Source of the DNA: a virus
DNA: 64,000 bases
Virus record (IMG/VR): IMGVR_UViG_3300007735_000795
Coordinates: 34,767-98,766 of that record
Direction: 5' to 3' (one strand)
This document shows positions 1 through 64,000 of this stretch, piece after piece. Position 1 is the first letter of the stretch. The number at the start of each line of letters is the position of its first letter. Under the pieces are notes generated by a model. That model saw nothing but the letters and a program-made list of their open reading frames with translations. It was not told the origin of the DNA and made no database searches. Both the position numbers and the translations under genes were made by a program.

Positions 1-174
1 ATCAAATCCTATTTTTTTAGGAACAAATTTCAAATAACCTGGTTTATCAGGATCCTTAACTGCTTTTCTAGGATAGAAGTATGGTGTTCCTATTTTAGTT
101 TTACCAACATACCATTTTACTTTAAATGGGTTGAATGGTGACCAAAGTGCTTTTACATATTTGAATTTATTCAT
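1..174 (-). CDS. Hypothetical protein, N-terminal part (runs off left edge)
   Basis: An open frame begins at ATG 174 and stays open for 58 codons to the window edge, so only the N-terminus is visible. It is rich in lysine, proline and aromatic residues (starts MNKFKYVKALWSPFNP) and has no signal peptide or membrane segment. A host-type promoter (191-222) lies just upstream with its -7 box about 17 bases from the ATG, which supports the start. I recognise the style of a small conserved phage protein but can assign no function. Confidence 0.7.
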   Translation of the reverse strand, partial: MNKFKYVKALWSPFNPFKVKWYVGKTKIGTPYFYPRKAVKDPDKPGYLKFVPKKIGFD

Positions 175-190
175 GTTTTTAATTTATACC

Positions 191-222
191 TAAATATACG
201 AATAAAATTTTGGGAAGCCAAA
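191..222 (-). promoter_or_regulatory. Bacteroidota-type promoter
   Basis: Minus strand reads TTTG, 20 bases, then TATATTTA, preceded by TTCG. This matches the Bacteroidota primary-sigma pattern (TTTG near -33, TAnnTTTG near -7). It would drive the gene running off the left edge. Confidence 0.65.
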
Positions 223-233
223 TAGAAGGTGAA

Positions 234-806
234 TTACTTTAAATTATAGTATTCTTTTATTTCATCCAATTGTGACGGATCAACCATGAACGATTCCCAA
301 TCATCCTTTGCTATTTCAACATCTTTCACATCAATGTAAAATGTTTTAGGTGTGAATGGAAATGATTTGACATATCCTCTACTGCTGATCATCTTACTTT
401 GGTCTCCTGTTTTATAGTCTTCTTCATTAATCCAACACCTACCTGTCCAACAAACACCATTTTGGTCTCGTTTCACTATAGCATCAATGTAATATGCTTC
501 TCCATCTTCACCATCTTTAAATAAAGCAGAGCAACGTTTGTTTTGATACCAAGGTTTTCCATTGCCTAAGTCTCTTACATCACCCCATTCTTCATCCTTA
601 CCTGTGATTGGTAGTAGTGGTTCATAGTTTGCTAGTTTATGGAATATATTAGCAACTATAGGAGCTGAGTGGCCTGAATGGCCTTGTTTAGCAAATACTT
701 CCATTAGTTGCATTACTGCTTCTCCTATCATTCCTCCATAGAAAGAGTCTTTATCAAAGAAGCCTGCTGTTTGCAGTTCTAGTTTTGCGTGGTCGATTGA
801 GTTCAT
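234..806 (-). CDS. Conserved phage protein of unknown function
   Basis: 190 aa soluble protein. The N-terminal half has a helical stretch (about residues 20-60) with the segment GHSGHSAPIVANIF, followed by GKDEEWGDV and a segment YQNKRCSALFKDGEDGEAYYID with four strand-like runs. I recall proteins of this layout in many unrelated phages, always without a known function. Its ATG overlaps the stop of the upstream coiled-coil gene (ATGA at 803-806), so it is the last gene of the small-gene operon that starts near 2.9 kb. Confidence 0.75.
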   Translation of the reverse strand: MNSIDHAKLELQTAGFFDKDSFYGGMIGEAVMQLMEVFAKQGHSGHSAPIVANIFHKLANYEPLLPITGKDEEWGDVRDLGNGKPWYQNKRCSALFKDGEDGEAYYIDAIVKRDQNGVCWTGRCWINEEDYKTGDQSKMISSRGYVKSFPFTPKTFYIDVKDVEIAKDDWESFMVDPSQLDEIKEYYNLK

Positions 807-1003
807 AGGTAACTTTGTTGAGGTTTATCGTTAGGTGTTTTTAGTGATTCGTGATGAAAAATATGCTTATTTGATTCAATACGTTCTAGATTGTCCAATT
901 GTTTTTTATAAGCATTCAATTCAGCTTCAAGTATTAGTTTTTCTGTTTGTAAATTTTTAATATGTTCTTTACAATCAGCTATTGCTCTTTCTATTTTATT
1001 CAT
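803..1003 (-). CDS. Small coiled-coil protein
   Basis: 66 aa, beginning MNKIERAIADCKEH. Residues 1-45 form heptad-like helices (IERAIADCKEHIKNLQTEKLI) typical of a short coiled coil; the C-terminus is polar. The frame is open further upstream with alternative start codons, but ATG 1003 was chosen because it falls 4 bases after the stop of the preceding gene. Function unknown. Confidence 0.6.
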   Translation of the reverse strand: MNKIERAIADCKEHIKNLQTEKLILEAELNAYKKQLDNLERIESNKHIFHHESLKTPNDKPQQSYL

Positions 1004-1007
1004 ATTT

Positions 1008-1223
1008 TTATTTTTTGTATGTTTCGTTGTAGTATTCAGATGCCATATCTTGATACCCAATTAGTCTTGTTGACTCTACTTGGCATCCTACGCCAAAGGC
1101 ATCAATAATCTGCTCACGCTCCATTTCCAAATACATGTCCCAGTTAACCACCATTTTAGTCCCTAATTTTATTTCAGAGTCTATACTTTCTCTTAAAAGT
1201 TGGATTGCTGTTTGTTTACTCAT
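1008..1223 (-). CDS. Small 'KQTA/MEREQII' family protein, copy 1
   Basis: 71 aa from ATG 1223 (MSKQTAIQLL). An upstream ATG at 1244 exists, but 1223 overlaps the stop of the preceding gene (ATGAGTAA) and matches the N-terminus of the paralogue at 2096-2317. Both share KQTA at the start, a central MEREQII and a C-terminal stretch around YQDMASEYY/TAEYLILTY. Small single-domain helical protein of unknown function, recurrent in phage early regions as far as I recall. Confidence 0.65.
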   Translation of the reverse strand: MSKQTAIQLLRESIDSEIKLGTKMVVNWDMYLEMEREQIIDAFGVGCQVESTRLIGYQDMASEYYNETYKK

Positions 1224-1389
1224 TATTTTTTTCTTTATTTTCATTTAATTTAATTACTTCATTTACAATTTTTTCAAGTAATTGTAATGTGTATGTTTGG
1301 TTATGGTAAATTAATCCGCGCCCATCATCTGAAGCGTTATTATCTGAAATCTCAATTTCAGTTGTAAAATACTTGACTACTATTTTCAT
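1216..1389 (-). CDS. Small hypothetical protein
   Basis: 57 aa (MKIVVKYFTTEIEIS...). ATG 1389 is preceded by a perfect GGAGGTGAGCA ribosome-binding site that is itself the 3' end of the upstream gene, and the stop overlaps the start of the next gene. It has two strand-like segments, then an amphipathic helix and a charged tail. Function unknown; the coding call rests on the strong RBS and both-sided gene coupling. Confidence 0.6.
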   Translation of the reverse strand: MKIVVKYFTTEIEISDNNASDDGRGLIYHNQTYTLQLLEKIVNEVIKLNENKEKNNE

Positions 1390-1559
1390 TGCTCACCTCC
1401 TTCATTTGATTGAATTAAAAAGAAAATCAAACATAAAATAGTTATACACCAACGATGCAACTCAATATCTTCCTTGTATTTGAATTGAGACGCACTATAT
1501 ATACCAATAGTCATTGCTGATACGTAACTTAGAATTTTGAATATTATTTGTTTACTCAT
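1386..1559 (-). CDS. Small membrane protein
   Basis: 57 aa beginning MSKQIIFKIL. There are two hydrophobic segments, about residues 5-21 and 38-50 (WCITILCLIFFLIQ), with a charged loop between, suggesting a two-pass inner-membrane protein. ATG follows GGAGGTGAGCA, and the gene itself ends in the same string, giving the C-terminus GGEQ. Function unknown. Confidence 0.6.
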   Translation of the reverse strand: MSKQIIFKILSYVSAMTIGIYSASQFKYKEDIELHRWCITILCLIFFLIQSNEGGEQ

Positions 1560-1813
1560 TGCTCACCTCCTTTGATTTTATCTCTCATCCATTTAGCACC
1601 TTGTACAAAACATCTTCTATAATTTTGCACATCTATTGAAAGACCTATATGTTTTTCTTTGGCAAACTTTTCTATCTCTTCATCTGAGATTTCAGGAATA
1701 ATCGGTTTTTCCGATTTTTCTGGTACATGGTCAAGAAAAGTATTGGAGACTTTGGTGTCACTGCTTGTTATGGTTTCCGCGTGTTCATAGCGGCTGAATT
1801 CTTTGTTATTCAT
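1556..1813 (-). CDS. Small phage protein with 'GAKWMRDK' tail
   Basis: 85 aa from ATG 1813 (MNNKEFSRYEHAE). A longer start at 1828 is possible, but 1813 directly overlaps the preceding stop (TAATG) and has GGAG nearby. The C-terminal half (ISDEEIEKFAKE...YRRCFVQGAKWMRDKI) resembles a recurring short phage domain ending in a 'F..GAKW.R' helix. It ends in GGEQ because the 3' end serves as RBS for the next gene. Function unknown. Confidence 0.6.
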   Translation of the reverse strand: MNNKEFSRYEHAETITSSDTKVSNTFLDHVPEKSEKPIIPEISDEEIEKFAKEKHIGLSIDVQNYRRCFVQGAKWMRDKIKGGEQ

Positions 1814-1923
1814 TATCTTGTTCTCCAAATATTTAAAATTATTTTAAATCTGAAAAAAGGAGAGTCTTTAAATACCTCTGACTTATCAAAAAGGATATTA
1901 AGAGTTCTTCTTATTTTACTCAT
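1813..1923 (-). CDS. Very small basic protein
   Basis: 36 aa, MSKIRRTLNIL..., basic and aromatic, with no recognisable domain. ATG 1923 is preceded by GGAAGTGAGCA, a one-base variant of the RBS string used by its neighbours, and the stop overlaps the next ATG. The context makes it plausible; the small size keeps confidence modest. Confidence 0.4.
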   Translation of the reverse strand: MSKIRRTLNILFDKSEVFKDSPFFRFKIILNIWRTR

Positions 1924-2099
1924 TGCTCACTTCCTTTAATTTCAGTAAATGTTGCTTTTGCCTTGAGGATTCCGTACTTACCCCCAATAATTTCTCTTTG
2001 GTACCTACCGCTAAGAATGTCGTTTTTCAATTCAGCAATTTCTTGCTCTCCCTTTTCATCAACGGTAATAACAAGTTTGATTTCGTACACCTTATTCAT
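1920..2099 (-). CDS. Small hypothetical protein
   Basis: 59 aa (MNKVYEIKLVITVDEKGEQ). It reads as two beta strands, a helix and a strand, a compact alpha/beta micro-domain. ATG 2099 follows GGAGGTGAGCA and the stop overlaps the next ATG. No family recognised. Confidence 0.6.
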   Translation of the reverse strand: MNKVYEIKLVITVDEKGEQEIAELKNDILSGRYQREIIGGKYGILKAKATFTEIKGSEQ

Positions 2100-2317
2100 T
2101 GCTCACCTCCTTTGTATGTTAGAATCAAATACTCAGCAGTAAGTCCTGTGGCTCTGCTTTTTTCCACGATTTCAATAATCTGCTCACGCTCCATTGCTTT
2201 CGCTTGTTCAAATAGCTTCTCAACATTATTCAAATAGCTATTTTTATCTAATGGATTAAAATCAATTCCTTTTTTTAGCTGCTCTTGCAACCATTCTACT
2301 GCTGTTTGTTTTTTCAT
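2096..2317 (-). CDS. Small 'KQTA/MEREQII' family protein, copy 2
   Basis: 73 aa, MKKQTAVEWLQEQL..., paralogous to 1008-1223: same N-terminal KQTA motif, same AMEREQIIEI centre and a C-terminal TAEYLILTY followed by KGGEQ. Helix-rich and soluble. The stop overlaps the next ATG and the start overlaps the preceding stop (2314), so translation is coupled on both sides. Function unknown. Confidence 0.7.
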   Translation of the reverse strand: MKKQTAVEWLQEQLKKGIDFNPLDKNSYLNNVEKLFEQAKAMEREQIIEIVEKSRATGLTAEYLILTYKGGEQ

Positions 2318-2577
2318 AGGTCTCCTCTATTGATTTTATAATTATAACCTTTAGTTTCTAAACACTTATTGATCCTATCAACAAAATGCCATTCCGGTTC
2401 TGTATCATGTACCTCTGGGTGTACTGATGCTACTTGAGCAATTTGCTCTGCTACTAATTGTTTTAATTCTTTTTCAGAAACAAATTTGTCTCCAAAAATA
2501 ACATCCTTAATGTTTTGGTAAGCATGAGTACACGCCTCATTACCTTCTTCTGTGAACATTTCAAATTCTACTATCAT
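2314..2577 (-). CDS. Small acidic protein
   Basis: 87 aa, acidic (MIVEFEMFTEEGNEACTHAY...). An N-terminal strand is followed by helices; WHFVDRINKCLETKGYNY near the C-terminus is amphipathic. It overlaps the downstream gene by 4 bases. No family recognised. Confidence 0.65.
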   Translation of the reverse strand: MIVEFEMFTEEGNEACTHAYQNIKDVIFGDKFVSEKELKQLVAEQIAQVASVHPEVHDTEPEWHFVDRINKCLETKGYNYKINRGDL

Positions 2578-2591
2578 AACCTTTATTTGTT

Positions 2592-2870
2592 TTATTTAGT
2601 TTTTGGTGAACATCCTAACATGAAACTAGTCAGGAATGCTTGATGTCTGCGTTTTGGAATTTTGTTTTCTTTTAACACATCTTTAACAATTTGCTCCATT
2701 ACTTCTTGCTCACATTCATATTCTAGAAATGGAATAATTTTTTGTCCAAACTCATTGAGCGGAGCATCTTCTAATAATTGATCAAAATCACCTTTAGGTG
2801 TACTCGCAGCAAATGCTCTACGATACATTTCAGTTAATACATTGTAGTCTTTTCGTTCTTGTTTTGTCAT
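2592..2870 (-). CDS. Small helical protein, first gene of the small-gene operon
   Basis: 92 aa, predominantly helical and charged (MTKQERKDYNVLTEMYRR...). The host-type promoter at 2888-2919 lies just upstream, its -7 box 18 bases from the ATG, so this gene probably opens the transcript that runs to at least 234. Function unknown; the early-operon position suggests a host-takeover role by inference only. Confidence 0.65.
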   Translation of the reverse strand: MTKQERKDYNVLTEMYRRAFAASTPKGDFDQLLEDAPLNEFGQKIIPFLEYECEQEVMEQIVKDVLKENKIPKRRHQAFLTSFMLGCSPKTK

Positions 2871-2887
2871 AACGTTTTAATTACAGT

Positions 2888-2919
2888 TAAATATACGACA
2901 AAAGACCTGGAAATCCAAG
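2888..2919 (-). promoter_or_regulatory. Bacteroidota-type promoter
   Basis: Minus strand CTTG, 20 bases, TATATTTA preceded by GTCG. The -33 CTTG is one base off TTTG. The -33 box and spacer lie inside the hairpin at 2899-2926. Confidence 0.6.
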
Positions 2920-2926
2920 TCTTTTG
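2899..2926 (-). terminator. Hairpin between operons, overlapping promoter
   Basis: Stem CAAAAGAC/GTCTTTTG (2899-2906 with 2919-2926) continues as TGG/CCA around an AAAT loop after one mismatch. It follows the stop of the small lipoprotein gene (2947). There is no separate U tail beyond the stem, so it is a candidate terminator only; it shares bases with the next promoter. Confidence 0.4.
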
Positions 2927-2946
2927 CGCAAGAAATTGTAGTTTTT

Positions 2947-3084
2947 TTATTTTGACCAGCCGCAGCCACCATTTTGATGAACATTTGTTCTAGAAATGCT
3001 TCCTGGTCTATACCATGCTGGTTTTTGGGCTACACATGAATAAAACAAAATTGAAATTAAAATAAGTTTAAGTGCTGTTTTCAT
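2947..3084 (-). CDS. Small lipoprotein
   Basis: 45 aa. MKTALKLILISILFYSC is a short signal peptide ending in a cysteine at residue 17, consistent with a lipobox (FYSC is not ideal). The mature part is short and contains GGCGW near the end. ATG 3084 overlaps the stop of the phosphoesterase gene. It may be an envelope protein made during infection; function unknown. Confidence 0.55.
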   Translation of the reverse strand: MKTALKLILISILFYSCVAQKPAWYRPGSISRTNVHQNGGCGWSK

Positions 3085-3806
3085 AATTTATTAATTTTTA
3101 TTTGTTTGTTTTCGTATACTAAATATTGTGGTTGGTTGTCTAATACATCAATAAAGTAATAACGTCCACCAGTTGCTTTACCTTTAGTATCAATTTCATT
3201 TACACTAGTATGACCAACTACTTGAATGTATTGTTTTTTCATTGGGTGTCGTTTTAACACTTTCATTAGACTTCTAGGACGAATCCAAATCGGTGTTTGA
3301 AATGTATCATCACCATAAGGATCACTATGTCCATATCCATTATCTGCAAATTTGAATTTATGTGGTTGAAAATACCATAAGTCATTTATAAATTCAACCA
3401 CGTCTTGTCCATCCCATCCACAATTTTTTAACCATTCAGGACTAACACCAGCATGACTAAATAACAAATCATCATACTGATAAGTCATTTGTAAATGGTG
3501 TCTGTTTGTTTCTAGTATGTTACCAATTTCCAAATAAAGACTATGTTGGAATCCACTATAACGTTCATTACAAATATTCATATAATGAAAGTCATGATTA
3601 CCAATTAGCATTATCACTTCACATTGTGGGTTTTCTAATTTCCAACGTACAATGTTTTTGAAGTTATGGATTTGGTCTATACCTGGAATGTCAAAACTAT
3701 CAAAGTAGTCTCCTACAAATACAACAGTATTTGGTTGTTCTTTTTCTAGAATTTGTTCCCAAACATTACGACCATGAATGTCTCCTATTGCTACTAACTT
3801 ATGCAT
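3081..3806 (-). CDS. Calcineurin-like metallophosphoesterase
   Basis: 241 aa. The metal-binding motifs occur in the expected order: GDIHGR (8-13), GDYFDS (32-37), GNHD (69-72), SHAGVS (117-122) and a C-terminal GHTS near 196. This is the layout of the PPP/diadenosine-tetraphosphatase-like branch of the calcineurin superfamily, which also includes lambda phosphatase. Substrate cannot be told: protein phosphatase, Ap4A hydrolase or 2',3'-cyclic phosphate enzyme are all possible. It overlaps the upstream gene by 8 bases. All catalytic residues look intact. Confidence 0.85.
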   Translation of the reverse strand: MHKLVAIGDIHGRNVWEQILEKEQPNTVVFVGDYFDSFDIPGIDQIHNFKNIVRWKLENPQCEVIMLIGNHDFHYMNICNERYSGFQHSLYLEIGNILETNRHHLQMTYQYDDLLFSHAGVSPEWLKNCGWDGQDVVEFINDLWYFQPHKFKFADNGYGHSDPYGDDTFQTPIWIRPRSLMKVLKRHPMKKQYIQVVGHTSVNEIDTKGKATGGRYYFIDVLDNQPQYLVYENKQIKINKL

Positions 3807-4365
3807 AATACCATCTGTTATTATTATACTCTGCTACTGAATTGTATTCAGCCATTTCACTATAAAGTGATTTTACTGTTTGATGAATTTCGTTTAATGG
3901 TTTATTAGTTGCTAATTGTTCACCTAACAAATAAGCAAATAAATTATTTGATTCCGTTACTTGTATTTGATTTGCTTTTACTCTACAGTAACGTGCTTCA
4001 CCAGTTTCACTGATAAACATACCTGAGTATAAACCTTTCAATTTATGATAATTTACAAATCGATCAGCATTACACCACAAGTACAATACATTGTCTTTTT
4101 TTCTTAATGCTTCAACACATCCATCTCCTATAACATAAGATGAACTAAGCATACCTGGTGTATTAAATTCAAACTGTCCTGCTGTAAACAAACCATTTGG
4201 CGAACCATGTCCCATAAGTAAAATACGATCATGCATTCCTATTAGTTGGATGATGGATTGTTTATCTGTTCCACCAGTAATAACTGTTTTATTAGGAATG
4301 TCTTTGTAGATTCGTTTTAAGAAATCTGTTGTTCTGTCTTTTGGATGAATTACCAGTGTTGTCAT
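3799..4365 (-). CDS. Caspase/CHAT-like candidate with His-Cys pair
   Basis: 188 aa from ATG 4365 (MTTLVIHPKD). The frame stays open to 4395, but the -7 box of the upstream promoter sits at 4381-4388, so a start there could not be transcribed from it. The core has strand-GHGSPNG (His 53) and, 45 residues later, a hydrophobic strand ending in LWCNADRF (Cys 98). This His-then-Cys spacing after two core strands recalls clan CD (caspase/CHAT/C25) peptidases. I recall similar small proteins in Bacteroidota genomes. Peptidase activity is inference. Confidence 0.5.
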   Translation of the reverse strand: MTTLVIHPKDRTTDFLKRIYKDIPNKTVITGGTDKQSIIQLIGMHDRILLMGHGSPNGLFTAGQFEFNTPGMLSSSYVIGDGCVEALRKKDNVLYLWCNADRFVNYHKLKGLYSGMFISETGEARYCRVKANQIQVTESNNLFAYLLGEQLATNKPLNEIHQTVKSLYSEMAEYNSVAEYNNNRWYYA

Positions 4366-4380
4366 AACCTTAATTTTGTT

Positions 4381-4412
4381 TGAATATACGAACAAATTTG
4401 TGAACAGCCAAA
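4381..4412 (-). promoter_or_regulatory. Bacteroidota-type promoter
   Basis: Minus strand TTTG, 20 bases, TATATTCA preceded by TTCG. The -7 box lies 16 bases upstream of ATG 4365 and decides that start. Confidence 0.65.
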
Positions 4413-4414
4413 TT

Positions 4415-4744
4415 TTAACGCAGAAGTGTTACATTTCCTTTGATTTTCTTTTCAGTTATGGCTGGTTCTGTTTCTAACCATGTTAACAAATACACATATT
4501 TGTCTGATTGAGAATAGTATTCATTTCCACCTAACCATGGTTCGTTTTGGTTTTGTGATTCAAAAACCAATTCACCATAACAATTATAAATTCTAAGATG
4601 ATAACGGCTTAATGTGTCTTGAGACGAAACCATAAACACATCGTTGTGTCCATCACCATTAGGTGAAAATGCATTTGGAACGTATACTTGAGAACAAGTA
4701 GTAAAACTAAGGAATAATAATAAAGAAGTTAAATAACATTTCAT
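4415..4744 (-). CDS. Secreted stand-alone CHU_C / type IX sorting domain protein
   Basis: 109 aa. A signal peptide (residues 1-18, MKCYLTSLLLFLSF) is followed directly by VPNAFSPNGDGHND (22-35), then RIYNCYGELVFES (51-63), a W-L-G-G turn, a YVYLLTW strand and a final GNVTLLR. These are the hallmarks, in order, of the gliding-motility-associated C-terminal domain used as a type B sorting signal by the Bacteroidota type IX secretion system. Normally it ends very large proteins; here it is the entire mature protein. The ATG overlaps the stop of the spanin-like gene. It may be exported to the host surface or compete for the secretion machinery; both are inference. Confidence 0.8.
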   Translation of the reverse strand: MKCYLTSLLLFLSFTTCSQVYVPNAFSPNGDGHNDVFMVSSQDTLSRYHLRIYNCYGELVFESQNQNEPWLGGNEYYSQSDKYVYLLTWLETEPAITEKKIKGNVTLLR

Positions 4745-5184
4745 AAAAAGTAAAATAGAGCTGCTACTCCTAATATAAGTGTTCCTTCACCAATAGCAAT
4801 TCTTCTCCAAATTCTTTTTCGATTGTTTTCTTTTTCCAAATCAACTTGAGACTTTTTTAACAACACAGAACATTCTATGGCTTCATTTTTCCAATCATTG
4901 GCCTTTACTTCTAATTGATTGTATTTTATATTCAATTGATTATAAGAGTCTAATGAATGTATTAAAGCATCAGTACATGCTTCTGAGTACTTAAACATTG
5001 AGTCAAGATTTGACTTGTATATTTCTTTATACTTATAAGTCTTTAGGACTTCGTCCTCCTGTTTTTTGTTTAAGAATATCCCAGTATCCCCCTGGTATAC
5101 TATCCTCACTGGTATTAATTTTTGTCCAAATACTGTCACGTTCAGGATTATTAAGCTTAGGAATATCAATAATTTTTTTAGCAT
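4741..5184 (-). CDS. Envelope protein with signal peptide and C-terminal TM; spanin candidate
   Basis: 147 aa. The signal sequence (1-20, ending VFGQ) has no lipobox cysteine. A coiled-coil stretch covers about 75-120 (NIKYNQLEVKANDWKNE...), and a hydrophobic C-terminal segment (about 129-147) ends the protein. Its first 152 bases are embedded out of frame in the 3' end of the upstream TM/coiled-coil gene, the arrangement usual for Rz/Rz1 spanin pairs. One anchor at each end also fits a unimolecular spanin, although that type normally has an N-terminal lipobox. Confidence 0.5.
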   Translation of the reverse strand: MLKKLLIFLSLIILNVTVFGQKLIPVRIVYQGDTGIFLNKKQEDEVLKTYKYKEIYKSNLDSMFKYSEACTDALIHSLDSYNQLNIKYNQLEVKANDWKNEAIECSVLLKKSQVDLEKENNRKRIWRRIAIGEGTLILGVAALFYFL

Positions 5185-5419
5185 CTTTTTTATTTTGTTT
5201 TACTGTGTTGTCTATTAAAGCCGTTTGTTTATTATTAAAGTCAGTTTGAAGAGCAATATGTGCTTTAGTTAAACTGTCAACTGTGCGTCCTAAACGATCA
5301 ATTGCTCCTGTGTCTTTAACTTCAATTGTAACTGGTGGTTTATTATAAAGCATAACAATAACAACTAACATTGCTATCATAATTAAATAATACCAGTTTT
5401 TTGTAAAAAATGTTTTCAT
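5033..5419 (-). CDS. Rz-like inner-membrane spanin candidate
   Basis: 128 aa. One N-terminal membrane segment (about 9-25, YYLIMIAMLVVIVMLY) is followed by a periplasmic helical region (35-75, DRLGRTVDSLTKAHIALQ). This is the topology of an i-spanin or Rz protein. Its ATG overlaps the stop of the holin candidate and its 3' end overlaps the next gene by 152 bases. The neighbouring endolysin-like genes support a lysis role. No sequence-level match to a named spanin is claimed. Confidence 0.5.
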   Translation of the reverse strand: MKTFFTKNWYYLIMIAMLVVIVMLYNKPPVTIEVKDTGAIDRLGRTVDSLTKAHIALQTDFNNKQTALIDNTVKQNKKDAKKIIDIPKLNNPERDSIWTKINTSEDSIPGGYWDILKQKTGGRSPKDL

Positions 5420-5688
5420 TGTCCAGATTCGTTTGTTGTATTAGTAGTATCAGTTGGTGGTGTAGATGGTTTTCTGAATATGTTTTCAAATGTAGTAATA
5501 CCAAGTAAACTACCAGCCAATAAGCAAATTGCTTCAAACATGTATTCAGGTAATTCTATGTCTCTTAATAAAGCAGCATAACAAAAAATAACTATGTTTA
5601 CTAGTATAAAAATACCAGCAACACGTTTTGATGATACACCACTATTACTTGACACTACTTTGTCAATCCAGTATTTTTTAGTTTTCAT
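5416..5688 (-). CDS. Holin candidate
   Basis: 90 aa with two membrane segments (about 22-41 and 47-66), a charged N-terminus and a polar threonine/proline-rich tail (RKPSTPPTDTTNTTNESGQ). Size, topology and position between the endolysin-like gene and the spanin-like pair fit a class II holin. Holins share little sequence, so the call rests on topology and context. Confidence 0.55.
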   Translation of the reverse strand: MKTKKYWIDKVVSSNSGVSSKRVAGIFILVNIVIFCYAALLRDIELPEYMFEAICLLAGSLLGITTFENIFRKPSTPPTDTTNTTNESGQ

Positions 5689-5689
5689 A

Positions 5690-6235
5690 TTAAAATTCTT
5701 TTAAAAGTGTATATGTAAATTGGTTTAATCCTGATGCTTCACAAGCATTAATTAATGTTTTGAAATTAGTTGGGTTGTTTATTACTTGACAACCAGCAGA
5801 CCATTTATCAACAAATTTACTAATAAAATTTGGATTTGCTCTGTGAATATTAATACCAAAAATACCAGTATCAGTAATTGCTGTTTCTTCAGCAATTGCA
5901 TCCCTGTCTTTGTCTCTAAACACAGTAATTGGTTTGCATTGTACTAATGCTTTGTATTGGTTACGGTGTAATCCTAATTTCCAAGAATTAATGTATTGGC
6001 CTGGTTTTAGTAAAGCAGTGCCTTTAGGATTCATCAAATTTTTTAACCAATGTGTTCCTGGATTAGTTGTTCCTGTAAACCAAGACACATTGGAATTATT
6101 TATTAAACCAATTAAGTCATCAAATTCATTTGGTTTATTAGCATTTGAACGTATTCCAACGATATGAAAACTCGGGAATTGGTACCCGAGTCTATCAAAT
6201 TGGTTTTTTAATTCTAAATAACTGTATAATCGCAT
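5690..6235 (-). CDS. L,D-transpeptidase-like peptidoglycan enzyme (endolysin candidate)
   Basis: 181 aa without signal peptide. The C-terminal half has GIFGINIHRA followed by VDKWSAGCQVI, equivalent to the HxG...SxGC active site of YkuD-type L,D-transpeptidases with His and Cys retained. The upstream part has SWFTGTTNPGTHWL and a KPGQYINSWKLG strand. I recall phage proteins with these segments annotated as putative endolysins. It precedes the holin candidate by one base. The ATG is just left of an inverted repeat (6238-6265). Confidence 0.65.
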   Translation of the reverse strand: MRLYSYLELKNQFDRLGYQFPSFHIVGIRSNANKPNEFDDLIGLINNSNVSWFTGTTNPGTHWLKNLMNPKGTALLKPGQYINSWKLGLHRNQYKALVQCKPITVFRDKDRDAIAEETAITDTGIFGINIHRANPNFISKFVDKWSAGCQVINNPTNFKTLINACEASGLNQFTYTLLKEF

Positions 6236-6237
6236 AG

Positions 6238-6265
6238 CCTGTTGTTTGTTATAAATATCAACAGG
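6238..6265 (-). other. Inverted repeat upstream of the endolysin-like gene
   Basis: CCTGTTG (6238-6244) pairs with CAACAGG (6259-6265) around a 14-base loop that on the minus strand contains ATATTTATAA, the possible late-promoter motif seen elsewhere. It lies between the stop of 6279-6611 and ATG 6235. It may be a leader hairpin or operator; there is no U-run for a terminator. Confidence 0.35.
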
Positions 6266-6278
6266 TTATGAAGAATAA

Positions 6279-6611
6279 TCAGTGGATTATTTTGTAAAAT
6301 TTTATTCTAATACGACGCTTGAAACAGTTGAGTTTAGTCCATGTTTTTCTAATAGTAGTTTCATATTCATTACTATGGATATGTTCAAAAGCATTTTTTA
6401 TATATTTTTTTATTCTAGAATGCTTTTTGGCCAATTCAAAAAACTGTCCACCATTAAAACAATTCATATTCCATTTTCCACTTCTCCAAGTTGATAATAA
6501 GGTGTTTTTGTCACCACTATCATCCGTTAACCATACATAAATGGCTTTGTCCCAATTGTCAGCAACGATTTGCAACGAATAGTTGTCTTTAAGTGTAATT
6601 GTGTTTGTCAT
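6279..6611 (-). CDS. Small protein of unknown function
   Basis: 110 aa from ATG 6611 (MTNTITLKDNYSLQIV). The frame is open to 6656, but the promoter -7 box at 6627-6634 puts any transcript start downstream of that. It has an N-terminal beta-rich part with WDKAIYVWL and a very basic C-terminus (KRRIRIKFYKIIH), which suggests contact with nucleic acid or membrane. No family recognised. Confidence 0.6.
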   Translation of the reverse strand: MTNTITLKDNYSLQIVADNWDKAIYVWLTDDSGDKNTLLSTWRSGKWNMNCFNGGQFFELAKKHSRIKKYIKNAFEHIHSNEYETTIRKTWTKLNCFKRRIRIKFYKIIH

Positions 6612-6626
6612 AACTTTTATTTTACG

Positions 6627-6657
6627 TAAATATAATTTACTTACTTTTATTATCAAA
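6627..6657 (-). promoter_or_regulatory. Bacteroidota-type promoter
   Basis: Minus strand TTTG, 19 bases, TATATTTA; 16 bases from ATG 6611. The -33 box is inside the 3' end of the upstream lytic transglycosylase-like gene. Confidence 0.5.
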
Positions 6658-7191
6658 ATTTACTACCATTAAAGTGTCCCCAAAGTGTGAACCAGTGTCT
6701 GGTTTTATCCAAAAGTCTAAATAGTTATGTTTCACTGCATTTTTAGCATACTTATTCATGACTGGTTTACCTGTGTTGTATGCTCCAGCGGCTTTACCCC
6801 AATCCTTATAACGTTTATACCATTCCTGTAGCATTTTCATAGAAATTTCTACATTTAATTCTATACTGTCCCTTAACATTGATTTTGGTACTTTGAAACC
6901 AGCATAGTAAGAAGCATATTGAGGCATAATTTGCATTGCTCCTAATGCTCCAGCACTTGACTTTTGTTTATGGTTATAATTTGTGTGATGTGGGCCTAAG
7001 TATCCTGTTTCTATACGAGCAATGTTAAAAGCAACGTGTATAGGAATGTCGTATAATGAGGCATAAGTTGTAATTGATTTGTATAGTCGTTGAGCAGGTG
7101 TTTGTTGTACGGGAACTTCAATTCTGTTTTTGGCGGTGATAATAATTATTAAAATTAGACAAGTGACAAGAAATAATAATAACTTTTTCAT
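6637..7191 (-). CDS. Lytic transglycosylase-like (SLT) muramidase
   Basis: 184 aa. An N-terminal hydrophobic segment (4-20) could be a signal anchor. The SLT-domain motifs follow: ARIETGY with catalytic Glu 61, GALGAMQIMP (81-90) and AAGAYNTG (about 134-141). These are the three conserved blocks of family 1 lytic transglycosylases, which cleave the MurNAc-GlcNAc bond. With the L,D-transpeptidase-like gene it gives this phage two wall enzymes; this one could act in lysis or in entry. A weak -7-like box lies just upstream, next to the terminator at 7218-7237. Confidence 0.8.
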   Translation of the reverse strand: MKKLLLFLVTCLILIIIITAKNRIEVPVQQTPAQRLYKSITTYASLYDIPIHVAFNIARIETGYLGPHHTNYNHKQKSSAGALGAMQIMPQYASYYAGFKVPKSMLRDSIELNVEISMKMLQEWYKRYKDWGKAAGAYNTGKPVMNKYAKNAVKHNYLDFWIKPDTGSHFGDTLMVVNFDNKSK

Positions 7192-7217
7192 GGTTTTTAA
7201 TTTTCCATTAATATAAT

Positions 7218-7237
7218 AAAAAAAGGCCCGAAGGCCT
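7218..7237 (-). terminator. Rho-independent terminator
   Basis: Stem AGGCC/GGCCT (7224-7228 with 7233-7237), loop CGAA, followed on the minus strand by seven U (complement of 7218-7224). It sits five bases after the stop of the poly-proline-tailed gene at 7242. Confidence 0.8.
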
Positions 7238-7241
7238 AGTT

Positions 7242-7520
7242 TTATTTATGTAGAGGGGGGGGGGGGGGAATTGCTGATGAAAACACGGATGGATTTGGGT
7301 TATAAGGAATAATTTTATCATTTGTTATTTTAAATTCATTCTTAAACTTCCCTGCATTTACAAATGATTCTTTCCAAGCATTAAATACTGCTTCATTATT
7401 TATCAGTATATATTTATTCTGAACGTCTTCAAAGGTTATTTTAGTTATATCTTTAATTACATTTTCATTTTCAGTTAAATGTTCACGTCTCCATTTGTAT
7501 GTGCTAAAATTGTCTTTCAT
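7242..7520 (-). CDS. Unknown protein with poly-proline tail encoded by a C14 tract
   Basis: 92 aa. A charged helical protein (MKDNFSTYKWRREHLTENENV) ends in AIPPPPPLHK. The proline run is encoded by 14 consecutive C (G at 7255-7268 on the plus strand), a striking homopolymer in an AT-rich genome. A one-base slip would replace the last residues and move the stop. A terminator follows at once. The late-like motif ATATTTATAATAA precedes the ATG. Function unknown. Confidence 0.6.
   Translation of the reverse strand: MKDNFSTYKWRREHLTENENVIKDITKITFEDVQNKYILINNEAVFNAWKESFVNAGKFKNEFKITNDKIIPYNPNPSVFSSAIPPPPPLHK
7255..7268. repeat. G14 homopolymer tract
   Basis: Fourteen G on the plus strand inside the 3' end of 7242-7520. 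It is either a hypermutable tract altering that protein's C-terminus or a sequencing/assembly length error. Confidence 0.85.
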
Positions 7521-7530
7521 AATTGTTTAT

Positions 7531-7546
7531 TTATTATAAATATATG
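7531..7546 (-). promoter_or_regulatory. Possible late-type promoter motif
   Basis: Minus strand CATATATTTATAATAA, 11 bases upstream of ATG 7520, shared almost exactly with sites before 41842, 42237 and 46014. No TTTG at -33. Confidence 0.35.
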
Positions 7547-7568
7547 AAAATAAATTAAATTATCCAAA

Positions 7569-7748
7569 TTAAATTAAACCAGTTTTTAACCATTTATATG
7601 CACAAACCAAAGCATCAGCACGGTTCATAATTAATTCATACCTGGACACCAGTTTTTGAAATTCAACCAGTTTATTACGGGAATGTGCTTCCCACAACAG
7701 TTTTTCTGCTTCAATTTCGTAATTGTAGTTATGTTTAATTTTAATCAT
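7569..7748 (-). CDS. Small helical protein
   Basis: 59 aa (MIKIKHNYNYEIEAEKLLWEAHSR...). Amphipathic helices throughout, with a WKAH-type middle and a YKWLKTGLI end. ATG 7748 has a strong AAAGGAGGTGCT ribosome-binding site encoded by the end of the upstream gene, whose stop overlaps this start. Function unknown. Confidence 0.6.
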   Translation of the reverse strand: MIKIKHNYNYEIEAEKLLWEAHSRNKLVEFQKLVSRYELIMNRADALVCAYKWLKTGLI

Positions 7749-7911
7749 AGCACCTCCTTTTTGGTTTTTTCCAAATTGAAGGTTTAGGACGAGGATTAGC
7801 TGTAACCCAAGTTGTTTTTTTAAGTCTTTTTTTGTCTGCTACTGTGATGCCTTTATACGGCACACAAGACGGTATCAGCAGTAACATAACCATTACTACT
7901 AATTTTTTCAT
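7741..7911 (-). CDS. Small lipoprotein
   Basis: 56 aa. MKKLVVMVMLLLIPSC is a lipoprotein signal peptide with the lipobox LIPSC-like sequence (Cys 16). The mature part is strongly basic and proline-rich (KRLKKTTW, RPKPSIWKKPKRRC). It could be an o-spanin-like or entry-exclusion lipoprotein; neither is shown. Translation is coupled to the next gene. Confidence 0.55.
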   Translation of the reverse strand: MKKLVVMVMLLLIPSCVPYKGITVADKKRLKKTTWVTANPRPKPSIWKKPKRRCYD

Positions 7912-7923
7912 TTTAAAGTGTTG

Positions 7924-8589
7924 TTACTGGTTCTGCTTAATTAAATTAGCAACTGATTCACCATTTAACAATAAATGCTCTTTAAATTCATCTGTAAAGC
8001 AGCATCCATTTTCTTCTTTAGATTTAATAAATTCTTTAGGTACATCACTAAATACCCAGTCAACTACTAATATTCCTATTAAATTACCATTTGGTGTTCC
8101 AAATTTAGAACTGCCCCTGTCATAAATTGGAATAGCAGCTGATGCTTGGGTGCTTGTTTTTCTGAGTAATGCCTTAGTGGTTATGTCTTCTATTTTTTCT
8201 ATGTCATTATAGAAAAATTTATTTTCAATTGTAGACTTGATAAGTGAAGTATAGTGACTTACAAAGAAATTTATCATGTTGTTTGATAGTGGTTCTAAAC
8301 CATCAGATGTTCTTTCGTAAGTAACAGATGCTTTCTGCATTGGAGAGTTAGTATAAAACGTTCCACCATTGTGAAACTGAATTAAGTATACTCTGTCTGC
8401 TTCATATTCGTTTTTAATTTCCTCAACTGTAAGATGAATGATTTCATCTTTATTAATTTGAGTCATTAATTTTTTTCTAGAACTGGATTGGTGTTTTTCG
8501 TCTAACCATTTCTTAAAATACCCCGCCGTTATTAGTGTAACTATTATTGACGTGACTGAAGTAATCACAGTTATAATAATACTTTCCAT
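7924..8589 (-). CDS. Membrane-anchored GAF-like sensor candidate
   Basis: 221 aa. An N-terminal membrane segment (about 3-25) is followed by a short helix and a domain with VYLIQFHNGGTFYTNS, a long helix, then AAIPIYDRGSS...NGNLIGILVVDWVF. The pattern of a strand pair, helix and second strand pair fits a GAF-type sensor. FHNGG is a motif I recall from bacterial GAF-like proteins. It is immediately followed in the genome by a SpoIIE phosphatase gene (8652-9548), a classic input/output pairing. Confidence 0.45.
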   Translation of the reverse strand: MESIIITVITSVTSIIVTLITAGYFKKWLDEKHQSSSRKKLMTQINKDEIIHLTVEEIKNEYEADRVYLIQFHNGGTFYTNSPMQKASVTYERTSDGLEPLSNNMINFFVSHYTSLIKSTIENKFFYNDIEKIEDITTKALLRKTSTQASAAIPIYDRGSSKFGTPNGNLIGILVVDWVFSDVPKEFIKSKEENGCCFTDEFKEHLLLNGESVANLIKQNQ

Positions 8590-8651
8590 TTATTCCTTCT
8601 CTTGTTTTTGGTTTACAAGTATAAATATGTTCAACTGAAGGAAAAGTCCTA

Positions 8652-9548
8652 TTAGAATTTTATTCCTATAACAGTAATGTCATCTGTTTGTTCAAATCCG
8701 TGTTTCCATTTATTAATTTCAAATTCTATTTTTTTATACTGTTCAAGTATAGGTTCATAGTGAATTGATTGTAATAATTCATAGAACTGTTTTGTAGTAA
8801 ATTTTTTATCATTTTCACCTCCAAACTGGTCTACATACCCATCTGTATACAAATACAATGTATCATCCTCTTCATATTCAATTTTGGTTTGAGTAAATGT
8901 TTTTTCACCTACACCTCCAATTCCAAATCGATTACCTTTTAATTCATGGATTTGGTCTTTTTTAAATAAAACTGATTTGTGTTTTGCTCCTGCAAAGTGT
9001 AATTGTTTATTTTGTTTATCAATTTTAATTATAGCCATGTCCATACCGTCTTGTATGGATTGGTTTATTCTATTTTGTTTTAGAGTTGTTTTTACCAGTC
9101 TATCCATTTCAAATAGTATTTGAGGCAAATCATATATTTTATTCTCAACCACAATTTGATTTAAAAAACTATTCCCCAGCATAGTCATAAATGCTCCTGG
9201 TATTCCATGTCCTGTACAGTCTGCACAAACAATAATGTAATTGTGTTCATTTATTTTGTGAAACCAAAAAAAGTCTCCACCAACAATGTCTTTTGGTTTA
9301 TAAAAGAAAAATGAAAGAGGAAGATATCTTTTGATAAATTCCTCTCCTGGTAGTAATACTTTTTGAATTTCGTGAGCGTACTTTAGACTTAAAACCAATT
9401 CATGTTTTCGGAATTCAAGTACTTTATTTTTATTTTCTAATTCAGTTTTTATTTTTGAAAGTTGAGTAACAACAGATTGTGTTTTCTTTTTGTATGAAAA
9501 AGACACAATAAAAAGAATTAGTAAAAACAAACATATTATTCCAACCAT
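8652..9548 (-). CDS. SpoIIE/RsbU-type PP2C serine phosphatase, membrane anchored
   Basis: 298 aa. One N-terminal TM (1-18), a coiled coil (about 28-62), then a PP2C-SpoIIE domain: GGDFFW (90-95), DCTGHGIPGAF (110-120), LYTDGYVDQFGG (about 232-243) and a final DDITVIGIKF. The metal-binding aspartates of the three motifs are present. In bacteria these phosphatases control anti-anti-sigma factors, and in Bacteroidota they often follow sensor modules. The gene abuts a lipoprotein gene (stop and start share a base). A phage copy could alter host stress signalling; that is inference. Confidence 0.85.
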   Translation of the reverse strand: MVGIICLFLLILFIVSFSYKKKTQSVVTQLSKIKTELENKNKVLEFRKHELVLSLKYAHEIQKVLLPGEEFIKRYLPLSFFFYKPKDIVGGDFFWFHKINEHNYIIVCADCTGHGIPGAFMTMLGNSFLNQIVVENKIYDLPQILFEMDRLVKTTLKQNRINQSIQDGMDMAIIKIDKQNKQLHFAGAKHKSVLFKKDQIHELKGNRFGIGGVGEKTFTQTKIEYEEDDTLYLYTDGYVDQFGGENDKKFTTKQFYELLQSIHYEPILEQYKKIEFEINKWKHGFEQTDDITVIGIKF

Positions 9549-9760
9549 TAACTGTTCTTTTTCTTACTACGTTTAATTCTCCATTTCTTTTGTTTGGCAG
9601 GTAAGTCTCCGTAACGAAAATAAGGATCAGTGTAAGGATAATTTATACCTCTTCTACTTTTTATCCTGCCCTTTCCATCTTTATCATACTTAACATATGT
9701 TACTGAATGACAACTTATTAGTAGTAAACAAAGGATTACAATGCTAATTATGCGTTTCAT
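9548..9760 (-). CDS. Small basic lipoprotein
   Basis: 70 aa. MKRIISIVILCLLLISC is a lipoprotein signal (lipobox LISC, Cys 17). The mature part has RGINYPYTDPYFRYGD and a strongly basic tail (KKWRIKRSKKKNS). It shares its stop/start region with the SpoIIE gene, suggesting an envelope-located partner. Function unknown. Confidence 0.6.
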   Translation of the reverse strand: MKRIISIVILCLLLISCHSVTYVKYDKDGKGRIKSRRGINYPYTDPYFRYGDLPAKQKKWRIKRSKKKNS

Positions 9761-9793
9761 AACAATAAATATGTTACTAATTGTATAAGTGGG

Positions 9794-10168
9794 TTATGGC
9801 TTGGTTCTAAGACTTTCTAAAAATTCCCACAATGATTCAAAACTGTAACAAATTGGGTTTCCATTTTCGTCTGTTGCTCCCCATCTTACTTCTCCAGCCT
9901 CTTTTACAATTTCCATTGTTCCATCTTCTTTTTTTTCGTATACAGCAGTTTTACTCCAATCTTTAGTACCATAATCAGATTCATAAATAAACCAAGACCA
10001 CCAGTCTAAACCTTCCTTACCATAAATTTCTTCAATTAAAGTGGAAATCATTTGATGATATGGGTCTACAAATTCAAGTAAGTCAACATTGTTTTTATAC
10101 AAGTTGTTTACAACTTGTTCTTGTTTTTGTAACTGTAAAATTACTTTTAAGAAATTTTCGTATGTCAT
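9794..10168 (-). CDS. Conserved phage protein of unknown function
   Basis: 124 aa. A helix (YENFLKVILQLQKQ...VDLLEFVDPYHQMISTLIEEIYG) leads to GLDWWSWFIYESDYG and a C-terminal part GNPICYSFESLWEFLE. I have a memory of similar proteins in many large phages, annotated hypothetical. It lies directly downstream of thyA. Function unknown. Confidence 0.65.
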   Translation of the reverse strand: MTYENFLKVILQLQKQEQVVNNLYKNNVDLLEFVDPYHQMISTLIEEIYGKEGLDWWSWFIYESDYGTKDWSKTAVYEKKEDGTMEIVKEAGEVRWGATDENGNPICYSFESLWEFLESLRTKP

Positions 10169-10174
10169 AACTTT

Positions 10175-11446
10175 TTAATTTGATAAAGGTGCTTTAAGGG
10201 TTGGGTGTGATTGATAGTTTCCTAACTGAATATCCTCCTCCAACAAACACTTACAGAAGTTATCATTCTTAAATGAATTGAATACTGCTACAGCATCCAA
10301 AGGACCTTCACCACAAGATCCATTTTCGGTTGGCCAAAACTCTGTATTGATGTTTAGTTTAGGCAACTCATAAGGTGTTCTACTAATTTGTTCCTTTGCT
10401 TGCTCGATGTGGTTGCTGTAAAGGTGTACATCACCTAAGTTACCAATCAATTCATCAGGTACCATATTAACTGCTTTAGCAATGATTTCAAGTAATAAAC
10501 CATAACTAGCAATGTTAAATGGTAATCCTAAGAATGTATCTACGCTGCGTTGATTCCACATTAAAGAGATTGCTCTACGGGGTATTTTATAAGGTGTGTT
10601 GTCCACATTTGTTGGCACCATAGCATCAGCTAGTGGGCCATACTTTTCTTTCCAAATAGGTAAAGCTAACTTATGTCTCTCTTCCAAACTCAACTCTCTT
10701 GTATAAACTTGAAATCCATAATGACAAGGTGGAAGTACCATTTGGTCTAATTCACCTACATTCCAAGCTGAAACCATTAGTCGTCTTGAGTCTGGGTTTG
10801 TTTTGAGTTCGGAGATTAGGTTTGCGATTTGGTCTATTGGATTAGTTAAATAATCTGATGGGTAAGTTGACCAACTTCTCCATTGCTTACCATATATCGG
10901 TCCTAACTCACCCCACTCCTTAGAAAACTCATCATCAGTTTTGATTTTATTGATGAATTCTTCTTGTGATAAAATGTCAATGCCTTGATTTATCAGAAAA
11001 TTGTTTTTTAACTTATAGTTCTTATACGCATCACCATCCCAAATATGACAATCATTATCAACAAGGTATTTAATGTTTGTGTCGCCTCTTAAAAACCATA
11101 GTAATTCAGTTACCATTGTTTTCCAAGCCATCTTCTTAGTTGTGAGCAATGGAAAGCCAGATTGCATATCATGTCTGATTTGATAACCAAAGATTGATTT
11201 GGTTCCAGTTCCTGTTCTGTCTTTCTTTTCTACTCCATTACCAAGGATATATTCTAGTAGGTCTTGGTATGCTATATCTAAATCATTACCTACACGTTCA
11301 TAAGCACCATTAGGTCCAATTTGGAAGTCGTCTGAGATAATTGGTAGGTTATTAATTTCTCCCCACTTACTAAACCATTCATCATAGGTAAGATAGTGTC
11401 CTGGGTTTTCTGCTAACCACTGTCTGTATTGTGATTCTAAAAGCAT
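10175..11446 (-). CDS. thyA: Thymidylate synthase
   Basis: 423 aa from ATG 11446, which falls one base beyond the stop of the upstream gene (a longer frame to 11482 would overlap it). It makes dTMP from dUMP and methylene-THF. Motifs: phosphate-binding DRTGTGT (76-82), LLWFLRGDTN, catalytic Cys 241 in LPPCHYGF, and NQRSVDTFLGLPFNIASYG (298-316). At 423 aa it is longer than the usual ~264: there is an N-terminal extension of about 50 residues (AENPGHYLTYDEWFSKWG) plus two internal insertions around 145-180 and 255-290. Active site intact. Confidence 0.95.
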   Translation of the reverse strand: MLLESQYRQWLAENPGHYLTYDEWFSKWGEINNLPIISDDFQIGPNGAYERVGNDLDIAYQDLLEYILGNGVEKKDRTGTGTKSIFGYQIRHDMQSGFPLLTTKKMAWKTMVTELLWFLRGDTNIKYLVDNDCHIWDGDAYKNYKLKNNFLINQGIDILSQEEFINKIKTDDEFSKEWGELGPIYGKQWRSWSTYPSDYLTNPIDQIANLISELKTNPDSRRLMVSAWNVGELDQMVLPPCHYGFQVYTRELSLEERHKLALPIWKEKYGPLADAMVPTNVDNTPYKIPRRAISLMWNQRSVDTFLGLPFNIASYGLLLEIIAKAVNMVPDELIGNLGDVHLYSNHIEQAKEQISRTPYELPKLNINTEFWPTENGSCGEGPLDAVAVFNSFKNDNFCKCLLEEDIQLGNYQSHPTLKAPLSN

Positions 11447-11447
11447 A

Positions 11448-11645
11448 TTATTGTTCGTCTTCAATTTGTTTTTCAGGTACACTTGTTACTTGAGGATTAT
11501 CATTTGGTTGATCTGCTTGATTCATGTATTCTCCATTTTGGTCATAAATTTGTTTATTTATTTGACGATACAAATTGTAAAATACAAGAACTATCATGAC
11601 TATTAGTCCTGCTATTACTAAAAGGGTTGTTGTAAAAGTACTCAT
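11448..11645 (-). CDS. Small single-pass membrane protein
   Basis: 65 aa. One N-terminal membrane segment (about 5-24, LLVIAGLIVMIVLVFYNLY), then a polar acidic tail. ATG 11645 overlaps the upstream stop by 4 bases. Function unknown. Confidence 0.6.
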   Translation of the reverse strand: MSTFTTTLLVIAGLIVMIVLVFYNLYRQINKQIYDQNGEYMNQADQPNDNPQVTSVPEKQIEDEQ

Positions 11646-12022
11646 TTTTTAATTTTTAATGTTTGTTGATATTCAAAATATTCATTTAACCATACTGTTG
11701 CTAAACGGATAGCATCATCTTCATTCATATATCCTGCTTCAAATGTTTTACCATATTTTAATTCACGATAAAAAACATAAGGTTCATTTCCAAAGTCTTT
11801 TTCAGATAAATAAACAACTAAACTAACATTAGTGCCTCTTGCTCTAAAATAGTACCATTTACCATCTTTAAGAGTACCTTCTGCTTGTACAGGACACATT
11901 CCATCTGGTTTTATGTTGTATGGATTGAATCCGTTAATTCTTTGCCATTTGTGTTTTAGAAACCGTTTGGCAATTTTAATTTTCCATTTAATCCCACCAA
12001 GAATCAATTTTTTTTGCAACAT
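11642..12022 (-). CDS. Hypothetical protein with GMCPVQAEG core
   Basis: 126 aa. A basic N-terminus (KWKIKIAKRFLKHKWQR) leads to a beta-rich core DGMCPVQAEGTLKDGKWYYFRARGT and a helical C-terminus (NEDDAIRLATVWLNEYF). Its first codons overlap the upstream gene by 35 bases, so a later start cannot be excluded. I recall the core from other phage proteins without a known function. Confidence 0.6.
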   Translation of the reverse strand: MLQKKLILGGIKWKIKIAKRFLKHKWQRINGFNPYNIKPDGMCPVQAEGTLKDGKWYYFRARGTNVSLVVYLSEKDFGNEPYVFYRELKYGKTFEAGYMNEDDAIRLATVWLNEYFEYQQTLKIKK

Positions 12023-12503
12023 ATTTGTAAGTGTTTATTTTGTCTGTTAAGTATTGTTTTCTTGCTTCTTTTAATGCTTTTCTAAATTCCTTTGAATACT
12101 GTTTCTCCTCCTCCTCAGTATTTACTTTTTCAGTTTTTGATACCATTTCATATGAAAGCACATTTCCTTTATCATCATAACTGTATGGAACACTAGTAAA
12201 CGTTGTCTTGCCCCATTTTTGTTCAAGCAATTCTATAGCTGGTGATTCATAAAATTCAAAACTGTCTCTGGTTTGGTGTAGTCGATTGATTGCTTCTTGA
12301 ATTTCAGCAGCAACTTTCTCAGCTTGAGCAATGTGAGTTTTATCAGACAAAAAGAAATCTCGAGTGTGTTCTAATTTTTTGATTAGAATTTCTACAATAA
12401 AATGGTTGTCATAGTCTTGGTCTTTCCAAATTACTGGAAACCAACGCCAAAGGTTTTTTACTCTGTTAAAAAATGATTTAATAGGCCAAAATATTCTTCT
12501 CAT
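11988..12503 (-). CDS. Hypothetical helical protein
   Basis: 171 aa. A basic N-terminus (MRRIFWPIKSFFNRVKNLWRW) is followed by long charged helices, including QAEKVAAEIQEAINRLHQT and EEKQYSKEFRKALKEARKQY. No membrane segment. Overlaps the ClpP-like gene by 4 bases. Function unknown. Confidence 0.6.
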   Translation of the reverse strand: MRRIFWPIKSFFNRVKNLWRWFPVIWKDQDYDNHFIVEILIKKLEHTRDFFLSDKTHIAQAEKVAAEIQEAINRLHQTRDSFEFYESPAIELLEQKWGKTTFTSVPYSYDDKGNVLSYEMVSKTEKVNTEEEEKQYSKEFRKALKEARKQYLTDKINTYKYVAKKIDSWWD

Positions 12504-13042
12504 ATTGTTTCGTGTATAATTTGGTGTTTTAAAGCATCGTTAATACCAAAATACCAATCAGTTTTCTTATTCTTGACTTTATTTAGTTGTTTTTGAGTAA
12601 GAAGTGTTCTTGAAGTAATATATTCATCATACATTGCCATTAATCGATCTGATTCTTCTAAATTTTCTTTTAGAATAGACATTTTATCATAAGGCATACT
12701 GTCTAAACATTCATGATACATAAATGTAGCTAAATGGTGGGCAAAACGTTTGTGTCCTGCTATTAAAACAGGTAAAGCCATAGACATTACTGAACCATAA
12801 CCATAAGTATGAACAGGTACTAATGAATTTTCTATAATACCAATTAAAGCAAAACCATCAAGTATACTACCACCTACACTATTGATAATTAACTTTATAG
12901 GCTCAACTTCGTCTTTTTCACTATCAATTTCATTTATAAATGAGATTGTTTGAATAGTATCTCTTACAGATAATTCATCTATATCACCACTTAGAACAAT
13001 TGTTCTAAACAGTTTGTTGTTCGGGTTGTAACTGTTCTTCAT
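12500..13042 (-). CDS. ClpP-like serine protease
   Basis: 180 aa, close to ClpP length. Fold markers: IVLSGDID at the N-terminus, LIINSVGGSILDGFALIGII (51-70, oxyanion GG), Ser 87 in GSVMSMALPVLIAG, His 110 in FMYHE and probable Asp 162 in TDWYFG. The Ser-His-Asp triad thus appears complete. No ClpX/ClpA partner is in view; it may work with a host ATPase or act as a prohead protease, but the neighbours here are not head genes. It overlaps the upstream gene by 38 bases. Confidence 0.8.
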   Translation of the reverse strand: MKNSYNPNNKLFRTIVLSGDIDELSVRDTIQTISFINEIDSEKDEVEPIKLIINSVGGSILDGFALIGIIENSLVPVHTYGYGSVMSMALPVLIAGHKRFAHHLATFMYHECLDSMPYDKMSILKENLEESDRLMAMYDEYITSRTLLTQKQLNKVKNKKTDWYFGINDALKHQIIHETI

Positions 13043-13250
13043 TTTCTGTTATTTCAGTCCACTCCGGTTCTTTAAGGCTTTCAACCATTAAAAAGTGAGT
13101 GTCGGTTTTTAAAATATGTTCTGCTCCTAAATAATCTTTCCACGTATTAAGCAGTTCCCGATTCAGTTCTTCTTTTTTATAAAAGTAACTTGTCCGTAAC
13201 TTTCTTATAACCAGATAAGCATTATCATTATAAAAAAATAACTCTTTCAT
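13005..13250 (-). CDS. Small hypothetical protein
   Basis: 81 aa (MKELFFYNDNAYLVIRKLRTSYFYKKEEL...), ending in a glutamic-acid/glutamine-rich tail. ATG 13250 overlaps the upstream stop (ATGA) and has GGAGAAGGAG as RBS. No family recognised. Confidence 0.65.
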   Translation of the reverse strand: MKELFFYNDNAYLVIRKLRTSYFYKKEELNRELLNTWKDYLGAEHILKTDTHFLMVESLKEPEWTEITENEEQLQPEQQTV

Positions 13251-13384
13251 TCGTCTCCTTCTCCGTAGTCTTTTTTATTTCGTTTATATACTTTTCCTGA
13301 AGGTTTAGCCTTTTGGATCATTTTCCTTCTGATGATCTGAGCAACGTGTCGCTCTGATAATCCGTTAAATTTGTTTTTGTCCAT
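13247..13384 (-). CDS. Very small basic protein
   Basis: 45 aa (MDKNKFNGLSERHVAQIIRRKM...). Highly basic, with a helix SERHVAQIIRRKMIQKAK that could bind nucleic acid. It starts 23 bases downstream of the -7 box of promoter 13407-13438 and its stop overlaps the next ATG; the 3' end carries the RBS of the next gene. These three facts support a real gene. Confidence 0.6.
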   Translation of the reverse strand: MDKNKFNGLSERHVAQIIRRKMIQKAKPSGKVYKRNKKDYGEGDE

Positions 13385-13406
13385 AGTGTTTTGTTTTTTA
13401 TATGCT

Positions 13407-13438
13407 TAAATATACGACAAAATTTTAACAAAACCAAA
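13407..13438 (-). promoter_or_regulatory. Bacteroidota-type promoter
   Basis: Minus strand TTTG, 20 bases, TATATTTA preceded by GTCG; 23 bases upstream of ATG 13384. One of the best matches in the window. Confidence 0.7.
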
Positions 13439-13446
13439 TTTTTATA

Positions 13447-13611
13447 TTAATGATTTACAAATAACTGTATTAAGGCGTATTCGTAGTGTTCAATCCTAGG
13501 GCAATATGGTGTTTCTTTTTCACGTTTATTTACTAATTCCAGTAATTTTTCATATACCCCATTTTCGTATGCTTCATATAAAATTTCTTCTATTCTTTTT
13601 TCGTTACTCAT
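13447..13611 (-). CDS. Small helical protein
   Basis: 54 aa (MSNEKRIEEILYEAYENGVYEKLLELV...). Amphipathic, tetratricopeptide-like helix pair with an EHYEYALIQLF second helix. ATG 13611 overlaps the upstream stop. Function unknown. Confidence 0.55.
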   Translation of the reverse strand: MSNEKRIEEILYEAYENGVYEKLLELVNKREKETPYCPRIEHYEYALIQLFVNH

Positions 13612-13804
13612 TTATGACCCGTTTTTGATGATTATACAACACTGAAAAATATGTTAAATACACTTGTATGTTTACTGGTTTGTTATTCCAGTATTTTACA
13701 AAATTATTAATTATTTTTTTAGCACACAAAAGGTGTTCATCTGTCCTACACGACTTTATTACTTTAGCAATTTTTTTTATATGTAAAGTAAACAAGTCCT
13801 CCAT
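13604..13804 (-). CDS. Small helical protein
   Basis: 66 aa from ATG 13804 (MEDLFTLHIKKIAKV). A TTG at 13819 would add five residues. All-helical and basic; IKKIAKVIKSCRTDEHLLCAKKIINNF is amphipathic. Overlaps the downstream gene by 8 bases. Function unknown. Confidence 0.55.
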   Translation of the reverse strand: MEDLFTLHIKKIAKVIKSCRTDEHLLCAKKIINNFVKYWNNKPVNIQVYLTYFSVLYNHQKRVINE

Positions 13805-13837
13805 CAGCCCTTTTACCAATACATATTGTAAAATGCA

Positions 13838-14056
13838 TTAGTTTAGGCTGTATTTATAAGTAAAATCTAAATCTTCTTCGTTAAGAAGTGTCAATTCGTA
13901 TAACATGTCCTCTAAAGACTGAATGTATCCTTTTATGTAGGCAATTTCCAATTCAGTGTATATTCTAGAAGGTTGGATTAACTCCATTTTGTTTTCCTGA
14001 ATAGCAGTCTTGAGAATGAGTTCCATTGTCAAGCTGACTGGGTTTGTGGGTGACAT
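13838..14056 (-). CDS. Small acidic helical protein
   Basis: 72 aa (MSPTNPVSLTMELILKTAIQ...). It ends in an acidic helix-rich stretch (QSLEDMLYELTLLNEEDLDF). A late-like motif (TATTTATA) lies just upstream. No family recognised. Confidence 0.55.
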   Translation of the reverse strand: MSPTNPVSLTMELILKTAIQENKMELIQPSRIYTELEIAYIKGYIQSLEDMLYELTLLNEEDLDFTYKYSLN

Positions 14057-14082
14057 GGTTTTATTTATAAATATTTTTATTT

Positions 14083-14376
14083 TTATCCTCCAAATGGACG
14101 TGGTTTAGGTTTAGGCATTGTGTCATGAGGGTAAACATATCCTTTTTTATTCATATCCTTTAACGGAATGTTTGTTTCAAACAAGTAAACAGGACCCTTG
14201 TATTCTTCATAGAATGGTTCGTTTTTAGGATTGAATTTCAAAATGCGTCTTGGTCCATTAAAACTTCTAAAACTTTTACAAGTTACTCTTATCCATTCAT
14301 CCATAAACACTTCAGTGCATAGTTGAGTAGGAAAGTCATAAACTAATTTTACTGTAAGTCCTCTTTTTTCTCCCAT
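14083..14376 (-). CDS. Hypothetical protein
   Basis: 97 aa, beta-rich: LTVKLVYDFPTQLCTEVF, WIRVTCKSFRSFNGPRRIL, GPVYLFETNIPL, and a proline/lysine-rich tail (MPKPKPRPFGG). Looks like a small all-beta domain. Start and stop nearly abut neighbours. Function unknown. Confidence 0.6.
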   Translation of the reverse strand: MGEKRGLTVKLVYDFPTQLCTEVFMDEWIRVTCKSFRSFNGPRRILKFNPKNEPFYEEYKGPVYLFETNIPLKDMNKKGYVYPHDTMPKPKPRPFGG

Positions 14377-14377
14377 A

Positions 14378-14716
14378 TTATTTCATAAATAATTGAATGC
14401 ATAAAATACAAATACTTAATAATAAACAGATACCCGTCTTCATACTAATAGGTTCATTAAACCAGTTTATTGACATAAATGTAAAAACAACAGTTCCAAT
14501 AGCAAAACCTATTAATCGAGAAGGCCACAGTTGTCCACCAAAATGTTCAACCATGCACTGAACAGAATACATGAACAAATAGGAAATAGGAATACCCAAC
14601 CAAACAACCATATGAGGATGGTCTTTCATCCATTGGAATTTCCATCGGCCTTGTAGTTGAAGGAATGTTAGCAATTGTGCTAATACTCCAATTCCTATTC
14701 CTATTAACAGTTTCAT
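14378..14716 (-). CDS. Four-pass membrane protein
   Basis: 112 aa from ATG 14716 (MKLLIGIGIGVLAQ); an upstream in-frame start at 14761 would lie inside the neighbouring gene and add a charged stretch before the first membrane helix. Hydrophobic segments at about 2-20, 34-52, 66-84 and 92-110 are separated by QGRWKFQW and GGQLWPSRLIGF, giving a compact four-helix layout like small transporters. I recall such phage proteins without a known substrate. Confidence 0.65.
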   Translation of the reverse strand: MKLLIGIGIGVLAQLLTFLQLQGRWKFQWMKDHPHMVVWLGIPISYLFMYSVQCMVEHFGGQLWPSRLIGFAIGTVVFTFMSINWFNEPISMKTGICLLLSICILCIQLFMK

Positions 14717-14931
14717 ATGTATTCTTTTTCTAATTTTAATGTTGTTAAGCGTTGTAAACACTTAAATTGTTCTTCATATTTCAATGGTTTAGCATCATCA
14801 TAGTTATCTGAAAATGCTATTGATCGTCCTCCTTCTCTTAAACCAATCCATACTTGTAAGTACTCGTTGTACACAATGTATGGTTTAGCATCAGGGTCTT
14901 CGGATGTGTGTCGTTTAGATTTTTTCATCAT
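14713..14931 (-). CDS. Small hypothetical protein
   Basis: 72 aa (MMKKSKRHTSEDPDAKPYIVYN...). A basic N-terminus is followed by YLQVWIGLREGGRSIAF, strand-like. Overlaps both neighbours by a few bases. Function unknown. Confidence 0.6.
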   Translation of the reverse strand: MMKKSKRHTSEDPDAKPYIVYNEYLQVWIGLREGGRSIAFSDNYDDAKPLKYEEQFKCLQRLTTLKLEKEYI

Positions 14932-15148
14932 AAAGCGGAACAGCGTCTAGTTCTTCAAGTTTAACCCATACTCTAGTTTTCCACAAATCAACACTTACAT
15001 TGTCAATTGTTTCAGTTTCATCTTCAGTTGCTAATGCTAAAAGCAATAAACATTCATCTAGTGTTTCAATAGCTTCATTGAATTGTTCAGCTTCAATTTG
15101 TTGGAGAGCACGTTTCCAAGTGTTTGTAATTTTTCCTACTTTTTTCAT
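14915..15148 (-). CDS. Small TPR-like helical protein
   Basis: 77 aa. WKRALQQIEAEQFNEAIETLDECLLLLALA resembles a single tetratricopeptide helix pair, followed by an acidic tail with VDLWKTRVWVKLEELD. Overlaps the downstream gene by 17 bases. Function unknown. Confidence 0.6.
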   Translation of the reverse strand: MKKVGKITNTWKRALQQIEAEQFNEAIETLDECLLLLALATEDETETIDNVSVDLWKTRVWVKLEELDAVPLYDEKI

Positions 15149-15152
15149 AACT

Positions 15153-15482
15153 TTAATTTATTATTTGTTTAATATGTTTACAAATACGATCCTTACTCCT
15201 CCAGTAACCTGGACAATTACATTTGTAGGTATTACCAATTTTTTGAATTTGGTATTTTCCTTCACCTGATGATGAAGACACCTCTATAATGTTTGAGATT
15301 GGTTTTGGTTTGGTATCAACACTTTTAGTCCAAACAATATCATCAAGAGTTGTATTGCTTGGTACATCAATCCAAAATGGTAGTATAACTGATCTGTCTA
15401 GTAAATGGGCAATTGCAGGATACACATTGCCTCCAGTAATGTAATGTTTTCCGTCTTTGAATTGATATACGTGTTTGTCCAT
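15153..15482 (-). CDS. SWIM zinc-finger protein
   Basis: 109 aa. The C-terminus (about 90-106) has YKCNCPGYW...ICKHIKQI, the CxCx(n)CxH pattern of a SWIM zinc finger, preceded by GKYQIQKIGN as in SWIM domains. The N-terminal part (YQFKDGKHYITGGNVYPAIAHLL) is unassigned. SWIM fingers mediate DNA or protein binding. It stands directly behind promoter 15500-15531, whose -7 box is 18 bases from the ATG. Confidence 0.65.
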   Translation of the reverse strand: MDKHVYQFKDGKHYITGGNVYPAIAHLLDRSVILPFWIDVPSNTTLDDIVWTKSVDTKPKPISNIIEVSSSSGEGKYQIQKIGNTYKCNCPGYWRSKDRICKHIKQIIN

Positions 15483-15499
15483 GTTTTTTAACTTACACG

Positions 15500-15531
15500 T
15501 AAATATACGACAAAGGCTTTACAAAGCCAAA
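15500..15531 (-). promoter_or_regulatory. Bacteroidota-type promoter with internal hairpin
   Basis: Minus strand TTTG, 20 bases, TATATTTA preceded by GTCG. Between the boxes lies the perfect inverted repeat GGCTTTACAAAGCC (15515-15528), which touches the -33 box. Confidence 0.7.
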
Positions 15532-15538
15532 TAAAATG

Positions 15539-15688
15539 TTAAGAAAATTGCTTTTCTTGGCGGGAAATTTCCAAGTCTAATGTGAGGAGTGTACATAGTT
15601 CCTCTAAATTCTCCCAACTGTACATTGCCATTATTAGCAATGTACTGTCGGGAATTTTGTTAAAGTACCTTAATACATTACTCTCCAT
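15539..15688 (-). CDS. Very small protein
   Basis: 49 aa (MESNVLRYFNKIPDST...). A helical region TLLIMAMYSWENLEELCTLL is moderately hydrophobic. ATG 15688 overlaps the end of the upstream small gene. It is the last gene before promoter 15500-15531. No family. Confidence 0.45.
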   Translation of the reverse strand: MESNVLRYFNKIPDSTLLIMAMYSWENLEELCTLLTLDLEISRQEKQFS

Positions 15689-15836
15689 TATACTTTAGAG
15701 CAGGATGGTACTTTTTAGTTGCTTGCCTTGGTTGACGAGCAGCTTGTTGTTGTTGGTTTTTTCTTCTTTTAGTCTCCATTATTTGAATGTAAGACTTTAA
15801 GCACTCGTAGTTGCTTTGGGGTGAATTTTTACTCAT
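15678..15836 (-). CDS. Small basic glutamine-rich protein
   Basis: 52 aa (MSKNSPQSNYECLKSYIQIM...). A basic run of lysine, arginine and glutamine (KRRKNQQQQAARQPRQ) occupies the middle. Possibly nucleic-acid binding. It overlaps the next small gene. Spacing between genes is otherwise typical of this region. Confidence 0.5.
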   Translation of the reverse strand: MSKNSPQSNYECLKSYIQIMETKRRKNQQQQAARQPRQATKKYHPALKYNGE

Positions 15837-15918
15837 AACTTATCTTCCTTGTCCTTTATAAATTTTTTTATAATTTTTGCTTGTTTTTAGCTTGCTTGAC
15901 TTTTTTTTAGAATGGATG

Positions 15919-16275
15919 TTAGGCCTTTTTCTTCGGGGTTTCCTTTCTGAGTGGGTTTGTGTTTTTAATGCCATCTTCTTTTTCTTTTAATTTGTTTATA
16001 GCTTCTACTATTCTGGTACAGTCCTCATAGAGTTCTTTCTCAACATAGTATTTTAGGTTTTCTTGTAACGTTTCACAAAAATATTTTTTTTCTAGTGTTA
16101 TGTCGTATGTAGCATCATCTTCTAAACAAGTAACTGATAGTACGTGTAAATGTTTTTTACGGGTGTTTAGGTTTTCTAGAAGTGTCTCTACAACAGCGGC
16201 GGCTATTGCAAAATCCTTCCTATCAATCATGTCTTGGAATTCATCAACATTATTTAAGATTATTTCAACAGCCAT
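15919..16275 (-). CDS. Helical protein with basic tail
   Basis: 118 aa. Two helix-rich parts (NVDEFQDMIDRKDFAIAAAVVETLLENLNTRKK and LQENLKYYVEKELYEDCTRIVEAINKLKEK) flank a strand-like VLSVTCLEDDATYDITLEKKYF; the tail KETPKKKA is basic. No family recognised. The 80 bases downstream (15837-15918) hold no gene. Confidence 0.6.
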   Translation of the reverse strand: MAVEIILNNVDEFQDMIDRKDFAIAAAVVETLLENLNTRKKHLHVLSVTCLEDDATYDITLEKKYFCETLQENLKYYVEKELYEDCTRIVEAINKLKEKEDGIKNTNPLRKETPKKKA

Positions 16276-16276
16276 A

Positions 16277-16432
16277 TTAGAATAAGTCTAAAAATTTAGG
16301 ATTAATTTCTTTGCCTTTAAGTTGATTCATTTTTTCATCATTAGCAAGCATTTGGGTTGCTAATTTTTCTAAATGTTTTGCCTTAATAGCATCATAATCA
16401 GTAATAATATCTTGATGTTTTTTGCTTTTCAT
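16277..16432 (-). CDS. Small charged helical protein
   Basis: 51 aa (MKSKKHQDIITDYDAIKAKH...). A single long amphipathic helix with a KFLDLF end. Its stop lies one base before the next ATG (16275). Function unknown. Confidence 0.5.
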   Translation of the reverse strand: MKSKKHQDIITDYDAIKAKHLEKLATQMLANDEKMNQLKGKEINPKFLDLF

Positions 16433-16446
16433 CTACTAATAAATAT

Positions 16447-17091
16447 TTAAAGTCTACTAATAAACTCAGAACCATCATCAGTTGGAGGTTGAGTTTTTTC
16501 TAACCCCAATTCTTTTAAACGTTGAAGTGTATAATCATCTACTTCCCAATCTACTTCACTTTGAGACATGGGACGATGGTCTTCTAAACCTTCAATTTGT
16601 TTATTAGAAAACAAATCACCAACAGTCAAATAATAACAATTATAACACAGCATTTCCATATTTTCAATAGTATAATACTGTTTATTACCGTTTTTAAAAT
16701 GAAGAACAAGTGGAATTTTGTAATCTAATACCCTACGTTCATGGAATCCACAATTATAACATTCTTCTTTTAAATACCCCTCTTGTATCATTCGATACTT
16801 TATTTTTTGAGGGTTGAAGTGAGCAGGATTTATTTTTCCTTCTAATATGTCTAATAAGGCTGGTTCTTTTTTACCAAATGGTGCTTGTGATAGGAATTTA
16901 GGGATGCCTTTTCCTGCTTGGTTTTTATGTGATTCGAATAAACTAACCCCATTTTCATCCTGATACAGTTTCATCCATTTTTTAAGGTGCTGGTATGAAA
17001 CATTCAAATAGCGGGCTGCGGCTCGGACCGATTTTGTCTTGTCCATAGCCGCAATTGCCATTTCTTTTGATATGGGTTTAGGTTTAGGCAT
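16447..17091 (-). CDS. HTH plus degenerate HNH/zinc-ribbon DNA-binding protein
   Basis: 214 aa. Residues 8-42 form a homeodomain-like helix-turn-helix (KEMAIAAMDKTKSVRAAARYLNVSYQHLKKWM). A treble-clef region follows: ECYNCGF, then LVLHFKNGN...NMEMLCYNCYYL. This matches the HNH frame (first His, Asn, CxxC) but the last 'H' of the usual CPNCH is replaced by Tyr. It may be a homing-type endonuclease that lost cleavage and kept DNA binding. Start overlaps the upstream stop. Confidence 0.6.
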   Translation of the reverse strand: MPKPKPISKEMAIAAMDKTKSVRAAARYLNVSYQHLKKWMKLYQDENGVSLFESHKNQAGKGIPKFLSQAPFGKKEPALLDILEGKINPAHFNPQKIKYRMIQEGYLKEECYNCGFHERRVLDYKIPLVLHFKNGNKQYYTIENMEMLCYNCYYLTVGDLFSNKQIEGLEDHRPMSQSEVDWEVDDYTLQRLKELGLEKTQPPTDDGSEFISRL

Positions 17092-17498
17092 TAGTCTTCG
17101 TCTTCTTCACCTTTCCAATCATCATAACTCCAGTCTTCATCTTCTAAACCATCTTCTAAAGTAGCATCCCATTCTTTAAGATCATCTTCATCTTCAATAA
17201 GAATATTTGAATCGTCTTCTGCAAAGGCAAATTCTTCTTCTTCCTCTTGTGTTTTTTTCTTTTTAGGTTTGGGATTAGACTGTTTTCTAAAGTTTTTTTC
17301 TGCTTCTTGAATTTTGTCATACACCTCTCTGTCCACAGCATACGTTTCAATCCATGTATGATCACCTTCCCCCATTTGAACCACCATTGCCACTTTCTTT
17401 TCAGCAGTTGAATGCTGAGTACATGTTTGGGTGTCTGGGAGGATTTTTATCCTACGTGGGTCAATTACCACATCACATACTTTACATTGTCTACTCAT
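17091..17498 (-). CDS. Zinc-finger protein with very acidic tail
   Basis: 135 aa. CKVCDVVIDPRRIKILPDTQTCTQH at the N-terminus resembles the DksA/TraR-type finger (CxxC, I..RR, LP, C). The middle has WIETYAVDREVYDKIQEAEKNF, then a basic block and about 40 residues dominated by Asp and Glu. It overlaps the HTH/HNH gene by one base. A transcription-related role is suggested only by the finger; the acidic tail could mimic DNA. Confidence 0.5.
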   Translation of the reverse strand: MSRQCKVCDVVIDPRRIKILPDTQTCTQHSTAEKKVAMVVQMGEGDHTWIETYAVDREVYDKIQEAEKNFRKQSNPKPKKKKTQEEEEEFAFAEDDSNILIEDEDDLKEWDATLEDGLEDEDWSYDDWKGEEDED

Positions 17499-17877
17499 AA
17501 TTTTGGTTTGCTTTATTTATTTTTTCTATTAAATTCCAAAGTTCAAGGGCTGATTTTAATTTATAAAGTTTTTTCGGTTTACCAGGTATTGTTACTTCTA
17601 GTCCTAGAATAGAACCATCATTGTCGAACCTGTCATATACATACCATAAAACTAAATTAGCTATGTCTTCCCCGTATTTTAAAAAAAGTAAATCTTCAAT
17701 TACATTGTAGTAATGTTCCTCATAAACATAAAAATCAATGTGTAAATGATCATGAAGGAAATTAGTTCGTATCCAGCATTGATCAAGAGTTTCTACTATA
17801 GAAACAAAAATATCTTTTTCTGAGTTTTTATGGTTCTGGTTTATCCTAAGATGAGAACCAAAGTTATTTATGTTCAT
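17491..17877 (-). CDS. Hypothetical protein
   Basis: 128 aa (MNINNFGSHLRINQNHKNSEKDIFV...). Alternating helices and strands with LHIDFYVYEEHYYNVIEDLLFLKYG and a C-terminal KLKSALELWNLIEKI. Overlaps both neighbours slightly. Function unknown. Confidence 0.6.
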   Translation of the reverse strand: MNINNFGSHLRINQNHKNSEKDIFVSIVETLDQCWIRTNFLHDHLHIDFYVYEEHYYNVIEDLLFLKYGEDIANLVLWYVYDRFDNDGSILGLEVTIPGKPKKLYKLKSALELWNLIEKINKANQNYE

Positions 17878-18046
17878 TTTTTACTCCTACTGAATATAGT
17901 TTTATAAAATTTTCCGTACTCATTGCTTTCATTGAAGCAAAATGTATAACAGCTATACCTATTGTGCCTGCGGTGCATGTCCCAATTGGTTCTTGGTATG
18001 CATCCGTGTTTGAATAAAAGTAATAGTCTTTAAATTCGTATTCCAT
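17864..18046 (-). CDS. Small hypothetical protein
   Basis: 60 aa (MEYEFKDYYFYSNTDAYQEP...). Includes the Gly/Ala/Thr-rich GTCTAGTIGIAVIHFASM, a possible short membrane-contact helix. It starts 6 bases downstream of the -7 box of promoter 18052-18083, so its leader would be very short. Function unknown. Confidence 0.55.
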   Translation of the reverse strand: MEYEFKDYYFYSNTDAYQEPIGTCTAGTIGIAVIHFASMKAMSTENFIKLYSVGVKNEHK

Positions 18047-18051
18047 TGGTG

Positions 18052-18083
18052 TAAATATAATAACAGAGAATTAAAGAATCAAA
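18052..18083 (-). promoter_or_regulatory. Bacteroidota-type promoter
   Basis: Minus strand TTTG, 20 bases, TATATTTA. The -33 box overlaps the 3' end of the glycosyltransferase gene. The -7 box is only 6 bases from ATG 18046, implying a nearly leaderless mRNA. Confidence 0.5.
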
Positions 18084-18957
18084 TTATTTCGTATTCTATT
18101 TCAATGTCTGAAAAACCCCATGTATCTGAATTTTCAGTTTTGTTTTGATAAATTACAGCTCTATATTGATCATTCATTTTTTTATTAACTCCATCTGCTA
18201 TACCACCTCCTCCCCATCCTTTAGAACCATGGTTGATATGAAACATAGGAGGTTCAAATATAGCTTTTAATCCAAAACCATGCATAGCTGCTTTTTTCTG
18301 TACATTTGTATCTGAAAATAAAGCATAAATTAGTTCTTCTTCAAATCCTCTAATTTCATTCCATATATGTTTAGGAGCAAATTGGAAATCACCACAACAG
18401 TTAATTAAACTATAATCATCTCCAGACACTATTTTTTCATATACTTCTCGTTTTTCTGAGTTAATTGAGATATAATCTCTTAATTTATCCCAGTCTTGGT
18501 ATTTTAAGTCACCTCCATGAAATTTTTTAATTTCATCCCATGTTGTTTCTCTTCTACTAAGAGTGATCATTGTATTATCACCATTGATTTTAATGATATT
18601 TTCAACATCTTCTCTTTTAGGATGTATAATATCAATATTAGTAGAAACAATCCAATCACCTTCAGCTCGTCTAATACCAATATTACGTCCTAATACTTCA
18701 CAACATTTTTGAGCATCAGGATCATGATATGTTAAATAAGAGGTTGCTGAAGGTGGAATTACAAAATGTTTTAGATTACCTTTTAATTGAAGATTATCTT
18801 TAACATCATAAAGTAAACTATGAGTCTCTGAATTCCAGTCAACATATATTACTTCATCATAGGTATGGATAGCTGAGTTAAGGGCATATGTGGCTCTTTC
18901 TAAAAGATTACCACCATAATTATCATTTCTTGATACTACTACTGCTGATATTTTCAT
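18079..18957 (-). CDS. Family 2-like glycosyltransferase
   Basis: 292 aa. The GT-A start MKISAVVVSRNDNYGG is followed by YDEVIYVDWNSETHS and GDWIVSTNIDIIHP, the usual nucleotide-sugar-binding strands with an acidic motif (NID in place of DxD). The C-terminal half has FQFAPKHIWNEIRGFEE, typical of family 2 enzymes. Sugar and acceptor unknown. It is the last gene of the glycan block. Confidence 0.7.
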   Translation of the reverse strand: MKISAVVVSRNDNYGGNLLERATYALNSAIHTYDEVIYVDWNSETHSLLYDVKDNLQLKGNLKHFVIPPSATSYLTYHDPDAQKCCEVLGRNIGIRRAEGDWIVSTNIDIIHPKREDVENIIKINGDNTMITLSRRETTWDEIKKFHGGDLKYQDWDKLRDYISINSEKREVYEKIVSGDDYSLINCCGDFQFAPKHIWNEIRGFEEELIYALFSDTNVQKKAAMHGFGLKAIFEPPMFHINHGSKGWGGGGIADGVNKKMNDQYRAVIYQNKTENSDTWGFSDIEIEYEII

Positions 18958-18958
18958 A

Positions 18959-19735
18959 TTAATCTTGTTTTATATTCCATTTATTTTTAATAACATCAAT
19001 TTGGTTTAAACTTACTTGGTATTTTTCATTATCAGGATGAATTAAAATACAATCTTCATTATTTCCAATAAAATATCTATAGTTTTTATACCCCATATTT
19101 TTTAGAAAGTTTAAAGCTTTTTTATCTATTTCTGTATTACTATTTTCTAATAAAACAACAGGTTTATTTTTATTTAAAGTTTCTTTAGCTCCTAAAAAAG
19201 CATAATATTCATATCCTTGTATATCTATTTTGATTAGATCAGGATTGATATTTATTGAATCTAAAGGTATGACTTCTATTTGATCATGTTCTCTAATTTC
19301 ATTTGAATTATATGAGGCTTCTTTATGTTCAATTCCTCTTCCTCCCCAGTTATAACATCCATTACCAACCCAGCTTTCATTTTCAATATCCCACATCTGT
19401 TGTATTTCATTTTTTTCACCTAAAGCTAATCTGTAAGGTATTACTGTGTTGTCTAAATCATTAAATAATATGTTAGTACATAGCTGGTTATATATCATAG
19501 GTTGGGGTTCAAATGCGTGGACTTTTTTGGTTAATCTTCCAAATTGGACAGCATGAAATCCTAAATTTGCCCCAGCATCTATACAAATATCATCTTTAGT
19601 TAATATATTAGAGTAAAAATCATATAAATGGGATTCCCATGATTTATATCGAAGGATATTAATTCCTATAAGATCATATTCATTAACTAAAAAATTACCA
19701 AGATTAGTTTGTACTATTTCAAATGATTTATTCAT
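18959..19735 (-). CDS. FkbM-family methyltransferase
   Basis: 258 aa. The SAM-binding motif CIDAGANLGFHAVQFG (about 52-67) is followed by VHAFEPQPMIYNQL and LIKIDIQGYEYYAFLGA, the standard FkbM signatures. These enzymes O-methylate sugars and other small molecules. It lies inside the glycosylation block and overlaps the next gene by 8 bases, consistent with methyl-capping a glycan. Confidence 0.85.
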   Translation of the reverse strand: MNKSFEIVQTNLGNFLVNEYDLIGINILRYKSWESHLYDFYSNILTKDDICIDAGANLGFHAVQFGRLTKKVHAFEPQPMIYNQLCTNILFNDLDNTVIPYRLALGEKNEIQQMWDIENESWVGNGCYNWGGRGIEHKEASYNSNEIREHDQIEVIPLDSININPDLIKIDIQGYEYYAFLGAKETLNKNKPVVLLENSNTEIDKKALNFLKNMGYKNYRYFIGNNEDCILIHPDNEKYQVSLNQIDVIKNKWNIKQD

Positions 19736-20561
19736 TATAATATTTTTTAAAGTTATTCCAAAAATTTTCCGCTATGTTTTCTTTATCTAAAAGTATTCCA
19801 CCTAAATGATATATCATAGCTTCATTCACGAATTCAAAAGTGTTTATTAATTTAGTGAATTCATTCCAATCCTCCCAAAATATCCATCCTCTTTTGCCTG
19901 GGTATATATAAGATAATTGGAGGTTAAATATTTTAGAAATCCAACTTATTTTATCAGAATATAATTCTTGTAAAGCAATACAAACCGCAGTATTATCCAT
20001 AGCATCTAATCTTTTTCCTCCTTCCTTGCCTATTCCTTTAACATGACAATTTATATCTTTTTCTTTATAGTAATATTCCCTATAAGGAATTAAAGCAGTT
20101 TGAAAATCTTTAAGATATTCAGCTTTCATTGAAACAAATCCAGCGTTAAAGAATCCTTTAACAAAAGAATATATTTTAGGATTAAAATCTAACCATTGAT
20201 TAAAATGATAAGGAGGTGTTCCTGTTCCTGATTGGTCAGAAACTACAGCTATTTCAATGTTATTTTCATCAAAGATCTTATTGAAATCAAAAGCATCCCA
20301 TCTAATTATAGTATCAGCATCTATAAATGTTACTCTATTATATTCCAATGGTGAAAAGTCAACTTCTAACCATCTATCATAACACATAGCAGCATAATCA
20401 AATTCATTAGTATCATTTATATATTTATCTCCTTCAATTAAGTGAAGATATATATTGTATTTATCACAATAAAATTTCCATGTGTTAATACAAGCACTAT
20501 ATTCTTTACTTTTTAATAAAGAATTATAGGTTGCTATTACTATAGCGTTTTTTTTACTCAT
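19728..20561 (-). CDS. Glycosyltransferase with DAD motif
   Basis: 277 aa. IVIATYNSLLKSKEYSACINTWKFYC at the N-terminus and FIDADTIIRWDAF in the middle (DxD-type metal motif), then AVVSDQSG and GFFNAGFVSMKAE resemble GT-A enzymes of the family 8 type. A gly-rich HLGGIL near the C-terminus fits. Donor and acceptor cannot be read from the sequence. Confidence 0.65.
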   Translation of the reverse strand: MSKKNAIVIATYNSLLKSKEYSACINTWKFYCDKYNIYLHLIEGDKYINDTNEFDYAAMCYDRWLEVDFSPLEYNRVTFIDADTIIRWDAFDFNKIFDENNIEIAVVSDQSGTGTPPYHFNQWLDFNPKIYSFVKGFFNAGFVSMKAEYLKDFQTALIPYREYYYKEKDINCHVKGIGKEGGKRLDAMDNTAVCIALQELYSDKISWISKIFNLQLSYIYPGKRGWIFWEDWNEFTKLINTFEFVNEAMIYHLGGILLDKENIAENFWNNFKKYYNE

Positions 20562-20575
20562 TTTGAAACTAAATT

Positions 20576-21142
20576 TTATTTAAATCTCAAAGCCATAATT
20601 TCATCTATATTATTCACATTCATTCTTAAATCTAAGATATGCATGTTATTAAGTTGTTTTTTTAAATAAAAAAGATTCATACAATAATTTTCTAAAATAT
20701 CTTCACATACTAACACACCTCCCTCATTTAAAAGAGAATAATAGTTTCTTAAAAAATATTCTTGAGACTCCCAAGTATGAGGTCCATCATCTATAATAAT
20801 ATCAAACATCCCCTCCTTTTCTATAAGCATATCAATCATATCTTTAGTATAAGCATCATACTCAGAACCAGCATATAAAGTTACTTTATCATTAGGAATA
20901 GATCCTTTATATATTTGATTATCAAGTCCTACATATTTTTCTACATAAGATATGTTTGAAAAAGGACCTACAGATCCTTCTCCAAATAAACTAACTCCTA
21001 TTTCTAACACTTTAAGAGGTCTATTAAATTTTAAGTATTGAGAATTAAAAATTAAATCATATACTATTCCGTATTGATGAGTGGTATTCTTATCAGAAGT
21101 ACCAGTTAAAAGAATTTTTCCTACATTACAATAATTTTCCAT
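20576..21142 (-). CDS. Class I SAM-dependent methyltransferase
   Basis: 188 aa. LKVLEIGVSLFGEGS (SAM motif I), YVGLDNQIYKG (acidic motif II), DIIIDDGPHTWESQEYFLRNYYSLLNEGGVLVCED (motifs IV-V). This is the pattern of methyltransferases found in polysaccharide and antibiotic clusters. Substrate unknown, probably a sugar. Confidence 0.75.
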   Translation of the reverse strand: MENYCNVGKILLTGTSDKNTTHQYGIVYDLIFNSQYLKFNRPLKVLEIGVSLFGEGSVGPFSNISYVEKYVGLDNQIYKGSIPNDKVTLYAGSEYDAYTKDMIDMLIEKEGMFDIIIDDGPHTWESQEYFLRNYYSLLNEGGVLVCEDILENYCMNLFYLKKQLNNMHILDLRMNVNNIDEIMALRFK

Positions 21143-21158
21143 ATTATTTTATTTTTTA

Positions 21159-22166
21159 TCATTTATTTTTTAAGTAATTAATAACTTCATTAACTGATTC
21201 TTCTAATGAGATTTTAGCTTCAAATCCTAATACTTCTTTTGCTTTAGTCACATCTGGGATTCGTTTTTGAACATCATATTCAAATGGCTCATCATGAATA
21301 ATTTTAAATTCTTCATTTGGGTTAATAGTGTTCCATACTATTTTAGCTAATTCTAAAACACTAGTAGATTGAGGAGTAGAGATATTAAAATCTTCATTAA
21401 TAGCCTTTTCAGATTCCATTACCATTCTAATTCCTCTAGCTAAATCTTTACCATTTGTGTAACATCTAACTTGATTTCCTTCTCCTAGAATATGAAGTGG
21501 GTTTTGTCCTTTTAAAACTTTATTAATTAAATCTGGTAGTACATGTGATAACATAAGTTTTATGTTTCCTGATGTTATTTCATGTTCTGAGATAGATTCT
21601 TCTTCTCCAATGCCTACACAATTAAAAGGTCTGACTATTGAATAAGGCAAACCATATTGCTCCCAGGCTCCTTTAGCAAAATATTCAGATGCTAATTTCT
21701 GGAATCCATAAGTTGATGATGGTGGTGGGCAAACTTTTATTTCAGTTTCAGGAGTTGGGTATAAAGTTGTTTCTTCAAATACCATAGAACTTGATAAGAC
21801 AATAATACGTTCCAAATATCCTTCTTTATATCCTTTAATAGCAGCATCAAAGGTTTGAGCTAATATTCTTTCATTTGTAGCTAATAAATCATAAGCAAAT
21901 TTATGAAAATAAGATATACCTCCAATCATAGCAGCACCAGCTATAATCATATCAGGACGCTCTTTATCTACAACATCTAAAAATTCAGATGATAATACAT
22001 CTATATTATAAAGTTTAAAATTAGGATGATTATCATGTGGTCTACTAATTTTACCATATTTTTGATAATTATCAATTCCAATTACTTTATACCCATTATT
22101 TAATAATTCATTGCATATGTAACTTCCAATGAATCCTTGGCTGCCTGTTAATACTATTTTTTTCAT
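21159..22166 (-). CDS. NAD-dependent sugar epimerase/dehydratase (extended SDR)
   Basis: 335 aa. The Rossmann motif GSQGFIG (8-14), VLSSSMVF and the catalytic pair Tyr-x3-Lys in STYGFQK, then VRPFNCVG and GNQVRCYTNGKDLARGI mark an extended SDR of the GDP-fucose synthase/UDP-glucose epimerase group. Precise activity is open. Overlaps the neighbouring dehydrogenase-like gene by 4 bases. Confidence 0.8.
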   Translation of the reverse strand: MKKIVLTGSQGFIGSYICNELLNNGYKVIGIDNYQKYGKISRPHDNHPNFKLYNIDVLSSEFLDVVDKERPDMIIAGAAMIGGISYFHKFAYDLLATNERILAQTFDAAIKGYKEGYLERIIVLSSSMVFEETTLYPTPETEIKVCPPPSSTYGFQKLASEYFAKGAWEQYGLPYSIVRPFNCVGIGEEESISEHEITSGNIKLMLSHVLPDLINKVLKGQNPLHILGEGNQVRCYTNGKDLARGIRMVMESEKAINEDFNISTPQSTSVLELAKIVWNTINPNEEFKIIHDEPFEYDVQKRIPDVTKAKEVLGFEAKISLEESVNEVINYLKNK

Positions 22167-22954
22167 AATCTCATTCCTTCAAAAACTGTTTTAGTGAATT
22201 TATTGTTTTCTTTATCTATAATATAAAATAATTCTAAATCTAAGCCTAACTCTTTTACTAAAGAATCTAAAGCTTTAGTATCTTTTGGTAAACACATTCC
22301 AGCGTATCCTCTAAAATTATCATTAACATCTAAATATATATCTTTTGTTGTTCCTCTTTTAATAAAAGCATTTTTAATGTCACTATAATTAACATTTAAC
22401 TTTTGACATATTTCATATACTTCATTAGCAAATGTTATTTTTAAAGCATTATATACATTAGAATAATATTTTAATAGTTCTGCTTCTGTTGGTTTTAATT
22501 GAACAATATTTTTAGGATAATTCCCATGACATTTTTTAACTAAATTAAATATATGTTCTGATTCAGTACCTATAGCTAATAAATCATGATTTTCAGTAAA
22601 ATCAGTTATAGCACATCTTTCTCTAAGAAATTCAGGAACAAAACATATTTTTAAATTAGTTTGTTCAATTAATTTTTGAGTTGTTGTTGGTTTAACTGTT
22701 GATTTTATTGCTATTACTCCTTGATAGTTTAACTCTTTTAAATCTAATACTACTTGTTCAACTATAGAAGTATCACATGATCCATCTTCATTACTAGGAG
22801 TTGGAACACACACATAAATTATTTCACAATTTATAAGATCATTCAATTTAGTTTCCATAATGATATCATGAACTAATACTTTATGTCCTAATTTTTCAAA
22901 ACCAAATTTACAAGCTGAGCCTATAATACCTAAGCCTACTATTCCAATTTTCAT
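22163..22954 (-). CDS. Short UDP/GDP-sugar dehydrogenase-like protein (lacks C-terminal domain)
   Basis: 263 aa. GIVGLGIIGSACKFGFEKLG (NAD-binding), YVCVPTPSNEDGSCD, STVKPTTTQ, FVPEFLRE and GMCLPKDTKAL, with the catalytic Cys of the usual GGSCFPKD. The C-terminal UDP-binding domain of these ~430-residue enzymes is absent although the frame ends cleanly. It may bind a different substrate or be a degenerate copy of the complete enzyme at 25065-26414. Confidence 0.7.
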   Translation of the reverse strand: MKIGIVGLGIIGSACKFGFEKLGHKVLVHDIIMETKLNDLINCEIIYVCVPTPSNEDGSCDTSIVEQVVLDLKELNYQGVIAIKSTVKPTTTQKLIEQTNLKICFVPEFLRERCAITDFTENHDLLAIGTESEHIFNLVKKCHGNYPKNIVQLKPTEAELLKYYSNVYNALKITFANEVYEICQKLNVNYSDIKNAFIKRGTTKDIYLDVNDNFRGYAGMCLPKDTKALDSLVKELGLDLELFYIIDKENNKFTKTVFEGMRL

Positions 22955-22960
22955 ATTGTT

Positions 22961-23878
22961 TTATTTTTGAGGTAAATTATTTATTCCTTTTTCTAAAAAC
23001 ATCTGCATGTTAGCTTCAAATTTTTGTCTTTGAATTGGTGGGGTAAAATCTGGGATTAGTTTCATAAATTTTCTATAGTATGAATTAAATTCCATTCCTT
23101 TCAAATTCATATCAGCCATATCTAATACAGTTTGGCCTTTTAATAGATACTGTTGGAAATCATATCCTTTATTTTTAGCATACTCACTTAACATCATTGA
23201 ATACCAATCCCAAGGCCCATATCCTTTCCAGTCATCATGTACTGGGCATAGGTTTTCATAGAATTCTTTATTATATAGATCAAACCACCATGCCCATTTA
23301 CTTCTAGAAGTGGGTATTAAAGACATTTCTTCATTGTTTATTTTTAATTGATGTCTAACTTCATAAAGATCATACTTTTCCCATTCAGAATAAGGTACAT
23401 TTAAATAATTAGAATTTGTTATTTCATCCCATGTTGAGTCCCATCTTTTATATATTTGGGGTGTTACAACAAAATATTTGTTTGTTATTACTCTAGTTGA
23501 TTCTATTAATAATGCTAATAAATGTTCACTAAAATAAAAATCAGGACATACACCAATATAATAATCTATTTCAGATGATATGCTTTCTCTTTGTAAATTC
23601 AAATAACCATATATTTCATCTCCTTCATATGTTCGTTTTATATGAGTGTAATTATTTAACAGTAAAGAAATATCATCATATTTAGTTTTAAAAAAATCTT
23701 TAGATAATTGACTTTCATTCCAATTAACAAATTTACTAGATAAATTTAATACTGTTTCTATAATAACATTAGCATCTTTAGGAAGATAATAATATGACTT
23801 TTTCAATTGACTAAAAGTTAATAGAGCATTGTCTATCTCCCAAGGCATTATATGGATTTTTAATTTAATATTCATCAT
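22961..23878 (-). CDS. Unknown protein in glycan cluster
   Basis: 305 aa. Starts MNIKLKIHIMPWEIDNALLTFSQLKKS; has YYIGVCPDFYFSEHLLALLIESTR, a strand followed by an acidic/aromatic region as in GT-A transferases, and later WWFDLYNKEFYENLCPVHDDWKGYGPWD. I cannot place it in a family with certainty; a glycosyltransferase is the likeliest reading from its location. Confidence 0.5.
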   Translation of the reverse strand: MMNIKLKIHIMPWEIDNALLTFSQLKKSYYYLPKDANVIIETVLNLSSKFVNWNESQLSKDFFKTKYDDISLLLNNYTHIKRTYEGDEIYGYLNLQRESISSEIDYYIGVCPDFYFSEHLLALLIESTRVITNKYFVVTPQIYKRWDSTWDEITNSNYLNVPYSEWEKYDLYEVRHQLKINNEEMSLIPTSRSKWAWWFDLYNKEFYENLCPVHDDWKGYGPWDWYSMMLSEYAKNKGYDFQQYLLKGQTVLDMADMNLKGMEFNSYYRKFMKLIPDFTPPIQRQKFEANMQMFLEKGINNLPQK

Positions 23879-25068
23879 ATAATATTAATAAATTTTCCTA
23901 CAAATCCCAAATTTCTTAAATAAGATTCTATTTCAAAAGAAATATGCCAAGCGTTATTTAATATTCCCTTTTCATTTTTTATTGATTCATTATCACTAAT
24001 AATAGGAATACGTGTGCCTGGAATAAAGCAACCAATTTTTAATGATCCTGGTTTCTCATATACACACTCAATATGTTGTTCATTTAATCCTAATAAAGCA
24101 ATAGGAATAGCTGCTCTAGCGGGAAATGCTTTTGCTTTTATTTTTCCATTTTCTTTAATATACTCTAATACTTCATTTCTTTTTTCTTGTTTCCATATTT
24201 TAATAAAATTATTCATTTCATTAAATTTATTAAAAAATCTACTTTCATTATTTAATATTTCTTTTATATTTGAAGGAACAACTTTATGATATTTTTTATC
24301 TCCTATTATAACTCTAATGTTACCACCATATCGAGATGGGAATTCAACTGACAATACATCTAGATTTAATGTTTTAGCAATGTGTATAAAACTATTTAAA
24401 CTATATGTTCTAGGATGTTCATGATAAAATGTATCAAATTGATTTTTATCTAAAACACCTCCTAAATAATGATTTTCAATCACTAATAATGTTTCTGGTT
24501 TAGATACATTAGAAATTGCTTTTAATAAATTGTTTAGATCTTCAATGTGAGCAAACACATTAGTAAAAGTAATTATATCTGCTTTAATATGATTTTCAGC
24601 TAACTCTGGGGTAAAATAATCTTTTACTATGTAATGATGTTTATTAATAGCATCATGAGCAGCATCTGTTGGCTCAACACCAAAAGTAATAGCTCCTTTA
24701 TTTTTAAATATATCTAATAAACTACCATCATTGCATCCAACATCCAGTATATTTTTTCCTTTTAAATCAATAAAATTTATTTCTAAATATTCTACTAGTT
24801 TTTCCATACCTTTTATTACATCAGCTGTAAATCTAGCTCGATAATGGTAATCAGAAGGAAATAGTTTCTTTTTAGGTATTTGATATGTTTGATGTGCTGT
24901 GTAGCATTTTTCACAGTAATGTATATCTATGGGATATTTCTCATTTATATCATTTGAGGTTGTAGGAATTAATTCATCACATATAGGGTGCAATCCAAGA
25001 TCTAACACAGGGGTTAAAGTTTCATTTCCACATACCTCACAGGTGTTTATTCTAATTACATCATTCAT
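23875..25068 (-). CDS. Sugar C-methyltransferase-like protein with N-terminal zinc domain
   Basis: 397 aa. The N-terminus has CEVCGNETLTPVLDLGLHPICDEL and HYCEKCYTAHQ, the four-cysteine zinc domain of TylC3-type C-methyltransferases. A SAM motif NILDVGCNDGSLLDIF (about 105-120) and NVFAHIEDLN follow, and the C-terminal third has AFPARAAIP...ECVYEKPGSLKIGCFIPGTRIPI, typical of this family's second domain. It would methylate an NDP-sugar carbon. Confidence 0.85.
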   Translation of the reverse strand: MNDVIRINTCEVCGNETLTPVLDLGLHPICDELIPTTSNDINEKYPIDIHYCEKCYTAHQTYQIPKKKLFPSDYHYRARFTADVIKGMEKLVEYLEINFIDLKGKNILDVGCNDGSLLDIFKNKGAITFGVEPTDAAHDAINKHHYIVKDYFTPELAENHIKADIITFTNVFAHIEDLNNLLKAISNVSKPETLLVIENHYLGGVLDKNQFDTFYHEHPRTYSLNSFIHIAKTLNLDVLSVEFPSRYGGNIRVIIGDKKYHKVVPSNIKEILNNESRFFNKFNEMNNFIKIWKQEKRNEVLEYIKENGKIKAKAFPARAAIPIALLGLNEQHIECVYEKPGSLKIGCFIPGTRIPIISDNESIKNEKGILNNAWHISFEIESYLRNLGFVGKFINII

Positions 25069-26414
25069 ATTTTAGTATATCCAAAGGTTAAGTAATTAAT
25101 ATTTTCTATTTCTATTGTTGTAAATAATCTTTTAGTATCAAATAAGAGTATATTTTTTGCTTTAATTAAAGAAAAATAATTTCTTAATTTTAAATACTCT
25201 AGCCAGTTTGTACCCACTACAATTATATCAGTTGTAGCTATTTCTTTAATCCAATCATCAGTGAAAGTTAAATTAGGATTATTATATTGTTTTTTAGTAT
25301 GTTCAATAGCTATAGGATCATGAGCTACAACTTTAATATTATTTTCTAATAGTGAAGATAATATTTTTAATGAACTAGACTCTCTAATATCATCTGTTTC
25401 AGGTTTAAAAGCTAATCCAAGTAATAAAATATTTTTATTAGTTAAATTATTATATCTTTTTTTAAGCATGTTTATTACTTGAGATGGCTGTTTTTCATTA
25501 GTGTTTAAAACAGCATTAGTCACATTCATGTTTAGTCCTAAACTTTCACCTTGAGTTCTAATAGCTTGAACATCTTTAGGGAAACAACTTCCTCCAAATC
25601 CAGCCCCTGGGGTGAAATAAGCAGATATAGGAGGGGTTATTCTTTTATTTTCAATTATAGGACTCCATCTTTTATCACTAATAACTCCTTTAATAACATC
25701 ATTATAATCAATATTACTAATTTCTGAAGCTAGATTAGCTAGTTCATTATTTATGGAGATTAAATTAGCTAATAAGGTATTATTAGTGTATTTAATCATT
25801 TCAGCAGTTCGAGTATTAGTATAAATTTTATCACAATTCCATGGATAATAAATTTCTTCTAGATATTGTTTTGTAGTTTCATCTTCATAACCTATAACAA
25901 TTCTATCTGGGTTGGTAAAGTCTAATACTGCTTCTCCTTCTTTTAAAAATTCAGGATTCATTCCTAATCCAAACTCACCTAATTTTTTGCCTGATGTTTT
26001 TTCAATAATATTTTTAACAAAAGTATCTGTTGTAGTAGGTATAACTGTGCTTTTTATTATTACTGAAAGGAATTTATTGGATTCTTTAATGTAGTTTCCT
26101 ATTTCAATACTAGCATTTTTAATTTGAGTTAAATCAATTTTCCCATTTTCAGATGGAGTTCCAACTGCTAATATCACTACATTACTTTGATCTAATGCTT
26201 CACTAATATTAGTAGTAGCTCTAAAGTGATTGTTTTTTATTACTTGATATAATAATAATTCTAATCCGTTTTCATATATATGTAAAATACCTTTATTAAG
26301 ATTTTCAACTATATCTTTACGAAGATCTACACAAGTAACATTATGACCTTTACTAGCCAAACATACTCCTGATACTAGCCCAACATATCCTGTACCTACT
26401 ATTGTTATATTCAT
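25065..26414 (-). CDS. UDP-glucose/GDP-mannose 6-dehydrogenase
   Basis: 449 aa, full length. GTGYVGLVSGVCLASKG (NAD site), GTPSENGKIDL, KSTVIPTTTDTF, MNPEFLKEGEAVLDF, and the catalytic GAGFGGSCFPKDVQAI, then the C-terminal domain with LGLAFKPETDDIRESSSLKI. It oxidises UDP-glucose to UDP-glucuronate (or GDP-mannose to GDP-mannuronate). It is adjacent to a UXS-like gene that would decarboxylate UDP-glucuronate. Confidence 0.9.
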   Translation of the reverse strand: MNITIVGTGYVGLVSGVCLASKGHNVTCVDLRKDIVENLNKGILHIYENGLELLLYQVIKNNHFRATTNISEALDQSNVVILAVGTPSENGKIDLTQIKNASIEIGNYIKESNKFLSVIIKSTVIPTTTDTFVKNIIEKTSGKKLGEFGLGMNPEFLKEGEAVLDFTNPDRIVIGYEDETTKQYLEEIYYPWNCDKIYTNTRTAEMIKYTNNTLLANLISINNELANLASEISNIDYNDVIKGVISDKRWSPIIENKRITPPISAYFTPGAGFGGSCFPKDVQAIRTQGESLGLNMNVTNAVLNTNEKQPSQVINMLKKRYNNLTNKNILLLGLAFKPETDDIRESSSLKILSSLLENNIKVVAHDPIAIEHTKKQYNNPNLTFTDDWIKEIATTDIIVVGTNWLEYLKLRNYFSLIKAKNILLFDTKRLFTTIEIENINYLTFGYTKI

Positions 26415-27502
26415 TATTGATGATTTTTATAATAATTGTATATTCGAGTTAATCCTTCTTCTAAACTAACTTGAGGATTATATTTTAATAAAGTTTTAGA
26501 TTTAGTAAGGTCAGGACATCTTTTTTGTGGGTTATCTGTTAAATAATTTTTATCAGAACTCACTTTATATTCATATTCAAATTCATCATTCCCTTTAACA
26601 ATTTTAGAAATTGTTTTAGCTAAATCTAACATTGTTATTTCAGGACCATCTGTGCCAATATTAAATGCTTCACCATTATAATCTGAAAGTAACATCTGTA
26701 AATAACCAGTAACAGCGTCTGAAATGTAACAGAATGTTCTTGTCACATGACCATCTGATAAAATTTCTATTTTATTCCCATTTAATATATTACTAAAAAA
26801 ATCAGGAATAACTCTCTTATCTCCAAGTCTTAATCCAGGTCCATAATTGTTAAAAGGTCTAGCTACTTTAATTGGGATACCATATTGTTGATAAAAATTG
26901 ACACAAAGTGTTTCTCCATATCTTTTAGATTCATCATAACAAGCTCTTGGACCTGTACAACTTACATTACCTCTATATGTTTCTTTAGTTGGAATATTCT
27001 CAGGATCAGGATCACCATATATTTCACTTGTTGAGAAAAATAAGAAACTTTCACATGGGTTTTCTTTAACAAAATCTAATAAATTTCTAAGTCCTATTAC
27101 ATTAGCATCCATGGTTTCTATAGGATGTAATCTATAATAAGTTGGAGAAGCAATTGTAGCCGCATGGATAATAAAATCAGATTTTGGAAGAGATGATATC
27201 TTATTAATATCTGCTTCTATAATATCTATATCTTTTCTGTCTTTAATAGATTCATACCAATCTGGTACTCCTCTAATAAAGTTTTCTATAACATATAATT
27301 TACAAGGTTTAGATAATATATTTAAATCATTTAATAATGAAAAATAATAAACAAAATATGTACCTAAAAATCCTCCTCCTCCAGTTAATAGAATATTTTT
27401 TCCTTCAAATCGAGAATTATCTATTCTACTTATAATTTCTTTAATGTCTTGTTCTATAATACTGTCTACCATACTTTCCATTCTGCTTGATTTTTGTTCC
27501 AT
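26414..27502 (-). CDS. UDP-glucuronate decarboxylase-like extended SDR
   Basis: 362 aa. GGGGFLG NAD site, STSEIYGDP, GPRACYDESKRYGETL with Tyr-x3-Lys, RPFNNYGPG and TRTFCYISDAVTGY. The GPRxCYDExKR stretch and the R(P/I)FN.YGP motif are those of UXS/UDP-glucuronate decarboxylases, close to dTDP-glucose dehydratases. The frame overlaps the rfbF gene; a start at ATG 27472 would reduce the overlap to 7 bases. With the dehydrogenase at 25065 it would convert UDP-glucose to UDP-xylose. Confidence 0.8.
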   Translation of the reverse strand: MEQKSSRMESMVDSIIEQDIKEIISRIDNSRFEGKNILLTGGGGFLGTYFVYYFSLLNDLNILSKPCKLYVIENFIRGVPDWYESIKDRKDIDIIEADINKISSLPKSDFIIHAATIASPTYYRLHPIETMDANVIGLRNLLDFVKENPCESFLFFSTSEIYGDPDPENIPTKETYRGNVSCTGPRACYDESKRYGETLCVNFYQQYGIPIKVARPFNNYGPGLRLGDKRVIPDFFSNILNGNKIEILSDGHVTRTFCYISDAVTGYLQMLLSDYNGEAFNIGTDGPEITMLDLAKTISKIVKGNDEFEYEYKVSSDKNYLTDNPQKRCPDLTKSKTLLKYNPQVSLEEGLTRIYNYYKNHQ

Positions 27503-28233
27503 AAATTATTTAAATTGTTTTTTTCTTTAGCTGTATCCATACATTCCCAAAATCCATAATGTTTATAGCTAGTTAACTCATTTTCATTAGCTATTTGTTC
27601 AAGGACATCTGATTCAAATATAGTCTCATCTCCTTTAATATAATTAAATACTTCTGGTTCGCAAACAAAAAATCCACCATTAATCCAAGGACTGTCACTT
27701 CTTCTTTTCTCAATAAAGGATTTAACTAAAATATCATCTTTAATTTCTAACCCACCAAATCTTCCAGCTGGTTGGACAGCTGTTACTGTTATTTTTCTTT
27801 TATATTCTTTATGATGATGAACTAATTTATTAATATCAATATCTGCTACTCCATCTCCATATGTTAATAAAAAAGTATCATTTATATGTGGTTGGATTCG
27901 TTTTATTCTCCCTCCAGTCATTGATTCTAAACCAGTGTCTATTAATGATACTTTCCAAGGCTCATTAATTTGATTATGAATTTGAATATCATTAGTAGTA
28001 TAATCAATAGTGACATCTAGATCATATTTAAATCTATTTAGGAAATATTCTTTAATAACATATCCTTTATATCCTAAACATATAATAAAATCATTAAATC
28101 CATAATATGAATATGTTTTCATGATATGCCAAAGTATAGGTTTACCCCCAATTTCTACCATTGGTTTAGGGATTAAATCTGTATATTCAGCTAATCTAGT
28201 TCCATAACCTCCCGCTAATATTACAACTTTCAT
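27466..28233 (-). CDS. rfbF: Glucose-1-phosphate cytidylyltransferase
   Basis: 255 aa, the family's usual length. Nucleotidyltransferase signature LAGGYGTRLAEYTDLIPKPMVEIGGKPILWHIMKTYSYYG (7-46), TYGDGVADIDI (metal site), PAGRFGGLEI, INGGFFVCEPEVF and FWECMDTAKEKNNLN. It joins CTP and glucose-1-phosphate to CDP-glucose, the entry to CDP-dideoxyhexoses. No canonical CDP-glucose dehydratase is evident nearby, unless the UXS-like SDR does that job. Confidence 0.9.
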   Translation of the reverse strand: MKVVILAGGYGTRLAEYTDLIPKPMVEIGGKPILWHIMKTYSYYGFNDFIICLGYKGYVIKEYFLNRFKYDLDVTIDYTTNDIQIHNQINEPWKVSLIDTGLESMTGGRIKRIQPHINDTFLLTYGDGVADIDINKLVHHHKEYKRKITVTAVQPAGRFGGLEIKDDILVKSFIEKRRSDSPWINGGFFVCEPEVFNYIKGDETIFESDVLEQIANENELTSYKHYGFWECMDTAKEKNNLNNLWNKNQAEWKVW

Positions 28234-28259
28234 TATATTAAATTATTAAACTTAAATGT

Positions 28260-28883
28260 TTATAATGTACTATAAAAATTATTTTGTTTTTCTTGTCTTT
28301 CTATTGTTTTAGGGTGATATAAAGATAAACTTTCATAAGCTGGTATTTGGGCCATTACTTTATAACCTTCTATCACTTCATGTACTTTATTCTTCCATTT
28401 AATTTCAGGAGTATTTTTATAAATTCTCCATTGATAATCAGGAAAGTTTACCCATCCATTCTCATTTACATTCCATCCCCATTTTTGTATATGTTCTTGG
28501 GTTAAACCTTCTACGGTGTTTACTCTTGGAACAACAAACGCTTCTACAGTTGGGTTATCTCTAATAAATTCAGGTAACGATTCAATCAAATATTCATTGG
28601 GAACTTCATCTGCATCAATTTGGAAAATATAATCACCAGAACACATATCCGTTAGTTGATTTTTCCAATCAGCAAAATGTCCTTGAAATGCACTTTCTTT
28701 TAAAGTAATCCAATCATTTGATGACCACCAATAGAGTATATCTAATAATGATTGAGACGCTTTTGGCTTATCCAGTAAAACACAAATTTCATCTTCAGGA
28801 CGTTTACGTTTATGAAGAAATGGAACTAAACGTTTTATCTCTTCTAATTCATTACAAACTGTAATAGCGTAACTGATTTTCAT
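28260..28883 (-). CDS. Small family 2-like glycosyltransferase
   Basis: 207 aa. MKISYAITVCNELEEIKRLVPFL, DEICVLLDKPKASQS and DYIFQIDADEVPNEYL (DxD-type) are typical of short GT2 enzymes, followed by VPRVNTVEGL and INFPDYQWRIYKN. Membrane segments are absent. Promoter 28890-28920 lies just upstream. Confidence 0.75.
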   Translation of the reverse strand: MKISYAITVCNELEEIKRLVPFLHKRKRPEDEICVLLDKPKASQSLLDILYWWSSNDWITLKESAFQGHFADWKNQLTDMCSGDYIFQIDADEVPNEYLIESLPEFIRDNPTVEAFVVPRVNTVEGLTQEHIQKWGWNVNENGWVNFPDYQWRIYKNTPEIKWKNKVHEVIEGYKVMAQIPAYESLSLYHPKTIERQEKQNNFYSTL

Positions 28884-28889
28884 ATAACT

Positions 28890-28920
28890 GTAATATAATA
28901 AATTATCCTAATAGGCCAAC
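28890..28920 (-). promoter_or_regulatory. Weak Bacteroidota-type promoter
   Basis: Minus strand GTTG, 19 bases, TATATTAC upstream of ATG 28883. The -33 box deviates at one position, but the -7 box and following ACAG match the site before 36298. Confidence 0.35.
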
Positions 28921-29361
28921 GTATTCTAAAGCATCTATAAATTCTCTTTCTTCAAAATGCTGGAGTGTATCCATGTTCATTCTGTATTCATAGAATTTAC
29001 CTGGCTGTTTTGGAATTGGGTATTTTTCTTTTTCCTCTTCGGTTACTTTGGTTGCTTTAACAGCTGACCATTTCCATTCATTAGGATTAGTACCATTTGC
29101 AAATACCATACCTTGAGTTGGATGGTTAATAGTTTGCGGTAACCAAGTTAAACCAGTGTTTGGGTCTTCCCAGGCTAATGCTTTGTATAATTCAGGAAGT
29201 ACTTCCATTTGTTCATTATAGAATTCACTATCTTTAGTCATTAAACTGTTAGTCCAAAAACCACAGGATAAAGACATCCAACTTGTAATATCAGCTGTTA
29301 CTTGTGTTTCGTAGCATAAGTCACCACCTGATTTGGGGCATGTTACAATTTTATCATTCAT
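28903..29361 (-). CDS. Conserved T4-like phage protein of unknown function
   Basis: 152 aa. CPKSGGDLCYETQVTADITSWMSLSCGFWTNSLM at the N-terminus, then a helix (YNEQMEVLPELYKALAW) and LPQTINHPTQGMVFANG. I recall this protein as a conserved hypothetical in marine and freshwater T4-like phages. Two or three cysteines at the N-terminus could bind metal. Function unknown. Confidence 0.65.
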   Translation of the reverse strand: MNDKIVTCPKSGGDLCYETQVTADITSWMSLSCGFWTNSLMTKDSEFYNEQMEVLPELYKALAWEDPNTGLTWLPQTINHPTQGMVFANGTNPNEWKWSAVKATKVTEEEKEKYPIPKQPGKFYEYRMNMDTLQHFEEREFIDALEYVGLLG

Positions 29362-29367
29362 AATCTT

Positions 29368-29910
29368 TTATTTTTTTCTTATTACAAATTCATTTGATCT
29401 TTTTTCTATATCAAATGTATTTTTATCTACAAACTTATCAACTATTTTAGTAAAAACCTTCATTCTTAAATTTCCATAACTATCATTAGAATATGCTTTA
29501 AAATATAGTATAGGGTATTGATTTTTTTCTATATAAGGCAATATTTCATCTTTAGATATTTTAGAAACAGTATCTAGATAATTTTTTCCTTTTAATTCTT
29601 TTTGTTTACTAAATCCATTATCTTTTTCAGGAAAGTAAAAATCTAAGATCCAATAATGGTTTTTATCTAATCCACCTTTTTTTAATGTTACAACAAAATA
29701 AGGATCATCTTCATATTTTACTTTAAACATCATTTCACCATTATCCCTTACAATTTTTTCATAATCATAACTTAACTCCGGGTTTAAAAATTCTGTAAGT
29801 AAGGTATTAGCAGAAGAATAATATTCTTGTAGTCCTTTATTTTTTAATAGTTTTATATCTTCATGGTATAAAATCTCAATAAGTTTCCATTCATTAAATT
29901 GATTACCCAT
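29368..29910 (-). CDS. Hypothetical protein
   Basis: 180 aa. A helical N-terminal part (KLIEILYHEDIKLLKNKGLQEYY) is followed by strands (EMMFKVKYEDDPYFVVTL, HYWILDFYF) and FEIRKK-like end. General layout resembles 59671-60201 and the N-terminal part of 34063-34740, but I see no sequence identity. It overlaps the GT4 gene by 8 bases. Function unknown. Confidence 0.55.
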   Translation of the reverse strand: MGNQFNEWKLIEILYHEDIKLLKNKGLQEYYSSANTLLTEFLNPELSYDYEKIVRDNGEMMFKVKYEDDPYFVVTLKKGGLDKNHYWILDFYFPEKDNGFSKQKELKGKNYLDTVSKISKDEILPYIEKNQYPILYFKAYSNDSYGNLRMKVFTKIVDKFVDKNTFDIEKRSNEFVIRKK

Positions 29911-31213
29911 TTAATTCTACTTTTTGTAATTTAGGTAATTCAATTTTCTTTAGTTGGGGGAGTTTTAGTTGAACTTGTTTTGGAAATTCTGGGATGTATT
30001 GGGTAAGAATACTGTCTAGTTTTTCTTTCATTTTATCCCAACTAAATTCGTTTTTACTTTTGTATGCTTGACGTTTTGCTCCATCAGTATACTCTTTATA
30101 ATTTTCAAATATGTTTTTCATATGATGACCAGCATGTCCTGTATCAACTGAAAACCATTGTGATTCTTTTAATAACCAATTATTAGCAGCACTTGGATGA
30201 ACATTTGTCATAGTACCAGGAAGCATAGTAACAAATTTTTCATCTAAAAAGTCTTTATGACCACTCCAGTTAGTAGTAATAATTGGTTTTTTAACTAAAC
30301 TGAATTCTAGTAATGGACGTCCAAACCCTTCACCTTTAGTTAAGTTAATCATTGTTTTTACTTTAGGATGATTATATAATTCATTTATTTCTGAATCTGT
30401 AAATTCACCATGAAGTAAATAAACATTAGGAAGGTCTTTTGAATTGACAGTCTTTCTAATCATTTTAATTTTCTTTAGAATTTCGTCTCTGTCAACATAT
30501 GAAGAACCTACTTGGGATGTTTTTAAAATAAGTGCAGGTTTGTTCTTTTTATTTTTAAATGTTTCAAAGAATGCTTTTACAAGTAAACCTGTATTTTTTC
30601 TATCCTCACCTAAATCACCATTAATCCAGTGTCCTAAAAACAAGAAACAGAATTGTTCTGGAATTGAGTCTAGGTTAATGTTTTTGATTTGGTCTTTTTC
30701 TATTACTTTATAAATGTCTGTATTTGCACCTTCAAATAATACTTCAATAGGTTTTTCAATTTTAGCTTCTCCTATCTGTTGATTTGTACGTTGGTCTATT
30801 TTTTGAAATACAGTATCAAGGAATGTTTTCTTTGAATGTTCAGAAGAAGTTAATGTTAAATTCATTCTATTAATTCCTTCAATCCAGTCACCCGGAGACA
30901 AAGTTGATTCAATTCCTGCTGTTACTCCAATATTATATTTACCAACAGGCTGGAATTCACTTGGAATTGTAATTTGCATCCAAATTTCGGGTTGTTTTGG
31001 AAGTTGAGGATGTTCCCAAATATGGCTATTCAAAAATGACCATTCAGGATTGTCTTCAATAAAACCCCAAGGTGTATTACCCCACATTTGAGGAAGAATT
31101 TTAACATCATATTTGTCTGTCTCAATGATTGCTTTAACTAGGTCTCGAGAACGTGCTCCGTATCCACTGTATGTGTCAATTGGGCAACTAATAAAAAATA
31201 ACGGTTTACTCAT
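29903..31213 (-). CDS. GT4-like glycosyltransferase
   Basis: 436 aa. ISCPIDTYSGYGARSRDLVKAII at the N-terminus (GT-B acceptor side), a middle part FEGANTDIYKV, FLFLGHWIN, and a donor-site segment LTKGEGFGRPLLEFSLVKKPIITTNWSGHKDFL with the E(x7)E-type acidic residues of GT4. Nucleotide-sugar donor unknown. It could modify phage DNA, virion glycans or host surface. Followed by another GT4 upstream. Confidence 0.85.
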   Translation of the reverse strand: MSKPLFFISCPIDTYSGYGARSRDLVKAIIETDKYDVKILPQMWGNTPWGFIEDNPEWSFLNSHIWEHPQLPKQPEIWMQITIPSEFQPVGKYNIGVTAGIESTLSPGDWIEGINRMNLTLTSSEHSKKTFLDTVFQKIDQRTNQQIGEAKIEKPIEVLFEGANTDIYKVIEKDQIKNINLDSIPEQFCFLFLGHWINGDLGEDRKNTGLLVKAFFETFKNKKNKPALILKTSQVGSSYVDRDEILKKIKMIRKTVNSKDLPNVYLLHGEFTDSEINELYNHPKVKTMINLTKGEGFGRPLLEFSLVKKPIITTNWSGHKDFLDEKFVTMLPGTMTNVHPSAANNWLLKESQWFSVDTGHAGHHMKNIFENYKEYTDGAKRQAYKSKNEFSWDKMKEKLDSILTQYIPEFPKQVQLKLPQLKKIELPKLQKVELNG

Positions 31214-31214
31214 T

Positions 31215-32651
31215 TTAGTATACTATTTGGTGTTTGATTGTTCTAAGTTCTGCTTTAGTAGCATTTATAAGTTCATATTTTTCTCTTGGTTTCCAAGTTT
31301 TAAATAAATTGTCTAATGTATTAATAACATTTTCTCCCATTTTTTCACTTGTAAAACCAGCTTCTTCTGATAAAGCCCATTCACGTCCTTTCAAACCACG
31401 AGCTTTTCTTTCTTCTTTAGACAAATCATAAACTGCTTTAATTTGAGCAGCCGCGTCTTCAGCATTGCATCTGTCATCCCAAATGTAAGGTGTTAGTGGT
31501 GAACCTTGAATTGAGCGGTTTGTTGGGTAAACTGGAAATGCCCATTCACCATGTTCTTTAACTTTACCAGTATGGTTAGAAGGGAATTTATCATCAAAAT
31601 CAATCCATTTACCTTTTATACTGAAACGCATTTGGTCTTGCATTCCACCAGTAACGTTAGCAATAATTGGATTACCACATAGGATTGCTTCAGTTAAACT
31701 TAGTCCCCATCCTTCATTGTTTGTTAATAAAATCTGACAATCAGTACTGTTATAAAGCAAATTCATTTTGTCAGGTGGAAGCATATGTTGAGAGAAAATA
31801 ATATTATATTTTTCATCTTCACCAAATAATAATTCTCTTACTGCTTCTAAGTCAGTTCCATGTTCGTCTATTACTTGAGTATGGAGAACAAAGGCACAAC
31901 GTTTTGCTTTTTCTTCAGGTAAACCATCAATGAAAATTTTATATGCAAGTAAAGCATCTGGAATTTGTTTTCTACGAATGTTTCTTGAATTAAAGAATAA
32001 AGCAAAATCATATTCTTTGTTTCCAAACAATTGCTTTTTAAATTCTACCAATTCAGGTGATTTAGTGTCCATAGGTTTAAAAATATCATGATTCAAACCA
32101 TGAGGAACATATTGTAGTATTTTATTTTTTGCTTTATCACCTAACACTAATTTATTAATGTTTAGTGTTTGTTTAGAAATTGCTAATAAAGCATCACAAG
32201 ACTCATAATAAGGCTTATTATACATTGGAGCTGGATAGTCATCCCAAATGTTAAGGTAAATAATTGGAATGTTTTTTCTAATTTCATTCTCAATTTGGAA
32301 TAACCAAATAAAATATCTCGGGTCTGTAATCAAAAAGATGGCATCTGGTTTTTCCATTTTGATTAAATGTCTAACTAATCTAGCATCTCCGTATCCATTA
32401 GTTGGATACAAAATAACTGAAGAATCAGTTAAACCAGTATTAGTGTTAGTATCTGGAGATAGATCTAATCGTTTACCTTGTTCAGGATGATTAATGGCTC
32501 CTCCAATGTTTACCCAATTAAAATGTTGGGCTGTGTTTAATACTAATTCTCGAGCAACTGTAGCTATACCTGAATGTACTCTAATGTCATCGCAGATAAG
32601 TAAGATTTTTTTACGCTCATTTTGAGGCAAATACGCAAAACTTGAATTCAT
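31215..32651 (-). CDS. GT4-like glycosyltransferase
   Basis: 478 aa. KKILLICDDIRVHSGIATVARELVLN (Gly-rich acceptor-side loop), ALLAISKQTLNINKLVLG, YVPHGLNHDIFKP, and LTNNEGWGLSLTEAILCGNPIIANVTGGMQDQMRF, the full GT4 donor motif. Paralogous in layout to 29903-31213 and translated in the same unit. Promoter at 32860-32891 reads through the RHH gene into it. Confidence 0.85.
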   Translation of the reverse strand: MNSSFAYLPQNERKKILLICDDIRVHSGIATVARELVLNTAQHFNWVNIGGAINHPEQGKRLDLSPDTNTNTGLTDSSVILYPTNGYGDARLVRHLIKMEKPDAIFLITDPRYFIWLFQIENEIRKNIPIIYLNIWDDYPAPMYNKPYYESCDALLAISKQTLNINKLVLGDKAKNKILQYVPHGLNHDIFKPMDTKSPELVEFKKQLFGNKEYDFALFFNSRNIRRKQIPDALLAYKIFIDGLPEEKAKRCAFVLHTQVIDEHGTDLEAVRELLFGEDEKYNIIFSQHMLPPDKMNLLYNSTDCQILLTNNEGWGLSLTEAILCGNPIIANVTGGMQDQMRFSIKGKWIDFDDKFPSNHTGKVKEHGEWAFPVYPTNRSIQGSPLTPYIWDDRCNAEDAAAQIKAVYDLSKEERKARGLKGREWALSEEAGFTSEKMGENVINTLDNLFKTWKPREKYELINATKAELRTIKHQIVY

Positions 32652-32658
32652 AGATTTT

Positions 32659-32844
32659 TTATAATTCTAAATTATTATGATTGTGAATTGATTTTCTAAA
32701 ATCTTCGTCTGTAAGATATAAATGAATTGTGCGGTCAACAAGTTTTTGTAAAGAAAATTTTCTTTTAACACACTCTAGTTTAAAATCTTCAAATAAATTG
32801 CTTTGAATCTTGACGCTTGTTAATGTCATATCCTTTTTATCCAT
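32659..32844 (-). CDS. Ribbon-helix-helix-type regulator candidate
   Basis: 61 aa. LTSVKIQSNLFEDFKLECVKRKFSLQKLVDRTIHLYL reads as a short beta strand (LTSVKI) followed by two helices, the Arc/CopG fold. It stands first after promoter 32860-32891, its -7 box 16 bases from the ATG, and may regulate its own operon. No operator identified. Confidence 0.6.
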   Translation of the reverse strand: MDKKDMTLTSVKIQSNLFEDFKLECVKRKFSLQKLVDRTIHLYLTDEDFRKSIHNHNNLEL

Positions 32845-32859
32845 AACTTGATTTGTATA

Positions 32860-32891
32860 TAAATATATACGAGATTATTACTTTTTACAAA
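32860..32891 (-). promoter_or_regulatory. Bacteroidota-type promoter
   Basis: Minus strand TTTG, 20 bases, TATATTTA. The -33 box lies inside the 3' end of the RecB-like nuclease gene. Confidence 0.6.
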
Positions 32892-33807
32892 GGTCTTTCC
32901 TTTCATTAAAAGGACACCATTGACAGTTTTTATTAGGGTTTATAGGGTGGGTTACAGGTTTGTGCGTACCATCCAAATTAAAACATTCGTTTAAAAAATT
33001 ATCTATAGCATTTATTGCTTTATTCATTTTAATTTTTCCACTTGGTGGAATGTATTCTTGAATGCGACTTTGAGGGTATTCACTTTCTTCCCATATTTTT
33101 CTTTTTAGTATGATAAATTCTACTTCTATATTGTCTTCAGGAACATCATACAGTTTACTGAAGTATTTTTTATAAAACAACAATTGGAATTGTTTACGTT
33201 CATCTTTTTTTGCATCATCATTCCAACCACGAGTTGATGTTTTAAAATCGTAAATTTTGTATACATTATTAGGTTCATGGTATAGTACCATATCAATATA
33301 ACCTTTGTATAATATATTTGTAAATGTATTATTTACAGGTACAACTATAGGCAATTCACAGTCTATTAAATGCCAACCACGTTTACTGAAGTAACCATTT
33401 CGTTTCTTTTTTAAAAAATTCAAAATTGCTATTCCATCATCAAAAAATTCTCTCATTTCAGTTGCACTACTAAAATGGGTATTTTTATTTGTTTCGTATT
33501 CTTTTAAATATACTTTTCTAAATTCGTCTTCAAAAAATGTTTCTATGTCAAATTTATCAGCTGCAACTCCACTTTCATTATACATTAAAGTGAGATAATG
33601 CTGAATGGCACTATGCATAGCGGTTCCGAACACAGTGTGGATACTAGGTTCATATTGTTGTAAATTGTCTTTGTATTGTAATTCCCATTTATGAGGACAT
33701 TCATAATACGTAGCAAATTGACTATAAGAAATTGTTTTATGGTAAGCATAGTTTACCTCTATTAAAGGTTTATTTTTAATAAGTTTTACAGCAGGATGTA
33801 TTTTCAA
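32878..33807 (-). CDS. PD-(D/E)XK (RecB/Cas4-like) nuclease
   Basis: 309 aa. YSQFATYYECPHKWELQY, GTAMHSAIQHYL, LIDCELPIVVP, YKGYIDMVL and KIYDFKTSTRGW contain the Glu/Asp-x-Lys core of the nuclease. The C-terminal NPNKNCQWCPFNERKDLC with the N-terminal cysteine gives the four cysteines of an iron-sulfur cluster as in Cas4/AddB. A role in recombination or DNA degradation fits its position beside the clamp-loader genes. Confidence 0.85.
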   Translation of the reverse strand: MKIHPAVKLIKNKPLIEVNYAYHKTISYSQFATYYECPHKWELQYKDNLQQYEPSIHTVFGTAMHSAIQHYLTLMYNESGVAADKFDIETFFEDEFRKVYLKEYETNKNTHFSSATEMREFFDDGIAILNFLKKKRNGYFSKRGWHLIDCELPIVVPVNNTFTNILYKGYIDMVLYHEPNNVYKIYDFKTSTRGWNDDAKKDERKQFQLLFYKKYFSKLYDVPEDNIEVEFIILKRKIWEESEYPQSRIQEYIPPSGKIKMNKAINAIDNFLNECFNLDGTHKPVTHPINPNKNCQWCPFNERKDLCKK

Positions 33808-34061
33808 AACGGAGAATATTTTTTTCTTATAGCACGTCCTAATTCTGTATCATTAGGATACTGTTTTATAAAGTCCTGAATTTCAGGAATGATTGAATTT
33901 TCTTTTTTAATATATTGAGCAGCGTCTAACAATTCTTCATACAAATGATTCATAAAATCATCTTTGCTGTTTTGGTCTAAAGTAGTATTGTATTTTTTTA
34001 TACCACGTTCACTTCTAGACTTTAAATCATTTATAACTGCTTCTGTAACTTTGTCTGTCAT
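33804..34061 (-). CDS. Small MazG-like/phage conserved protein
   Basis: 85 aa. RSERGIKKYNTTLDQN...FMNHLYEELLDAAQYIKKE resembles the short phage helical proteins related to MazG-type pyrophosphohydrolases, with acidic residues EELLDA on one helix. The C-terminus YPNDTELGRAIRKKYSPF is separate. Enzymatic role uncertain. It overlaps the nuclease gene by 4 bases. Confidence 0.55.
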   Translation of the reverse strand: MTDKVTEAVINDLKSRSERGIKKYNTTLDQNSKDDFMNHLYEELLDAAQYIKKENSIIPEIQDFIKQYPNDTELGRAIRKKYSPF

Positions 34062-34062
34062 T

Positions 34063-34740
34063 TTAATAATTTATATCTTTTATTTTTTCTATTGCTTGTG
34101 GAGGTATATTATTTAATGTGTAATATCCTTGTTTATAATTAGGATCAGTATACAATTTTAAATAATCTCCAGGAACCATATCTGTCCCTATTTTTAATAT
34201 TGTCCAGTTTTTTATTCCTGTTTTTTGATAAAACATTTCTCCTAAATTTTCTATATCTTCTAAATCTTTAGATAAATAAACTCTATCAGGATGATATGAT
34301 GCTTTTGATCTTGATTTAGGTACTAATCCTGTATTTAATATTTTATTGGCGTTTTGAGTTGGAGTAATATGATATAAAATAGAAGGAATATTTTCAACTA
34401 TTTCTTCATCAAATTTAGCTTCAAATCTTAATTTAATTTCACCTTCTTTAAAATATTTTTCATCCCATTTACCAGTATACTCTTTAGTTTCCATAAATGA
34501 AGGAAACCATCCTAAAGTATTAGCATCTTTAATAATACCATTTAATAAAGTATTAATGTTTGTACTAAATGTTTTAATATAAAATGAATTTTTACTTTTA
34601 GTGAATATAAATTTTGATGAATATTTCTTTTCTAAAATGTTTAATGTTTTCCCAATATTAGTTGTTTTAATTAAACCCTCTTGAAGATTCAATTCATATT
34701 CTTCTTTATATACTTCTAATAGTATATTTAATAACTTCAT
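34063..34740 (-). CDS. ART-like (ADP-ribosyltransferase/2'-phosphotransferase-type) candidate
   Basis: 225 aa. The C-terminal half has ILYHITPTQNANKILNTGLVPKSRSKASYHPDRVYLS: strand-His, helix with 'N.....G', then a HPxRVYLS strand, and later WTILKIGTDMVPGDYLKLYTDP and a NNIPPQAI segment. That order (HIT...G...R-Y-S) is seen in ART-fold proteins such as Tpt1/KptA and DUF-type relatives. The N-terminal half is a separate unassigned domain. No NAD-binding proof is possible here. Confidence 0.4.
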   Translation of the reverse strand: MKLLNILLEVYKEEYELNLQEGLIKTTNIGKTLNILEKKYSSKFIFTKSKNSFYIKTFSTNINTLLNGIIKDANTLGWFPSFMETKEYTGKWDEKYFKEGEIKLRFEAKFDEEIVENIPSILYHITPTQNANKILNTGLVPKSRSKASYHPDRVYLSKDLEDIENLGEMFYQKTGIKNWTILKIGTDMVPGDYLKLYTDPNYKQGYYTLNNIPPQAIEKIKDINY

Positions 34741-35147
34741 TTCAATAACTTTTTAATTTCTTTATCATCAACACCCCTTTTCTTTAAAATGTTCTTAATA
34801 GTATCTGTGTGGTGAGCATGATAATATTCTTGTGCTTCACGCAGTGAACATTCATAGTGGTCTGCTAAATGTTTTAACAACACATCATGAGTTTTTGGTT
34901 TAGATGATTTAATGTATTTTAGAAACATATTTTTCTTTGGTATCATATATAAATATAATTTATATATTTTTTCCTTTTCAGTGTAAGGAATTGTTTGAAT
35001 CAGATTTACAAATTCAATATAATCTGGGTTCATACTGAGGAAACGATGCACCATATAAGGGTTAAATGATGCTTTGTCCTCCTCAGTAAATGAATCCCAA
35101 GATTGTTTTTCGTAAGTAATCTGTTTAAGCCAATCAAAGATTTGCAT
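34737..35147 (-). CDS. Clamp loader small subunit (gp62-like)
   Basis: 136 aa. IFDWLKQITYEKQSWDSFTEEDKASFNPYMVHRFLSMNPDYIEFVN at the N-terminus matches the gp62 signature I know from T4-like phages (FNP.M..RFLSMN.DYIE). KKNMFLKYIKSSKPK follows. T4 gp62 joins four gp44 subunits to load the gp45 clamp. Its neighbours are a small protein and gp44, as in T4 gene order. Confidence 0.8.
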   Translation of the reverse strand: MQIFDWLKQITYEKQSWDSFTEEDKASFNPYMVHRFLSMNPDYIEFVNLIQTIPYTEKEKIYKLYLYMIPKKNMFLKYIKSSKPKTHDVLLKHLADHYECSLREAQEYYHAHHTDTIKNILKKRGVDDKEIKKLLK

Positions 35148-35376
35148 ACTCGTCCCTAATGTCTTTAGGAAGCAATTCAGTTAATACTTTACCTGTTTTC
35201 ACATCATAAAAACAAGGAATAGGAATAATTGCATCCTCAGCTGTTCCAGCTACGAATTTAGAAATTTTTCTAATAATTACTCCTTCAGCAAAGATGTGAT
35301 TACCATCAGTAGATGTTAATGGTGTTGATGATTTAATGTCAACGTTAATGTTGAGTGGTTTTTCGGTTTTATTCAT
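35134..35376 (-). CDS. Small unknown protein between clamp-loader genes
   Basis: 80 aa. Beta-rich (INVDIKSSTPLTSTDGNHIFAEGVIIRKISKFVAG, then IPIPCFYDVKTGKVLTELLP). It sits between the gp44 and gp62 genes, 1 base from gp44's stop and overlapping gp62 by 14 bases. Function unknown. Confidence 0.65.
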   Translation of the reverse strand: MNKTEKPLNINVDIKSSTPLTSTDGNHIFAEGVIIRKISKFVAGTAEDAIIPIPCFYDVKTGKVLTELLPKDIRDEYANL

Positions 35377-35377
35377 T

Positions 35378-36298
35378 TTATTGTATAATTTTTAAAATTG
35401 CACATATTAAAGCCATAACTGAGATCTCTTTATCAATTCTGAAATTGGCATGATACATATAGTTTTCTATTTCAATAATAATCAATGCTTTAGACAAATC
35501 ATTTTTACCATACTCGTCTAAAGTATCATATAAGAATCTATAAACTTCTTCAAAATCATCCAAATTACTATCAGCAAGTATTTGTCTAATGTTTTTAAAA
35601 CTATTTTTAGATGGTGATTTAAGTTCTTTTAGAATAGCATCTTTATAACTACTTGATGTTAAAATTGAATTATCAACTGTTAATTTATTATCAACTGTGT
35701 TTACCTGACAGGTATTAAGTATTTTTCTAATATCAGGGTAATGTTTGTTAACTATTGAAGCCAAATCAGATACTTCATAATAAATATTTTCTTGGTCTAA
35801 AATAGTAGAAACATGTTGTGCTAATTCTTTTTTAGATGGAGGAGTAATTTTTAATACTTGACAACGTGATTGAAGCGGATCAATAATGCGTTCAAGGTAA
35901 TTACAAGTTAATATGAATCGAGTGGTACGAGAATATGTCTCAATAATGTTTCGAAGTGATGCTTGTGCTTGAATTGTTAAAAAATCAGCTTCATCTAAAA
36001 TAATAACTTTAATAGACTTGAATGTTGCTGAGGAAGCAAATCCTTGTACTTTGTCTCGAATTGTATCGATGCCTCTTTCATCTGAAGCATTAATGTAAAG
36101 GTAATCACAGTTTATGTTATTAACAATTAGTTTTGCTAATGTAGTTTTACCTGTACCAGGTGTACCATAAAATAACAAATTTTGAATGTCATTGCTTTTT
36201 ATGTATTGGTGAATGATTTGTTTTAGTTGATCATTACCAACATATTCATTTAATGCTTTAGAACGATACTTTTCTACAAATAAACTATTTTCTTTCAT
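35378..36298 (-). CDS. Clamp loader large subunit (gp44-like AAA+ ATPase)
   Basis: 306 aa. Walker A GTPGTGKTT (45-53), Walker B VIILDEADF (98-106), sensor-1 LTCN, and the RFC-type SRC motif (144-146). Length and motifs match T4 gp44 and archaeal/eukaryotic RFC small subunits. It hydrolyses ATP to open and load the sliding clamp (39446-40168). Promoter 36303-36334 lies immediately upstream. Confidence 0.95.
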   Translation of the reverse strand: MKENSLFVEKYRSKALNEYVGNDQLKQIIHQYIKSNDIQNLLFYGTPGTGKTTLAKLIVNNINCDYLYINASDERGIDTIRDKVQGFASSATFKSIKVIILDEADFLTIQAQASLRNIIETYSRTTRFILTCNYLERIIDPLQSRCQVLKITPPSKKELAQHVSTILDQENIYYEVSDLASIVNKHYPDIRKILNTCQVNTVDNKLTVDNSILTSSSYKDAILKELKSPSKNSFKNIRQILADSNLDDFEEVYRFLYDTLDEYGKNDLSKALIIIEIENYMYHANFRIDKEISVMALICAILKIIQ

Positions 36299-36302
36299 AA
36301 CT

Positions 36303-36334
36303 GTAATATAATAAAAAAGGCTTGCATTTGCAAG
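36303..36334 (-). promoter_or_regulatory. Bacteroidota-type promoter overlapping a terminator
   Basis: Minus strand CTTG, 20 bases, TATATTAC. The spacer contains the upstream operon's terminator stem and U-run (36313-36337), so the -33 CTTG is part of the hairpin. Confidence 0.55.
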
Positions 36335-36337
36335 CCT
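36313..36337 (-). terminator. Rho-independent terminator
   Basis: 8-bp perfect stem AGGCTTGC/GCAAGCCT (36318-36325 with 36330-36337), loop ATTT, followed on the minus strand by six U. It ends the 36352-36834 transcript. Confidence 0.85.
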
Positions 36338-36351
36338 AATTTGAAATATGT

Positions 36352-36834
36352 TTAAAAATAATCATCCTGATCTTTCTGGGTTGGGTCTGTATTGTGACCA
36401 AACTCATCATAATCATAGTCATCCTCTTCATCACTATCATTATCTTCTCTACCAAACAATACCTTTAATTCATCTAATACTTCATCTACAATATTTTTTA
36501 AATCAGGATTATCAGAAGCTATTTGCTCTAGTTGAGGCATTACCTCTTCATCAAAAGTATCTTCTGGGTAGTCTATAAGTTTATTTATTGTGTCATCTAT
36601 TTCTTTAAGAGCAGATGCTAGTTCTTTTACTGTTCCTACTTTAGGAGGTGTTTTAAGTTTGTTTAAATATAATGCTACTTTTACTCTGTCGGCAGGATCA
36701 TAAACATTATTAGCATCCTGAGTGTTTATGTATAATTTTAAAATATGTTGGTATGGATTGTCAGCTAATTGTTTAAATTGGCTTTCAGTAATCAAACCAG
36801 CCAATTTTTGCATTTTAAGGAACTCTTTATTCAT
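36352..36834 (-). CDS. T4-like phage protein, possibly structural
   Basis: 160 aa. MNKEFLKMQKLAGLITESQFKQL is a leader I know from proteins of T4-like phages of Bacteroidota. Helices follow, and a strongly acidic tail (EDNDSDEEDDYDYDEFG). It is preceded by a variant of the late-like motif (ATATGTATAATAAAAC at 36847-36861) and followed by a terminator. Function unknown. Confidence 0.55.
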   Translation of the reverse strand: MNKEFLKMQKLAGLITESQFKQLADNPYQHILKLYINTQDANNVYDPADRVKVALYLNKLKTPPKVGTVKELASALKEIDDTINKLIDYPEDTFDEEVMPQLEQIASDNPDLKNIVDEVLDELKVLFGREDNDSDEEDDYDYDEFGHNTDPTQKDQDDYF

Positions 36835-36846
36835 TATATTAGTATG

Positions 36847-36861
36847 TTTTATTATACATAT
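36847..36861 (-). promoter_or_regulatory. Possible late-type promoter motif
   Basis: Minus strand ATATGTATAATAAAA, one base from the ATATTTATAATAA motif at other sites; 13 bases upstream of ATG 36834. Confidence 0.3.
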
Positions 36862-36872
36862 TACTACTCTTA

Positions 36873-37127
36873 CTAATAGTCTCCGTACAAATTAAATTTC
36901 TTAGGTGGAGGTGCCTGTACTTCAACTGTTTTTTCTACTAATGAATACAATTCACCTTTTCTAGGGGACAATTTAAAGTCACAAACGTTTTGTACTTTTT
37001 GATAATATGCTTCTAAAGTGTCAGTTAATGAATTGTAAACAGTATCATCATTCAACAGTGACCACCTGTCACCAGGTGGTACACGTTGAGCGATTAGTTC
37101 TTCTATTAGTTTAATTTCAGTTGACAT
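36873..37127 (-). CDS. Small hypothetical protein
   Basis: 84 aa ([22 protein letters not shown]...). Helical, with a proline-rich APPPKKFNLYGDY end. It overlaps the stop of groL by one base. Function unknown. Confidence 0.6.
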   Translation of the reverse strand: MSTEIKLIEELIAQRVPPGDRWSLLNDDTVYNSLTDTLEAYYQKVQNVCDFKLSPRKGELYSLVEKTVEVQAPPPKKFNLYGDY

Positions 37128-38743
37128 TAAAACATTCCTCCCATTCCACTAAGGTCTTCTTGTTTAGTTTCTTCAGGTTTATCTACAACAGTACATTCAG
37201 TTAATAGAATTGTTCCTGCTACTGAAGCGGCATTTTCAATTGCTGTACGAGTTACTTTAGTTGGATCAATGATTCCAGCTTGTTTCATATCAACAAACTT
37301 TTGTGTTTCGAGATTATAACCTCTCCAGTTATCACGAACAACAAACAAGTTATTGATTACTTGATATGATTCCATTTCTTCATAACCAGCATTAGTGAGA
37401 ATTTTTATAAATGGTGAAGCACATGCTTTCCAAACAATGTTACCACCTACAGTGTCTCGGTTTGTAATTGATTCACGTGCATATAGTAAAGCAGATCCAC
37501 CACCAGGTACAATACCTTCTTCAATTGCGGCTTTAGTTGCTTGCAAGGCGTCATCCACGCGGTCTTTCTTTTCTTTGACCTCGGTTTCAGTATTACCACC
37601 GACATGAATTATTGCTACTCCTCCGACGAACTTCGCAAGCCTTTCTTGTAATTTTTCTTGTTCGAAAGGGGTCTTTGCTTTTTCGATTTGTTGTTGAAGT
37701 TCTTCAATACGTGTTTGTATTCTCTCAGATTGTCCTTTTCCATCAACTATTGTTGTTTGGTCTTTAGTAACTGTTATTAAACGGGCTTCGCCAAACCACT
37801 TCCAATCGAATTTGTCTAGCTTCATGCCCTTATCAGTACTAAATACCTCACCTCCTGTCAAAGTCGCAATGTCTTCTAAAAGTAGTTTTCTGCGATCACC
37901 AAAGTCAGGTGCTTTTACAGCACACACCTTAATAGTACCCCTCATTTTATTTACAATAAGTGTAGCAAGTGCTTCACCATCAACGTCTTCTCCTATAATA
38001 AGAAGCGGTTTGTTCTGATTAGACACTGCTTCTAATACTGGGAGTAATTCTTTAATAGTAGTAAAACGTTTGTCAGCAATGAGAATCAATGGATTCTCAA
38101 GGGTACAAGTCATTGTGTTGTTATCAGTAACAAAGTAATGTGATTTGTATCCTCTGTCAAATTGCATACCTTCTACTGTTTCAAGGTATGTTTCACCTGA
38201 TTTTGATTCTTCAATGTGTACTACACCTTCACGTCCTACTTTTTGCATTGCTGTAGCAATCAATTCTCCAATTTCAGGGTCATTATTTGCTGAAATGGTG
38301 GCTACTTGTTTAAGTTGGTCTTCAGAACTAATGTCTTGAGAAATGTTTTTACGTAATTCTCTAACAACTTCTTTAACAGCAGAATCAATTTCACGTTTGA
38401 TTTTAACTGCATTAATACCATTATTTAAATGTGTTAATCCATTTTTAACCATTTCTTGGGCCAACAATGTAGAAGTAGTTGTACCGTCACCTGCTCCATC
38501 AGCTGTTTTAATAGCTGCTTGTTTAACAAGTTGTGCTCCTAATTCTTCAATTGGGTCTTCAAGTGAAATATTCCTTGCTACTGTTACCCCATCTTTTGTA
38601 GATTGAGGGTAATCATTGTTTTTTGAAATTACAACATTACGACCATTAGGGCCTAATGTTGATGTAACGGCATTTGCTAATTTATCAATACCACTTACTA
38701 GTTTTTTTCTTGCTTCAGGTCCGAATTCGATAATTTTACTCAT
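37127..38743 (-). CDS. groL: Chaperonin GroEL
   Basis: 538 aa. Clear Gro[33 protein letters not shown], the apical-domain [39 protein letters not shown], and a GMGGMF tail. The family's ATP-binding DGTTT is intact. Together with the downstream GroES it gives a full phage chaperonin. T4 instead supplies only gp31, a GroES substitute. An apical-domain stretch ([18 protein letters not shown]) has unusual residues, which may reflect adaptation to phage substrates. Confidence 0.97.
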
Positions 38744-38749
38744 ATTTTG

Positions 38750-39043
38750 TTATTCTGTTATAATTGCTAATACTTGGTTTTCTGGGCATACCCAGTATTC
38801 TTGGCCATCAAATTCAATTTTGTTTGGTCCCATAGCTGGAAGCATTACTTCCATACCTACTCTTAGACTTGTGTCTATCCAAACACCTGTTGCTGAATGA
38901 TAGCCTTCACCTATTGATACAATTGTTCCAATAAGTGCTTTTTCTTTACCCAAATCGGGTACTATGATTGAGCCGTATAGTGACTCTTCTGATTCGCGGG
39001 GTTTAACTATAACCGCGTTAAATGTTGCTTGTAACTTTTTCAT
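38750..39043 (-). CDS. groS: Co-chaperonin GroES
   Basis: 97 aa. A GroES fold with FNAVIVKPRESEESLYGSIIVPDLGKEKALIGTIVSIGEG and EVMLPAMGPNKIEFDGQEYWVC...ENQVLAII. The mobile loop (ESEESLYGSIIVPD) has the hydrophobic III-type anchor seen in GroES. Six bases from groL, clearly co-transcribed. Confidence 0.9.
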   Translation of the reverse strand: MKKLQATFNAVIVKPRESEESLYGSIIVPDLGKEKALIGTIVSIGEGYHSATGVWIDTSLRVGMEVMLPAMGPNKIEFDGQEYWVCPENQVLAIITE

Positions 39044-39366
39044 AATTCTGGGTTAATAATTTGCATAATTTCTTCTTTTACACGTTTCCATTCATTCACA
39101 TATTCTGAAAGTGATTCATAAACAGGTCTGTTATCAATTTTAAGTTTAGCAATTGATGAAACAGCTGAACCAAATGATGAATGATGGGTATGGGCTTTAA
39201 GGCCTTCTGTGGCACGAGTTTGTCGTCCTCTTCCACCTTTGTTGGTGCCAGGTTTTAGTGTTTCATAAACAGTGTAACTACTAGCATCCTTACCAATAAA
39301 ATAAGGTTCAATGAGTGGGTCTTTAATTAGCGTCAAAGACGACAACGCTTGTTTTTCTTTTTTCAT
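39040..39366 (-). CDS. Conserved phage protein of unknown function
   Basis: 108 aa. LIEPYFIGKDASSYTVYETLKP, a beta hairpin; then HTHHSSFGSAVSSIAKLKI and a helix. I recall similar proteins in T4-like phages (PYYI..D..CYTV, SNFGSAL). No function. It overlaps groS by 4 bases and starts 15 bases from the -7 box of promoter 39381-39412. Confidence 0.65.
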   Translation of the reverse strand: MKKEKQALSSLTLIKDPLIEPYFIGKDASSYTVYETLKPGTNKGGRGRQTRATEGLKAHTHHSSFGSAVSSIAKLKIDNRPVYESLSEYVNEWKRVKEEIMQIINPEL

Positions 39367-39380
39367 AACTATTATTTGTT

Positions 39381-39412
39381 TGAATATACGAACAAAATTT
39401 TAAATAACCAAA
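39381..39412 (-). promoter_or_regulatory. Bacteroidota-type promoter
   Basis: Minus strand TTTG, 20 bases, TATATTCA preceded by TTCG; drives the 39366 gene and groS/groL. Confidence 0.65.
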
Positions 39413-39445
39413 TAAAATACAACTTTTGTTTATAAATATGTGTAC

Positions 39446-40168
39446 TTATTGTTCTTTTGCAACAATATAGTAAGTACTTTGCAGATTAGTAACAGAAAAT
39501 GTAAGTTTCATCAATCCATTACTTTTTACAAACAATTGACCATTAGTCATATTTTTATTACACACTAGTATTTCTTTTAGTAATTCAGCATTGTACACCA
39601 ATTTAAAGGTGTTTTCTGAAGGTGTTATATTCTGGATGAAGTATGATACTTTATTTGCATACTCAACGTCTCCTCCAAATGTAAATCCTAATCCTAATTC
39701 ATCCGGTTCAACAACAACATTTTCTACGTTGGGAAGTGCATTTTTTGCTTTAACCAATGCACTGATAATTTCGTTGTTTAGATTTGCTTCCACATCATAT
39801 TCTTCAGGACCATTATATTCACCAGGTTTAGGAATGGTAAGTAAGTCTGCTAAAGTATAATTTAAATTAAATTGTTCATCAGCAATTAGTAATTTGGTAA
39901 TGATTTTGTTTTCCTTAACATAGTCAAGTACTAAATCACCACTTGTAATTGCTAATAATTTATCAAGTTGAGTAGTATTACTAATACCAATTGATGATTC
40001 GGGGAGTGGAAAATTATCATAAACAACTTTACCAATCATTTCTCTAGTAGGAGACATGAAGTTAATGGTGAGTTGTTTGTCTTTATTTATTTCCCATTTA
40101 ACATTTTCTACTAAACCATTTAAATGGTACTTTTCAATAATGGATTGTAATACTAGTTTTGATATCAT
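39446..40168 (-). CDS. Sliding clamp (gp45-like)
   Basis: 240 aa, close to T4 gp45's 228. Starts MISKLVLQSIIEKYHLNGLVENVKWEI, then internal DNA-clamp-type beta repeats (FPLPESSIGI, TSGDLVLDYV, LFVKSNGLMKLTF). The assignment rests on size, strand pattern and location in a T4-type gp45-gp44-gp62 cluster. It tethers the polymerase to DNA and, in T4, also activates late transcription. Confidence 0.8.
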   Translation of the reverse strand: MISKLVLQSIIEKYHLNGLVENVKWEINKDKQLTINFMSPTREMIGKVVYDNFPLPESSIGISNTTQLDKLLAITSGDLVLDYVKENKIITKLLIADEQFNLNYTLADLLTIPKPGEYNGPEEYDVEANLNNEIISALVKAKNALPNVENVVVEPDELGLGFTFGGDVEYANKVSYFIQNITPSENTFKLVYNAELLKEILVCNKNMTNGQLFVKSNGLMKLTFSVTNLQSTYYIVAKEQ

Positions 40169-40174
40169 ATAACC

Positions 40175-40206
40175 TTAATATAATAAAATCTTTAGTAAAA
40201 ACCAAA
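40175..40206 (-). promoter_or_regulatory. Bacteroidota-type promoter
   Basis: Minus strand TTTG, 20 bases, TATATTAA, just upstream of the clamp gene (ATG 40168). Confidence 0.65.
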
Positions 40207-41115
40207 TTAAAAACTAAAAAATTTAGTCACATTTGCATTTAACGGCGGAAATTCCCATTTTAAATCACTATAAAGTTCCTTTAATTTGTTTAATAGTAAT
40301 GACTCAAAAATTTCATCTATATCAATATACATTTTAACAAATTTTTCTATCTCATCAGGTACTTTAGCATTTGGTAAACCAATTGTATCTAGTTTGTACA
40401 TGTTTGGTTTTAGGTTAATAATAAAGATTTTATCACCTTCAATTATAGATTCGTATTTTTTATCTAGTTTTTTAAACTTTAATAAGTCATTATAACGAAC
40501 AGCTGCTTTAGTGTTTGAAGGTGCTTTTAGTCTGAAGTTGCTAAACATTTCTCCTGCTCTAGCAGGTACAATGTATGCTTTTATTTGTTTTACTCCAGTA
40601 GGTTTACCTAATTGTCTAATGTCTGTTGTTTTAAGTGATTTGTAAAATTCAATGATTGAATTGTCAATTTCAGTTTTAGTTTTACCAAACAATATGTTTT
40701 TGATAAGTTGTTCTCCAAACGATTTAAACAACTTATTCATGTTAGACTTCATTAGTTCAAGTCCTTTCATATCCAATTCATCAACAGCAACACCTTCTTT
40801 ATTAGTAATATACATAGCATACCTTCGTTTACCAGTAACAAGAATACCCTTAGCAATTACTTCTTGTTTTAACTGAAAGTAGTGTTTTTTAGGGTCAATG
40901 TTAAATAATTCTTTACAAAGAGTATTCAGGTGAGTATTTGATTCGTTTTGAATTTGATTTGCTAATTTTAATATGATTTCATTTTTATTGGTATCATTGA
41001 TTTCAATACCTTGAGATTTCATATGTTCTAGTACAGGACGTAATCCTATAAAAAGACTATCCGTATCTGATATTTTAATATGATTTGTTTCCTTTGTTTC
41101 TGTTTCCGATTTCAT
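40207..41115 (-). CDS. Family-B DNA polymerase, C-terminal half (split gene)
   Basis: 302 aa. After a short lead (MKSETETKETNHIKI) comes polymerase motif C, SDTDSLFI (Asp 17 and Asp 19), then GKRRYAM (95-101), the KKRY-type motif, and thumb-domain sequence. The exonuclease, motif A and motif B are missing here but are present in 42272-44020. So this is gp43B of a split polymerase. The ATG 41115 overlaps the 3' end of the HNH endonuclease gene by 41 bases. It presumably assembles non-covalently with the N-terminal half. Confidence 0.9.
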   Translation of the reverse strand: MKSETETKETNHIKISDTDSLFIGLRPVLEHMKSQGIEINDTNKNEIILKLANQIQNESNTHLNTLCKELFNIDPKKHYFQLKQEVIAKGILVTGKRRYAMYITNKEGVAVDELDMKGLELMKSNMNKLFKSFGEQLIKNILFGKTKTEIDNSIIEFYKSLKTTDIRQLGKPTGVKQIKAYIVPARAGEMFSNFRLKAPSNTKAAVRYNDLLKFKKLDKKYESIIEGDKIFIINLKPNMYKLDTIGLPNAKVPDEIEKFVKMYIDIDEIFESLLLNKLKELYSDLKWEFPPLNANVTKFFSF

Positions 41116-41842
41116 TTATATAACCGTGTTTTTCTGCTATTTCTGTTGTTTTAAATAATGGTTGTAGATTTGTATAGTGAAAGCATTGTTTTTGTTCTTC
41201 TAGTTTAGTTAAGTCAAAGTTTGAACAAGCTTTAATATGATCTATTTCCCATACTGTTCCATGGTTTTCCCAAGTCATTTCAGGTTTAAATTGTTGTTCT
41301 AAATATAATTTAAGTTCTTCAATAGAACAATTTATTAATTCAAGTACAGATTTTATTTTATATCCTCTAATTACAGCACTATAAAATCTATTTCTTAAAG
41401 TAACTTCAATTTTGTATTGAATATTGTTATTATATCTATCATTCTGGTATGGTCTATCTCTTTCAGCTATGTAGCCATATTTTGAATTATATTCTTTTGT
41501 ACATTCTTTGCACTTGTTTTGTAAACCATGAGGTGCTTTTTTATCAGGATAAAATTCTGTTTTGTTTTTTATATTAAAACATGTGTTGCATTTTTTTATA
41601 TTTTTGTATTTTTCCTCTAAAAGTAACCATTTATATTTGTATTGTTGGAATGTTTCTTTTAATGTTTTACCTTTACGTTTTTCTCTAAACCATAATGCCC
41701 AACATCCATTACAGTAACCGCTTGATTGTAGTTGTTCAAATTCTTCTACACAACCAGTACATCTTTTTCTTAAACCATCTTCAGAATATTTTATTAAATC
41801 TATGTTATGTTTATATTGTTTTCTATTTTTTGTTTTACTCAT
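41075..41842 (-). CDS. HNH homing-type endonuclease inserted in the polymerase
   Basis: 255 aa. A four-cysteine zinc module KKCNTCFNIKNKTEFYPDKK...LQNKCKECTKEY leads to an HNH nuclease core WEIDHIKACSNFDLTKLEEQKQCFHYTNLQPLF near the C-terminus (His-Asn pattern). It lies between the two DNA polymerase halves, the typical place for a freestanding homing endonuclease. It is paralogous to 51436-52095. A late-like motif and a terminator precede it. Confidence 0.85.
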   Translation of the reverse strand: MSKTKNRKQYKHNIDLIKYSEDGLRKRCTGCVEEFEQLQSSGYCNGCWALWFREKRKGKTLKETFQQYKYKWLLLEEKYKNIKKCNTCFNIKNKTEFYPDKKAPHGLQNKCKECTKEYNSKYGYIAERDRPYQNDRYNNNIQYKIEVTLRNRFYSAVIRGYKIKSVLELINCSIEELKLYLEQQFKPEMTWENHGTVWEIDHIKACSNFDLTKLEEQKQCFHYTNLQPLFKTTEIAEKHGYINEIGNRNKGNKSY

Positions 41843-41853
41843 AATGTATTATT

Positions 41854-41867
41854 TTATTATAAATATA
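41854..41867 (-). promoter_or_regulatory. Possible late-type promoter motif
   Basis: Minus strand TATATTTATAATAA, 11 bases upstream of ATG 41842 of the HNH gene. No TTTG at -33. Confidence 0.35.
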
Positions 41868-41890
41868 CATAGAGTCTGTCTTCTCAATAT

Positions 41891-41919
41891 AAAAAAGAAA
41901 GCTTAGTTTCCCAAGCTTT
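41891..41919 (-). terminator. Rho-independent terminator inside the split-polymerase insert
   Basis: Stem AAAGCTT/AAGCTTT (41898-41904 with 41913-41919), 8-base loop, followed on the minus strand by a U-rich run (complement of 41891-41900). It separates the 95-aa gene from the HNH gene. Confidence 0.7.
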
Positions 41920-41949
41920 ACTTTAAATAGTTTGTTTTAATTAGTTTAA

Positions 41950-42237
41950 CTATGAATTTCCACCTTGGTATTCACCATCCAAGAACCAAAGCACTTCTCC
42001 TTCCTCCATACCATTAACAGCTATATCTAAAGAACCCTTATTAGGATTTAACGTATCTTCTTGATTTTCAATACTGTAAGAAGTATTTGTTTTTTCTAAA
42101 AACTTAATGAATTTAGAAGCTTGTAGTTTCCTTGCTGCGTCTACTATTTCGCTATGAGTTAGTGCCTCATTTAATACTTTAGAATTAGTAGTCATTTTGT
42201 TTTCTACTAAATATTTTTTTAAATCAAAATTATCCAT
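41950..42237 (-). CDS. Small phage protein within the split-polymerase insert
   Basis: 95 aa. MDNFDLKKYLVENKM is a leader I know from small proteins of T4-like cyanophages and relatives. A helical part (SEIVDAARKLQASKFIKFL) and an acidic C-terminus (EEGEVLWFLDGEYQ) follow. It has a late-like motif upstream and a terminator downstream, so it is an independent unit. Function unknown. Confidence 0.6.
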   Translation of the reverse strand: MDNFDLKKYLVENKMTTNSKVLNEALTHSEIVDAARKLQASKFIKFLEKTNTSYSIENQEDTLNPNKGSLDIAVNGMEEGEVLWFLDGEYQGGNS

Positions 42238-42249
42238 GTTATTATAGTT

Positions 42250-42265
42250 TTATTATAAATATATG
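42250..42265 (-). promoter_or_regulatory. Possible late-type promoter motif
   Basis: Minus strand CATATATTTATAATAA, 13 bases upstream of ATG 42237; identical to the site at 7531-7546. Confidence 0.35.
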
Positions 42266-42271
42266 TTTTTT

Positions 42272-44020
42272 TTAAAGGTTAAATTTCTTTATTAATTCTT
42301 CTTTACTTAACTGTAGATATTCATTATTTATTTCATTATTTACAAAATCAATAGTATGTCTTGTGAGGGACTGTCCTGTATTAGTAATAGCAGCACTACA
42401 AATTAAATGCCCATCAGTATAACGCCATCCACTTTTAGCAAATGTACCATACATTGCGTTTTGTAGAATTTTAAATGCGTGTTGGAACAAATCATATAGT
42501 TTATAATTAGCCCAATCTTCTTCTTTACCAGCTTTTTTCTTAAGTGCCCTATAATGTTCTCGTTTATCAAACCAGCCTTCTAGAATTTTAGCAACAACAC
42601 TTTGTTCATCTGTTCTAAACATTGCCCCTGAAGCAGAAACTGTAAAGTTATTGTCTTCAATAATTTTAATTAGGTCTCCTAGTTTAATTTTTGCTTGGTT
42701 TAAACTATAATTCTTTTTATTTACTTTTTCAATTACAACTTCTTCGTTTGGGTCTCGTTCTTTAAGTTTTTCTAGACTATGATTTTGTTCATATGTTGGT
42801 CTATGATCAACTTTAATTCTACCTACTAATGTTTCAATACCTAAATTAAGTGATTTAATAATTGAAGGGTATAGTGAAGTAAAGTCTAAGTCAATTACGT
42901 CAAAGTATAAGCCAGGGATTGGTTCTAATAAATAACCACCAGCATATGTTTCCTTAAAGTTTTTAAGTGATGGGTTATGAGTAGTTGGTTTATTAGGTGA
43001 AATTATATTTTCTCGTTTTAGGTGTTTTAAAATAGCACCTTCATTCATAACTGTATTCCAATAAATTGATTCATAAGGAATGTTACAAATGTGAGAAATC
43101 ATAATTGTTAAGTCAATAAACTTAAGTTTAGCCTCTAATGCTTCAATGATTTCAACGTCTCGTAAGTTATAATCTATAAATTTATTTATGTCGTCTCTGA
43201 ATAATGTGTTTAAATTACCTTCATATTCAATTTTACCTAGGTTAACATATTTGGTTCCAATGTCTCCTAATTTATATGATGGTTCTTCCTTCATAATGTA
43301 TTTTTTATGAAGCAACATATAGTCCAAACAATTTATACCTCCAATAGTGATTTGATTTTCACCATTAAATTCTCTAGCATCTACCTTTCTAATTGGAGAC
43401 AAACGTTTAACTTCATCCTCACCTGCAATTTGTTTGATACGGTAATAAAGGTAAGGCATATCAAAGTAGTCTGAATTGTATCCTACTAGAATTGTAGGGT
43501 CTAATTCTTCAAATTTAGATAAAAATTTACCTATCAGTTCTATTTCGTTTCTACAAGGAATGATGTGTTTGTTATCTTGGTTAATTTCCTTAATTTGACC
43601 TGATGGGTCAACAACAAGACATATTTTTTGTTTTGTAGTCACATCTATAAGAGCAATAGATGTAAGAGGCATAGGTGCTTGTTGGACGTATCCTGGTGTT
43701 AAAGCACCTCCCATTTCAATTTCTATATCAATGTAAACAATGTTGTGCCATTCAGGGACAACATCGTCTTCTTTATAGTATAATTCTCGTAATATTAAAA
43801 GTGATTTGTCAATGTCTTTTTCTAACAAATCAGGATCATCTTTATCATACTTTTTAGTTGGAACAGCCCATCCACCTGTTAATACAGGTCTTGCTTTTTC
43901 ACTCCATTCATTGGTGCGTTTCCAAAATGTAGGTTGAAATTGAAACTGCATCCAACCTTGTTTGTCGTCTCGTAAGTAATAGGTATAATTACAACGGTCG
44001 TAGTATATTGCTTGGTACAT
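42272..44020 (-). CDS. Family-B DNA polymerase, N-terminal half (split gene)
   Basis: 582 aa. The 3'-5' exonuclease motifs are present: DIE (98-100), GYNSDYFDMPYL (180-191), YNLRD (284-288). Polymerase motif A is DFTSLYPSI (379-387) and motif B is KILQNAMYGTFAKSG (517-531). The frame ends with KEELIKKFNL, before motif C, which is found in the separate gene 40207-41115. T4 gp43 is about 900 aa, close to the sum. No intein splice motifs (terminal Cys start, HN end) are evident. It has promoter 44027-44058 upstream. Confidence 0.95.
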   Translation of the reverse strand: MYQAIYYDRCNYTYYLRDDKQGWMQFQFQPTFWKRTNEWSEKARPVLTGGWAVPTKKYDKDDPDLLEKDIDKSLLILRELYYKEDDVVPEWHNIVYIDIEIEMGGALTPGYVQQAPMPLTSIALIDVTTKQKICLVVDPSGQIKEINQDNKHIIPCRNEIELIGKFLSKFEELDPTILVGYNSDYFDMPYLYYRIKQIAGEDEVKRLSPIRKVDAREFNGENQITIGGINCLDYMLLHKKYIMKEEPSYKLGDIGTKYVNLGKIEYEGNLNTLFRDDINKFIDYNLRDVEIIEALEAKLKFIDLTIMISHICNIPYESIYWNTVMNEGAILKHLKRENIISPNKPTTHNPSLKNFKETYAGGYLLEPIPGLYFDVIDLDFTSLYPSIIKSLNLGIETLVGRIKVDHRPTYEQNHSLEKLKERDPNEEVVIEKVNKKNYSLNQAKIKLGDLIKIIEDNNFTVSASGAMFRTDEQSVVAKILEGWFDKREHYRALKKKAGKEEDWANYKLYDLFQHAFKILQNAMYGTFAKSGWRYTDGHLICSAAITNTGQSLTRHTIDFVNNEINNEYLQLSKEELIKKFNL

Positions 44021-44026
44021 AACATT

Positions 44027-44058
44027 TTAATATAATAAAAAATGTTTGTAGAGGCAAG
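44027..44058 (-). promoter_or_regulatory. Bacteroidota-type promoter
   Basis: Minus strand CTTG, 20 bases, TATATTAA, upstream of the polymerase N-half; the -33 box is one base off TTTG. Confidence 0.55.
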
Positions 44059-44064
44059 GGATTA

Positions 44065-46014
44065 TTAAACTGCTCCAAAAGAAGCAGTATACCATCCTCC
44101 ATCCCAAATATATAATTTATTAGTACTTGTATTAAAATACATTGAACCTGTTTTTGGGTTGGATGGGTTGACTGTATTTGTAGGTATCATGATTGAACCC
44201 CTACTACTACCATCTACATCAACAGTAAATCCATCTTTTTCGGTACCTAATGCTCCTCCTATTCCTACTACAAACAATGAAGTATCATTACCGTGTTCAT
44301 TAAATTTACCAACTACAGTTTGATACGAACCCGAAGCTATAGCATATCCTCCTAAAGCAGTTGAATAAGCGCCTTCTGTTTCTGAATATGTTCCTCCTGC
44401 AAATGAATAAATACCTTTAGCAACTGTATTTGCTCCTTGAGTATGTGAACCATTACCATATGCTAATGTGTTCTCCCCCTCAGCATGAGAATATGAGCCT
44501 GAAGCAATTGAATTATATCCTTCAGCGTGGGAAAAATCACCTCGAGCATCTGTGTCATTACCTTCAGCATGAGAACCGGTACCTCTAGTATATGTTCCCA
44601 AACCTTCAGCATGAGAAAAAGGACCTTCTGTTAGAGAACCTGAACCTTCAGCATGAGAATGTTGTCCTGAAGTCTGTGTGTCTTTACCTTCAGCATGTGA
44701 ATATCCACCTAAAGCCCATGTGTTATAACCTTCAGCATGAACATAAAAACCTGAAGCGGTTGTTTGAGAACCTTCAGCGTGTGAATATTGTCCTGAAGCA
44801 GTTGTTTGATAACCTTCAGCATGTGAGTATTGACCTAAAGCAATTGTTTGATAACCTTCAGCATGTGAATAAGAACCTGAAGCAACTGTTTGAGAACCTT
44901 CAGCATGTGAATATAAACCTAAGGATAAAGTTTGTTGTCCTTCTGCATGTGAATAAGAACCTGAAGCAACTGTTTGAGAACCTTCAGCGTGTGAATATTG
45001 ACCTGAAGACGTTGTTAAATAACCTTCTGCGTGAGACCATGAACCTGATGCTAATGTTTGATATCCTTCAGCATGTGAATAATCACCTAAGGATAAAGTT
45101 TGCCATCCTTCAGAATGAGAGCCTTGTCCTACAGCATCTGTTTGATAACCTTCAGCATGAGAAGAATTACCAGAGGATGTTGTTTGATAACCTTCAGTGT
45201 GTGAATAACCACCTAAAGCAAGTGTAGCTTGACCTTCAGTATGGGAATAATTACCTTGAGCTAATGTTTGATAACCTTCAGCATGAGCTGCTAAACCTAA
45301 AGCAGTTGTTTGCAATCCTTCGGCATGTGAAGAAATACCTGATGCTAATGATGATGAACCTTCTGCGTGTGAAGTAATACCAATTGAGTCGGTTGATCTG
45401 CCTTCAGCATGTGAATAAAGACCTGAAGCTGTTGTTTGAAAACCTTCAGCGTGAGAAGTAGAACCTGATGCTAATGTTTGGTATCCTTCTGCATGTGAAT
45501 AAGAACCTGAAGCAAATGAACCTGAACCTTCAGCATGGGATGCAAAACCATAAGCAGTAGTTTGAGAACCTTCAGCATGTGAATATGAACCGGATGCTAA
45601 TGCTTGATAACCTTCAGCATGAGAAGCAGATCCAATAGCGTCTGTTTCTCGTCCTTCTGAATGGGCATATAAACCTGAAGCTGTTGTTTGATAACCTTCA
45701 GCATGAGTAGAAGTAGTTTTAGCCCATGTTTGCCATCCTTCGGCGTGTGCTGTATAACCAGTTGCTTGTGAATCTCTACCTTGTGCGTGTGAATAATTAC
45801 CTGATGCTGTTACGTTGTCTCCTTGAGCAAATGTATATTCATTGAAAGCAGTAGCATTTACTCCAATCATTATAGAGCCACTAAATTTATTGCTACCTGA
45901 TAGGAAAGCATATGATTTAGAGACATGAAAAAAATTATTGTCTAATTGTTCATAACTAAGAGCAGAACCAGTAACTGTTCTAAATGTAAACGATCCTGAA
46001 TTTAAAAGAGGCAT
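44065..46014 (-). CDS. Repetitive fibre/adhesin-like protein with about 33 HxEG repeats
   Basis: 649 aa. From about residue 75 to 545 it consists of roughly 33 copies of a 14-residue unit with the core S-H-A-E-G-(YS)-Q-T and alternating ASG(S/L)Y. This is the YadA/Hep_Hag head repeat, which forms left-handed beta-roll stalks. The N-terminus (LLNSGSFTFRTVTGSALSYEQLDNNF) is typical of phage virion proteins, and the C-terminus (SMYFNTSTNKLYIWDGGW) is a common phage-fibre end. Likely a tail or head fibre for host binding. The 42-base DNA repeats could expand or contract by recombination. Confidence 0.8.
   Translation of the reverse strand: MPLLNSGSFTFRTVTGSALSYEQLDNNFFHVSKSYAFLSGSNKFSGSIMIGVNATAFNEYTFAQGDNVTASGNYSHAQGRDSQATGYTAHAEGWQTWAKTTSTHAEGYQTTASGLYAHSEGRETDAIGSASHAEGYQALASGSYSHAEGSQTTAYGFASHAEGSGSFASGSYSHAEGYQTLASGSTSHAEGFQTTASGLYSHAEGRSTDSIGITSHAEGSSSLASGISSHAEGLQTTALGLAAHAEGYQTLAQGNYSHTEGQATLALGGYSHTEGYQTTSSGNSSHAEGYQTDAVGQGSHSEGWQTLSLGDYSHAEGYQTLASGSWSHAEGYLTTSSGQYSHAEGSQTVASGSYSHAEGQQTLSLGLYSHAEGSQTVASGSYSHAEGYQTIALGQYSHAEGYQTTASGQYSHAEGSQTTASGFYVHAEGYNTWALGGYSHAEGKDTQTSGQHSHAEGSGSLTEGPFSHAEGLGTYTRGTGSHAEGNDTDARGDFSHAEGYNSIASGSYSHAEGENTLAYGNGSHTQGANTVAKGIYSFAGGTYSETEGAYSTALGGYAIASGSYQTVVGKFNEHGNDTSLFVVGIGGALGTEKDGFTVDVDGSSRGSIMIPTNTVNPSNPKTGSMYFNTSTNKLYIWDGGWYTASFGAV
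44150..45800. repeat. Tandem 42-base coding repeats
   Basis: Approximate extent of the imperfect 14-codon repeats in the fibre gene (span is my estimate). The core on the plus strand is ccttcagcatg. It also creates a long spurious open frame on the plus strand. Confidence 0.7.
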
Positions 46015-46026
46015 ATTATAATAGTT

Positions 46027-46041
46027 TTATTATAAATATTG
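46027..46041 (-). promoter_or_regulatory. Possible late-type promoter motif
   Basis: Minus strand CAATATTTATAATAA, 13 bases upstream of ATG 46014 of the fibre gene; a similar CAATATTTATTAA precedes the neighbouring gene at 46410-46422. Confidence 0.4.
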
Positions 46042-46059
46042 TCCTATTTTAGATTTTAC

Positions 46060-46401
46060 TTAAGATATAGTTAAAGAAAAACGACCTGTCCCTCGTAAAT
46101 AGTAATTAGTTCCAGTTACATTAGCTGAAGGGACAAATGTTATTGAAGTATTACCTGGTGGTACTACTACAGATGTTATAAAGGGTGATTGTATTAATCC
46201 AGGATTAGAAGTAGCAGTCCATGTTCCAGCAGCGCAAGAAGGTTGATTCGTAAAATTACCATTATTGTTCCTTAATGTCTCTAAAGTGAAATAAGATGAA
46301 TCACCAGGATTAGTAAAAGCAAAGGTATATGTCACTCCGGAAGTTAGGTTTTCACCTAAAACTCCAGCTCCATATAATTGTGCTGCTGTATAAGTTGCCA
46401 T
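46060..46401 (-). CDS. Small virion-like protein
   Basis: 113 aa. MATYTAAQLYGAG start, then beta-rich NLTSGVTYTFAFTNPGDSSYFTLETLRNN and SVVVPPGNTSITFVP; ends SANVTGTNYYLRGTGRFSLTIS. I recall such proteins near tail and fibre genes of large phages. It lies next to the fibre gene and carries the late-like motif, supporting a structural role. Confidence 0.6.
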   Translation of the reverse strand: MATYTAAQLYGAGVLGENLTSGVTYTFAFTNPGDSSYFTLETLRNNNGNFTNQPSCAAGTWTATSNPGLIQSPFITSVVVPPGNTSITFVPSANVTGTNYYLRGTGRFSLTIS

Positions 46402-46409
46402 TATATTTT

Positions 46410-46422
46410 TTAATAAATATTG
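46410..46422 (-). promoter_or_regulatory. Possible late-type promoter motif
   Basis: Minus strand CAATATTTATTAA, 9 bases upstream of ATG 46401. Confidence 0.3.
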
Positions 46423-46424
46423 TC

Positions 46425-46946
46425 TTATTCGAAAAACTGCTCTAAGTTTGGTTTAAAATAATTAACTGATTTCATTACTTTACGATCATGAGTACGATAC
46501 ACTACCCAATAATCACCTTGTTTTTCATAATGACAAGCAGTACCTTGTTCTTGTTCTCTAATACGAACAGTTAAATTAGCTTCTTCTTCGGTTTTACAAA
46601 CCTTACTCATATTTGATGCTTGTACTTCAGCATATGCATCTTGAATTTGGCCTTTTAAACCATGAAGCATAGTTCCATTTCCTAATGAAACATATGTTAT
46701 GTCACACAATGCGTCTAATACCCCTACAATATCTCCTTTTTGACATGCTTCTTTATATTCCTCTAGTTCCTCTAGAATAAAATTATAAACAAACATCCAT
46801 TCTTTTTCATCTGGAATGACTGGGGAATAATTGTTTGGTTTACCCATTGTTTTGTTAAATGTTTCTACTTCATCAACAAATGGAACAGATTGCATTGCTT
46901 TTCTAATTGTTTCGTAGTTTACTGTTTTAGATTGAGACATGACCAT
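46425..46946 (-). CDS. MazG/PRA-PH-like nucleoside pyrophosphohydrolase
   Basis: 173 aa. ILEELEEYKEACQKGDIVGVLDALCDITYVSLG holds the EExxE...ExxD-type metal-binding helices of the MazG/phosphoribosyl-ATP pyrophosphatase superfamily (EELEEYKEA and DALCDI). It would hydrolyse an (d)NTP; in phages such enzymes are thought to adjust nucleotide or ppGpp pools. ATG 46946 overlaps folE by 20 bases; a start at 46940 is equally possible. Confidence 0.75.
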   Translation of the reverse strand: MVMSQSKTVNYETIRKAMQSVPFVDEVETFNKTMGKPNNYSPVIPDEKEWMFVYNFILEELEEYKEACQKGDIVGVLDALCDITYVSLGNGTMLHGLKGQIQDAYAEVQASNMSKVCKTEEEANLTVRIREQEQGTACHYEKQGDYWVVYRTHDRKVMKSVNYFKPNLEQFFE

Positions 46947-47622
46947 TATTTATTTTAAGTGAATCAAAAAATTCTTTACGTGCTTGATTATTATTATCCA
47001 TAAACACACCTGATGCTTTGGTAGTAACCATTGCAGCACCTTGGTGTTTTACTCCTCTACATGAAACACATGAGTGTGATGCTACAACAGATACAATAAC
47101 ACCCAAATTACCTTCACAAACTTTATTTACTGCTTGATGAATAGCGGCTGTTAATTGTTCTTGAATAGCACCTCTACGACCAAAGTGTTCTACAATGCGG
47201 TTTAGTTTTGACAAACCAATTACTCTACCCTCAGCACCTGAAACATATCCTATGTGTACTACACCTCTAATTGTTTGGTGGTGATGTGAACACATTGAAG
47301 TTAATTCAATGTTACGTTCAATAATTACACCATCATATCCGTCTGATGGGAATGAAGTAATGTCTGTAAAACCATTATAACGACCTGCCCACAAATCATT
47401 TACATATGCTTTTGCTACACGACGAGGTGTGTCAGCAGAATTAGGATCATTTTGCCAGTCACATTTTAATGCTGTTAGAAAGTTACCAAAATGCTCAGCA
47501 GCTTCTTCAATCATTTTTAATTTTTCTCGTTCTGTAAATGGTGCTCCAGGAGCAGAACCATTAGCAAAACCTGTAGGGACACATTCAATGTCGTTGTGAA
47601 ATTTTCTTCTATTGTTTTCCAT
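46927..47622 (-). CDS. folE: GTP cyclohydrolase I
   Basis: 231 aa. MCSHHHQTIRGVVHIGY and GLSKLNRIVEHFGRRGAIQEQLTAAIHQAV, with zinc ligands Cys/His in CSHHH and the second Cys in SHSCVSCRG. This is the first step from GTP to pterin or 7-deazapurine intermediates. QueE, QueD, a QueC-like protein and a DpdA-like enzyme lie nearby, so 7-deazaguanine synthesis is the likely use. Confidence 0.95.
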   Translation of the reverse strand: MENNRRKFHNDIECVPTGFANGSAPGAPFTEREKLKMIEEAAEHFGNFLTALKCDWQNDPNSADTPRRVAKAYVNDLWAGRYNGFTDITSFPSDGYDGVIIERNIELTSMCSHHHQTIRGVVHIGYVSGAEGRVIGLSKLNRIVEHFGRRGAIQEQLTAAIHQAVNKVCEGNLGVIVSVVASHSCVSCRGVKHQGAAMVTTKASGVFMDNNNQARKEFFDSLKINNGHVSI

Positions 47623-47628
47623 ATAACC

Positions 47629-47659
47629 TTAATATAATAAATTTTATTAAACTGCCAAG
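47629..47659 (-). promoter_or_regulatory. Bacteroidota-type promoter
   Basis: Minus strand CTTG, 19 bases, TATATTAA upstream of folE (ATG 47622). The -33 box is one base off TTTG and lies in the 3' end of the hpt gene. Confidence 0.5.
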
Positions 47660-48159
47660 ATGTAAGGTAAACTTCTTTTTTTACCATTATCATCATCCAT
47701 ACCATAGCCTACAACCCATTCTGATTTGATTTCAAATCCATAAATTGATCCTATAGGTATGTTTATTTCGTTAATTTCTCTTTTTATTAAAGTAACAATG
47801 TTTACTCCAAAAGCACCTTTTTCTGTAAATTGATTTTTTAAAATATTCATTGTTACACCTGTATCATAAATGTCGTCTATAATGTAAACAAATTTACCTT
47901 TTACATCTAAAGAAGCAGGAATAATCATTTCAGGTGTTTCATGTTCTCTACCCTTATAAGACTTTACTTTAATAAATTCACATTCAGGGTCTAAATGTGA
48001 TAATTGATCCATTAGTTTAGAATAAAACATAAAACCACCACTTAAAACACATACCATAACAATTGGTACTTCTTTTTCTGATTTGTGGCGGTTGTGAATT
48101 TGGGTAGAGATTTCTTTAATTCTCTTTTCAATTGTTTCTTTTTCAAATAATACTTTCAT
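47647..48159 (-). CDS. hpt: Hypoxanthine(-guanine) phosphoribosyltransferase
   Basis: 170 aa. PRPP-binding loop VYIIDDIYDTGVTMNIL, upstream VLSGGFMFYSKLMDQL and KSYKGRE, and C-terminal WVVGYGMD with the base-binding segment. It salvages hypoxanthine or guanine to IMP or GMP. Adjacent to folE and to a thioredoxin gene, so it may feed guanine nucleotides to the 7-deazaguanine pathway (inference). Confidence 0.9.
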   Translation of the reverse strand: MKVLFEKETIEKRIKEISTQIHNRHKSEKEVPIVMVCVLSGGFMFYSKLMDQLSHLDPECEFIKVKSYKGREHETPEMIIPASLDVKGKFVYIIDDIYDTGVTMNILKNQFTEKGAFGVNIVTLIKREINEINIPIGSIYGFEIKSEWVVGYGMDDDNGKKRSLPYILAV

Positions 48160-48442
48160 ATAGAGATTTTATTTCGTTTCCGCCTGGGTAATGTTTTGTT
48201 TTGCCTTTGCTTGCTAGTATTAGGTGAGGGTAATAGTCTACACCATATTCTTGTTCTAATTCTTCGTTTTCTTCAATTTTAATGAATTTGAATCTTAATC
48301 GTTCAACTATTTTTTGAACATATGGGTTAGCTGCTTTACAAGCACCACACCAGTCAGCACTAAACAAAATGATAACATTTTCGTTATTAATTGTTTCTTT
48401 TAATAGTTGTTTATTCATATTAAACTTCTCTTTTAGTATCAA
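48143..48442 (-). CDS. Thioredoxin-like protein 1
   Basis: 99 aa. NVIILFSADWCGACKAANPYVQKIVERL shows the thioredoxin fold with active-site CGAC (normally CGPC). HLILASKGKTKHYPGG corresponds to the cis-Pro loop region (YYPHLIL). It could reduce phage ribonucleotide reductase or an enzyme of the base pathway. It overlaps the Hpt gene by 17 bases. Confidence 0.85.
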   Translation of the reverse strand: MILKEKFNMNKQLLKETINNENVIILFSADWCGACKAANPYVQKIVERLRFKFIKIEENEELEQEYGVDYYPHLILASKGKTKHYPGGNEIKSLYESII

Positions 48443-49202
48443 AGGCTATAATGTGTTCTCTACCTGTAAAATTATAACCATTGTCTCTACAAAAATCCAT
48501 TACCATAGGATAAACTCGAATTAATTCTTCTCTAGTATCACCTGGAGGCATAAGCCAAGTTTTGCTTTTAGGGATATTTAAATCACACATAAATTGTTTT
48601 ATTTCTTCCCACACTTCAGGCATTTCAATAGGATTACATACTGGTTTAAAGTGAAAATCATTATGATATTCAATCATTTGTTTAATATTTTCTTTATGAA
48701 GGCGGAACTTATTGTGTTGGTCCACCATTTTTTGGTCCACTTCTTTCCCCTGCGGTGTATTAATTCCAATCCTAGGTACACTATTACTGAACTTAGGAGA
48801 CAATGATACCAAGCCAATTGGATAATCTGTTTCAATAAAATGTGAACCTTCAGTTTCTATTGTTATAAATATACCTCGTTGGTAAGCAAAATGAGTAAGT
48901 TCATTTACCAAATCAGGATGCATTGTTGGTGATCCTCCTGTTAACATCATTTCTGTAATAAATGGATTTTGATTATAGATTTCAATGATGTCATTAAATG
49001 TATATTTACCTTTTTCAGGGTGAATACTTGTATACCATGAATCACACCAACCACCTTCTCCAAACCAGCAACGATGAGTACAACCTGTGGTTCTTATTGC
49101 TACTGTAGGTCTTCCTGCTCTACTACCTTCACTTTGTACACATGTATAAAGTTCAACTATAGGTAGAGTTTTAGTATAATCAGTTATTCTTCCTGGTTTC
49201 AT
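48420..49202 (-). CDS. queE: QueE-like 7-carboxy-7-deazaguanine synthase (radical SAM)
   Basis: 260 aa. Radical SAM cluster motif TTGCTHRCWFGEGGWCDSWYTS: Cys 41, Cys 45 and Cys 53, a CX3CX7C spacing instead of the standard CX3CX2C. The rest fits QueE: TGGSPTMHP, ETEGSHFIE, LSPKFSN, and a final DTKREV-like end. It converts carboxy-tetrahydropterin to CDG. The cysteine spacing is known to vary in QueE. It overlaps a thioredoxin gene by 23 bases. Confidence 0.85.
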   Translation of the reverse strand: MKPGRITDYTKTLPIVELYTCVQSEGSRAGRPTVAIRTTGCTHRCWFGEGGWCDSWYTSIHPEKGKYTFNDIIEIYNQNPFITEMMLTGGSPTMHPDLVNELTHFAYQRGIFITIETEGSHFIETDYPIGLVSLSPKFSNSVPRIGINTPQGKEVDQKMVDQHNKFRLHKENIKQMIEYHNDFHFKPVCNPIEMPEVWEEIKQFMCDLNIPKSKTWLMPPGDTREELIRVYPMVMDFCRDNGYNFTGREHIIAFDTKREV

Positions 49203-49252
49203 TGTAAATGTAAATATAATTTATGTTGTATGTTGGAGTTGATGTCCAGTAG

Positions 49253-49717
49253 TTATTCTCCGTAACTAGCACTGTTTCTTTCGTTTTCATATACTTCTAC
49301 TTTTGCTACTTGTACTCGACCATTAGTTTCTTCTACTAAAAATGTATTTAGTTTTAAATATAAATACTTTGCAAACTGTTCTGCTCCAGTAGCAGGTATA
49401 ATTCGTAGTTGAATAAGACCATTACTATGCATTTCTTTAAATTGTTCCAAATATGGATCGTCTTCTGCTATAATTGTAGTATGATCAAACATATGATCCA
49501 TCCATGCTTTAGGATTCATACCACCAATGGTTCCTTTAGCACGTTTCATGCCTCCAAAGTCCCATACCCAATTACGTTCGTCCAATTCACCTTTGAACCA
49601 TACTCTAAATGATACAGCATATCCATGTAAAAATTTACAATGAGTATCTTCTGCTCTCCATTGACGAAAACATGTACTGAATCCGTCAAATAATTTTGTT
49701 GATTTAAATGTTTCCAT
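49253..49717 (-). CDS. queD: QueD-like 6-carboxytetrahydropterin synthase
   Basis: 154 aa. GFSTCFRQWRAEDTHCKFLHGYAVSFRVWF covers the region where E. coli QueD has FEAAHRL...KCGRLHGHSF. The catalytic Cys (27) and one zinc His (31) are kept, but the first zinc His aligns with Phe 17 beside Cys 16 and the third His (HGH) is Tyr 33. Other parts (WDFGGMKR, MDHMFDHTTIIAEDDP, EVYENERNSASY) match the QueD/PTPS family. The changed metal site may be a family feature in phages. Confidence 0.8.
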   Translation of the reverse strand: METFKSTKLFDGFSTCFRQWRAEDTHCKFLHGYAVSFRVWFKGELDERNWVWDFGGMKRAKGTIGGMNPKAWMDHMFDHTTIIAEDDPYLEQFKEMHSNGLIQLRIIPATGAEQFAKYLYLKLNTFLVEETNGRVQVAKVEVYENERNSASYGE

Positions 49718-49721
49718 GTTG

Positions 49722-49982
49722 TTAGTTTATCACTTCACTAAATGTTTTCCAATTTACTTCATCAACATGCATTCCATTTTCATCTACTTCAGATTTACCT
49801 GTAGGTATACCTAACACAATGTCTCCGTTTCCATCTTTAGCTATGGCAATAAAACCAAAACCTTCACAAATGTACGAAGAATAATGATTAGGTTCAAGAG
49901 TATCTGCAATTTCTAAAATGTCAAAATCCCAGGGCATTTCGGGATCATTTTTTTCAGCCCATTGTTTACTAAATTCAGCCAT
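49722..49982 (-). CDS. Small hypothetical protein in the deazaguanine cluster
   Basis: 86 aa. Acidic, MAEFSKQWAEKNDPEMPWDFDILEIADTLE, then YICEGFGFIAIAKDGNGDIVLG. Overlaps a thioredoxin gene by 8 bases. No function; translation within the same operon suggests a link to the pathway but gives no proof. Confidence 0.6.
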   Translation of the reverse strand: MAEFSKQWAEKNDPEMPWDFDILEIADTLEPNHYSSYICEGFGFIAIAKDGNGDIVLGIPTGKSEVDENGMHVDEVNWKTFSEVIN

Positions 49983-50229
49983 AATTCAACCAGTCTATAA
50001 TTTGATTAAAAGTTTTTATTCCTGTAAATCTACGAACTTCCTTTTCATTCTCCACGAGAACTACAGTAGGAATGTTTCTTACTTGTGCTTCTGTAAGCAC
50101 AGCTGGGTCAGCATAATCAATGTTAATTTTACGAACAGGAATTTGTTTATTAACTTGATCCATGATTGGTCCTAGTGTTTCACAAGGGTTACACCATGGT
50201 GCTGAATAGTAATATAACTGTTTGCTCAT
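49975..50229 (-). CDS. Thioredoxin-like protein 2
   Basis: 84 aa. LYYYSAPWCNPCETLGPIMDQV with active site CNPC and cis-Pro region IPTVVLVEN. Short but complete thioredoxin fold. Second thioredoxin in 2 kb, near an RNR operon at 55-58 kb. Confidence 0.85.
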   Translation of the reverse strand: MSKQLYYYSAPWCNPCETLGPIMDQVNKQIPVRKINIDYADPAVLTEAQVRNIPTVVLVENEKEVRRFTGIKTFNQIIDWLNYG

Positions 50230-50381
50230 ACTAATTCCTCCACTATACCTAAAATTTCACTTGCTACTAAAAGTATAACTCCAATTACTGGGTCTGGTAG
50301 TAAGGCTATGTATCCTACAATTCGTAGTGAAGATTTAGCTAGACTAATTTTCTGATGTTTCTTCGGATCCGGGTGTTGCAT
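50226..50381 (-). CDS. Small membrane protein embedded in overlapping frame
   Basis: 51 aa from ATG 50381, inside the 3' end of 50344-50532 and out of frame with it; stop overlaps the thioredoxin start (ATGA). A hydrophobic helix covers about 22-48 (VGYIALLPDPVIGVILLVASEILGIVE), with a basic lead (MQHPDPKKHQK). I recall similar short LRI.GY...LGIVEE proteins in T4-like marine phages. Start choice is the main uncertainty. Confidence 0.5.
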   Translation of the reverse strand: MQHPDPKKHQKISLAKSSLRIVGYIALLPDPVIGVILLVASEILGIVEELV

Positions 50382-50532
50382 TTTCTTCTAAATTTAAGTT
50401 TTCTAATTGTTTTTTCATTACTTCAGTAAATACTTTTTCATACGCACGTTCCATGTTTTTGAAATTAATATTACGTTTTTTAATTCGTTTGTTGTGGGCT
50501 TTTTTACCACCTCGTTTTCTAGATGTTGGCAT
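50344..50532 (-). CDS. Small basic protein
   Basis: 62 aa. Very basic N-terminus (MPTSRKRGGKKAHNKRIKKRN), helical middle, acidic end. Overlaps the queC-like gene by 14 bases. DNA or RNA binding is suggested by charge only. Confidence 0.55.
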   Translation of the reverse strand: MPTSRKRGGKKAHNKRIKKRNINFKNMERAYEKVFTEVMKKQLENLNLEENATPGSEETSEN

Positions 50533-51412
50533 GGTTTTTTAATATTTGTTGTACATGATTTGTTACTACTCTCCAAGTTGTAGGACCTTCTTCATTAGCA
50601 TATTCTACTGGATCTGGTTTTCCTAGTTTCATAAATGCTTCAATACGTTCTACAGATGATGCTGATTTGTAATCTGAATACCATTTACTTCTAAATTCAC
50701 CATTTATATCTTGCCAAGTCCAATGGATTGGTTTATATGATGTATTAGTACGGTAATATACTTCATTAAAGTCTAAGCCAAGTTTACCTAAACATTTATC
50801 ACCATCTTTTAGAATACCAAACTTATCAGTATCAAGATAAGGCGTATAATGATATACTTTTTCAGCTCCCCAATTTCCCATTTTGAATGCTTCAAAATCA
50901 GCATCTCTAAATTCTTGACGACAATCAGGGTAAATAGCATGATCACCAGCATGAATACCCATTGCAATAGCACATTCAGTATTATTTTGTTCAGCAATTG
51001 ATAATGCTACTGCTTGAATAATAGAACTAAAGATTTTATTACGATTAGGAACTACTGTTGCTTTCATATTCTCTTCAGCGTAGTGTCCTTCAGGTACATC
51101 TTCACCTCCAGTTACTAAAGCTGAATTGAGTAGTTCAGATAATCCATCAAGTTTAATTACTTGGTGTTTTACTAGTGGATAAATTTCTTCAAATCCATTA
51201 GGTGCATGATCATGATGGAATAGACGAGTTGGGTTATTATTAATGTACTTAACTAAATCCTTAGCACGTTCTAATTCAACATTGTGTTTTTGACCATAGT
51301 CAAAACTTAAACATGTAACCTCATAGTTGTTAGCTAACAGGTGTAGTAGTAGTGTACTTGAATCTAATCCCCCAGATAGGCTAAGTACTGCTTGTTTTTT
51401 GTTTATATTCAT
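50519..51412 (-). CDS. QueC-family PP-loop ligase lacking the zinc cysteines
   Basis: 297 aa. PP-loop ATP site SGGLDSST (13-20) and EVTCLSFDYGQKHNVE, VPNRNKIFSSII, MGIHAGDHAIYPDCR are QueC-like. E. coli QueC binds zinc with four cysteines in a C...CxxCxxC pattern near the C-terminus; here the matching positions read Ser 225 (NTSYKP) and Asp 247, Ser 250, Ser 253 (DYKSASSVERIEAF), while the following ERxEAF block is kept. The enzyme may thus make something other than preQ0, for example use the adenylation step differently. I recall, from memory only, a QueC-like enzyme named DpdL linked to 7-deazaguanine lacking the 7-substituent. Confidence 0.8.
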   Translation of the reverse strand: MNINKKQAVLSLSGGLDSSTLLLHLLANNYEVTCLSFDYGQKHNVELERAKDLVKYINNNPTRLFHHDHAPNGFEEIYPLVKHQVIKLDGLSELLNSALVTGGEDVPEGHYAEENMKATVVPNRNKIFSSIIQAVALSIAEQNNTECAIAMGIHAGDHAIYPDCRQEFRDADFEAFKMGNWGAEKVYHYTPYLDTDKFGILKDGDKCLGKLGLDFNEVYYRTNTSYKPIHWTWQDINGEFRSKWYSDYKSASSVERIEAFMKLGKPDPVEYANEEGPTTWRVVTNHVQQILKNHANI

Positions 51413-51416
51413 AACT

Positions 51417-51447
51417 TTAATATATAAAATTTTTTTTAATTTTCAAA
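51417..51447 (-). promoter_or_regulatory. Bacteroidota-type promoter
   Basis: Minus strand TTTG, 19 bases, TATATTAA, just upstream of the QueC-like gene (ATG 51412). The -33 box is in the 3' end of the HNH gene. Confidence 0.55.
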
Positions 51448-52095
51448 TTTATTTCCTTTTTTTAAATTATCTTCCCACCATAGTGGCTGGAGATTTGTGT
51501 AATGGCATGCTTTTTTTACTTCATCCTCTATAGTTAGATCAAATGAAGATAATGGAAGAATATGATCTATATGCCATCCTTTTAAACCATAATTTTCCCA
51601 TGTCATCCCATCAGTAAATTGTTTTTCAATATGAGACATGAAAGTTTCTCGATCACATCCTATAAGTTCAAGGGTAGTAGCACCTAAATTTCTTTTATTA
51701 ATTAAATCAGATAACCTTCCAGACATGTTTCCTTTTATTTTAAAGAACATATCTTCTTTTCTACGATTGTGTCTATATTCTCTTTCATACTTTCTCCACC
51801 AATTTAGATTTTCAGCTACATATTTTTTTCTATATTGTTTAGCCTTATCTGTTTTATCTCTTTCAGCCCTAGTATTAGTTTTAGTTTGGAAATGTTTATC
51901 ATATACTAAATCACATGATTTACATTGAGATTTTAATCCCATAAATCCTTCTTTTTGAGGAGTAAAAAAATTAAAATCTTTTATTTCTAAACATTTAGTA
52001 CAACGCTTTTTACTTTCTTTAGCTAAATCTTCTTTTTCTTTAAGTTTAGGATTATTTTTTCTCCTATATTCTTTCATGTATTCTTTACTAGGCAT
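51436..52095 (-). CDS. HNH homing-type endonuclease, second copy
   Basis: 219 aa. Same modular plan as 41075-41842: zinc module KRCTKCLEIKDFNFFTP...LKSQCKSCDLVY and HNH core WHIDHILPLSSFDLT...CHYTNLQPLWWEDNLKKGNK with the C-terminal NLKKGNK typical of HNH nucleases. It stands alone between the QueC-like gene and 52154-52471; an imperfect hairpin lies upstream. Confidence 0.85.
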   Translation of the reverse strand: MPSKEYMKEYRRKNNPKLKEKEDLAKESKKRCTKCLEIKDFNFFTPQKEGFMGLKSQCKSCDLVYDKHFQTKTNTRAERDKTDKAKQYRKKYVAENLNWWRKYEREYRHNRRKEDMFFKIKGNMSGRLSDLINKRNLGATTLELIGCDRETFMSHIEKQFTDGMTWENYGLKGWHIDHILPLSSFDLTIEDEVKKACHYTNLQPLWWEDNLKKGNKFEN

Positions 52096-52109
52096 ATTTA
52101 TATAATTTT

Positions 52110-52138
52110 ATGGCGGTTATAAATATTATAACCACCAT
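52110..52138 (-). other. Imperfect hairpin before the second HNH gene
   Basis: GGTTATA/TATAACC (52115-52121 with 52127-52133) extended by ATGG/CCAT across one mismatch. No U-run follows on the minus strand. It contains ATATTTATAA like the inverted repeat at 6238-6265. Confidence 0.4.
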
Positions 52139-52153
52139 AAAAAAACATAAAAA

Positions 52154-52471
52154 TTAGAAAGATACTGTATGAATTGTTTTAATAGAAAGATCAGACATTT
52201 CATATTTAGCTAAATCTTTATCTCTAGCTACTTGAAAATCTACTGATTGTCCGTTTTTTGTTTCTACCCAAAGTTCTTTAATAAACTCGGTTTTGATGAT
52301 TTTTTCATCTTCGTCTCTTGTAATTTTAAAAACTGCTACTTTGTTTTGCATAACTTGTTGGTTATTTAAATTGTTATAAGTTAATGTTGTTCCAGTACTA
52401 TATGAAGTACCGATGCCTGTGGGTGATGTTGATAAAACACAACCGTTGATGTTATTTATTAATGTTGACAT
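52154..52471 (-). CDS. Hypothetical protein
   Basis: 105 aa. NINGCVLSTSPTGIGTSYSTGTTLTYNN then QVMQNKVAVFKITRDEDEKIIKTEFIKELWVE, beta-rich. Could be a small virion or regulatory protein. No family recognised. Confidence 0.55.
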   Translation of the reverse strand: MSTLINNINGCVLSTSPTGIGTSYSTGTTLTYNNLNNQQVMQNKVAVFKITRDEDEKIIKTEFIKELWVETKNGQSVDFQVARDKDLAKYEMSDLSIKTIHTVSF

Positions 52472-52476
52472 AATTA

Positions 52477-52746
52477 TTAATTGTATTTTTTATATAAGGT
52501 TTCTAATACTTGAGTATCTTCATTACTCATTTGGTAAAAATTTTTAGACAAAGCATCACACATGTTAATATGTTCTTGTTCTAACAATGATACTTGAGAT
52601 GCTCTGTGTTTGAAAACTTGAGTCTGTTTTAAATGACCATCTTTAATAAGAGCATCAACAAGAGTTTTAATGTCTCTTTCCTGACATTCAGATAGGAATT
52701 CGTTTACTGAAATTTCTAATTCGGCGTCTGTACAAAAATAGGGCAT
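52477..52746 (-). CDS. Small helical acidic protein
   Basis: 89 aa (MPYFCTDAELEISVNEFLSECQERDIKTLVDAL...). Helical throughout, with FKHRASQVSLLEQEHINMCDAL in the middle. Function unknown. Confidence 0.55.
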   Translation of the reverse strand: MPYFCTDAELEISVNEFLSECQERDIKTLVDALIKDGHLKQTQVFKHRASQVSLLEQEHINMCDALSKNFYQMSNEDTQVLETLYKKYN

Positions 52747-52757
52747 AACTTTTATTT

Positions 52758-52943
52758 TTATTTGTTAAAGTAATTAGCAAGCCAATCTGAAGGATACAAC
52801 ATTACTACTCCATCATATTTTGGGTTAGACACTTGGCGAGTTTGAATTTTTACTCTATCTCGCATTGCAGCCTCGGCTACTTGTTTTCCTAGTTGACTAC
52901 CTGCGGCCTTGCCTAAGTAGTCATAAAGTGATTTATATTCCAT
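52758..52943 (-). CDS. Small hypothetical protein
   Basis: 61 aa. MEYKSLYDYLGKAAGSQLGKQVAEAAMRDRVKIQTRQV, then VVMLYPSDWLANYF. I recall this short protein as common in large phages. It overlaps the DpdA-like gene by 11 bases. Function unknown. Confidence 0.6.
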   Translation of the reverse strand: MEYKSLYDYLGKAAGSQLGKQVAEAAMRDRVKIQTRQVSNPKYDGVVMLYPSDWLANYFNK

Positions 52944-53718
52944 TTATTATTTTGAATTGTTTAGTATTAAAAAGAATTTTTGTTAATTGTGGTTTTTCTA
53001 AATCTGCTTCTATTACATCATCAATTTTAGTAGTTGGTTTTTTGTCTAAACCCCACTCATTGTATCTTGTATTTTCAATAGCAGCCATAATAGGATTTGA
53101 TGTGTCAATTGTAGTAACAAAAGGCATATTTTTATAATATACAAACTCTTGTGGTATAGCACACCCTAATAAATGAATATTATCAATTTCTTTAATTATA
53201 CCTTGATGATACAATTTACTTACAACATGTACTCGTCCCATTGCTGTAGCAACGTCTGGAGTTGAATGAGGGAATTCATGTTTATAATAAGCAGCACCAT
53301 ATGAAAATGCTATTTTTCGGTATCCTAATGCTTTATATTTTTGGTAGCATTCTGCTGCTTCATAAAAACTTTTAGCTTGTACTACTGCTACTTTTATAGT
53401 ATGTGCAGGTAATTCTATTTTAGCCCATTCAGCAGCGTTTTTAAGTGATGCTTCCATGTCTTCCCACACATCAGGAACAATAAATTCATTAGGTTGTAAT
53501 TCATTTATCCAATGCATCAAACGATCAGTATCGTATGCTTGTCCTAATTCATGTAATGAATTGTCCATTATTACATATCGATTATTTTCTTTAGCCCATC
53601 TAAAATACTTCTCGTATCGATCGTATTTGTCTAATAGGTGGGGCAGACAATAGTCATAGTCGTTAAAACTTTTTGACCATTCTAAAACACATAAGGGAAC
53701 TTCGTGAGATATTTTCAT
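52933..53718 (-). CDS. DpdA/TGT-like 7-deazaguanine DNA transglycosylase candidate
   Basis: 261 aa. The fold and motifs of tRNA-guanine transglycosylase relatives: YVIMDNSLHELG (Asp 52 near the position of the TGT substrate-binding Asp), NEFIVPDVWEDMEASL, IHLLGCAIPQEFVYY, and TTIDTSNPIM with candidate nucleophile Asp 205. Phage DpdA enzymes of this shorter type are known to replace G by 7-deazaguanine bases in DNA. It lies at the far end of the folE/queE/queD/queC-like cluster. Substrate choice is inference. Confidence 0.75.
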   Translation of the reverse strand: MKISHEVPLCVLEWSKSFNDYDYCLPHLLDKYDRYEKYFRWAKENNRYVIMDNSLHELGQAYDTDRLMHWINELQPNEFIVPDVWEDMEASLKNAAEWAKIELPAHTIKVAVVQAKSFYEAAECYQKYKALGYRKIAFSYGAAYYKHEFPHSTPDVATAMGRVHVVSKLYHQGIIKEIDNIHLLGCAIPQEFVYYKNMPFVTTIDTSNPIMAAIENTRYNEWGLDKKPTTKIDDVIEADLEKPQLTKILFNTKQFKIINGI

Positions 53719-53725
53719 AACGTGT

Positions 53726-53757
53726 TAAATATAAATATAAAATTTTAATAAAACAAA
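53726..53757 (-). promoter_or_regulatory. Bacteroidota-type promoter
   Basis: Minus strand TTTG, 20 bases, TATATTTA, upstream of the DpdA-like gene (ATG 53718). A second TATATTTA at 53732-53739 is too close to the -33 box. Confidence 0.55.
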
Positions 53758-53763
53758 TGTATT

Positions 53764-54282
53764 TTAAAAAGGAGAATTATCTTCTGTTAATTTGGCTCGT
53801 ATAGCCCTGTAACTTCGAATTACTTCATCAGTGGTACCACAAGCAAAATTGTCTATAAAATCATTAACTTCCTCTATTGTACCACCAAACGATGAACGAA
53901 GACTATTTTTAAGATTTTTTATACGTTCAAATTCGTCTCGTTCAAAGTCTTGTCTAAGGTTTTTGATGCGTTTATTGTAATTTGATCTTATGTCTCGTTC
54001 TTTTTCTTCTTTCACATCATCATTGCTATTACTGTTGCGAATATTAGCAATTTCTTCAGCCATCCACCAATACTCATAATTAATGTACTTGGCATAAGGT
54101 GAATATTCAAAATCACCATTTTTGCATTTATCCCATATACTCGAATTGCTTGGTAAAAATTTATGAGTAGGATAACGTCTATGGTAATAGAATATATTAA
54201 ATTTAAGTGGTTTGGGTTTTGGTGGTGCTTTGATACCAAAAACCGGATTCACTTCTTTCAAAACTTCTTCAACTGTAACCAT
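53764..54282 (-). CDS. Hypothetical protein
   Basis: 172 aa. N-terminal KEVNPVFGIKAPPKPKPLKFNIFYYHRRYPTHKFLPSNS, then INYEYWWMAEEIANI and basic helices (NYNKRIKNLRQDFERDEFERIKNL). A proline-rich start and helical end suggest a scaffold-like protein. Overlaps the next gene by one base. Function unknown. Confidence 0.55.
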   Translation of the reverse strand: MVTVEEVLKEVNPVFGIKAPPKPKPLKFNIFYYHRRYPTHKFLPSNSSIWDKCKNGDFEYSPYAKYINYEYWWMAEEIANIRNSNSNDDVKEEKERDIRSNYNKRIKNLRQDFERDEFERIKNLKNSLRSSFGGTIEEVNDFIDNFACGTTDEVIRSYRAIRAKLTEDNSPF

Positions 54283-54575
54283 TATATTTCTGTTAATTCT
54301 TCTGCAAATACTTCATCTAATAATGCTTGAATATCAGGCATGTCTTCCATTTCTCTGAAACGTTCAATATTAAAACTTGGTTCTATTGTCCCATACTTTT
54401 TAGAGGGTATGTGAGAATTACTAATTTCTTCAAGCAATACCCCAGTATTTGTATCAAACACTATAATTTCTCTAATAGTATAATATTCATTAAGTTTGGG
54501 GCGGTTTGGAATTTTTAATAACTGTTCAGGATTGAACACATCATTAATGCATTGTACAAATGAACCTACTTTCAT
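54282..54575 (-). CDS. Small hypothetical protein
   Basis: 97 aa. MKVGSFVQCINDVFNPEQLLKIPNRPKLNEYYTIREIIVFDTNTGVLLEE, a small beta-barrel-like layout (KOW or SH3-like), then an acidic helix DIQALLDEVFAEEL. Starts 5 bases from the -7 box of promoter 54580-54611, so a short leader. Function unknown. Confidence 0.6.
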   Translation of the reverse strand: MKVGSFVQCINDVFNPEQLLKIPNRPKLNEYYTIREIIVFDTNTGVLLEEISNSHIPSKKYGTIEPSFNIERFREMEDMPDIQALLDEVFAEELTEI

Positions 54576-54579
54576 ATTC

Positions 54580-54611
54580 TAAATATAATAAAAAAGTTTT
54601 ACAAAGCCAAA
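54580..54611 (-). promoter_or_regulatory. Bacteroidota-type promoter
   Basis: Minus strand TTTG, 20 bases, TATATTTA. The -33 is the TTTGG type and lies just past the stop of the membrane-protein gene. Confidence 0.65.
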
Positions 54612-54613
54612 TT

Positions 54614-55582
54614 TTAAGTGTACTTTATTATAGTATCATCATCATCTTTTTCTTGTTGAATTTTTTGAATCAACGGGGCGGAAGGAAATATGTATGGTTC
54701 TTGAGGAACGGGTTGTGGTTCAGGTTGAGGTTGTTCATAAATCTGATATTCCTTAACAGGTTCATCTTCTGGTTGCGGTTTAGGCTTTAATTGATTAAAA
54801 GCAATATTTGCCGCAATTACTAAACATATAGCTAAAGGGTCAAACACAAATATAATTACAAGTAAAAACCAATTTATAATTTTATCCATTGGTTTACCTG
54901 TAAGGTTACTTAAGTATTTGAGTGGTCCCAACTCACCTGCTAATTCTGCTTTAGATTCAATTTCTAGTATTTTCATATCTAAAGCTGTTATACTGTCATT
55001 TGCAGCTATAATTTTATTGTCTACTGCTTCTTTATTTTGTAAAGCAGTGTTTAATTGTGCTTCAAATGTTTTTCTATTAGCATTGTTAGCACGAGTAACA
55101 ACTTGACCTGTTTTAGCATCTACAGATTGAGTGGTACTACCTGTAGCTAAAGCATTTCGCAACTGACTAATGTCGTTGTCTAGTCTTTGTTTTTCAGTTG
55201 TATAGTCCGCTTTAGTTTGTTCAAAACGTTCTTTTTTAACTTTATACACTTGAGTTTCTTTATCTACAACACTTGCTTTATTAGCTGTGTCTTGATAAGC
55301 ACCACTTAAGAAACCATAAATACCGGCTGAGGTAATACCAATTAATGTTAGTAATGCTATGGTTAAATATAATCTTAATAATTTACCTAATTTATCCCAA
55401 TATTGATAAAGCAAAGAAGCCATTACTAATTTAGCTGCTTCTAAACTAGAAGCCATAATAATTACTTCAGTACTTGCTCCAGCAAATAATTTAGATAAAC
55501 CAGTTATAGAATAGAAAGCAGCACTACCGCTAACGGCAAGTGCTGATAATGCTATTAAGAATGGGAATATTTTTTGTTTCAT
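54614..55582 (-). CDS. Four-pass membrane protein with periplasmic coiled coil
   Basis: 322 aa. Four hydrophobic segments (about 7-30, 37-58, 69-93 and 237-261 in PMDKIINWFLLVIIFVFDPLAICLVIAAN), with a long coiled coil between them (about 105-215, KKERFEQTKADYTTEKQRLDNDI). The C-terminus is proline/glutamine-rich. I recall similar proteins (GPLKYL...GKPMDKI.NWF...FVFDPLAI) in T4-like marine phages as conserved membrane proteins without a role. A membrane-anchoring or superinfection role is possible. Confidence 0.65.
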   Translation of the reverse strand: MKQKIFPFLIALSALAVSGSAAFYSITGLSKLFAGASTEVIIMASSLEAAKLVMASLLYQYWDKLGKLLRLYLTIALLTLIGITSAGIYGFLSGAYQDTANKASVVDKETQVYKVKKERFEQTKADYTTEKQRLDNDISQLRNALATGSTTQSVDAKTGQVVTRANNANRKTFEAQLNTALQNKEAVDNKIIAANDSITALDMKILEIESKAELAGELGPLKYLSNLTGKPMDKIINWFLLVIIFVFDPLAICLVIAANIAFNQLKPKPQPEDEPVKEYQIYEQPQPEPQPVPQEPYIFPSAPLIQKIQQEKDDDDTIIKYT

Positions 55583-55584
55583 AT

Positions 55585-57309
55585 TTATCCTTCACATGAA
55601 ACGCAATCTGATAAGCGTTGTAAATTGTCTCCTCTTAGAACACTTTCAGTGCGTAAGTAATACAATGTTTTAATACCTTGTTTCCAAGCCTCTTTATGTA
55701 CTTGACTAATCCATTTAGGTGTGTCATTTGGATCAAAGGTCAAGTTTAATGAAATTGCTTGATCAACATATTTTTGTCTAATACCATTTTGACGAACAAT
55801 TTCTAACTGATTAATTTCTTTAAATGTTAAGAATACTTCTTTTTCTTCATCAGTTAAAATATAATCAGGAACATTTACTACTGAACCTTGATCTTTTAAA
55901 ATTTGATCCCAAACACTGTCAATGTTGTATCCTTTTTTAGTAAGCAATTCTTCTAAAATTTTATTTCGCTTAATAAATACACCTTTAGCTGTTTTTAAGT
56001 TATAAACATTAGCAGGAATAGGTTCAATTGAAGGTGATACACCTCCTGAAATGTGAGCGTTTGATACAGTTGGTGCAGGTGCTAAATGATGGGTATGTCT
56101 TAAACCTGTACCTTTACACCATTCTGGTTCACCATATAATACTGCTTGGTCACGAGATGCTTTTAATACTTCTTGTTCAATAAAATCAAACATCATTCTA
56201 GTGTAAGAATTTGCTTGAATACCTACAAACGGCAATCCTTTTTGTTGTAGGAAAGTATGCCAACCTAAAACACCAACTCCAATTGCTCTACCTTTAGTAG
56301 CTGAGCGAACTGTGTTTTCCATGAATTTAATGTTTTTAGCTCTATCAATAAATTCTTGAAGTACACCTTCTAAAAACCAACAAGATAATTCAGGTAATGT
56401 CATTCCATTTTCAAACTTAAAATCTTTCCATTCATCCCATCTTGCTAAGTTTAAAGATGATAAACAACAAATAAATGAATGTAATTCATCAGTATAAAGA
56501 GCAATCTCAGTACAAATGTTAGTCATTGATACTTTTAAGTTGTTCTTTTTATATGCTTCAGGATTAGCATTATTAATATTATCCTCAAACATAATATAAG
56601 GTTCACCTGTTTCAAGACGTGTCTTAAGAATTTCACCCCAAATCTTTAATGATTTAGGATCTTTATTCTCAAGTTTATCCATAAATTCATCATCAATAAC
56701 AACACACTGATGAAGATTTAAACACTGTCTGTTAACATCACCTTTTGGTCTACGAATTTGTAAAAATTCTTCAATGTCTGGGTGGTTAATGTTTAAGTTA
56801 ACAGATGCTGCTCCTCTACGAACACTACCTTGATTAGTAGCTAAGATTGTAGAGTCATAAATTTTACACCATGGAACTACACCTTCTGATACTCCATTGT
56901 CTTTAATGGCTTTACCTCGTCCTCTAATACGAGATACACCAATACCAACACCTCCACCTTGAGATGATAATCTCATTAGTTCTGAGTTAGCATCAGCAAT
57001 ACCTTCAATACTATCACCTACATCAATACCAAAGCATGAAATAGGCATTCCACGTTCAGTACCCATGTTTGATAATACAGGTGATGCTAAGCATAACCAA
57101 TTTTTAACCATTGCTTCATAAAACAATGGTTGTAAGTCTTTACGTCTTAGACGGCGAGCAGCAGCTTTACTTACTCTTTTATATGCGTCAAATACATCTT
57201 CATCAGGTAATAAATAACCTTTTGAAATCATACTAACAGCAATTTCATCCATCCATTCTGGGTAGTGTTTACCCTTAATCCAATTTGTTGTATCTATTTG
57301 TGAACTCAT
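55585..57309 (-). CDS. nrdA: Class Ia ribonucleotide reductase, large subunit
   Basis: 574 aa. PVLSNMGTERGMPISCFG holds the first redox Cys; NICTEIALYTDELHSFICCLSSLNLA holds the radical-site Cys of NxCxE and the second redox Cys (ICCLS). C-terminal CVSC (DCVSCEG) accepts thioredoxin. APAPTVSNAHISGGVSPSIEP is the conserved loop. The N-terminal ATP-cone is absent, so it lacks the activity-inhibiting regulatory site, as in many phage enzymes. Confidence 0.95.
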   Translation of the reverse strand: MSSQIDTTNWIKGKHYPEWMDEIAVSMISKGYLLPDEDVFDAYKRVSKAAARRLRRKDLQPLFYEAMVKNWLCLASPVLSNMGTERGMPISCFGIDVGDSIEGIADANSELMRLSSQGGGVGIGVSRIRGRGKAIKDNGVSEGVVPWCKIYDSTILATNQGSVRRGAASVNLNINHPDIEEFLQIRRPKGDVNRQCLNLHQCVVIDDEFMDKLENKDPKSLKIWGEILKTRLETGEPYIMFEDNINNANPEAYKKNNLKVSMTNICTEIALYTDELHSFICCLSSLNLARWDEWKDFKFENGMTLPELSCWFLEGVLQEFIDRAKNIKFMENTVRSATKGRAIGVGVLGWHTFLQQKGLPFVGIQANSYTRMMFDFIEQEVLKASRDQAVLYGEPEWCKGTGLRHTHHLAPAPTVSNAHISGGVSPSIEPIPANVYNLKTAKGVFIKRNKILEELLTKKGYNIDSVWDQILKDQGSVVNVPDYILTDEEKEVFLTFKEINQLEIVRQNGIRQKYVDQAISLNLTFDPNDTPKWISQVHKEAWKQGIKTLYYLRTESVLRGDNLQRLSDCVSCEG

Positions 57310-57318
57310 AATCTTGTT

Positions 57319-58269
57319 TTATAAATCATCCCAATCTGCTGTAGACTTAGCATATGCTGTTACTCTACCTGCAAAGAAATCTTGATGTGTTTTACCTGAT
57401 GTTAAATGTCCAAACCATTCAATTTGTTTTAAAAGATTAGGATCAATATCATTATAAATTGCTTTATAACCTAATTCAATCATTTTTTCATTAGCACGGG
57501 CTTTAATAAAGTTTTTTAATTGTTCTTTATTTAAACCTTCAACACTACCCATCTCAAACGCTTTATCAATAAAGTCAAATTCAAGCTGTACTGATAAATG
57601 ACATGCTTCAATTATTTTTTCTCTTAACTCGTCAGTGTTTAATTCTGGTTGTTCCTCTAATAGTGTTCTAAATAACCAGCAACCTGCTTTGGAGTGTAGT
57701 GATTCATCTCTAACACTCCATTCTACAATTTGGCCTGTACCTTTCATTAAGTTTCTTAATTGGAAACTCATCAACACAGCAAATGAAGAAAACAAATTTA
57801 CACCTTCAGTGAATGCTGAAAATATAGCTAATGAAATTGCTCTGTCTTCTATTGTTTCACCTGGTGTTTCAATCAAACGTTCGATTTTAGCTTTAGATAC
57901 TTCGTCTTCTAAAAATGCTTTAAAGTCATCTAAACCTAATTCTTCATTTAACCTAGCATATGCTTCAGCATGGATGCTTTCAAAATCAGCAAATACACGA
58001 GCCATAGCTTGGATTTCGGGTTTCGGAAACCAAACTGATACTTTTGTGGACCAATAATCGTTAACATGTACTTCTGTTTGAGCAAATGATTTTAATATGT
58101 TTCCAATTAAATTCTTTTCAGGTTCTGTTAATTTTAATTTCCAATCGTTCAAATCTGATGCGAGTGGAACTTCATCTGCTAACCAATGTGCTCTATGTTG
58201 ATCTTTATAGAAATCAAATGCTGTTTGGTACTCAAATGGTTTATAAAAATTTCTTGCGTCGGTAATCAT
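57319..58269 (-). CDS. nrdB: Class Ia ribonucleotide reductase, small subunit
   Basis: 316 aa. Di-iron ligands and tyrosyl radical: FADFESIHAEAYARL (Glu 97, His 100, Tyr 104), FTEGVNLFSSFAVL and RDESLHSKAGCWLF. Tyr 104 is at the E. coli Tyr 122 position, so the radical is tyrosyl. It pairs with nrdA downstream. Promoter 58274-58304 directly precedes it. Confidence 0.95.
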   Translation of the reverse strand: MITDARNFYKPFEYQTAFDFYKDQHRAHWLADEVPLASDLNDWKLKLTEPEKNLIGNILKSFAQTEVHVNDYWSTKVSVWFPKPEIQAMARVFADFESIHAEAYARLNEELGLDDFKAFLEDEVSKAKIERLIETPGETIEDRAISLAIFSAFTEGVNLFSSFAVLMSFQLRNLMKGTGQIVEWSVRDESLHSKAGCWLFRTLLEEQPELNTDELREKIIEACHLSVQLEFDFIDKAFEMGSVEGLNKEQLKNFIKARANEKMIELGYKAIYNDIDPNLLKQIEWFGHLTSGKTHQDFFAGRVTAYAKSTADWDDL

Positions 58270-58273
58270 ACTC

Positions 58274-58304
58274 CTAATATAATAAGTTATTTACTTAATT
58301 CAAA
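58274..58304 (-). promoter_or_regulatory. Bacteroidota-type promoter
   Basis: Minus strand TTTG, 19 bases, TATATTAG, which also forms the RBS-like AGGAG before nrdB ATG 58269. The -33 box is inside the helicase gene 3' end. Confidence 0.55.
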
Positions 58305-59651
58305 GAATTTCTGCTGAAGAAGATCTCTGTCTAGATTGTTGATGTCACTAAACTCGTTTACGGGTTTAGAAGGAGTATATTGATCTGGGTCGTCCTCATA
58401 ATTATCAAAGATTTCCATATGACCAGTAGAGGTATCGATTTTGGCTCCAAATGTTAAGCCATCTATACCATATCTATTTTTCATTATATGAAAACGACCT
58501 GTTCCTTTCACTTTATCTTCTTTTTTACGTGAGAGAGAAATAGCCACATCTGTAATCATGATTTTGTCATAGCTACCTGCGGCTTTATCACCCTCGATGA
58601 TATCATCTTTGGCTCCAGCACGGTTTACCTGTGATACACTCCAAATTGGAATTTTTAACTCACGAGCTAAACCCTTTGTGCTTACATAAATATCATCTAT
58701 TTCATCTTTCCTTTCACGATTGTTCTTCTTTGAACGAAGAAGATCTACATAGTCAATAATAATTAAATCGGGTTTAAAGCCTTGATCAATACATTTTTGT
58801 ACGTGTGCTTCTAATGTTGAGATTGATGCTTTACCTGGGGAGTATTCTTTAACTACTAATTTGCCTGGTAATTGAGTAATAACTGATTCAACTTTAGTTT
58901 TGTGTTTCATAATTTCATTTACAGGCACACCAGTAAAGAAAGCATCATATCGTCTACCAACATAATCCTCTCCTAATTCAAGTGTATAGTGAATAACATT
59001 AAACCCTAATTCAACAGCTGTACCTCCTAAAGCAATTAATGTCCATGATTTACCACCACCAGGATTACCAAATATTAAACCGAAATCTCCATTTCCTAAA
59101 CCACCTTGCATTAGGTTATTAAACAATATCCAAGGTGTAGGTATAGTAATTCTGTGTTCTTCTCTGTATCGGGTTTCAATATCTTTATCATATTCTAGAC
59201 CAATATTTTTGTCACCACCTGCTTTTAAAGCATTATCAACTAATCCTCTAATTGAGTCATAATCACCTGCTTTTAATAAATCTACAGATGTAAGTAGTGC
59301 TTTTTTAAGCTGTTGGTTTTTACAGAAGTTAGAGAATTCTTCTTCTACATAAGCTAGATCTTCATCTGATGCTTTGTATGCTTCTTTAAGTTGTTCTTTT
59401 ACTGAAAGTTGTAGTACTTCGTTTTCTAGTTTTTTAACTTCTACTTTTAATACTTCCATACTAGGTGTAGTATGGTATTTTTCATAATAATTAAGAATTT
59501 CTTTAATAACCCACTTATGTGCACTGTTATCAAAATATTCTTCACTTAAAATATCATGTATATTAGTTAAAAATTCCTTATGTGTTAATAAGGATGATAA
59601 TACTTTAATTTGAAAATGCGTCCCGTACTGGGAAAGTGTGCTTAATGTCAT
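58287..59651 (-). CDS. Replicative DNA helicase (gp41/DnaB-like)
   Basis: 454 aa. An N-terminal helical domain, then a RecA-type core: Walker A GNPGGGKSW (195-203), NVIHYTLELGEDYVGRRYDAF (motif H1a), LIIIDYVDLLRSKKNN (Walker B), and IWSVSQVNRAGA (motif H3) with EGDKAAGSYDKIMI. T4 gp41 is 475 aa. It unwinds DNA ahead of the polymerase. No primase (gp61) is visible in the window. Confidence 0.9.
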   Translation of the reverse strand: MTLSTLSQYGTHFQIKVLSSLLTHKEFLTNIHDILSEEYFDNSAHKWVIKEILNYYEKYHTTPSMEVLKVEVKKLENEVLQLSVKEQLKEAYKASDEDLAYVEEEFSNFCKNQQLKKALLTSVDLLKAGDYDSIRGLVDNALKAGGDKNIGLEYDKDIETRYREEHRITIPTPWILFNNLMQGGLGNGDFGLIFGNPGGGKSWTLIALGGTAVELGFNVIHYTLELGEDYVGRRYDAFFTGVPVNEIMKHKTKVESVITQLPGKLVVKEYSPGKASISTLEAHVQKCIDQGFKPDLIIIDYVDLLRSKKNNRERKDEIDDIYVSTKGLARELKIPIWSVSQVNRAGAKDDIIEGDKAAGSYDKIMITDVAISLSRKKEDKVKGTGRFHIMKNRYGIDGLTFGAKIDTSTGHMEIFDNYEDDPDQYTPSKPVNEFSDINNLDRDLLQQKFFELSK

Positions 59652-59670
59652 AACTTATTTATTTAAAAAC

Positions 59671-60201
59671 TTATTTTTTTACTAATATAAAACCATCTCT
59701 ATAAGTATCAAAACCAAAATTAGGAATTTGTTGAAGTTGTTTTGATATAAAGGCTTTATATAAATTTGATTTTTGAGAAATATCATCACTATCTATTTCC
59801 TTTGATGATCCTCTAATATATAATCCGTTAATGTCGTCTAAATAACCATCTTCATTTTTTAAAAAATCTTTTACAATATCTACTATAGTTGATAAGATAG
59901 TAAGTAATGTTTTTAAATCTGTTTTAGCAAATTGTTTTTCAACACCTTCTACATCATAACTTACATTATACACATCATCTAATTTTCGATACTTTGGTGG
60001 AAAATAATACTGTTGTTCAATGTCATCAAACATTGAAAATGCTACAGTTACTATTTTTTTACCTTTTTCTATCTTAATTGGAAATTCATATATAGTAGAA
60101 GAACGTTTTTTCCATTTTAAAGGAGAAATATTTGCTTCCCCGATTTCTTTTACAAGAATTTCCTGAATTAAGGGTACAAGTAATGTTTTATGAGATGCCA
60201 T
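59671..60201 (-). CDS. Hypothetical protein between helicase and nuclease genes
   Basis: 176 aa. A helical start (LLVPLIQEILVKEIG), then strands (SSTIYEFPIKIEKGKKIVTVAFSMFDD), helix KTLLTILSTIVDIVKDFLK, and a C-terminal strand FDTYRDGFILVKK. No recognised motif. Possibly part of the replication module by position. Confidence 0.55.
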   Translation of the reverse strand: MASHKTLLVPLIQEILVKEIGEANISPLKWKKRSSTIYEFPIKIEKGKKIVTVAFSMFDDIEQQYYFPPKYRKLDDVYNVSYDVEGVEKQFAKTDLKTLLTILSTIVDIVKDFLKNEDGYLDDINGLYIRGSSKEIDSDDISQKSNLYKAFISKQLQQIPNFGFDTYRDGFILVKK

Positions 60202-60212
60202 GCTGATAAATA

Positions 60213-61256
60213 TTACTTAAAACTGCTTAGTGTTGTAAATGTATTTCTAATCCAAAATTCTACATTTTTTAATGTATGTCCTAATCCGTCTTCATTGTAT
60301 AGTTTTGTAAAATCAGCCGCTTTAATTTTTTCTAACGGAGACATTGTTAACTGTTCTATACATTTTTTTTCTTCATCATCTACTAAAGGATTACTCAAAT
60401 CCATTATTTTATAATGTTTTTGTAGTGTTTCATAGTCATATATTACTCTTGAGTATATAACGTGTTCTTTATATTTGCTTTCACAAATATTATGTAAATC
60501 ATCTAATGACATTTCCCTTTCAGCTAATTCAGGAAAAAATTTGAATAACTTTTTAGGCCCTAATCCTTTTAATCCTGGTATTTTATCTGAATTGTCTCCC
60601 ATAAGTGTTTTATATAAAATAAAATTCTTAGCAGGGAGACCAAATTTTTCTTTTACTAAAGATGGAGTATAGTGTTCTTTAACCATAGGACTATAAACAG
60701 TAATGTTGTCATTTACTAATTGTAAAAAGTCCTTATCCGCAGACACTATGGTACATTTAGAGTTATGTGTAGTTGTTAAGTAGTGAGTTAAATATGCTAT
60801 AATGTCATCTGCTTCTACTTTATCAAGTACAATAAGTTTAATAGGTAAACACTTTAGATAGTGAATGAGTCTAGATATCTGATTTATTTTAGATTCATTT
60901 TCTTCATCTAAGTCTTCAAATGTAGAACTTCTATTAACTCTAGAAAGATTACGACCTGATTTGTATTCGGGGAGAAGGTTCTTCCTGTTTATGGTTGAAC
61001 CTACTCCGTCAAATACAATGTATACAGAGGTGGGGGTGTTTTGGTTAATTAAAAAACTTAATGAACGTAAAAATCCTCCTAAGCCTCCTACATGGACACC
61101 CTCCTGATTAACATAATTTATAACAGCAAAGTTTCTTAAAAACAGATTTAAACCATCAATAATTAGAACCCTATCATGTTTTTTAAACGTTGCTTGTTTT
61201 GGTTCGTTACCAGGAGTAATATTGTTTAGTAATTTAAACAATTCATCTTTATCCAT
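60213..61256 (-). CDS. FEN/RNase H-type 5'-3' exonuclease
   Basis: 347 aa. RVLIIDGLNLFLRNF (metal Asp), YIVFDGVGSTINRKNLLPEYK, KVEADDIIAYL, TIVSADKDFLQLV and LMGDNSDKIPGLKGLGPKK (helical-clamp and H3TH DNA-binding motif). This is the family of T4 RNase H and the pol I 5' nuclease, which removes RNA primers. It sits between the helicase and uvsX genes. Confidence 0.9.
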   Translation of the reverse strand: MDKDELFKLLNNITPGNEPKQATFKKHDRVLIIDGLNLFLRNFAVINYVNQEGVHVGGLGGFLRSLSFLINQNTPTSVYIVFDGVGSTINRKNLLPEYKSGRNLSRVNRSSTFEDLDEENESKINQISRLIHYLKCLPIKLIVLDKVEADDIIAYLTHYLTTTHNSKCTIVSADKDFLQLVNDNITVYSPMVKEHYTPSLVKEKFGLPAKNFILYKTLMGDNSDKIPGLKGLGPKKLFKFFPELAEREMSLDDLHNICESKYKEHVIYSRVIYDYETLQKHYKIMDLSNPLVDDEEKKCIEQLTMSPLEKIKAADFTKLYNEDGLGHTLKNVEFWIRNTFTTLSSFK

Positions 61257-61257
61257 G

Positions 61258-62343
61258 TTATTCTTCGTCTATTAAGGTAATATTTTCTTTACTTTCTTCC
61301 CATTCTGATTTGTCTTCAGTAAGACCAATACCGTCGAGACTTCCTAAAATATGTACCCATTCATGAGCATGTTGTTTTTTATACTCATTAATGTCTTTAG
61401 TATCATCACTAATAAAACCATGAACTGTAGCTACAACTGTGTTTTTAGTTTGTAGACCAGTAACGTGGTTTTTATCTACTGATACTTTGGTACGAACTGC
61501 AAATTCTACTTCTCTGCCATCTTTAGTTGCTTTTAATTTGCTGGTTCCACTATTGGTAATATTACCAAATGTAAGAACAATTGAAGCATCTAAAAACATT
61601 GTTTCACCATTTTTCATTTTCATTTTAGGTTGAGCAAATATATTTTCAGCTGGTGCGATCCAGATTTTATTAATTGCTACCATTGAATTAGTAAATGGTG
61701 AACTTTCTTTACGTGATAGTGGAAAACGTTGATTAATAAAATTTCCAAATTGTTGTGACATTGCACCTGCATTCCACATTGGATTATTTTTATTTGCTTC
61801 AACACTCATTTTACAAGGTATAGAACCTATTGAATCCCAAAAGAAACATAAATCATAAGGTAAATTACCTTTCTTTTGTTCATCTAATAAGTCAGCTATA
61901 AATTCTGCTACATCTTCAATAGTACCTAATGCACTTCTGTCGTTGTATAAGAAGAAACCTTTATAGTCTATAATTTCACCTGTTGTTTTGTCAACAACGT
62001 CTTCAACTTGAAAACCCATTTGTTTAGCATGTTCCCAAGACCATTTCATCTCTGTAATAATGAACACAGGCAAAATGCCCATTTTCTGGGCATTAATTGC
62101 CAATTCAAGTAAAGCTGTTGTTTTACCTGTATTACTGTGTCCTCTTAAAAGGTTGATATGGCCTATAGCTGCGCCTGGAAGTGAAGTTGAATCTTGTAAT
62201 GCTTCTGAGAAGGGGATCCATCTTTGTTCTTTAAACTTAACTGTACTGTTAAGTAGTTTTTTCTCTTTGAATTTATCAAGGTTGAAACTTGCTTTAATTT
62301 CTTCAGAGACTGCTGTCATTAAAGATTCTTTCTTTTTAGCCAT
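61258..62343 (-). CDS. uvsX: UvsX-like RecA-family recombinase
   Basis: 361 aa. Walker A RGHSNTGKTTALLE (67-80), PVFIITEMKWSW, a Walker B-type strand CFFWDSIGSIPCKM, and SMVAINKIWIAP. The gene sits between the FEN nuclease and gp32-like gene, the T4-type recombination trio. It mediates strand exchange and recombination-dependent replication. Confidence 0.9.
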   Translation of the reverse strand: MAKKKESLMTAVSEEIKASFNLDKFKEKKLLNSTVKFKEQRWIPFSEALQDSTSLPGAAIGHINLLRGHSNTGKTTALLELAINAQKMGILPVFIITEMKWSWEHAKQMGFQVEDVVDKTTGEIIDYKGFFLYNDRSALGTIEDVAEFIADLLDEQKKGNLPYDLCFFWDSIGSIPCKMSVEANKNNPMWNAGAMSQQFGNFINQRFPLSRKESSPFTNSMVAINKIWIAPAENIFAQPKMKMKNGETMFLDASIVLTFGNITNSGTSKLKATKDGREVEFAVRTKVSVDKNHVTGLQTKNTVVATVHGFISDDTKDINEYKKQHAHEWVHILGSLDGIGLTEDKSEWEESKENITLIDEE

Positions 62344-62361
62344 AATCTGTTTTAATTAAAA

Positions 62362-63207
62362 TTAATCTTCATCCTCAAACAAAGCATCAAATTTAGCTGC
62401 TTTAGATGTTTTTGCAGGAGTTGTTTTTAAAGCATAGTTTGCTTTTGCTTGTGGAGCAGGTGATTCATCCTCGTCTTTCCAAGGCAAATCATTTGGTGTT
62501 TCGTCTTCAGTATCAACGTTTTCACCACCTTCTTCAGCTTCAGGATTTAAGAATTTTTCTAACACACTTTTAATTTCTTCAAATGTCATTTTTCTTTGAA
62601 GTTCCAAAATGTTAGGCTGTTCAGATAACCATGACTTGATAGTGTCTTTATCTGTACCCAAAACAGATGTTTTTGGTTTAACACGAATTGATGATTTTAA
62701 TCCTTGACGTCCACCAATGTCTCCAGTTACAGTTTCAACTGTAAAATCACGACCATCATTGATGTCTGTAAAGTCTCCATAATCTTCATCTTCGGCTATA
62801 CCTAAAAGTTGAATATAAATTTCTTTACCAAATTCCCAAAGGCGAACACCTTTGTCTTCTTCACCACGCACAATTACAGGAGCAAAAACTCGCATTTTTG
62901 GGTCTAGTTTTTTAGCTAGTCTCCAGTTTTCTTTGTCGCTTGTACTACGAAGTTGTTTAGCAAATTCAACAATAGGGTCTTTTTCACCCCAATTTGTTAA
63001 TGCATAAATAGGGAATTTAGACAATCCATAGTGTACATACACTTCTTGAAATGGATTTTCTTTGTTAATAGCTGAAGGAACAATTCGGATTTGAAATTTA
63101 CCTTCTTGTTTTGGTTTCCAAATGTATTTGGAGTAATCAACTTTTTCTTTCTTTTGCCCAGTTGATTGTAAGGCATTCAGTTTTTGTTTAATAGCGTTAA
63201 TGTCCAT
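62362..63207 (-). CDS. Single-stranded DNA-binding protein (gp32-like)
   Basis: 281 aa. N-terminal IWKPKQEGKFQIRIVPSAINKENPFQEVYVHYGL..IYAL (OB-type core), central KIYIQLLGI, and a strongly acidic C-terminal tail (EAEEGGENVDTEDETP) as in gp32. Unlike T4 gp32 it has no cysteine-histidine zinc finger (no Cys at all in the core). It starts a transcript at promoter 63234-63265. It coats ssDNA at the fork and helps UvsX loading. Confidence 0.8.
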   Translation of the reverse strand: MDINAIKQKLNALQSTGQKKEKVDYSKYIWKPKQEGKFQIRIVPSAINKENPFQEVYVHYGLSKFPIYALTNWGEKDPIVEFAKQLRSTSDKENWRLAKKLDPKMRVFAPVIVRGEEDKGVRLWEFGKEIYIQLLGIAEDEDYGDFTDINDGRDFTVETVTGDIGGRQGLKSSIRVKPKTSVLGTDKDTIKSWLSEQPNILELQRKMTFEEIKSVLEKFLNPEAEEGGENVDTEDETPNDLPWKDEDESPAPQAKANYALKTTPAKTSKAAKFDALFEDED

Positions 63208-63233
63208 AAAAACTTGGTTTTAAATTGTTATTA

Positions 63234-63265
63234 TTAATATACTACATTTTTTTAATAAGGCCAAA
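63234..63265 (-). promoter_or_regulatory. Bacteroidota-type promoter
   Basis: Minus strand TTTG, 20 bases, TATATTAA, upstream of the gp32-like gene (ATG 63207). The intergenic 63208-63343 holds only this promoter. Confidence 0.6.
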
Positions 63266-63343
63266 TTATACTGCCTTTTTGTTCGTAGTGTTTTCCTTAA
63301 CTTGTTCTAACCTAAATGACACCGTTGTGTCTATTATAAATAC

Positions 63344-63787
63344 TTACAACTCTACAATTTTATACACTTTTGTATTAAGTTGTTTTAATTCGTTGTGTTG
63401 AGTAAGTAGAATACAATTTCTATAATGCTGCCAATTGATACGGTATGATACATCTACTACGCCTCCGTTTAATTTTTTAATTAATTCATTTAAGGCATTA
63501 ATTGTATAAAGAGTATTTGTTTCTTTTTTACGATGTACCAAAATTGTATTTTCTGGAATGTCATTTAAGTTATCATAGTCAATGTTATATGTGCAAACAT
63601 ATTCATTGTTGCTCTTAACTTGTAAGACAAAAATTTTATTATACAATACTGTATATTTATACTTTATATCCTCTATAAGACTGTCCACCTCATCTAGTTC
63701 TGAGAATGTACAAAACAGTTTATTTCCACTCACGTCATCAAAGTTTAAAAATGTTGTATCAAACCCGTAGTAGGGTTTGTCATACAT
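63344..63787 (-). CDS. Unknown protein near the recombination cluster
   Basis: 147 aa from ATG 63787 (MYDKPYYGFDTTFLNF), chosen because it overlaps the upstream stop by only 8 bases; the open frame extends to ATG 63826. Beta-rich with FCTFSELDEVDSLIEDI, FVLQVKSNNEYVCTYNIDYDN, and TILVHRKKETNTLYTINALNELIKKL. It resembles no family I know. Confidence 0.55.
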   Translation of the reverse strand: MYDKPYYGFDTTFLNFDDVSGNKLFCTFSELDEVDSLIEDIKYKYTVLYNKIFVLQVKSNNEYVCTYNIDYDNLNDIPENTILVHRKKETNTLYTINALNELIKKLNGGVVDVSYRINWQHYRNCILLTQHNELKQLNTKVYKIVEL

Positions 63788-64000
63788 ATGGGGTGAATGG
63801 TTTAAGGTCATGGTATGTTTTTCCATATTTCATTTTAAATTTCAAATTATTAGATGCGAATACTTCGCATATTTTTTCTAATAATTCAGATTCGTTTTTA
63901 TCAATGTCAAATAAAAAGGCATCGTAAGTATATAAAACAAGTTTACTATTACATCCTTTTAATATAGGTAGCATATCTTGTAATAACAAAATATTTTGTG
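63780..64000 (-). CDS. C-terminal fragment, possibly polymerase-like (runs off right edge)
   Basis: An open frame from the right edge ends at 63780, about 73 residues, with no real start in view. It contains SKLVLYTYDAFLFDIDKNESELLEKICEVFA and ends with KMKYGKTYHDLKPFTPYV. LYTYDAFLFD with a following helix is reminiscent of the catalytic motif C (VHD-type) of family-A polymerases as seen in phages of Bacteroidota; this is memory-based. If right, the phage has a second polymerase besides the split PolB. Confidence 0.45.
   Translation of the reverse strand, partial: QNILLLQDMLPILKGCNSKLVLYTYDAFLFDIDKNESELLEKICEVFASNNLKFKMKYGKTYHDLKPFTPYV

What the first reader, a model, noticed from the sequence alone, without database searches (positions are those of the whole stretch)
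4415..4744. Phage-encoded stand-alone type IX secretion sorting domain
The mature protein is nothing but a CHU_C/type B sorting domain (VPNAFSPNGDGHND...IYN.YGE.VFES...G.VTLLR) behind a signal peptide. Such domains normally route huge adhesins and enzymes through the Bacteroidota type IX machinery. A free domain could be exported on its own, jam the secretion machinery, or change the cell surface during infection. The stop overlaps nothing essential, so it is maintained as its own gene next to the lysis genes.
Basis: partly seen in the sequence, partly recalled or inferred. Interest (0 to 1): 0.75.

Follow-up and report, generated by a model that had tools for sequence, protein, structure and literature searches.

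The report
Phage protein of only secretion signals
A virus of Bacteroidota bacteria carries a tiny gene for a protein that is nothing but the address label of the bacteria's type IX secretion system, and unrelated phages carry similar label-only genes, which suggests that the label itself does something to the infected cell's surface.

Summary
Window 4415-4744 (-) encodes 109 aa: a signal peptide followed by one complete type B (CHU_C/TIGR04131) T9SS sorting domain, well over the curated cut-offs, with a confident predicted fold. The record is a T4-like phage. The gene overlaps the stop of orf147 in a lysis-type cassette, but that place is not conserved: 0 of 8 relatives with the cassette have it there, so it is an accessory gene. 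It is not a chance ORF: label-only or nearly label-only CHU_C genes occur in several other phage lineages, those tested are under purifying selection (dN/dS 0.08-0.39), and one origin is weakly rejected (p-AU 0.027). In five bacterial genomes 1 of 101 CHU_C frames is <=142 aa, and that one lacks a signal peptide. Phage-borne T9SS cargo is known (type A, "Cryophage", PMC7468147); I found no report of a cargo-less form. Best reading: the host T9SS exports it and it occupies a host PorP/SprF-type carrier, altering adhesin display and possibly excluding other phages. Export and function are inferred, not shown.

The parts
4415..4744 (-). Stand-alone type B T9SS sorting-domain gene (109 aa)
   Evidence: PF13585 1.8e-16, TIGR04131 1.1e-12, AF2 model with block mean pLDDT 93-96 over most of the domain, dips to 74 and 85
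4691..4744 (-). Signal peptide, residues 1-18, cleavage proposed S18|Q19
   Evidence: read from sequence; hydropathy peak 1.96; Q19 invariant in A1; no predictor run
4418..4684 (-). CHU_C/TIGR04131 domain, residues 21-109, ends GNVTLLR
4741..5184 (-). orf147: signal peptide, coiled coil, C-terminal hydrophobic segment (by eye); its TGA overlaps the CHU_C ATG (ATGA). Possible outer spanin/u-spanin
   Evidence: homologues at the same place beside the i-spanin in 8 relatives; spanin role inferred
5033..5419 (-). Rz-like inner spanin candidate, overlaps orf147
   Evidence: phrog_739 Rz-like spanin E 0.003, weak
5416..5688 (-). small membrane protein, holin candidate
   Evidence: no family match; conserved next to the endolysin in L176-L179; role inferred
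5690..6235 (-). endolysin candidate
   Evidence: phrog_3000 1.2e-39 (unknown function), phrog_33083 endolysin 6.4e-16
3799..4365 (-). orf188, downstream neighbour, conserved phage protein of unknown function
   Evidence: 27 viral relatives, alignment A3
3081..3806 (-). calcineurin-like phosphoesterase, next gene
   Evidence: PF00149 4.4e-9

Best explanation
It is a phage accessory gene for an exported decoy cargo. Sec takes the protein to the periplasm (inferred from the signal peptide). The mature protein, which is only the type B sorting domain, is recognised by the host type IX translocon and handed to a host PorP/SprF-type carrier, to which type B domains stay bound (inferred from published work on F. 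johnsoniae and P. gingivalis). Because it carries no cargo, it loads carriers with nothing. That would reduce display of host type B proteins such as gliding and adhesion adhesins and would change the infected cell's surface, the likely pay-off being exclusion of competing phages that need those structures. Shown here: the domain, its bareness, its phage context, its accessory position, its recurrence, and purifying selection in relatives. Inferred: export, carrier binding, competition and benefit.
For: Complete type B domain by two curated models; confident Ig-like model, with T9SS substrate chains 8glk_D (NucA complex) and 8gl8_D (RemZ complex) and T9SS component PorZ (5m11) among the best PDB folds, E 6e-3 to 3.5e-2, and six viral folds at E 2.5e-8 to 7.4e-7, three of them named 'gliding motility-associated C-terminal domain'. 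Other label-only proteins: a seven-member set (L001, L002, L040, L045, L048, L051, L053), L006, L080, L169, L264. Purifying selection: NG86 dN/dS about 0.24-0.39 in 10 pairs of five sequences, 0.08 for L048/L053, 0.22 for L083/L084. Short forms are typical of phages: 20 of 52 distinct complete viral CHU_C ORFs <=210 aa in a scan seeded only with bacterial domains against 3 of 101 open frames in five bacterial genomes, Fisher p 1.8e-8. Literature: CTD sufficient for export and targeting when fused to a reporter, specific carrier needed, crosstalk exists (PMC12618676, sections 10, 11, 12 read); type B CTD not cleaved, bound by PorP-like protein, PG1035 proposed as 'a cap for PorP' (PMC9143113, discussion and passages); substrates remain bound to dedicated carriers (PMC12635249, passages); gldD/gldG mutants more phage resistant (PMC5682007, passage) and gliding machinery proposed as receptor (PMC7345892, passages).
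Against: No export, binding or phenotype data. The motif B tryptophan (RWG), common in bacterial domains (74 of 89) and in phage proteins with cargo (32 of 33), is kept in only 5 of 15 stand-alone proteins; the window has CYG. Since each of five motifs was needed for secretion of SprB-CTD fusions (PMC12618676), some bare domains may be poor substrates. L264, found later, keeps RWG and was not in that count. The host and its carriers are unknown; no PorP_SprF gene was found in 12 phage records, but that search rang in no control. The gene is absent from the same slot in all 8 relatives with the cassette. For the window gene itself no ortholog was found, so no selection test was possible.
Confidence: 0.4

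Rival explanations
1. Translocon jammer: the free domain enters the SprA translocon but, lacking a fully recognised carrier motif, is not ejected and blocks type IX export from the periplasmic side.
For: Loss of the RWG tryptophan in 10 of 15 stand-alone proteins; all five motifs needed for secretion of the SprB CTD fusion (PMC12618676).
Against: The published motif mutants are described only as produced but not secreted; the section read reports no block of other substrates. The rest of the domain, including the C-terminal GNVTLLR, is intact.
Confidence: 0.17
2. Carried-over remnant: a deletion fused the signal peptide and the C-terminal domain of a former large surface protein; the product has no function of its own.
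For: Relatives of this phage carry long CHU_C proteins (513-602 aa) upstream of thyA and type A cargo proteins; the window gene sits in a variable slot; no selection test was possible for it.
Against: The window domain is not nearest to the domains of those relatives in the tree but near bacterial ones (weakly resolved); a seven-member set of label-only genes stays label-only through diversification, with dN/dS well under 1 in the pairs tested; several origins are indicated.
Confidence: 0.2
3. Anchor half of a two-part system: the exported domain holds another phage protein to the host surface non-covalently.
For: It is overlapped by four bases (ATGA) with exported-looking orf147; in L043/L049 a distant orf147-like gene lies two genes upstream of a long CHU_C gene.
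Against: orf147 homologues occur beside the spanin without CHU_C in 8 of 8 relatives; the similarity of the L043 gene is weak and coiled-coil (E 5e-11 for a single pair).
Confidence: 0.12
4. Lysis accessory: it acts on the outer membrane together with the spanin pair.
For: Position directly after orf147 in the lysis-type cassette; L080 has a lipobox-like leader.
Against: The position is not conserved; I recognised no lysis cassette around 10 other short CHU_C loci; no spanin family match for the protein.
Confidence: 0.08

Closest known systems
T9SS type B sorting domain (PF13585 / TIGR04131), e.g. the C-terminus of SprB
   Same: Whole domain, order of motifs, predicted fold
   Different: No cargo before it: the mature protein begins at the domain; CYG in place of RWG
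Phage-encoded T9SS cargo proteins of 'Cryophage' (PMC7468147, passages)
   Same: A phage of Bacteroidota uses the host T9SS label; variable accessory genes; [quoted passage not shown]
   Different: Type A domains on an endoglucanase, a glycoside hydrolase and a PA14 protein, not a bare type B domain
UniProt phage entries named 'gliding motility-associated C-terminal domain' (e.g. A0A6J5L8Z9, 199 aa)
   Same: Same domain in phage proteins
   Different: The six good matches are 187-1423 aa, with other sequence before the domain
PG1035 of Porphyromonas gingivalis (PMC9143113)
   Same: Type B domain protein bound to PorP; its authors speculate that it caps PorP
   Different: About 50 kDa and chromosomal

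Membership tests
T9SS type B sorting domain (PF13585/TIGR04131) | match over the curated cut-off, full model length | tested here: met
T9SS type B sorting domain (PF13585/TIGR04131) | conserved motifs (PNAFSPNGDGHND; R-W-G; W-x-G; Y-x-Y; G-x-VTL-x-R) | tested here: inconclusive
   most kept; RWG is CYG in the window. The assignment of these motifs to the paper's A-E is mine; its Fig. 5 was not seen
T9SS type B sorting domain (PF13585/TIGR04131) | predicted fold like known T9SS substrate domains | tested here: inconclusive
   T9SS chains among the best PDB hits, but E 6e-3 to 3.5e-2 and TM-score 0.38-0.44 by query
T9SS substrate | Sec signal peptide plus C-terminal sorting domain | tested here: met
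   signal peptide read from sequence and hydropathy only, no SignalP; domain
T9SS substrate | export depends on SprA and a carrier | not testable with these tools
   needs an experiment
Superinfection-exclusion protein | expression protects the cell from other phages | not testable with these tools
   no assay; no PADLOC match, which covers host defence systems
Lysis protein (spanin) | spanin family match or conserved place in the lysis cassette | tested here: not met
   no PHROGs match; absent from the cassette in 8 of 8 relatives

The most novel reading that the evidence does not exclude
Unrelated phages of Bacteroidota have repeatedly reduced or built a protein to a bare type B secretion label that titrates the host's PorP/SprF carriers, a carrier-capture weapon against host adhesins and rival phages. 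It would be a phage inhibitor aimed at the type IX system by molecular mimicry of its substrate.
Probability: 0.28. Interest if true: 0.82.

Novelty: new variant of a known kind. Interest (0 to 1): 0.6.

Why it matters
Type IX secretion builds the surface and gliding machinery of Bacteroidota, and mutants of that machinery can be phage resistant. A natural cargo-less substrate would be a ready tool: it asks whether the label alone is exported, whether carriers can be saturated, and whether phages manage the host surface in this way. It also questions the picture that sorting domains exist only to move cargo.

Tried and rejected
Chance ORF: rejected. Bacterial contamination as the source of the window: rejected (T4-like replication genes and a baseplate wedge protein). 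H3/L007 was set aside as a likely bacterial fragment (an excinuclease-like frame beside it; by eye). The short Saprospira frame (131 aa) was looked at: no signal peptide and, by eye, the upstream part of a long gene lies in another frame, so I do not count it as label-only. A conserved lysis role: rejected as a family property. A caspase-like reading of orf188 from its GHG and WCNADRFV motifs: not supported by the fold search. PHROGs: 0 of 55 members of A2 match any family. PADLOC: 0 of 6 proteins. PorP_SprF in phage records: no match, but the control rang nowhere, so uninformative. A second one-clade test (nine stand-alone rows) did not finish and is not used.

Rows dropped: near-identical CTD tails were collapsed and L004 and L007 left out before the counts; ORFs cut at the locus edge (6 at the 5' end, and any at the 3' end) and identical tails were dropped before the 52; the tree used every third bacterial row, 30 of 89. 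Selection effects: bacterial loci were seeded by PNGDGHND, so the histidine count is biased; the five genomes were chosen because they held hits; the 20 records were chosen by me and are no unbiased sample; Fisher tests ignore relatedness.

Papers: searches in a library of open-licence PMC papers only. None listed a stand-alone T9SS domain in a phage; this is no proof that none is in print. PMC3393505 and PMC6755757 are not held.

Full report
What is there. The minus-strand ORF 4415-4744 encodes 109 aa. Its first 18 residues read as a signal peptide and the rest is one complete type B T9SS sorting domain: PF13585 E 1.8e-16 (60.4 bits, cut-off 27) and TIGR04131 E 1.1e-12 over model positions 3-85 of 85. 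PHROGs has no match, and none for any of 55 aligned members of the domain. The ATG overlaps the stop of orf147 (ATGA); orf147 overlaps an Rz-like spanin candidate, preceded by a small membrane protein and an endolysin candidate. The window is part of a 98,766-base virus record with one CHU_C match and no type A match. UvsX-like recombinase, DNA polymerase and a baseplate wedge protein mark it as a T4-like phage.

Structure. AlphaFold2 on a 55-row alignment gives mean pLDDT 85.5, with block means of 93-96 over most of the domain (dips to 74 and 85) and low values in the signal peptide. Foldseek lists T9SS chains among the best PDB hits (8glk_D E 5.8e-3, 5m11 PorZ 6.8e-3, 8gl8_D 3.5e-2), mixed with Ig-like domains of C5a peptidases; none is below 0.001, so this agrees with the family but does not by itself prove it. 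In the viral library six hits have E 2.5e-8 to 7.4e-7; three of the six are named 'gliding motility-associated C-terminal domain', and the six are 187-1423 aa long.

Is it an isolated freak? No. Scans of IMG/VR and of phage records gave label-only proteins in other contigs: L001, L002, L040, L045, L048, L051, L053 (one set in the tree, support 96), L006 in the huge phage record LR756502, L080 (lipobox-like leader), L169 in huge phage record LR745206 and L264. L076 and L082-L084 have only a short linker before the domain. dN/dS (NG86) is about 0.24-0.39 for 10 pairs of five label-only genes, 0.08 for L048/L053 and 0.22 for L083/L084. A 78-row tree needs 7 changes of the stand-alone label against a shuffled mean of 13.8; one clade is rejected at p-AU 0.027, with only 94 columns and many open forks. 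The window's nearest rows there are CTDs of Chitinophagaceae and another Bacteroidota, a faint hint of host.

Controls. In five Bacteroidota genomes 101 CHU_C matches pass the cut-off; open frames of <=142 aa: 1 of 101, <=210 aa: 3 of 101. The one short frame has no signal peptide. In the 80 best bacterial loci of a separate scan, 0 of 91 CHU_C ORFs are <=130 aa (the 34 complete ones are 195-965 aa). In a viral scan seeded only with bacterial domains, 52 distinct complete CHU_C ORFs include 4 of <=142 aa and 20 of <=210 aa; of the other 16, 14 are 183-198 aa and two are 208 aa, most looking like a signal peptide, one small domain and CHU_C (Fisher for <=210 aa p 1.8e-8, for <=142 aa p 0.046; relatedness ignored). 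Reduced T9SS-labelled proteins thus look like a phage habit.

Accessory position. In eight loci with the orf147/spanin cassette (G019, L181, L182, L183, L176-L179) no CHU_C gene follows orf147; different genes occupy the slot. Among 27 relatives of the downstream gene orf188, CHU_C appears in one fetched locus, 7.5 kb away. The nearest relatives carry other T9SS-labelled genes instead: a long CHU_C gene upstream of thyA in L043 and L049 (and in the more distant L039), and type A matches in G019, G021, G018, G023 (4 of 9 records searched). The lineage seems to use the host T9SS habitually and to swap these genes.

How it would work. Published work: type B CTDs are enough to export reporters and to send them to the gliding track or to static sites; each needs a PorP/SprF-type carrier, with some crosstalk; five motifs are needed (PMC12618676, sections 10, 11, 12 read). 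The type B protein PG1035 keeps its CTD and sits on PorP, perhaps as a cap (PMC9143113, discussion and passages). [quoted passage not shown] A bare domain would therefore occupy carriers without cargo. Some gliding mutants are more phage resistant and the machinery is a proposed receptor (PMC5682007 and PMC7345892, passages). I infer carrier capture with a surface or exclusion benefit (0.4).

Against it. The tryptophan of motif RWG is present in 74 of 89 bacterial and 32 of 33 phage cargo-bearing domains but in 5 of 15 stand-alone ones (Fisher p 4e-6 against cargo, not corrected for relatedness). L264, found later, keeps it. If this residue serves carrier hand-over, those proteins may jam the translocon; if it packs against cargo, its loss is expected. 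I could not decide.

Prior work. Phage-encoded T9SS cargo was reported for type A domains in 'Cryophage', with superinfection exclusion suggested (PMC7468147, passages), and T9SS sorting domains near BACON genes in gut phages (PMC6949934, passages). Searches listed no paper on a cargo-less form; only open-licence papers are held.

Noticed in passing
window 3799-4365 (-): orf188 belongs to a widespread phage protein family (27 viral relatives, 40-52% identity) with invariant GHG and WCNADRFV motifs and a confident alpha/beta model (mean pLDDT 92.8), yet no Pfam or PHROGs match at E<=0.1 and no clear PDB fold.
   Followed up: partly
window 11448-11482; L043 4454-6506; L049 4610-6556: Relatives carry a 513-550 aa CHU_C protein between the small gene W11448 and thyA; in the window these two genes overlap, so the large T9SS-labelled gene is present or absent at this point.
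   Followed up: partly
L170 2033-3946 (-), L182, L196: Close relatives of this phage carry type A T9SS-labelled proteins near the SLT transglycosylase: a 637-aa protein (PF18962 match) and proteins of 720 aa (cut) and 756 aa with type A-like tails by eye.
   Followed up: partly
L201, L209, L213, L215, L224, L234, L239, L242, L243, L251, L253-L255, L266-L268: Many phage contigs encode 183-208 aa proteins that mostly look like a signal peptide, one small beta domain and CHU_C, a size rare in the five bacterial genomes.
   Followed up: partly
window 8652-9548 and 7924-8589 (-): Phage-encoded SpoIIE/PP2C-type phosphatase with an N-terminal hydrophobic segment (PF07228 1.1e-24) beside a weak GAF-like protein: a possible signalling pair.
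   Followed up: no
window 37127-38743 (-): Phage-encoded GroEL-like chaperonin of 538 aa (by sequence); a GroEL-like gene also lies upstream of the label-only gene in L053.
   Followed up: no
window 18079-32651 (-): About 14 kb of sugar nucleotide, glycosyltransferase and methyltransferase-like genes (NDP-sugar epimerases, UDP-sugar dehydrogenase, nucleotidylyltransferase), named by eye.
   Followed up: no
window 44065-46014 (-): 649-aa protein of many SHAEG/ASG-type repeats, like trimeric adhesin head repeats (by eye).
   Followed up: no

Follow-up and report, generated by a model that had tools for sequence, protein, structure and literature searches.

In the window analyzed here (64,000 nt of viral DNA, positions 34,767 to 98,766 of the IMG/VR record IMGVR_UViG_3300007735_000795), a family-B DNA polymerase is encoded in two parts, with other genes lodged between them. 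The order on the minus strand is PolB-N, a 95-aa open reading frame (ORF), an HNH nuclease gene and PolB-C. PolB-N (positions 44020–42272; 582 aa) comprises the 3′-5′ exonuclease, palm motif A, the fingers and motif B; in its translation we read the exonuclease motifs DIEIE, GYNSDYFD and YNLRD, motif A (DLDFTSLYPSII) and motif B (KILQNAMYGTFAKSG). PolB-C (41115–40207; 302 aa) carries motif C (ISDTDS), GKRRYAM and the thumb, and its start codon lies about 12–14 residues ahead of motif C (SDTDSLF).

Both halves were assigned to the gp43-type family-B polymerases by Pfam and PHROGs. Within phrog_262, which represents the full gp43-type polymerase (856 positions), PolB-N covers positions 37–566 and PolB-C positions 567–851; the two parts span 37–851 of the 856 positions and therefore make up essentially one complete polymerase, with the exonuclease motifs and motifs A, B and C spread over one full-length homologue, as in the T4 gp43 type. 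This complementary coverage bears out the first-pass annotation of the locus, which had placed the split between motifs B and C. RB69 gp43 was the top solved structure for each half, both by sequence and by predicted fold (the models of both halves are of medium confidence; the pLDDT of the PolB-N model was 69.5).

The last codons of PolB-N (568–582, the YLQLSKEELIKKFNL region; 42275–42319, minus strand) form a C-terminal tail, which was modelled as a helix at residues 573–579 (pLDDT about 67–82). On the other side of the insert, the 3′ end of the HNH gene overlaps PolB-C out of frame by 41 nt (41075–41115, minus strand), and the start codon and first approximately 11 residues of PolB-C come from this 3′ end, read in the other frame.

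The 95-aa gene (42237–41950, minus strand) encodes a putative cargo protein with a modular N-terminal leader (MDNFDLKKYLVENKMTTNSKVLNE, directly followed by A); residues 1–24 (42166–42237) form a capsid-targeting-like leader that is shared among viral loci. A terminator-like hairpin with a T run is located 3′ of this gene (41919–41898, minus strand), and a search of the region found four such hairpins, against 0.9 expected from shuffling. The HNH gene (41842–41075, minus strand; 255 aa) encodes a free-standing HNH/endonuclease VII-like nuclease with 13 related viral loci; since the protein had no match in Pfam, it was classified with PHROGs (phrog_1035, 1.5e-13).

A promoter-like motif, TATTTATAATAA, precedes the start codon (ATG) of the 95-aa gene by 12 nt (42250–42261), and a second copy precedes that of HNH by 11 nt (41854–41865), both on the minus strand; exact copies in the record number seven on the gene strand and none on the opposite strand. 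The motif upstream of PolB-N differs (TTATTATATTA) and also precedes the genes of the clamp loader, GTP cyclohydrolase and the ribonucleotide reductase small subunit. When mismatches were allowed, the upstream motifs showed no enrichment on the gene strand versus the other strand, and TATTTATAATAA and TTATTATATTA are therefore treated as suggestive only. The hairpin and the copies of TATTTATAATAA before both inserted genes agree with the earlier description of a separate small gene with its own terminator and a late-like motif, and these two features would be in keeping with a late capsid-cargo gene situated inside an early one.

Split and intact polymerase genes among relatives

The uninterrupted homologues that we sought proved to be the rule: among the 154 viral loci obtained in scans with each polymerase half, the majority contain one uninterrupted polymerase gene and a minority are broken at the window's site. 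The close intact relatives L001 and L002 are 91–92% identical to PolB-N and have an unbroken gene of about 861 aa; in L001, whose gene encodes 861 aa and whose N part is 91% identical to that of the window, the junction reads NNKLNTELESDKQYICISDTDS. All of the broken genes except those of L153 and L154 share the PolB-N tail (ending in ..NNEYLQLSKEELIKKFNL before the stop codon in the window), which is absent from the intact genes. Because the same break recurs in viral contigs of other samples, it is real and not an assembly slip; independent contigs of other metagenomes that are split at this site rule out the sequencing frameshift or mis-assembly considered in the first-pass annotation. The occurrence of a nuclease gene in a conserved site (HNH at motif C), together with relatives in which this site is empty (L001 and L002), is the arrangement expected of a homing insertion.

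As judged from dN/dS ratios (Nei-Gojobori method), which were 0.03–0.18 for the N half and 0.07–0.26 for the C half in all tested pairs, split or intact, both halves are under purifying selection. No PF00136 match was found besides the two halves in the 98,766-bp record, and none of the ten relatives searched has a second PolB. The record thus holds no full-length polymerase, the presence of which elsewhere in the same phage had been the other reservation about the split. Decay of the polymerase into a non-functional form, with another polymerase replicating the phage, gains some credit from the record being an incomplete fragment (98.8 kb, against about 155–175 kb in relatives), but it is hard to reconcile with the selection on both halves, the intactness of all motifs and the lack of a second PolB in the ten relatives, and we regard it as highly unlikely. 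Purifying selection on both halves and the absence of a second polymerase from these relatives suggest instead that the phage probably requires both halves, which makes a two-chain enzyme likely. The shared N tail and C head may constitute a putative docking interface.

Variable contents of the break

At least 12 different contents were found at the break across the split relatives. Besides the 95-aa and HNH genes of the window, the break may contain (i) a GIY-YIG gene with NUMOD domains (L008, L010 and L054), (ii) a GIY-YIG gene plus small genes, one of them with the MDNFDLKKYL leader (L056 and L229), (iii) a GIY-YIG gene (L153), (iv) a GIY-YIG-like gene, assigned by similarity with no Pfam match, and two others (L154), (v) a 308-aa treble-clef, nuclease-like gene (L024), (vi) three small genes and no nuclease (L003 and L065), (vii) single genes of 172 aa (L011), about 211–224 aa (L012) or 161 aa (L073), (viii) two genes (L067), or (ix) 4.2 kb of DNA including a collagen-like fibre gene (L022). 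Several split alleles contain no nuclease. The break of L240 is empty, the start of the C half following the stop of the N half six bases on; this is a single contig, in which a sequencing error at the one stop codon is possible, although both the tail and the C head are of the split type. A homologue of the L011 cargo gene (58%) is present in the window's own genome at 59677–60201. In L240, an HNH gene adjoins polB upstream, and it ends in the same ..NEIGN.NKG.. sequence as in the window.

The layout of these alleles bears on whether the two parts could be joined into a single chain. Splicing of the insert from the RNA, as a group I intron with ORFs, has documented precedents among gp43 introns and split genes spliced at the RNA level (PMC2993671; PMC12363816), with parallels in the Jug phages, JSE and gene 43B of phage 25. 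It is nevertheless very unlikely here: neither the window nor the 3.8-kb locus gave an Rfam match at E≤5, no ribozyme core was found between the exons, and L240 lacks any insert. The nuclease-only inserts of L008/L010/L054 and of L024 overlap the start of PolB-C, and in the former three loci only about 21 nt separate the PolB-N stop from the nuclease ATG, which leaves no room for an intron core.

Joining of the chains after translation by a split intein would have a precedent in phage MIJ3, a fractured gene in which an HNH gene lies between the halves of a split PolB intein (PMC6892783). The window resembles MIJ3 in having PolB split around an HNH gene, but differs in that no intein N and C parts are fused to its halves. 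The extra part of PolB-N is a 15-aa tail only, and PolB-C has approximately 12 aa before motif C, mostly HNH-derived; there is thus no space for intein blocks, which makes this explanation exceedingly unlikely.

The 95-aa protein belongs to a wider set. Its first approximately 24 residues recur in 76 viral loci representing 48 body clusters; a second count gave 74 ORFs and 51 body clusters, and overall the leader precedes approximately 50 unrelated proteins. Among the viral loci analyzed, four leader families, a to d (MDNFDLKKYL.., ..F.KMQKLAG.., MKKSELRQIIKEE.. and MIKLxDLLxE), were found on 51, 15, 9 and 11 body clusters, respectively. The hydrophobic-x-E motif was present in 15/15 members of family b versus a background of 59/147, which is the only fair count, as the patterns for families a, c and d already include the motif. 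Leaders of the capsid-targeting-like families are found on several of the cargo genes lodged in the break.

A conserved leader of 10–25 residues on diverse proteins is the pattern expected of capsid targeting: the internal proteins of T4 have capsid-targeting propeptides of 10–20 residues, which are cut after glutamate by the prohead protease (PMC5694885; PMC3012670). A T4-type prohead protease (Peptidase_S77) is encoded in 7/9 relatives; a PF03420 search of the window's own record, a fragment, found none. On the basis of the shared leaders, their likeness to the T4 propeptides and the protease of the relatives, we infer that the 95-aa protein is probably a late capsid cargo protein, which would enter the capsid via its N-terminal leader. 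It is like the T4 internal proteins in that otherwise unrelated small proteins begin with a short leader that has a glutamate motif at its end, and unlike them in that the window-type leader sequences are of other families and that packaging and cleavage are putative.

Gene-conversion footprint around the insert

The split and intact labels are scattered on the trees of both halves, no better than shuffled labels. For the N half, the DNA tree requires 11 changes of the split label, of which 10 are forced by starred branches, and 104 of 500 label shuffles did as well; for the C half past nt 300, the count is 12, with 11 forced by starred branches. The tree of the first 150 nt after the DTDS codons needs only 2 changes: 13/15 splits fall in one group, 11 of these on a starred branch, and the remaining two, L153 and L154, which lie outside it, also have a different PolB-N tail. 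In a control with sliding 150-nt segments, 9–12 changes were needed everywhere except in the first 225 nt of the C half, where the values were 3 and 5.

Close split/intact pairs are up to 97–98% identical save for approximately 150–200 nt on each side of the insert. Between L008 (split) and L013 (intact), the N half is mostly 94–99% identical, with 79/72% in the last approximately 150 nt, and the C half is 62/71% identical over the first approximately 200 nt, then 89–97%, and 91–100% further downstream. The pairs L010/L014, L003/L007, L022/L038 and L024/L031 have similar dips, and close pairs fall to about 62–80% at the junction. The window itself is nearest to the intact L002 over the N half and most of the C half, whereas its C head is nearest to the split L011 (89% over 141 columns). 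Its identity switches about 110–170 nt after the DTDS codons, and a tract of split-type haplotype (40940–41070, minus strand, with approximate ends) gives way to L002-like, intact-type sequence.

Co-conversion of the flanks, as in homing insertions, is thus visible in the trees, the sliding segments and the dips of the pairs. The restriction of the dips to the flanks and the switch in the C head indicate a gene-conversion event around the insert, and the short flanks bear a gene-conversion (homing) footprint. Homing nucleases are the known driver of such conversion tracts in T4-like phages (PMC2988022), and the window HNH would be a candidate driver of this one; ordinary homologous recombination could alternatively move the cassette. 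The first-pass annotation had considered that the insert, with its additional small gene, looks less like a simple homing event. There is indeed more here than a single nuclease insertion, but the small gene is no argument against homing, because the site swaps its contents and the flanks show the conversion footprint.

Many independent insertions at one hotspot, with neither a shared split allele nor cassette transfer, would account for the widely varying contents, for nucleases of different families and for L153/L154, with their different tail and their C head outside the split group. After such insertions, however, the flanks should resemble those of the closest intact relative, whereas the observed flanks differ, and a common tail and post-motif-C haplotype unite thirteen split alleles that are ungrouped over the rest of the gene; we consider this origin improbable.

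Known split genes and the proposed history of the break

The first-pass annotation had pointed to split gp43 genes with a mobile nuclease in some T4-like Aeromonas phages. Split gp43A/gp43B genes are indeed described for phages 44RR and 25 (Petrov, Ratnayaka and Karam 2010, reviewed in PMC2988022). According to the account given in that review, the break of phage 25 holds a homing nuclease gene and that of 44RR only untranslated sequence, and the two chains made by phage 25 are active and purify together (PMC2988022). The window likewise has a polymerase in two cistrons, but the breakpoint is not shared: in 44RR, gp43A has 498 aa, motifs B and C are both on gp43B, and the break aligns near window residue 471, in the fingers before motif B, whereas that of the window follows residue 582, between motifs B and C. 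The same break as in 44RR is therefore rejected by alignment, and we are dealing with the same kind of thing in a different place. The window also differs from 44RR/25 in that no group I intron was found, in the many contents of the site and in the conversion footprint.

Other systems share individual features. In Aeh1, a nuclease gene (mobE) splits an essential gene, nrdA, and both polypeptides are kept, but the gene is different and one occupant is described (PMC2988022). Splitting by endonucleases is also reported for DNA polymerase genes of Jug phages (PMC12363816). HEG-islands likewise combine homing genes and cargo, close to essential genes and at the edges of genetic exchange (PMC10448857); in contrast, cargo of the window type lies inside the broken essential gene, in several cases with no nuclease.

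The explanation that we consider likely is that this T4-type phage has a two-chain gp43-type polymerase, the split allele of which spreads by conversion and changes its occupants. PolB-N would contribute motifs A and B as well as the exonuclease, and PolB-C would add the thumb together with motif C, the two chains assembling non-covalently. The break between motifs B and C would be an old split allele, marked by the helical N tail and the distinct segment after motif C, which would pass into unbroken polymerase genes in related phages through break-driven gene conversion, initiated by a presumed cutting nuclease and copying the insert with about 150–200 nt on each side. The occupants (HNH, GIY-YIG or other nuclease genes, or ordinary phage genes riding along) would turn over; those of the window are the HNH gene and the late-type 95-aa gene, whose product would probably reach the capsid via its leader. 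Aeromonas phages 25/44RR already provide examples of a split gp43, both with a homing nuclease and lacking one; what would be new is a shared split haplotype moving as a short cassette, with contents that are swappable and often nuclease-free.

A more speculative proposal, which we put forward tentatively and hold to be rather doubtful, is that the break has become a stable, selected docking site with a co-adapted N tail and C head, insensitive to homing and in no need of a resident nuclease, which swaps capsid-delivered cargo between phages. If this were true, cargo would move on short conversion tracts within a highly conserved replication gene.

The split phage polymerase, so far a one-off curiosity, becomes a population-level natural experiment, in which one break in an essential gene is occupied by any of three nuclease types or by plain cargo, and in one case is empty. 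This series of contents makes it possible to ask whether gene breaks made by selfish nucleases outlast the nuclease and become useful landing sites, and it supplies studies of enzyme assembly with numerous natural two-chain polymerases and their matched intact sisters.

Genes flanking the polymerase halves

On its upstream side, the polB-N gene adjoins a gene for a YadA-head-like repeat protein (44065-46014, minus strand). Pairs of polB loci that are otherwise near-identical show no homology between their regions upstream of polB. A relative of the HNH gene of the window was located just upstream of polB (L240:4001-4400) in L240, a viral locus from another record whose polB is broken into two halves with no insert between them.

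The phage encodes GroEL (538 aa) and GroES (97 aa) from an adjacent gene pair (37127-39043, minus strand), which lies downstream of polB-C and is separated from it by a few genes.

A second split polymerase

In L288 (LR756508, 258500-268000), a locus of a 484-kb uncultured phage, PolB is also present as two parts (864-3917 and 6923-8788 of the locus), one extended at length at its C-terminus and the other at its N-terminus. Several genes, some with MKLKNLL-type leaders, separate these parts, and the arrangement resembles a cargo-bearing split intein.

Upstream motifs and N-terminal leaders

Three motifs, suggestive only, were observed upstream of gene starts in the window: (i) TTATTATATTA, preceding replication and metabolism genes (e.g. 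36298, 40168, 44020 and 47622), (ii) TATTTATAATAA, preceding fibre and cargo genes (e.g. 46014, 42237 and 41842), and (iii) TCGTATATTT, preceding small genes.

The short N-terminal leaders fall into families common to many unrelated small phage proteins (viral loci L155-L230; window 36352-36834). The small proteins bearing them are likely to represent a capsid-cargo repertoire.
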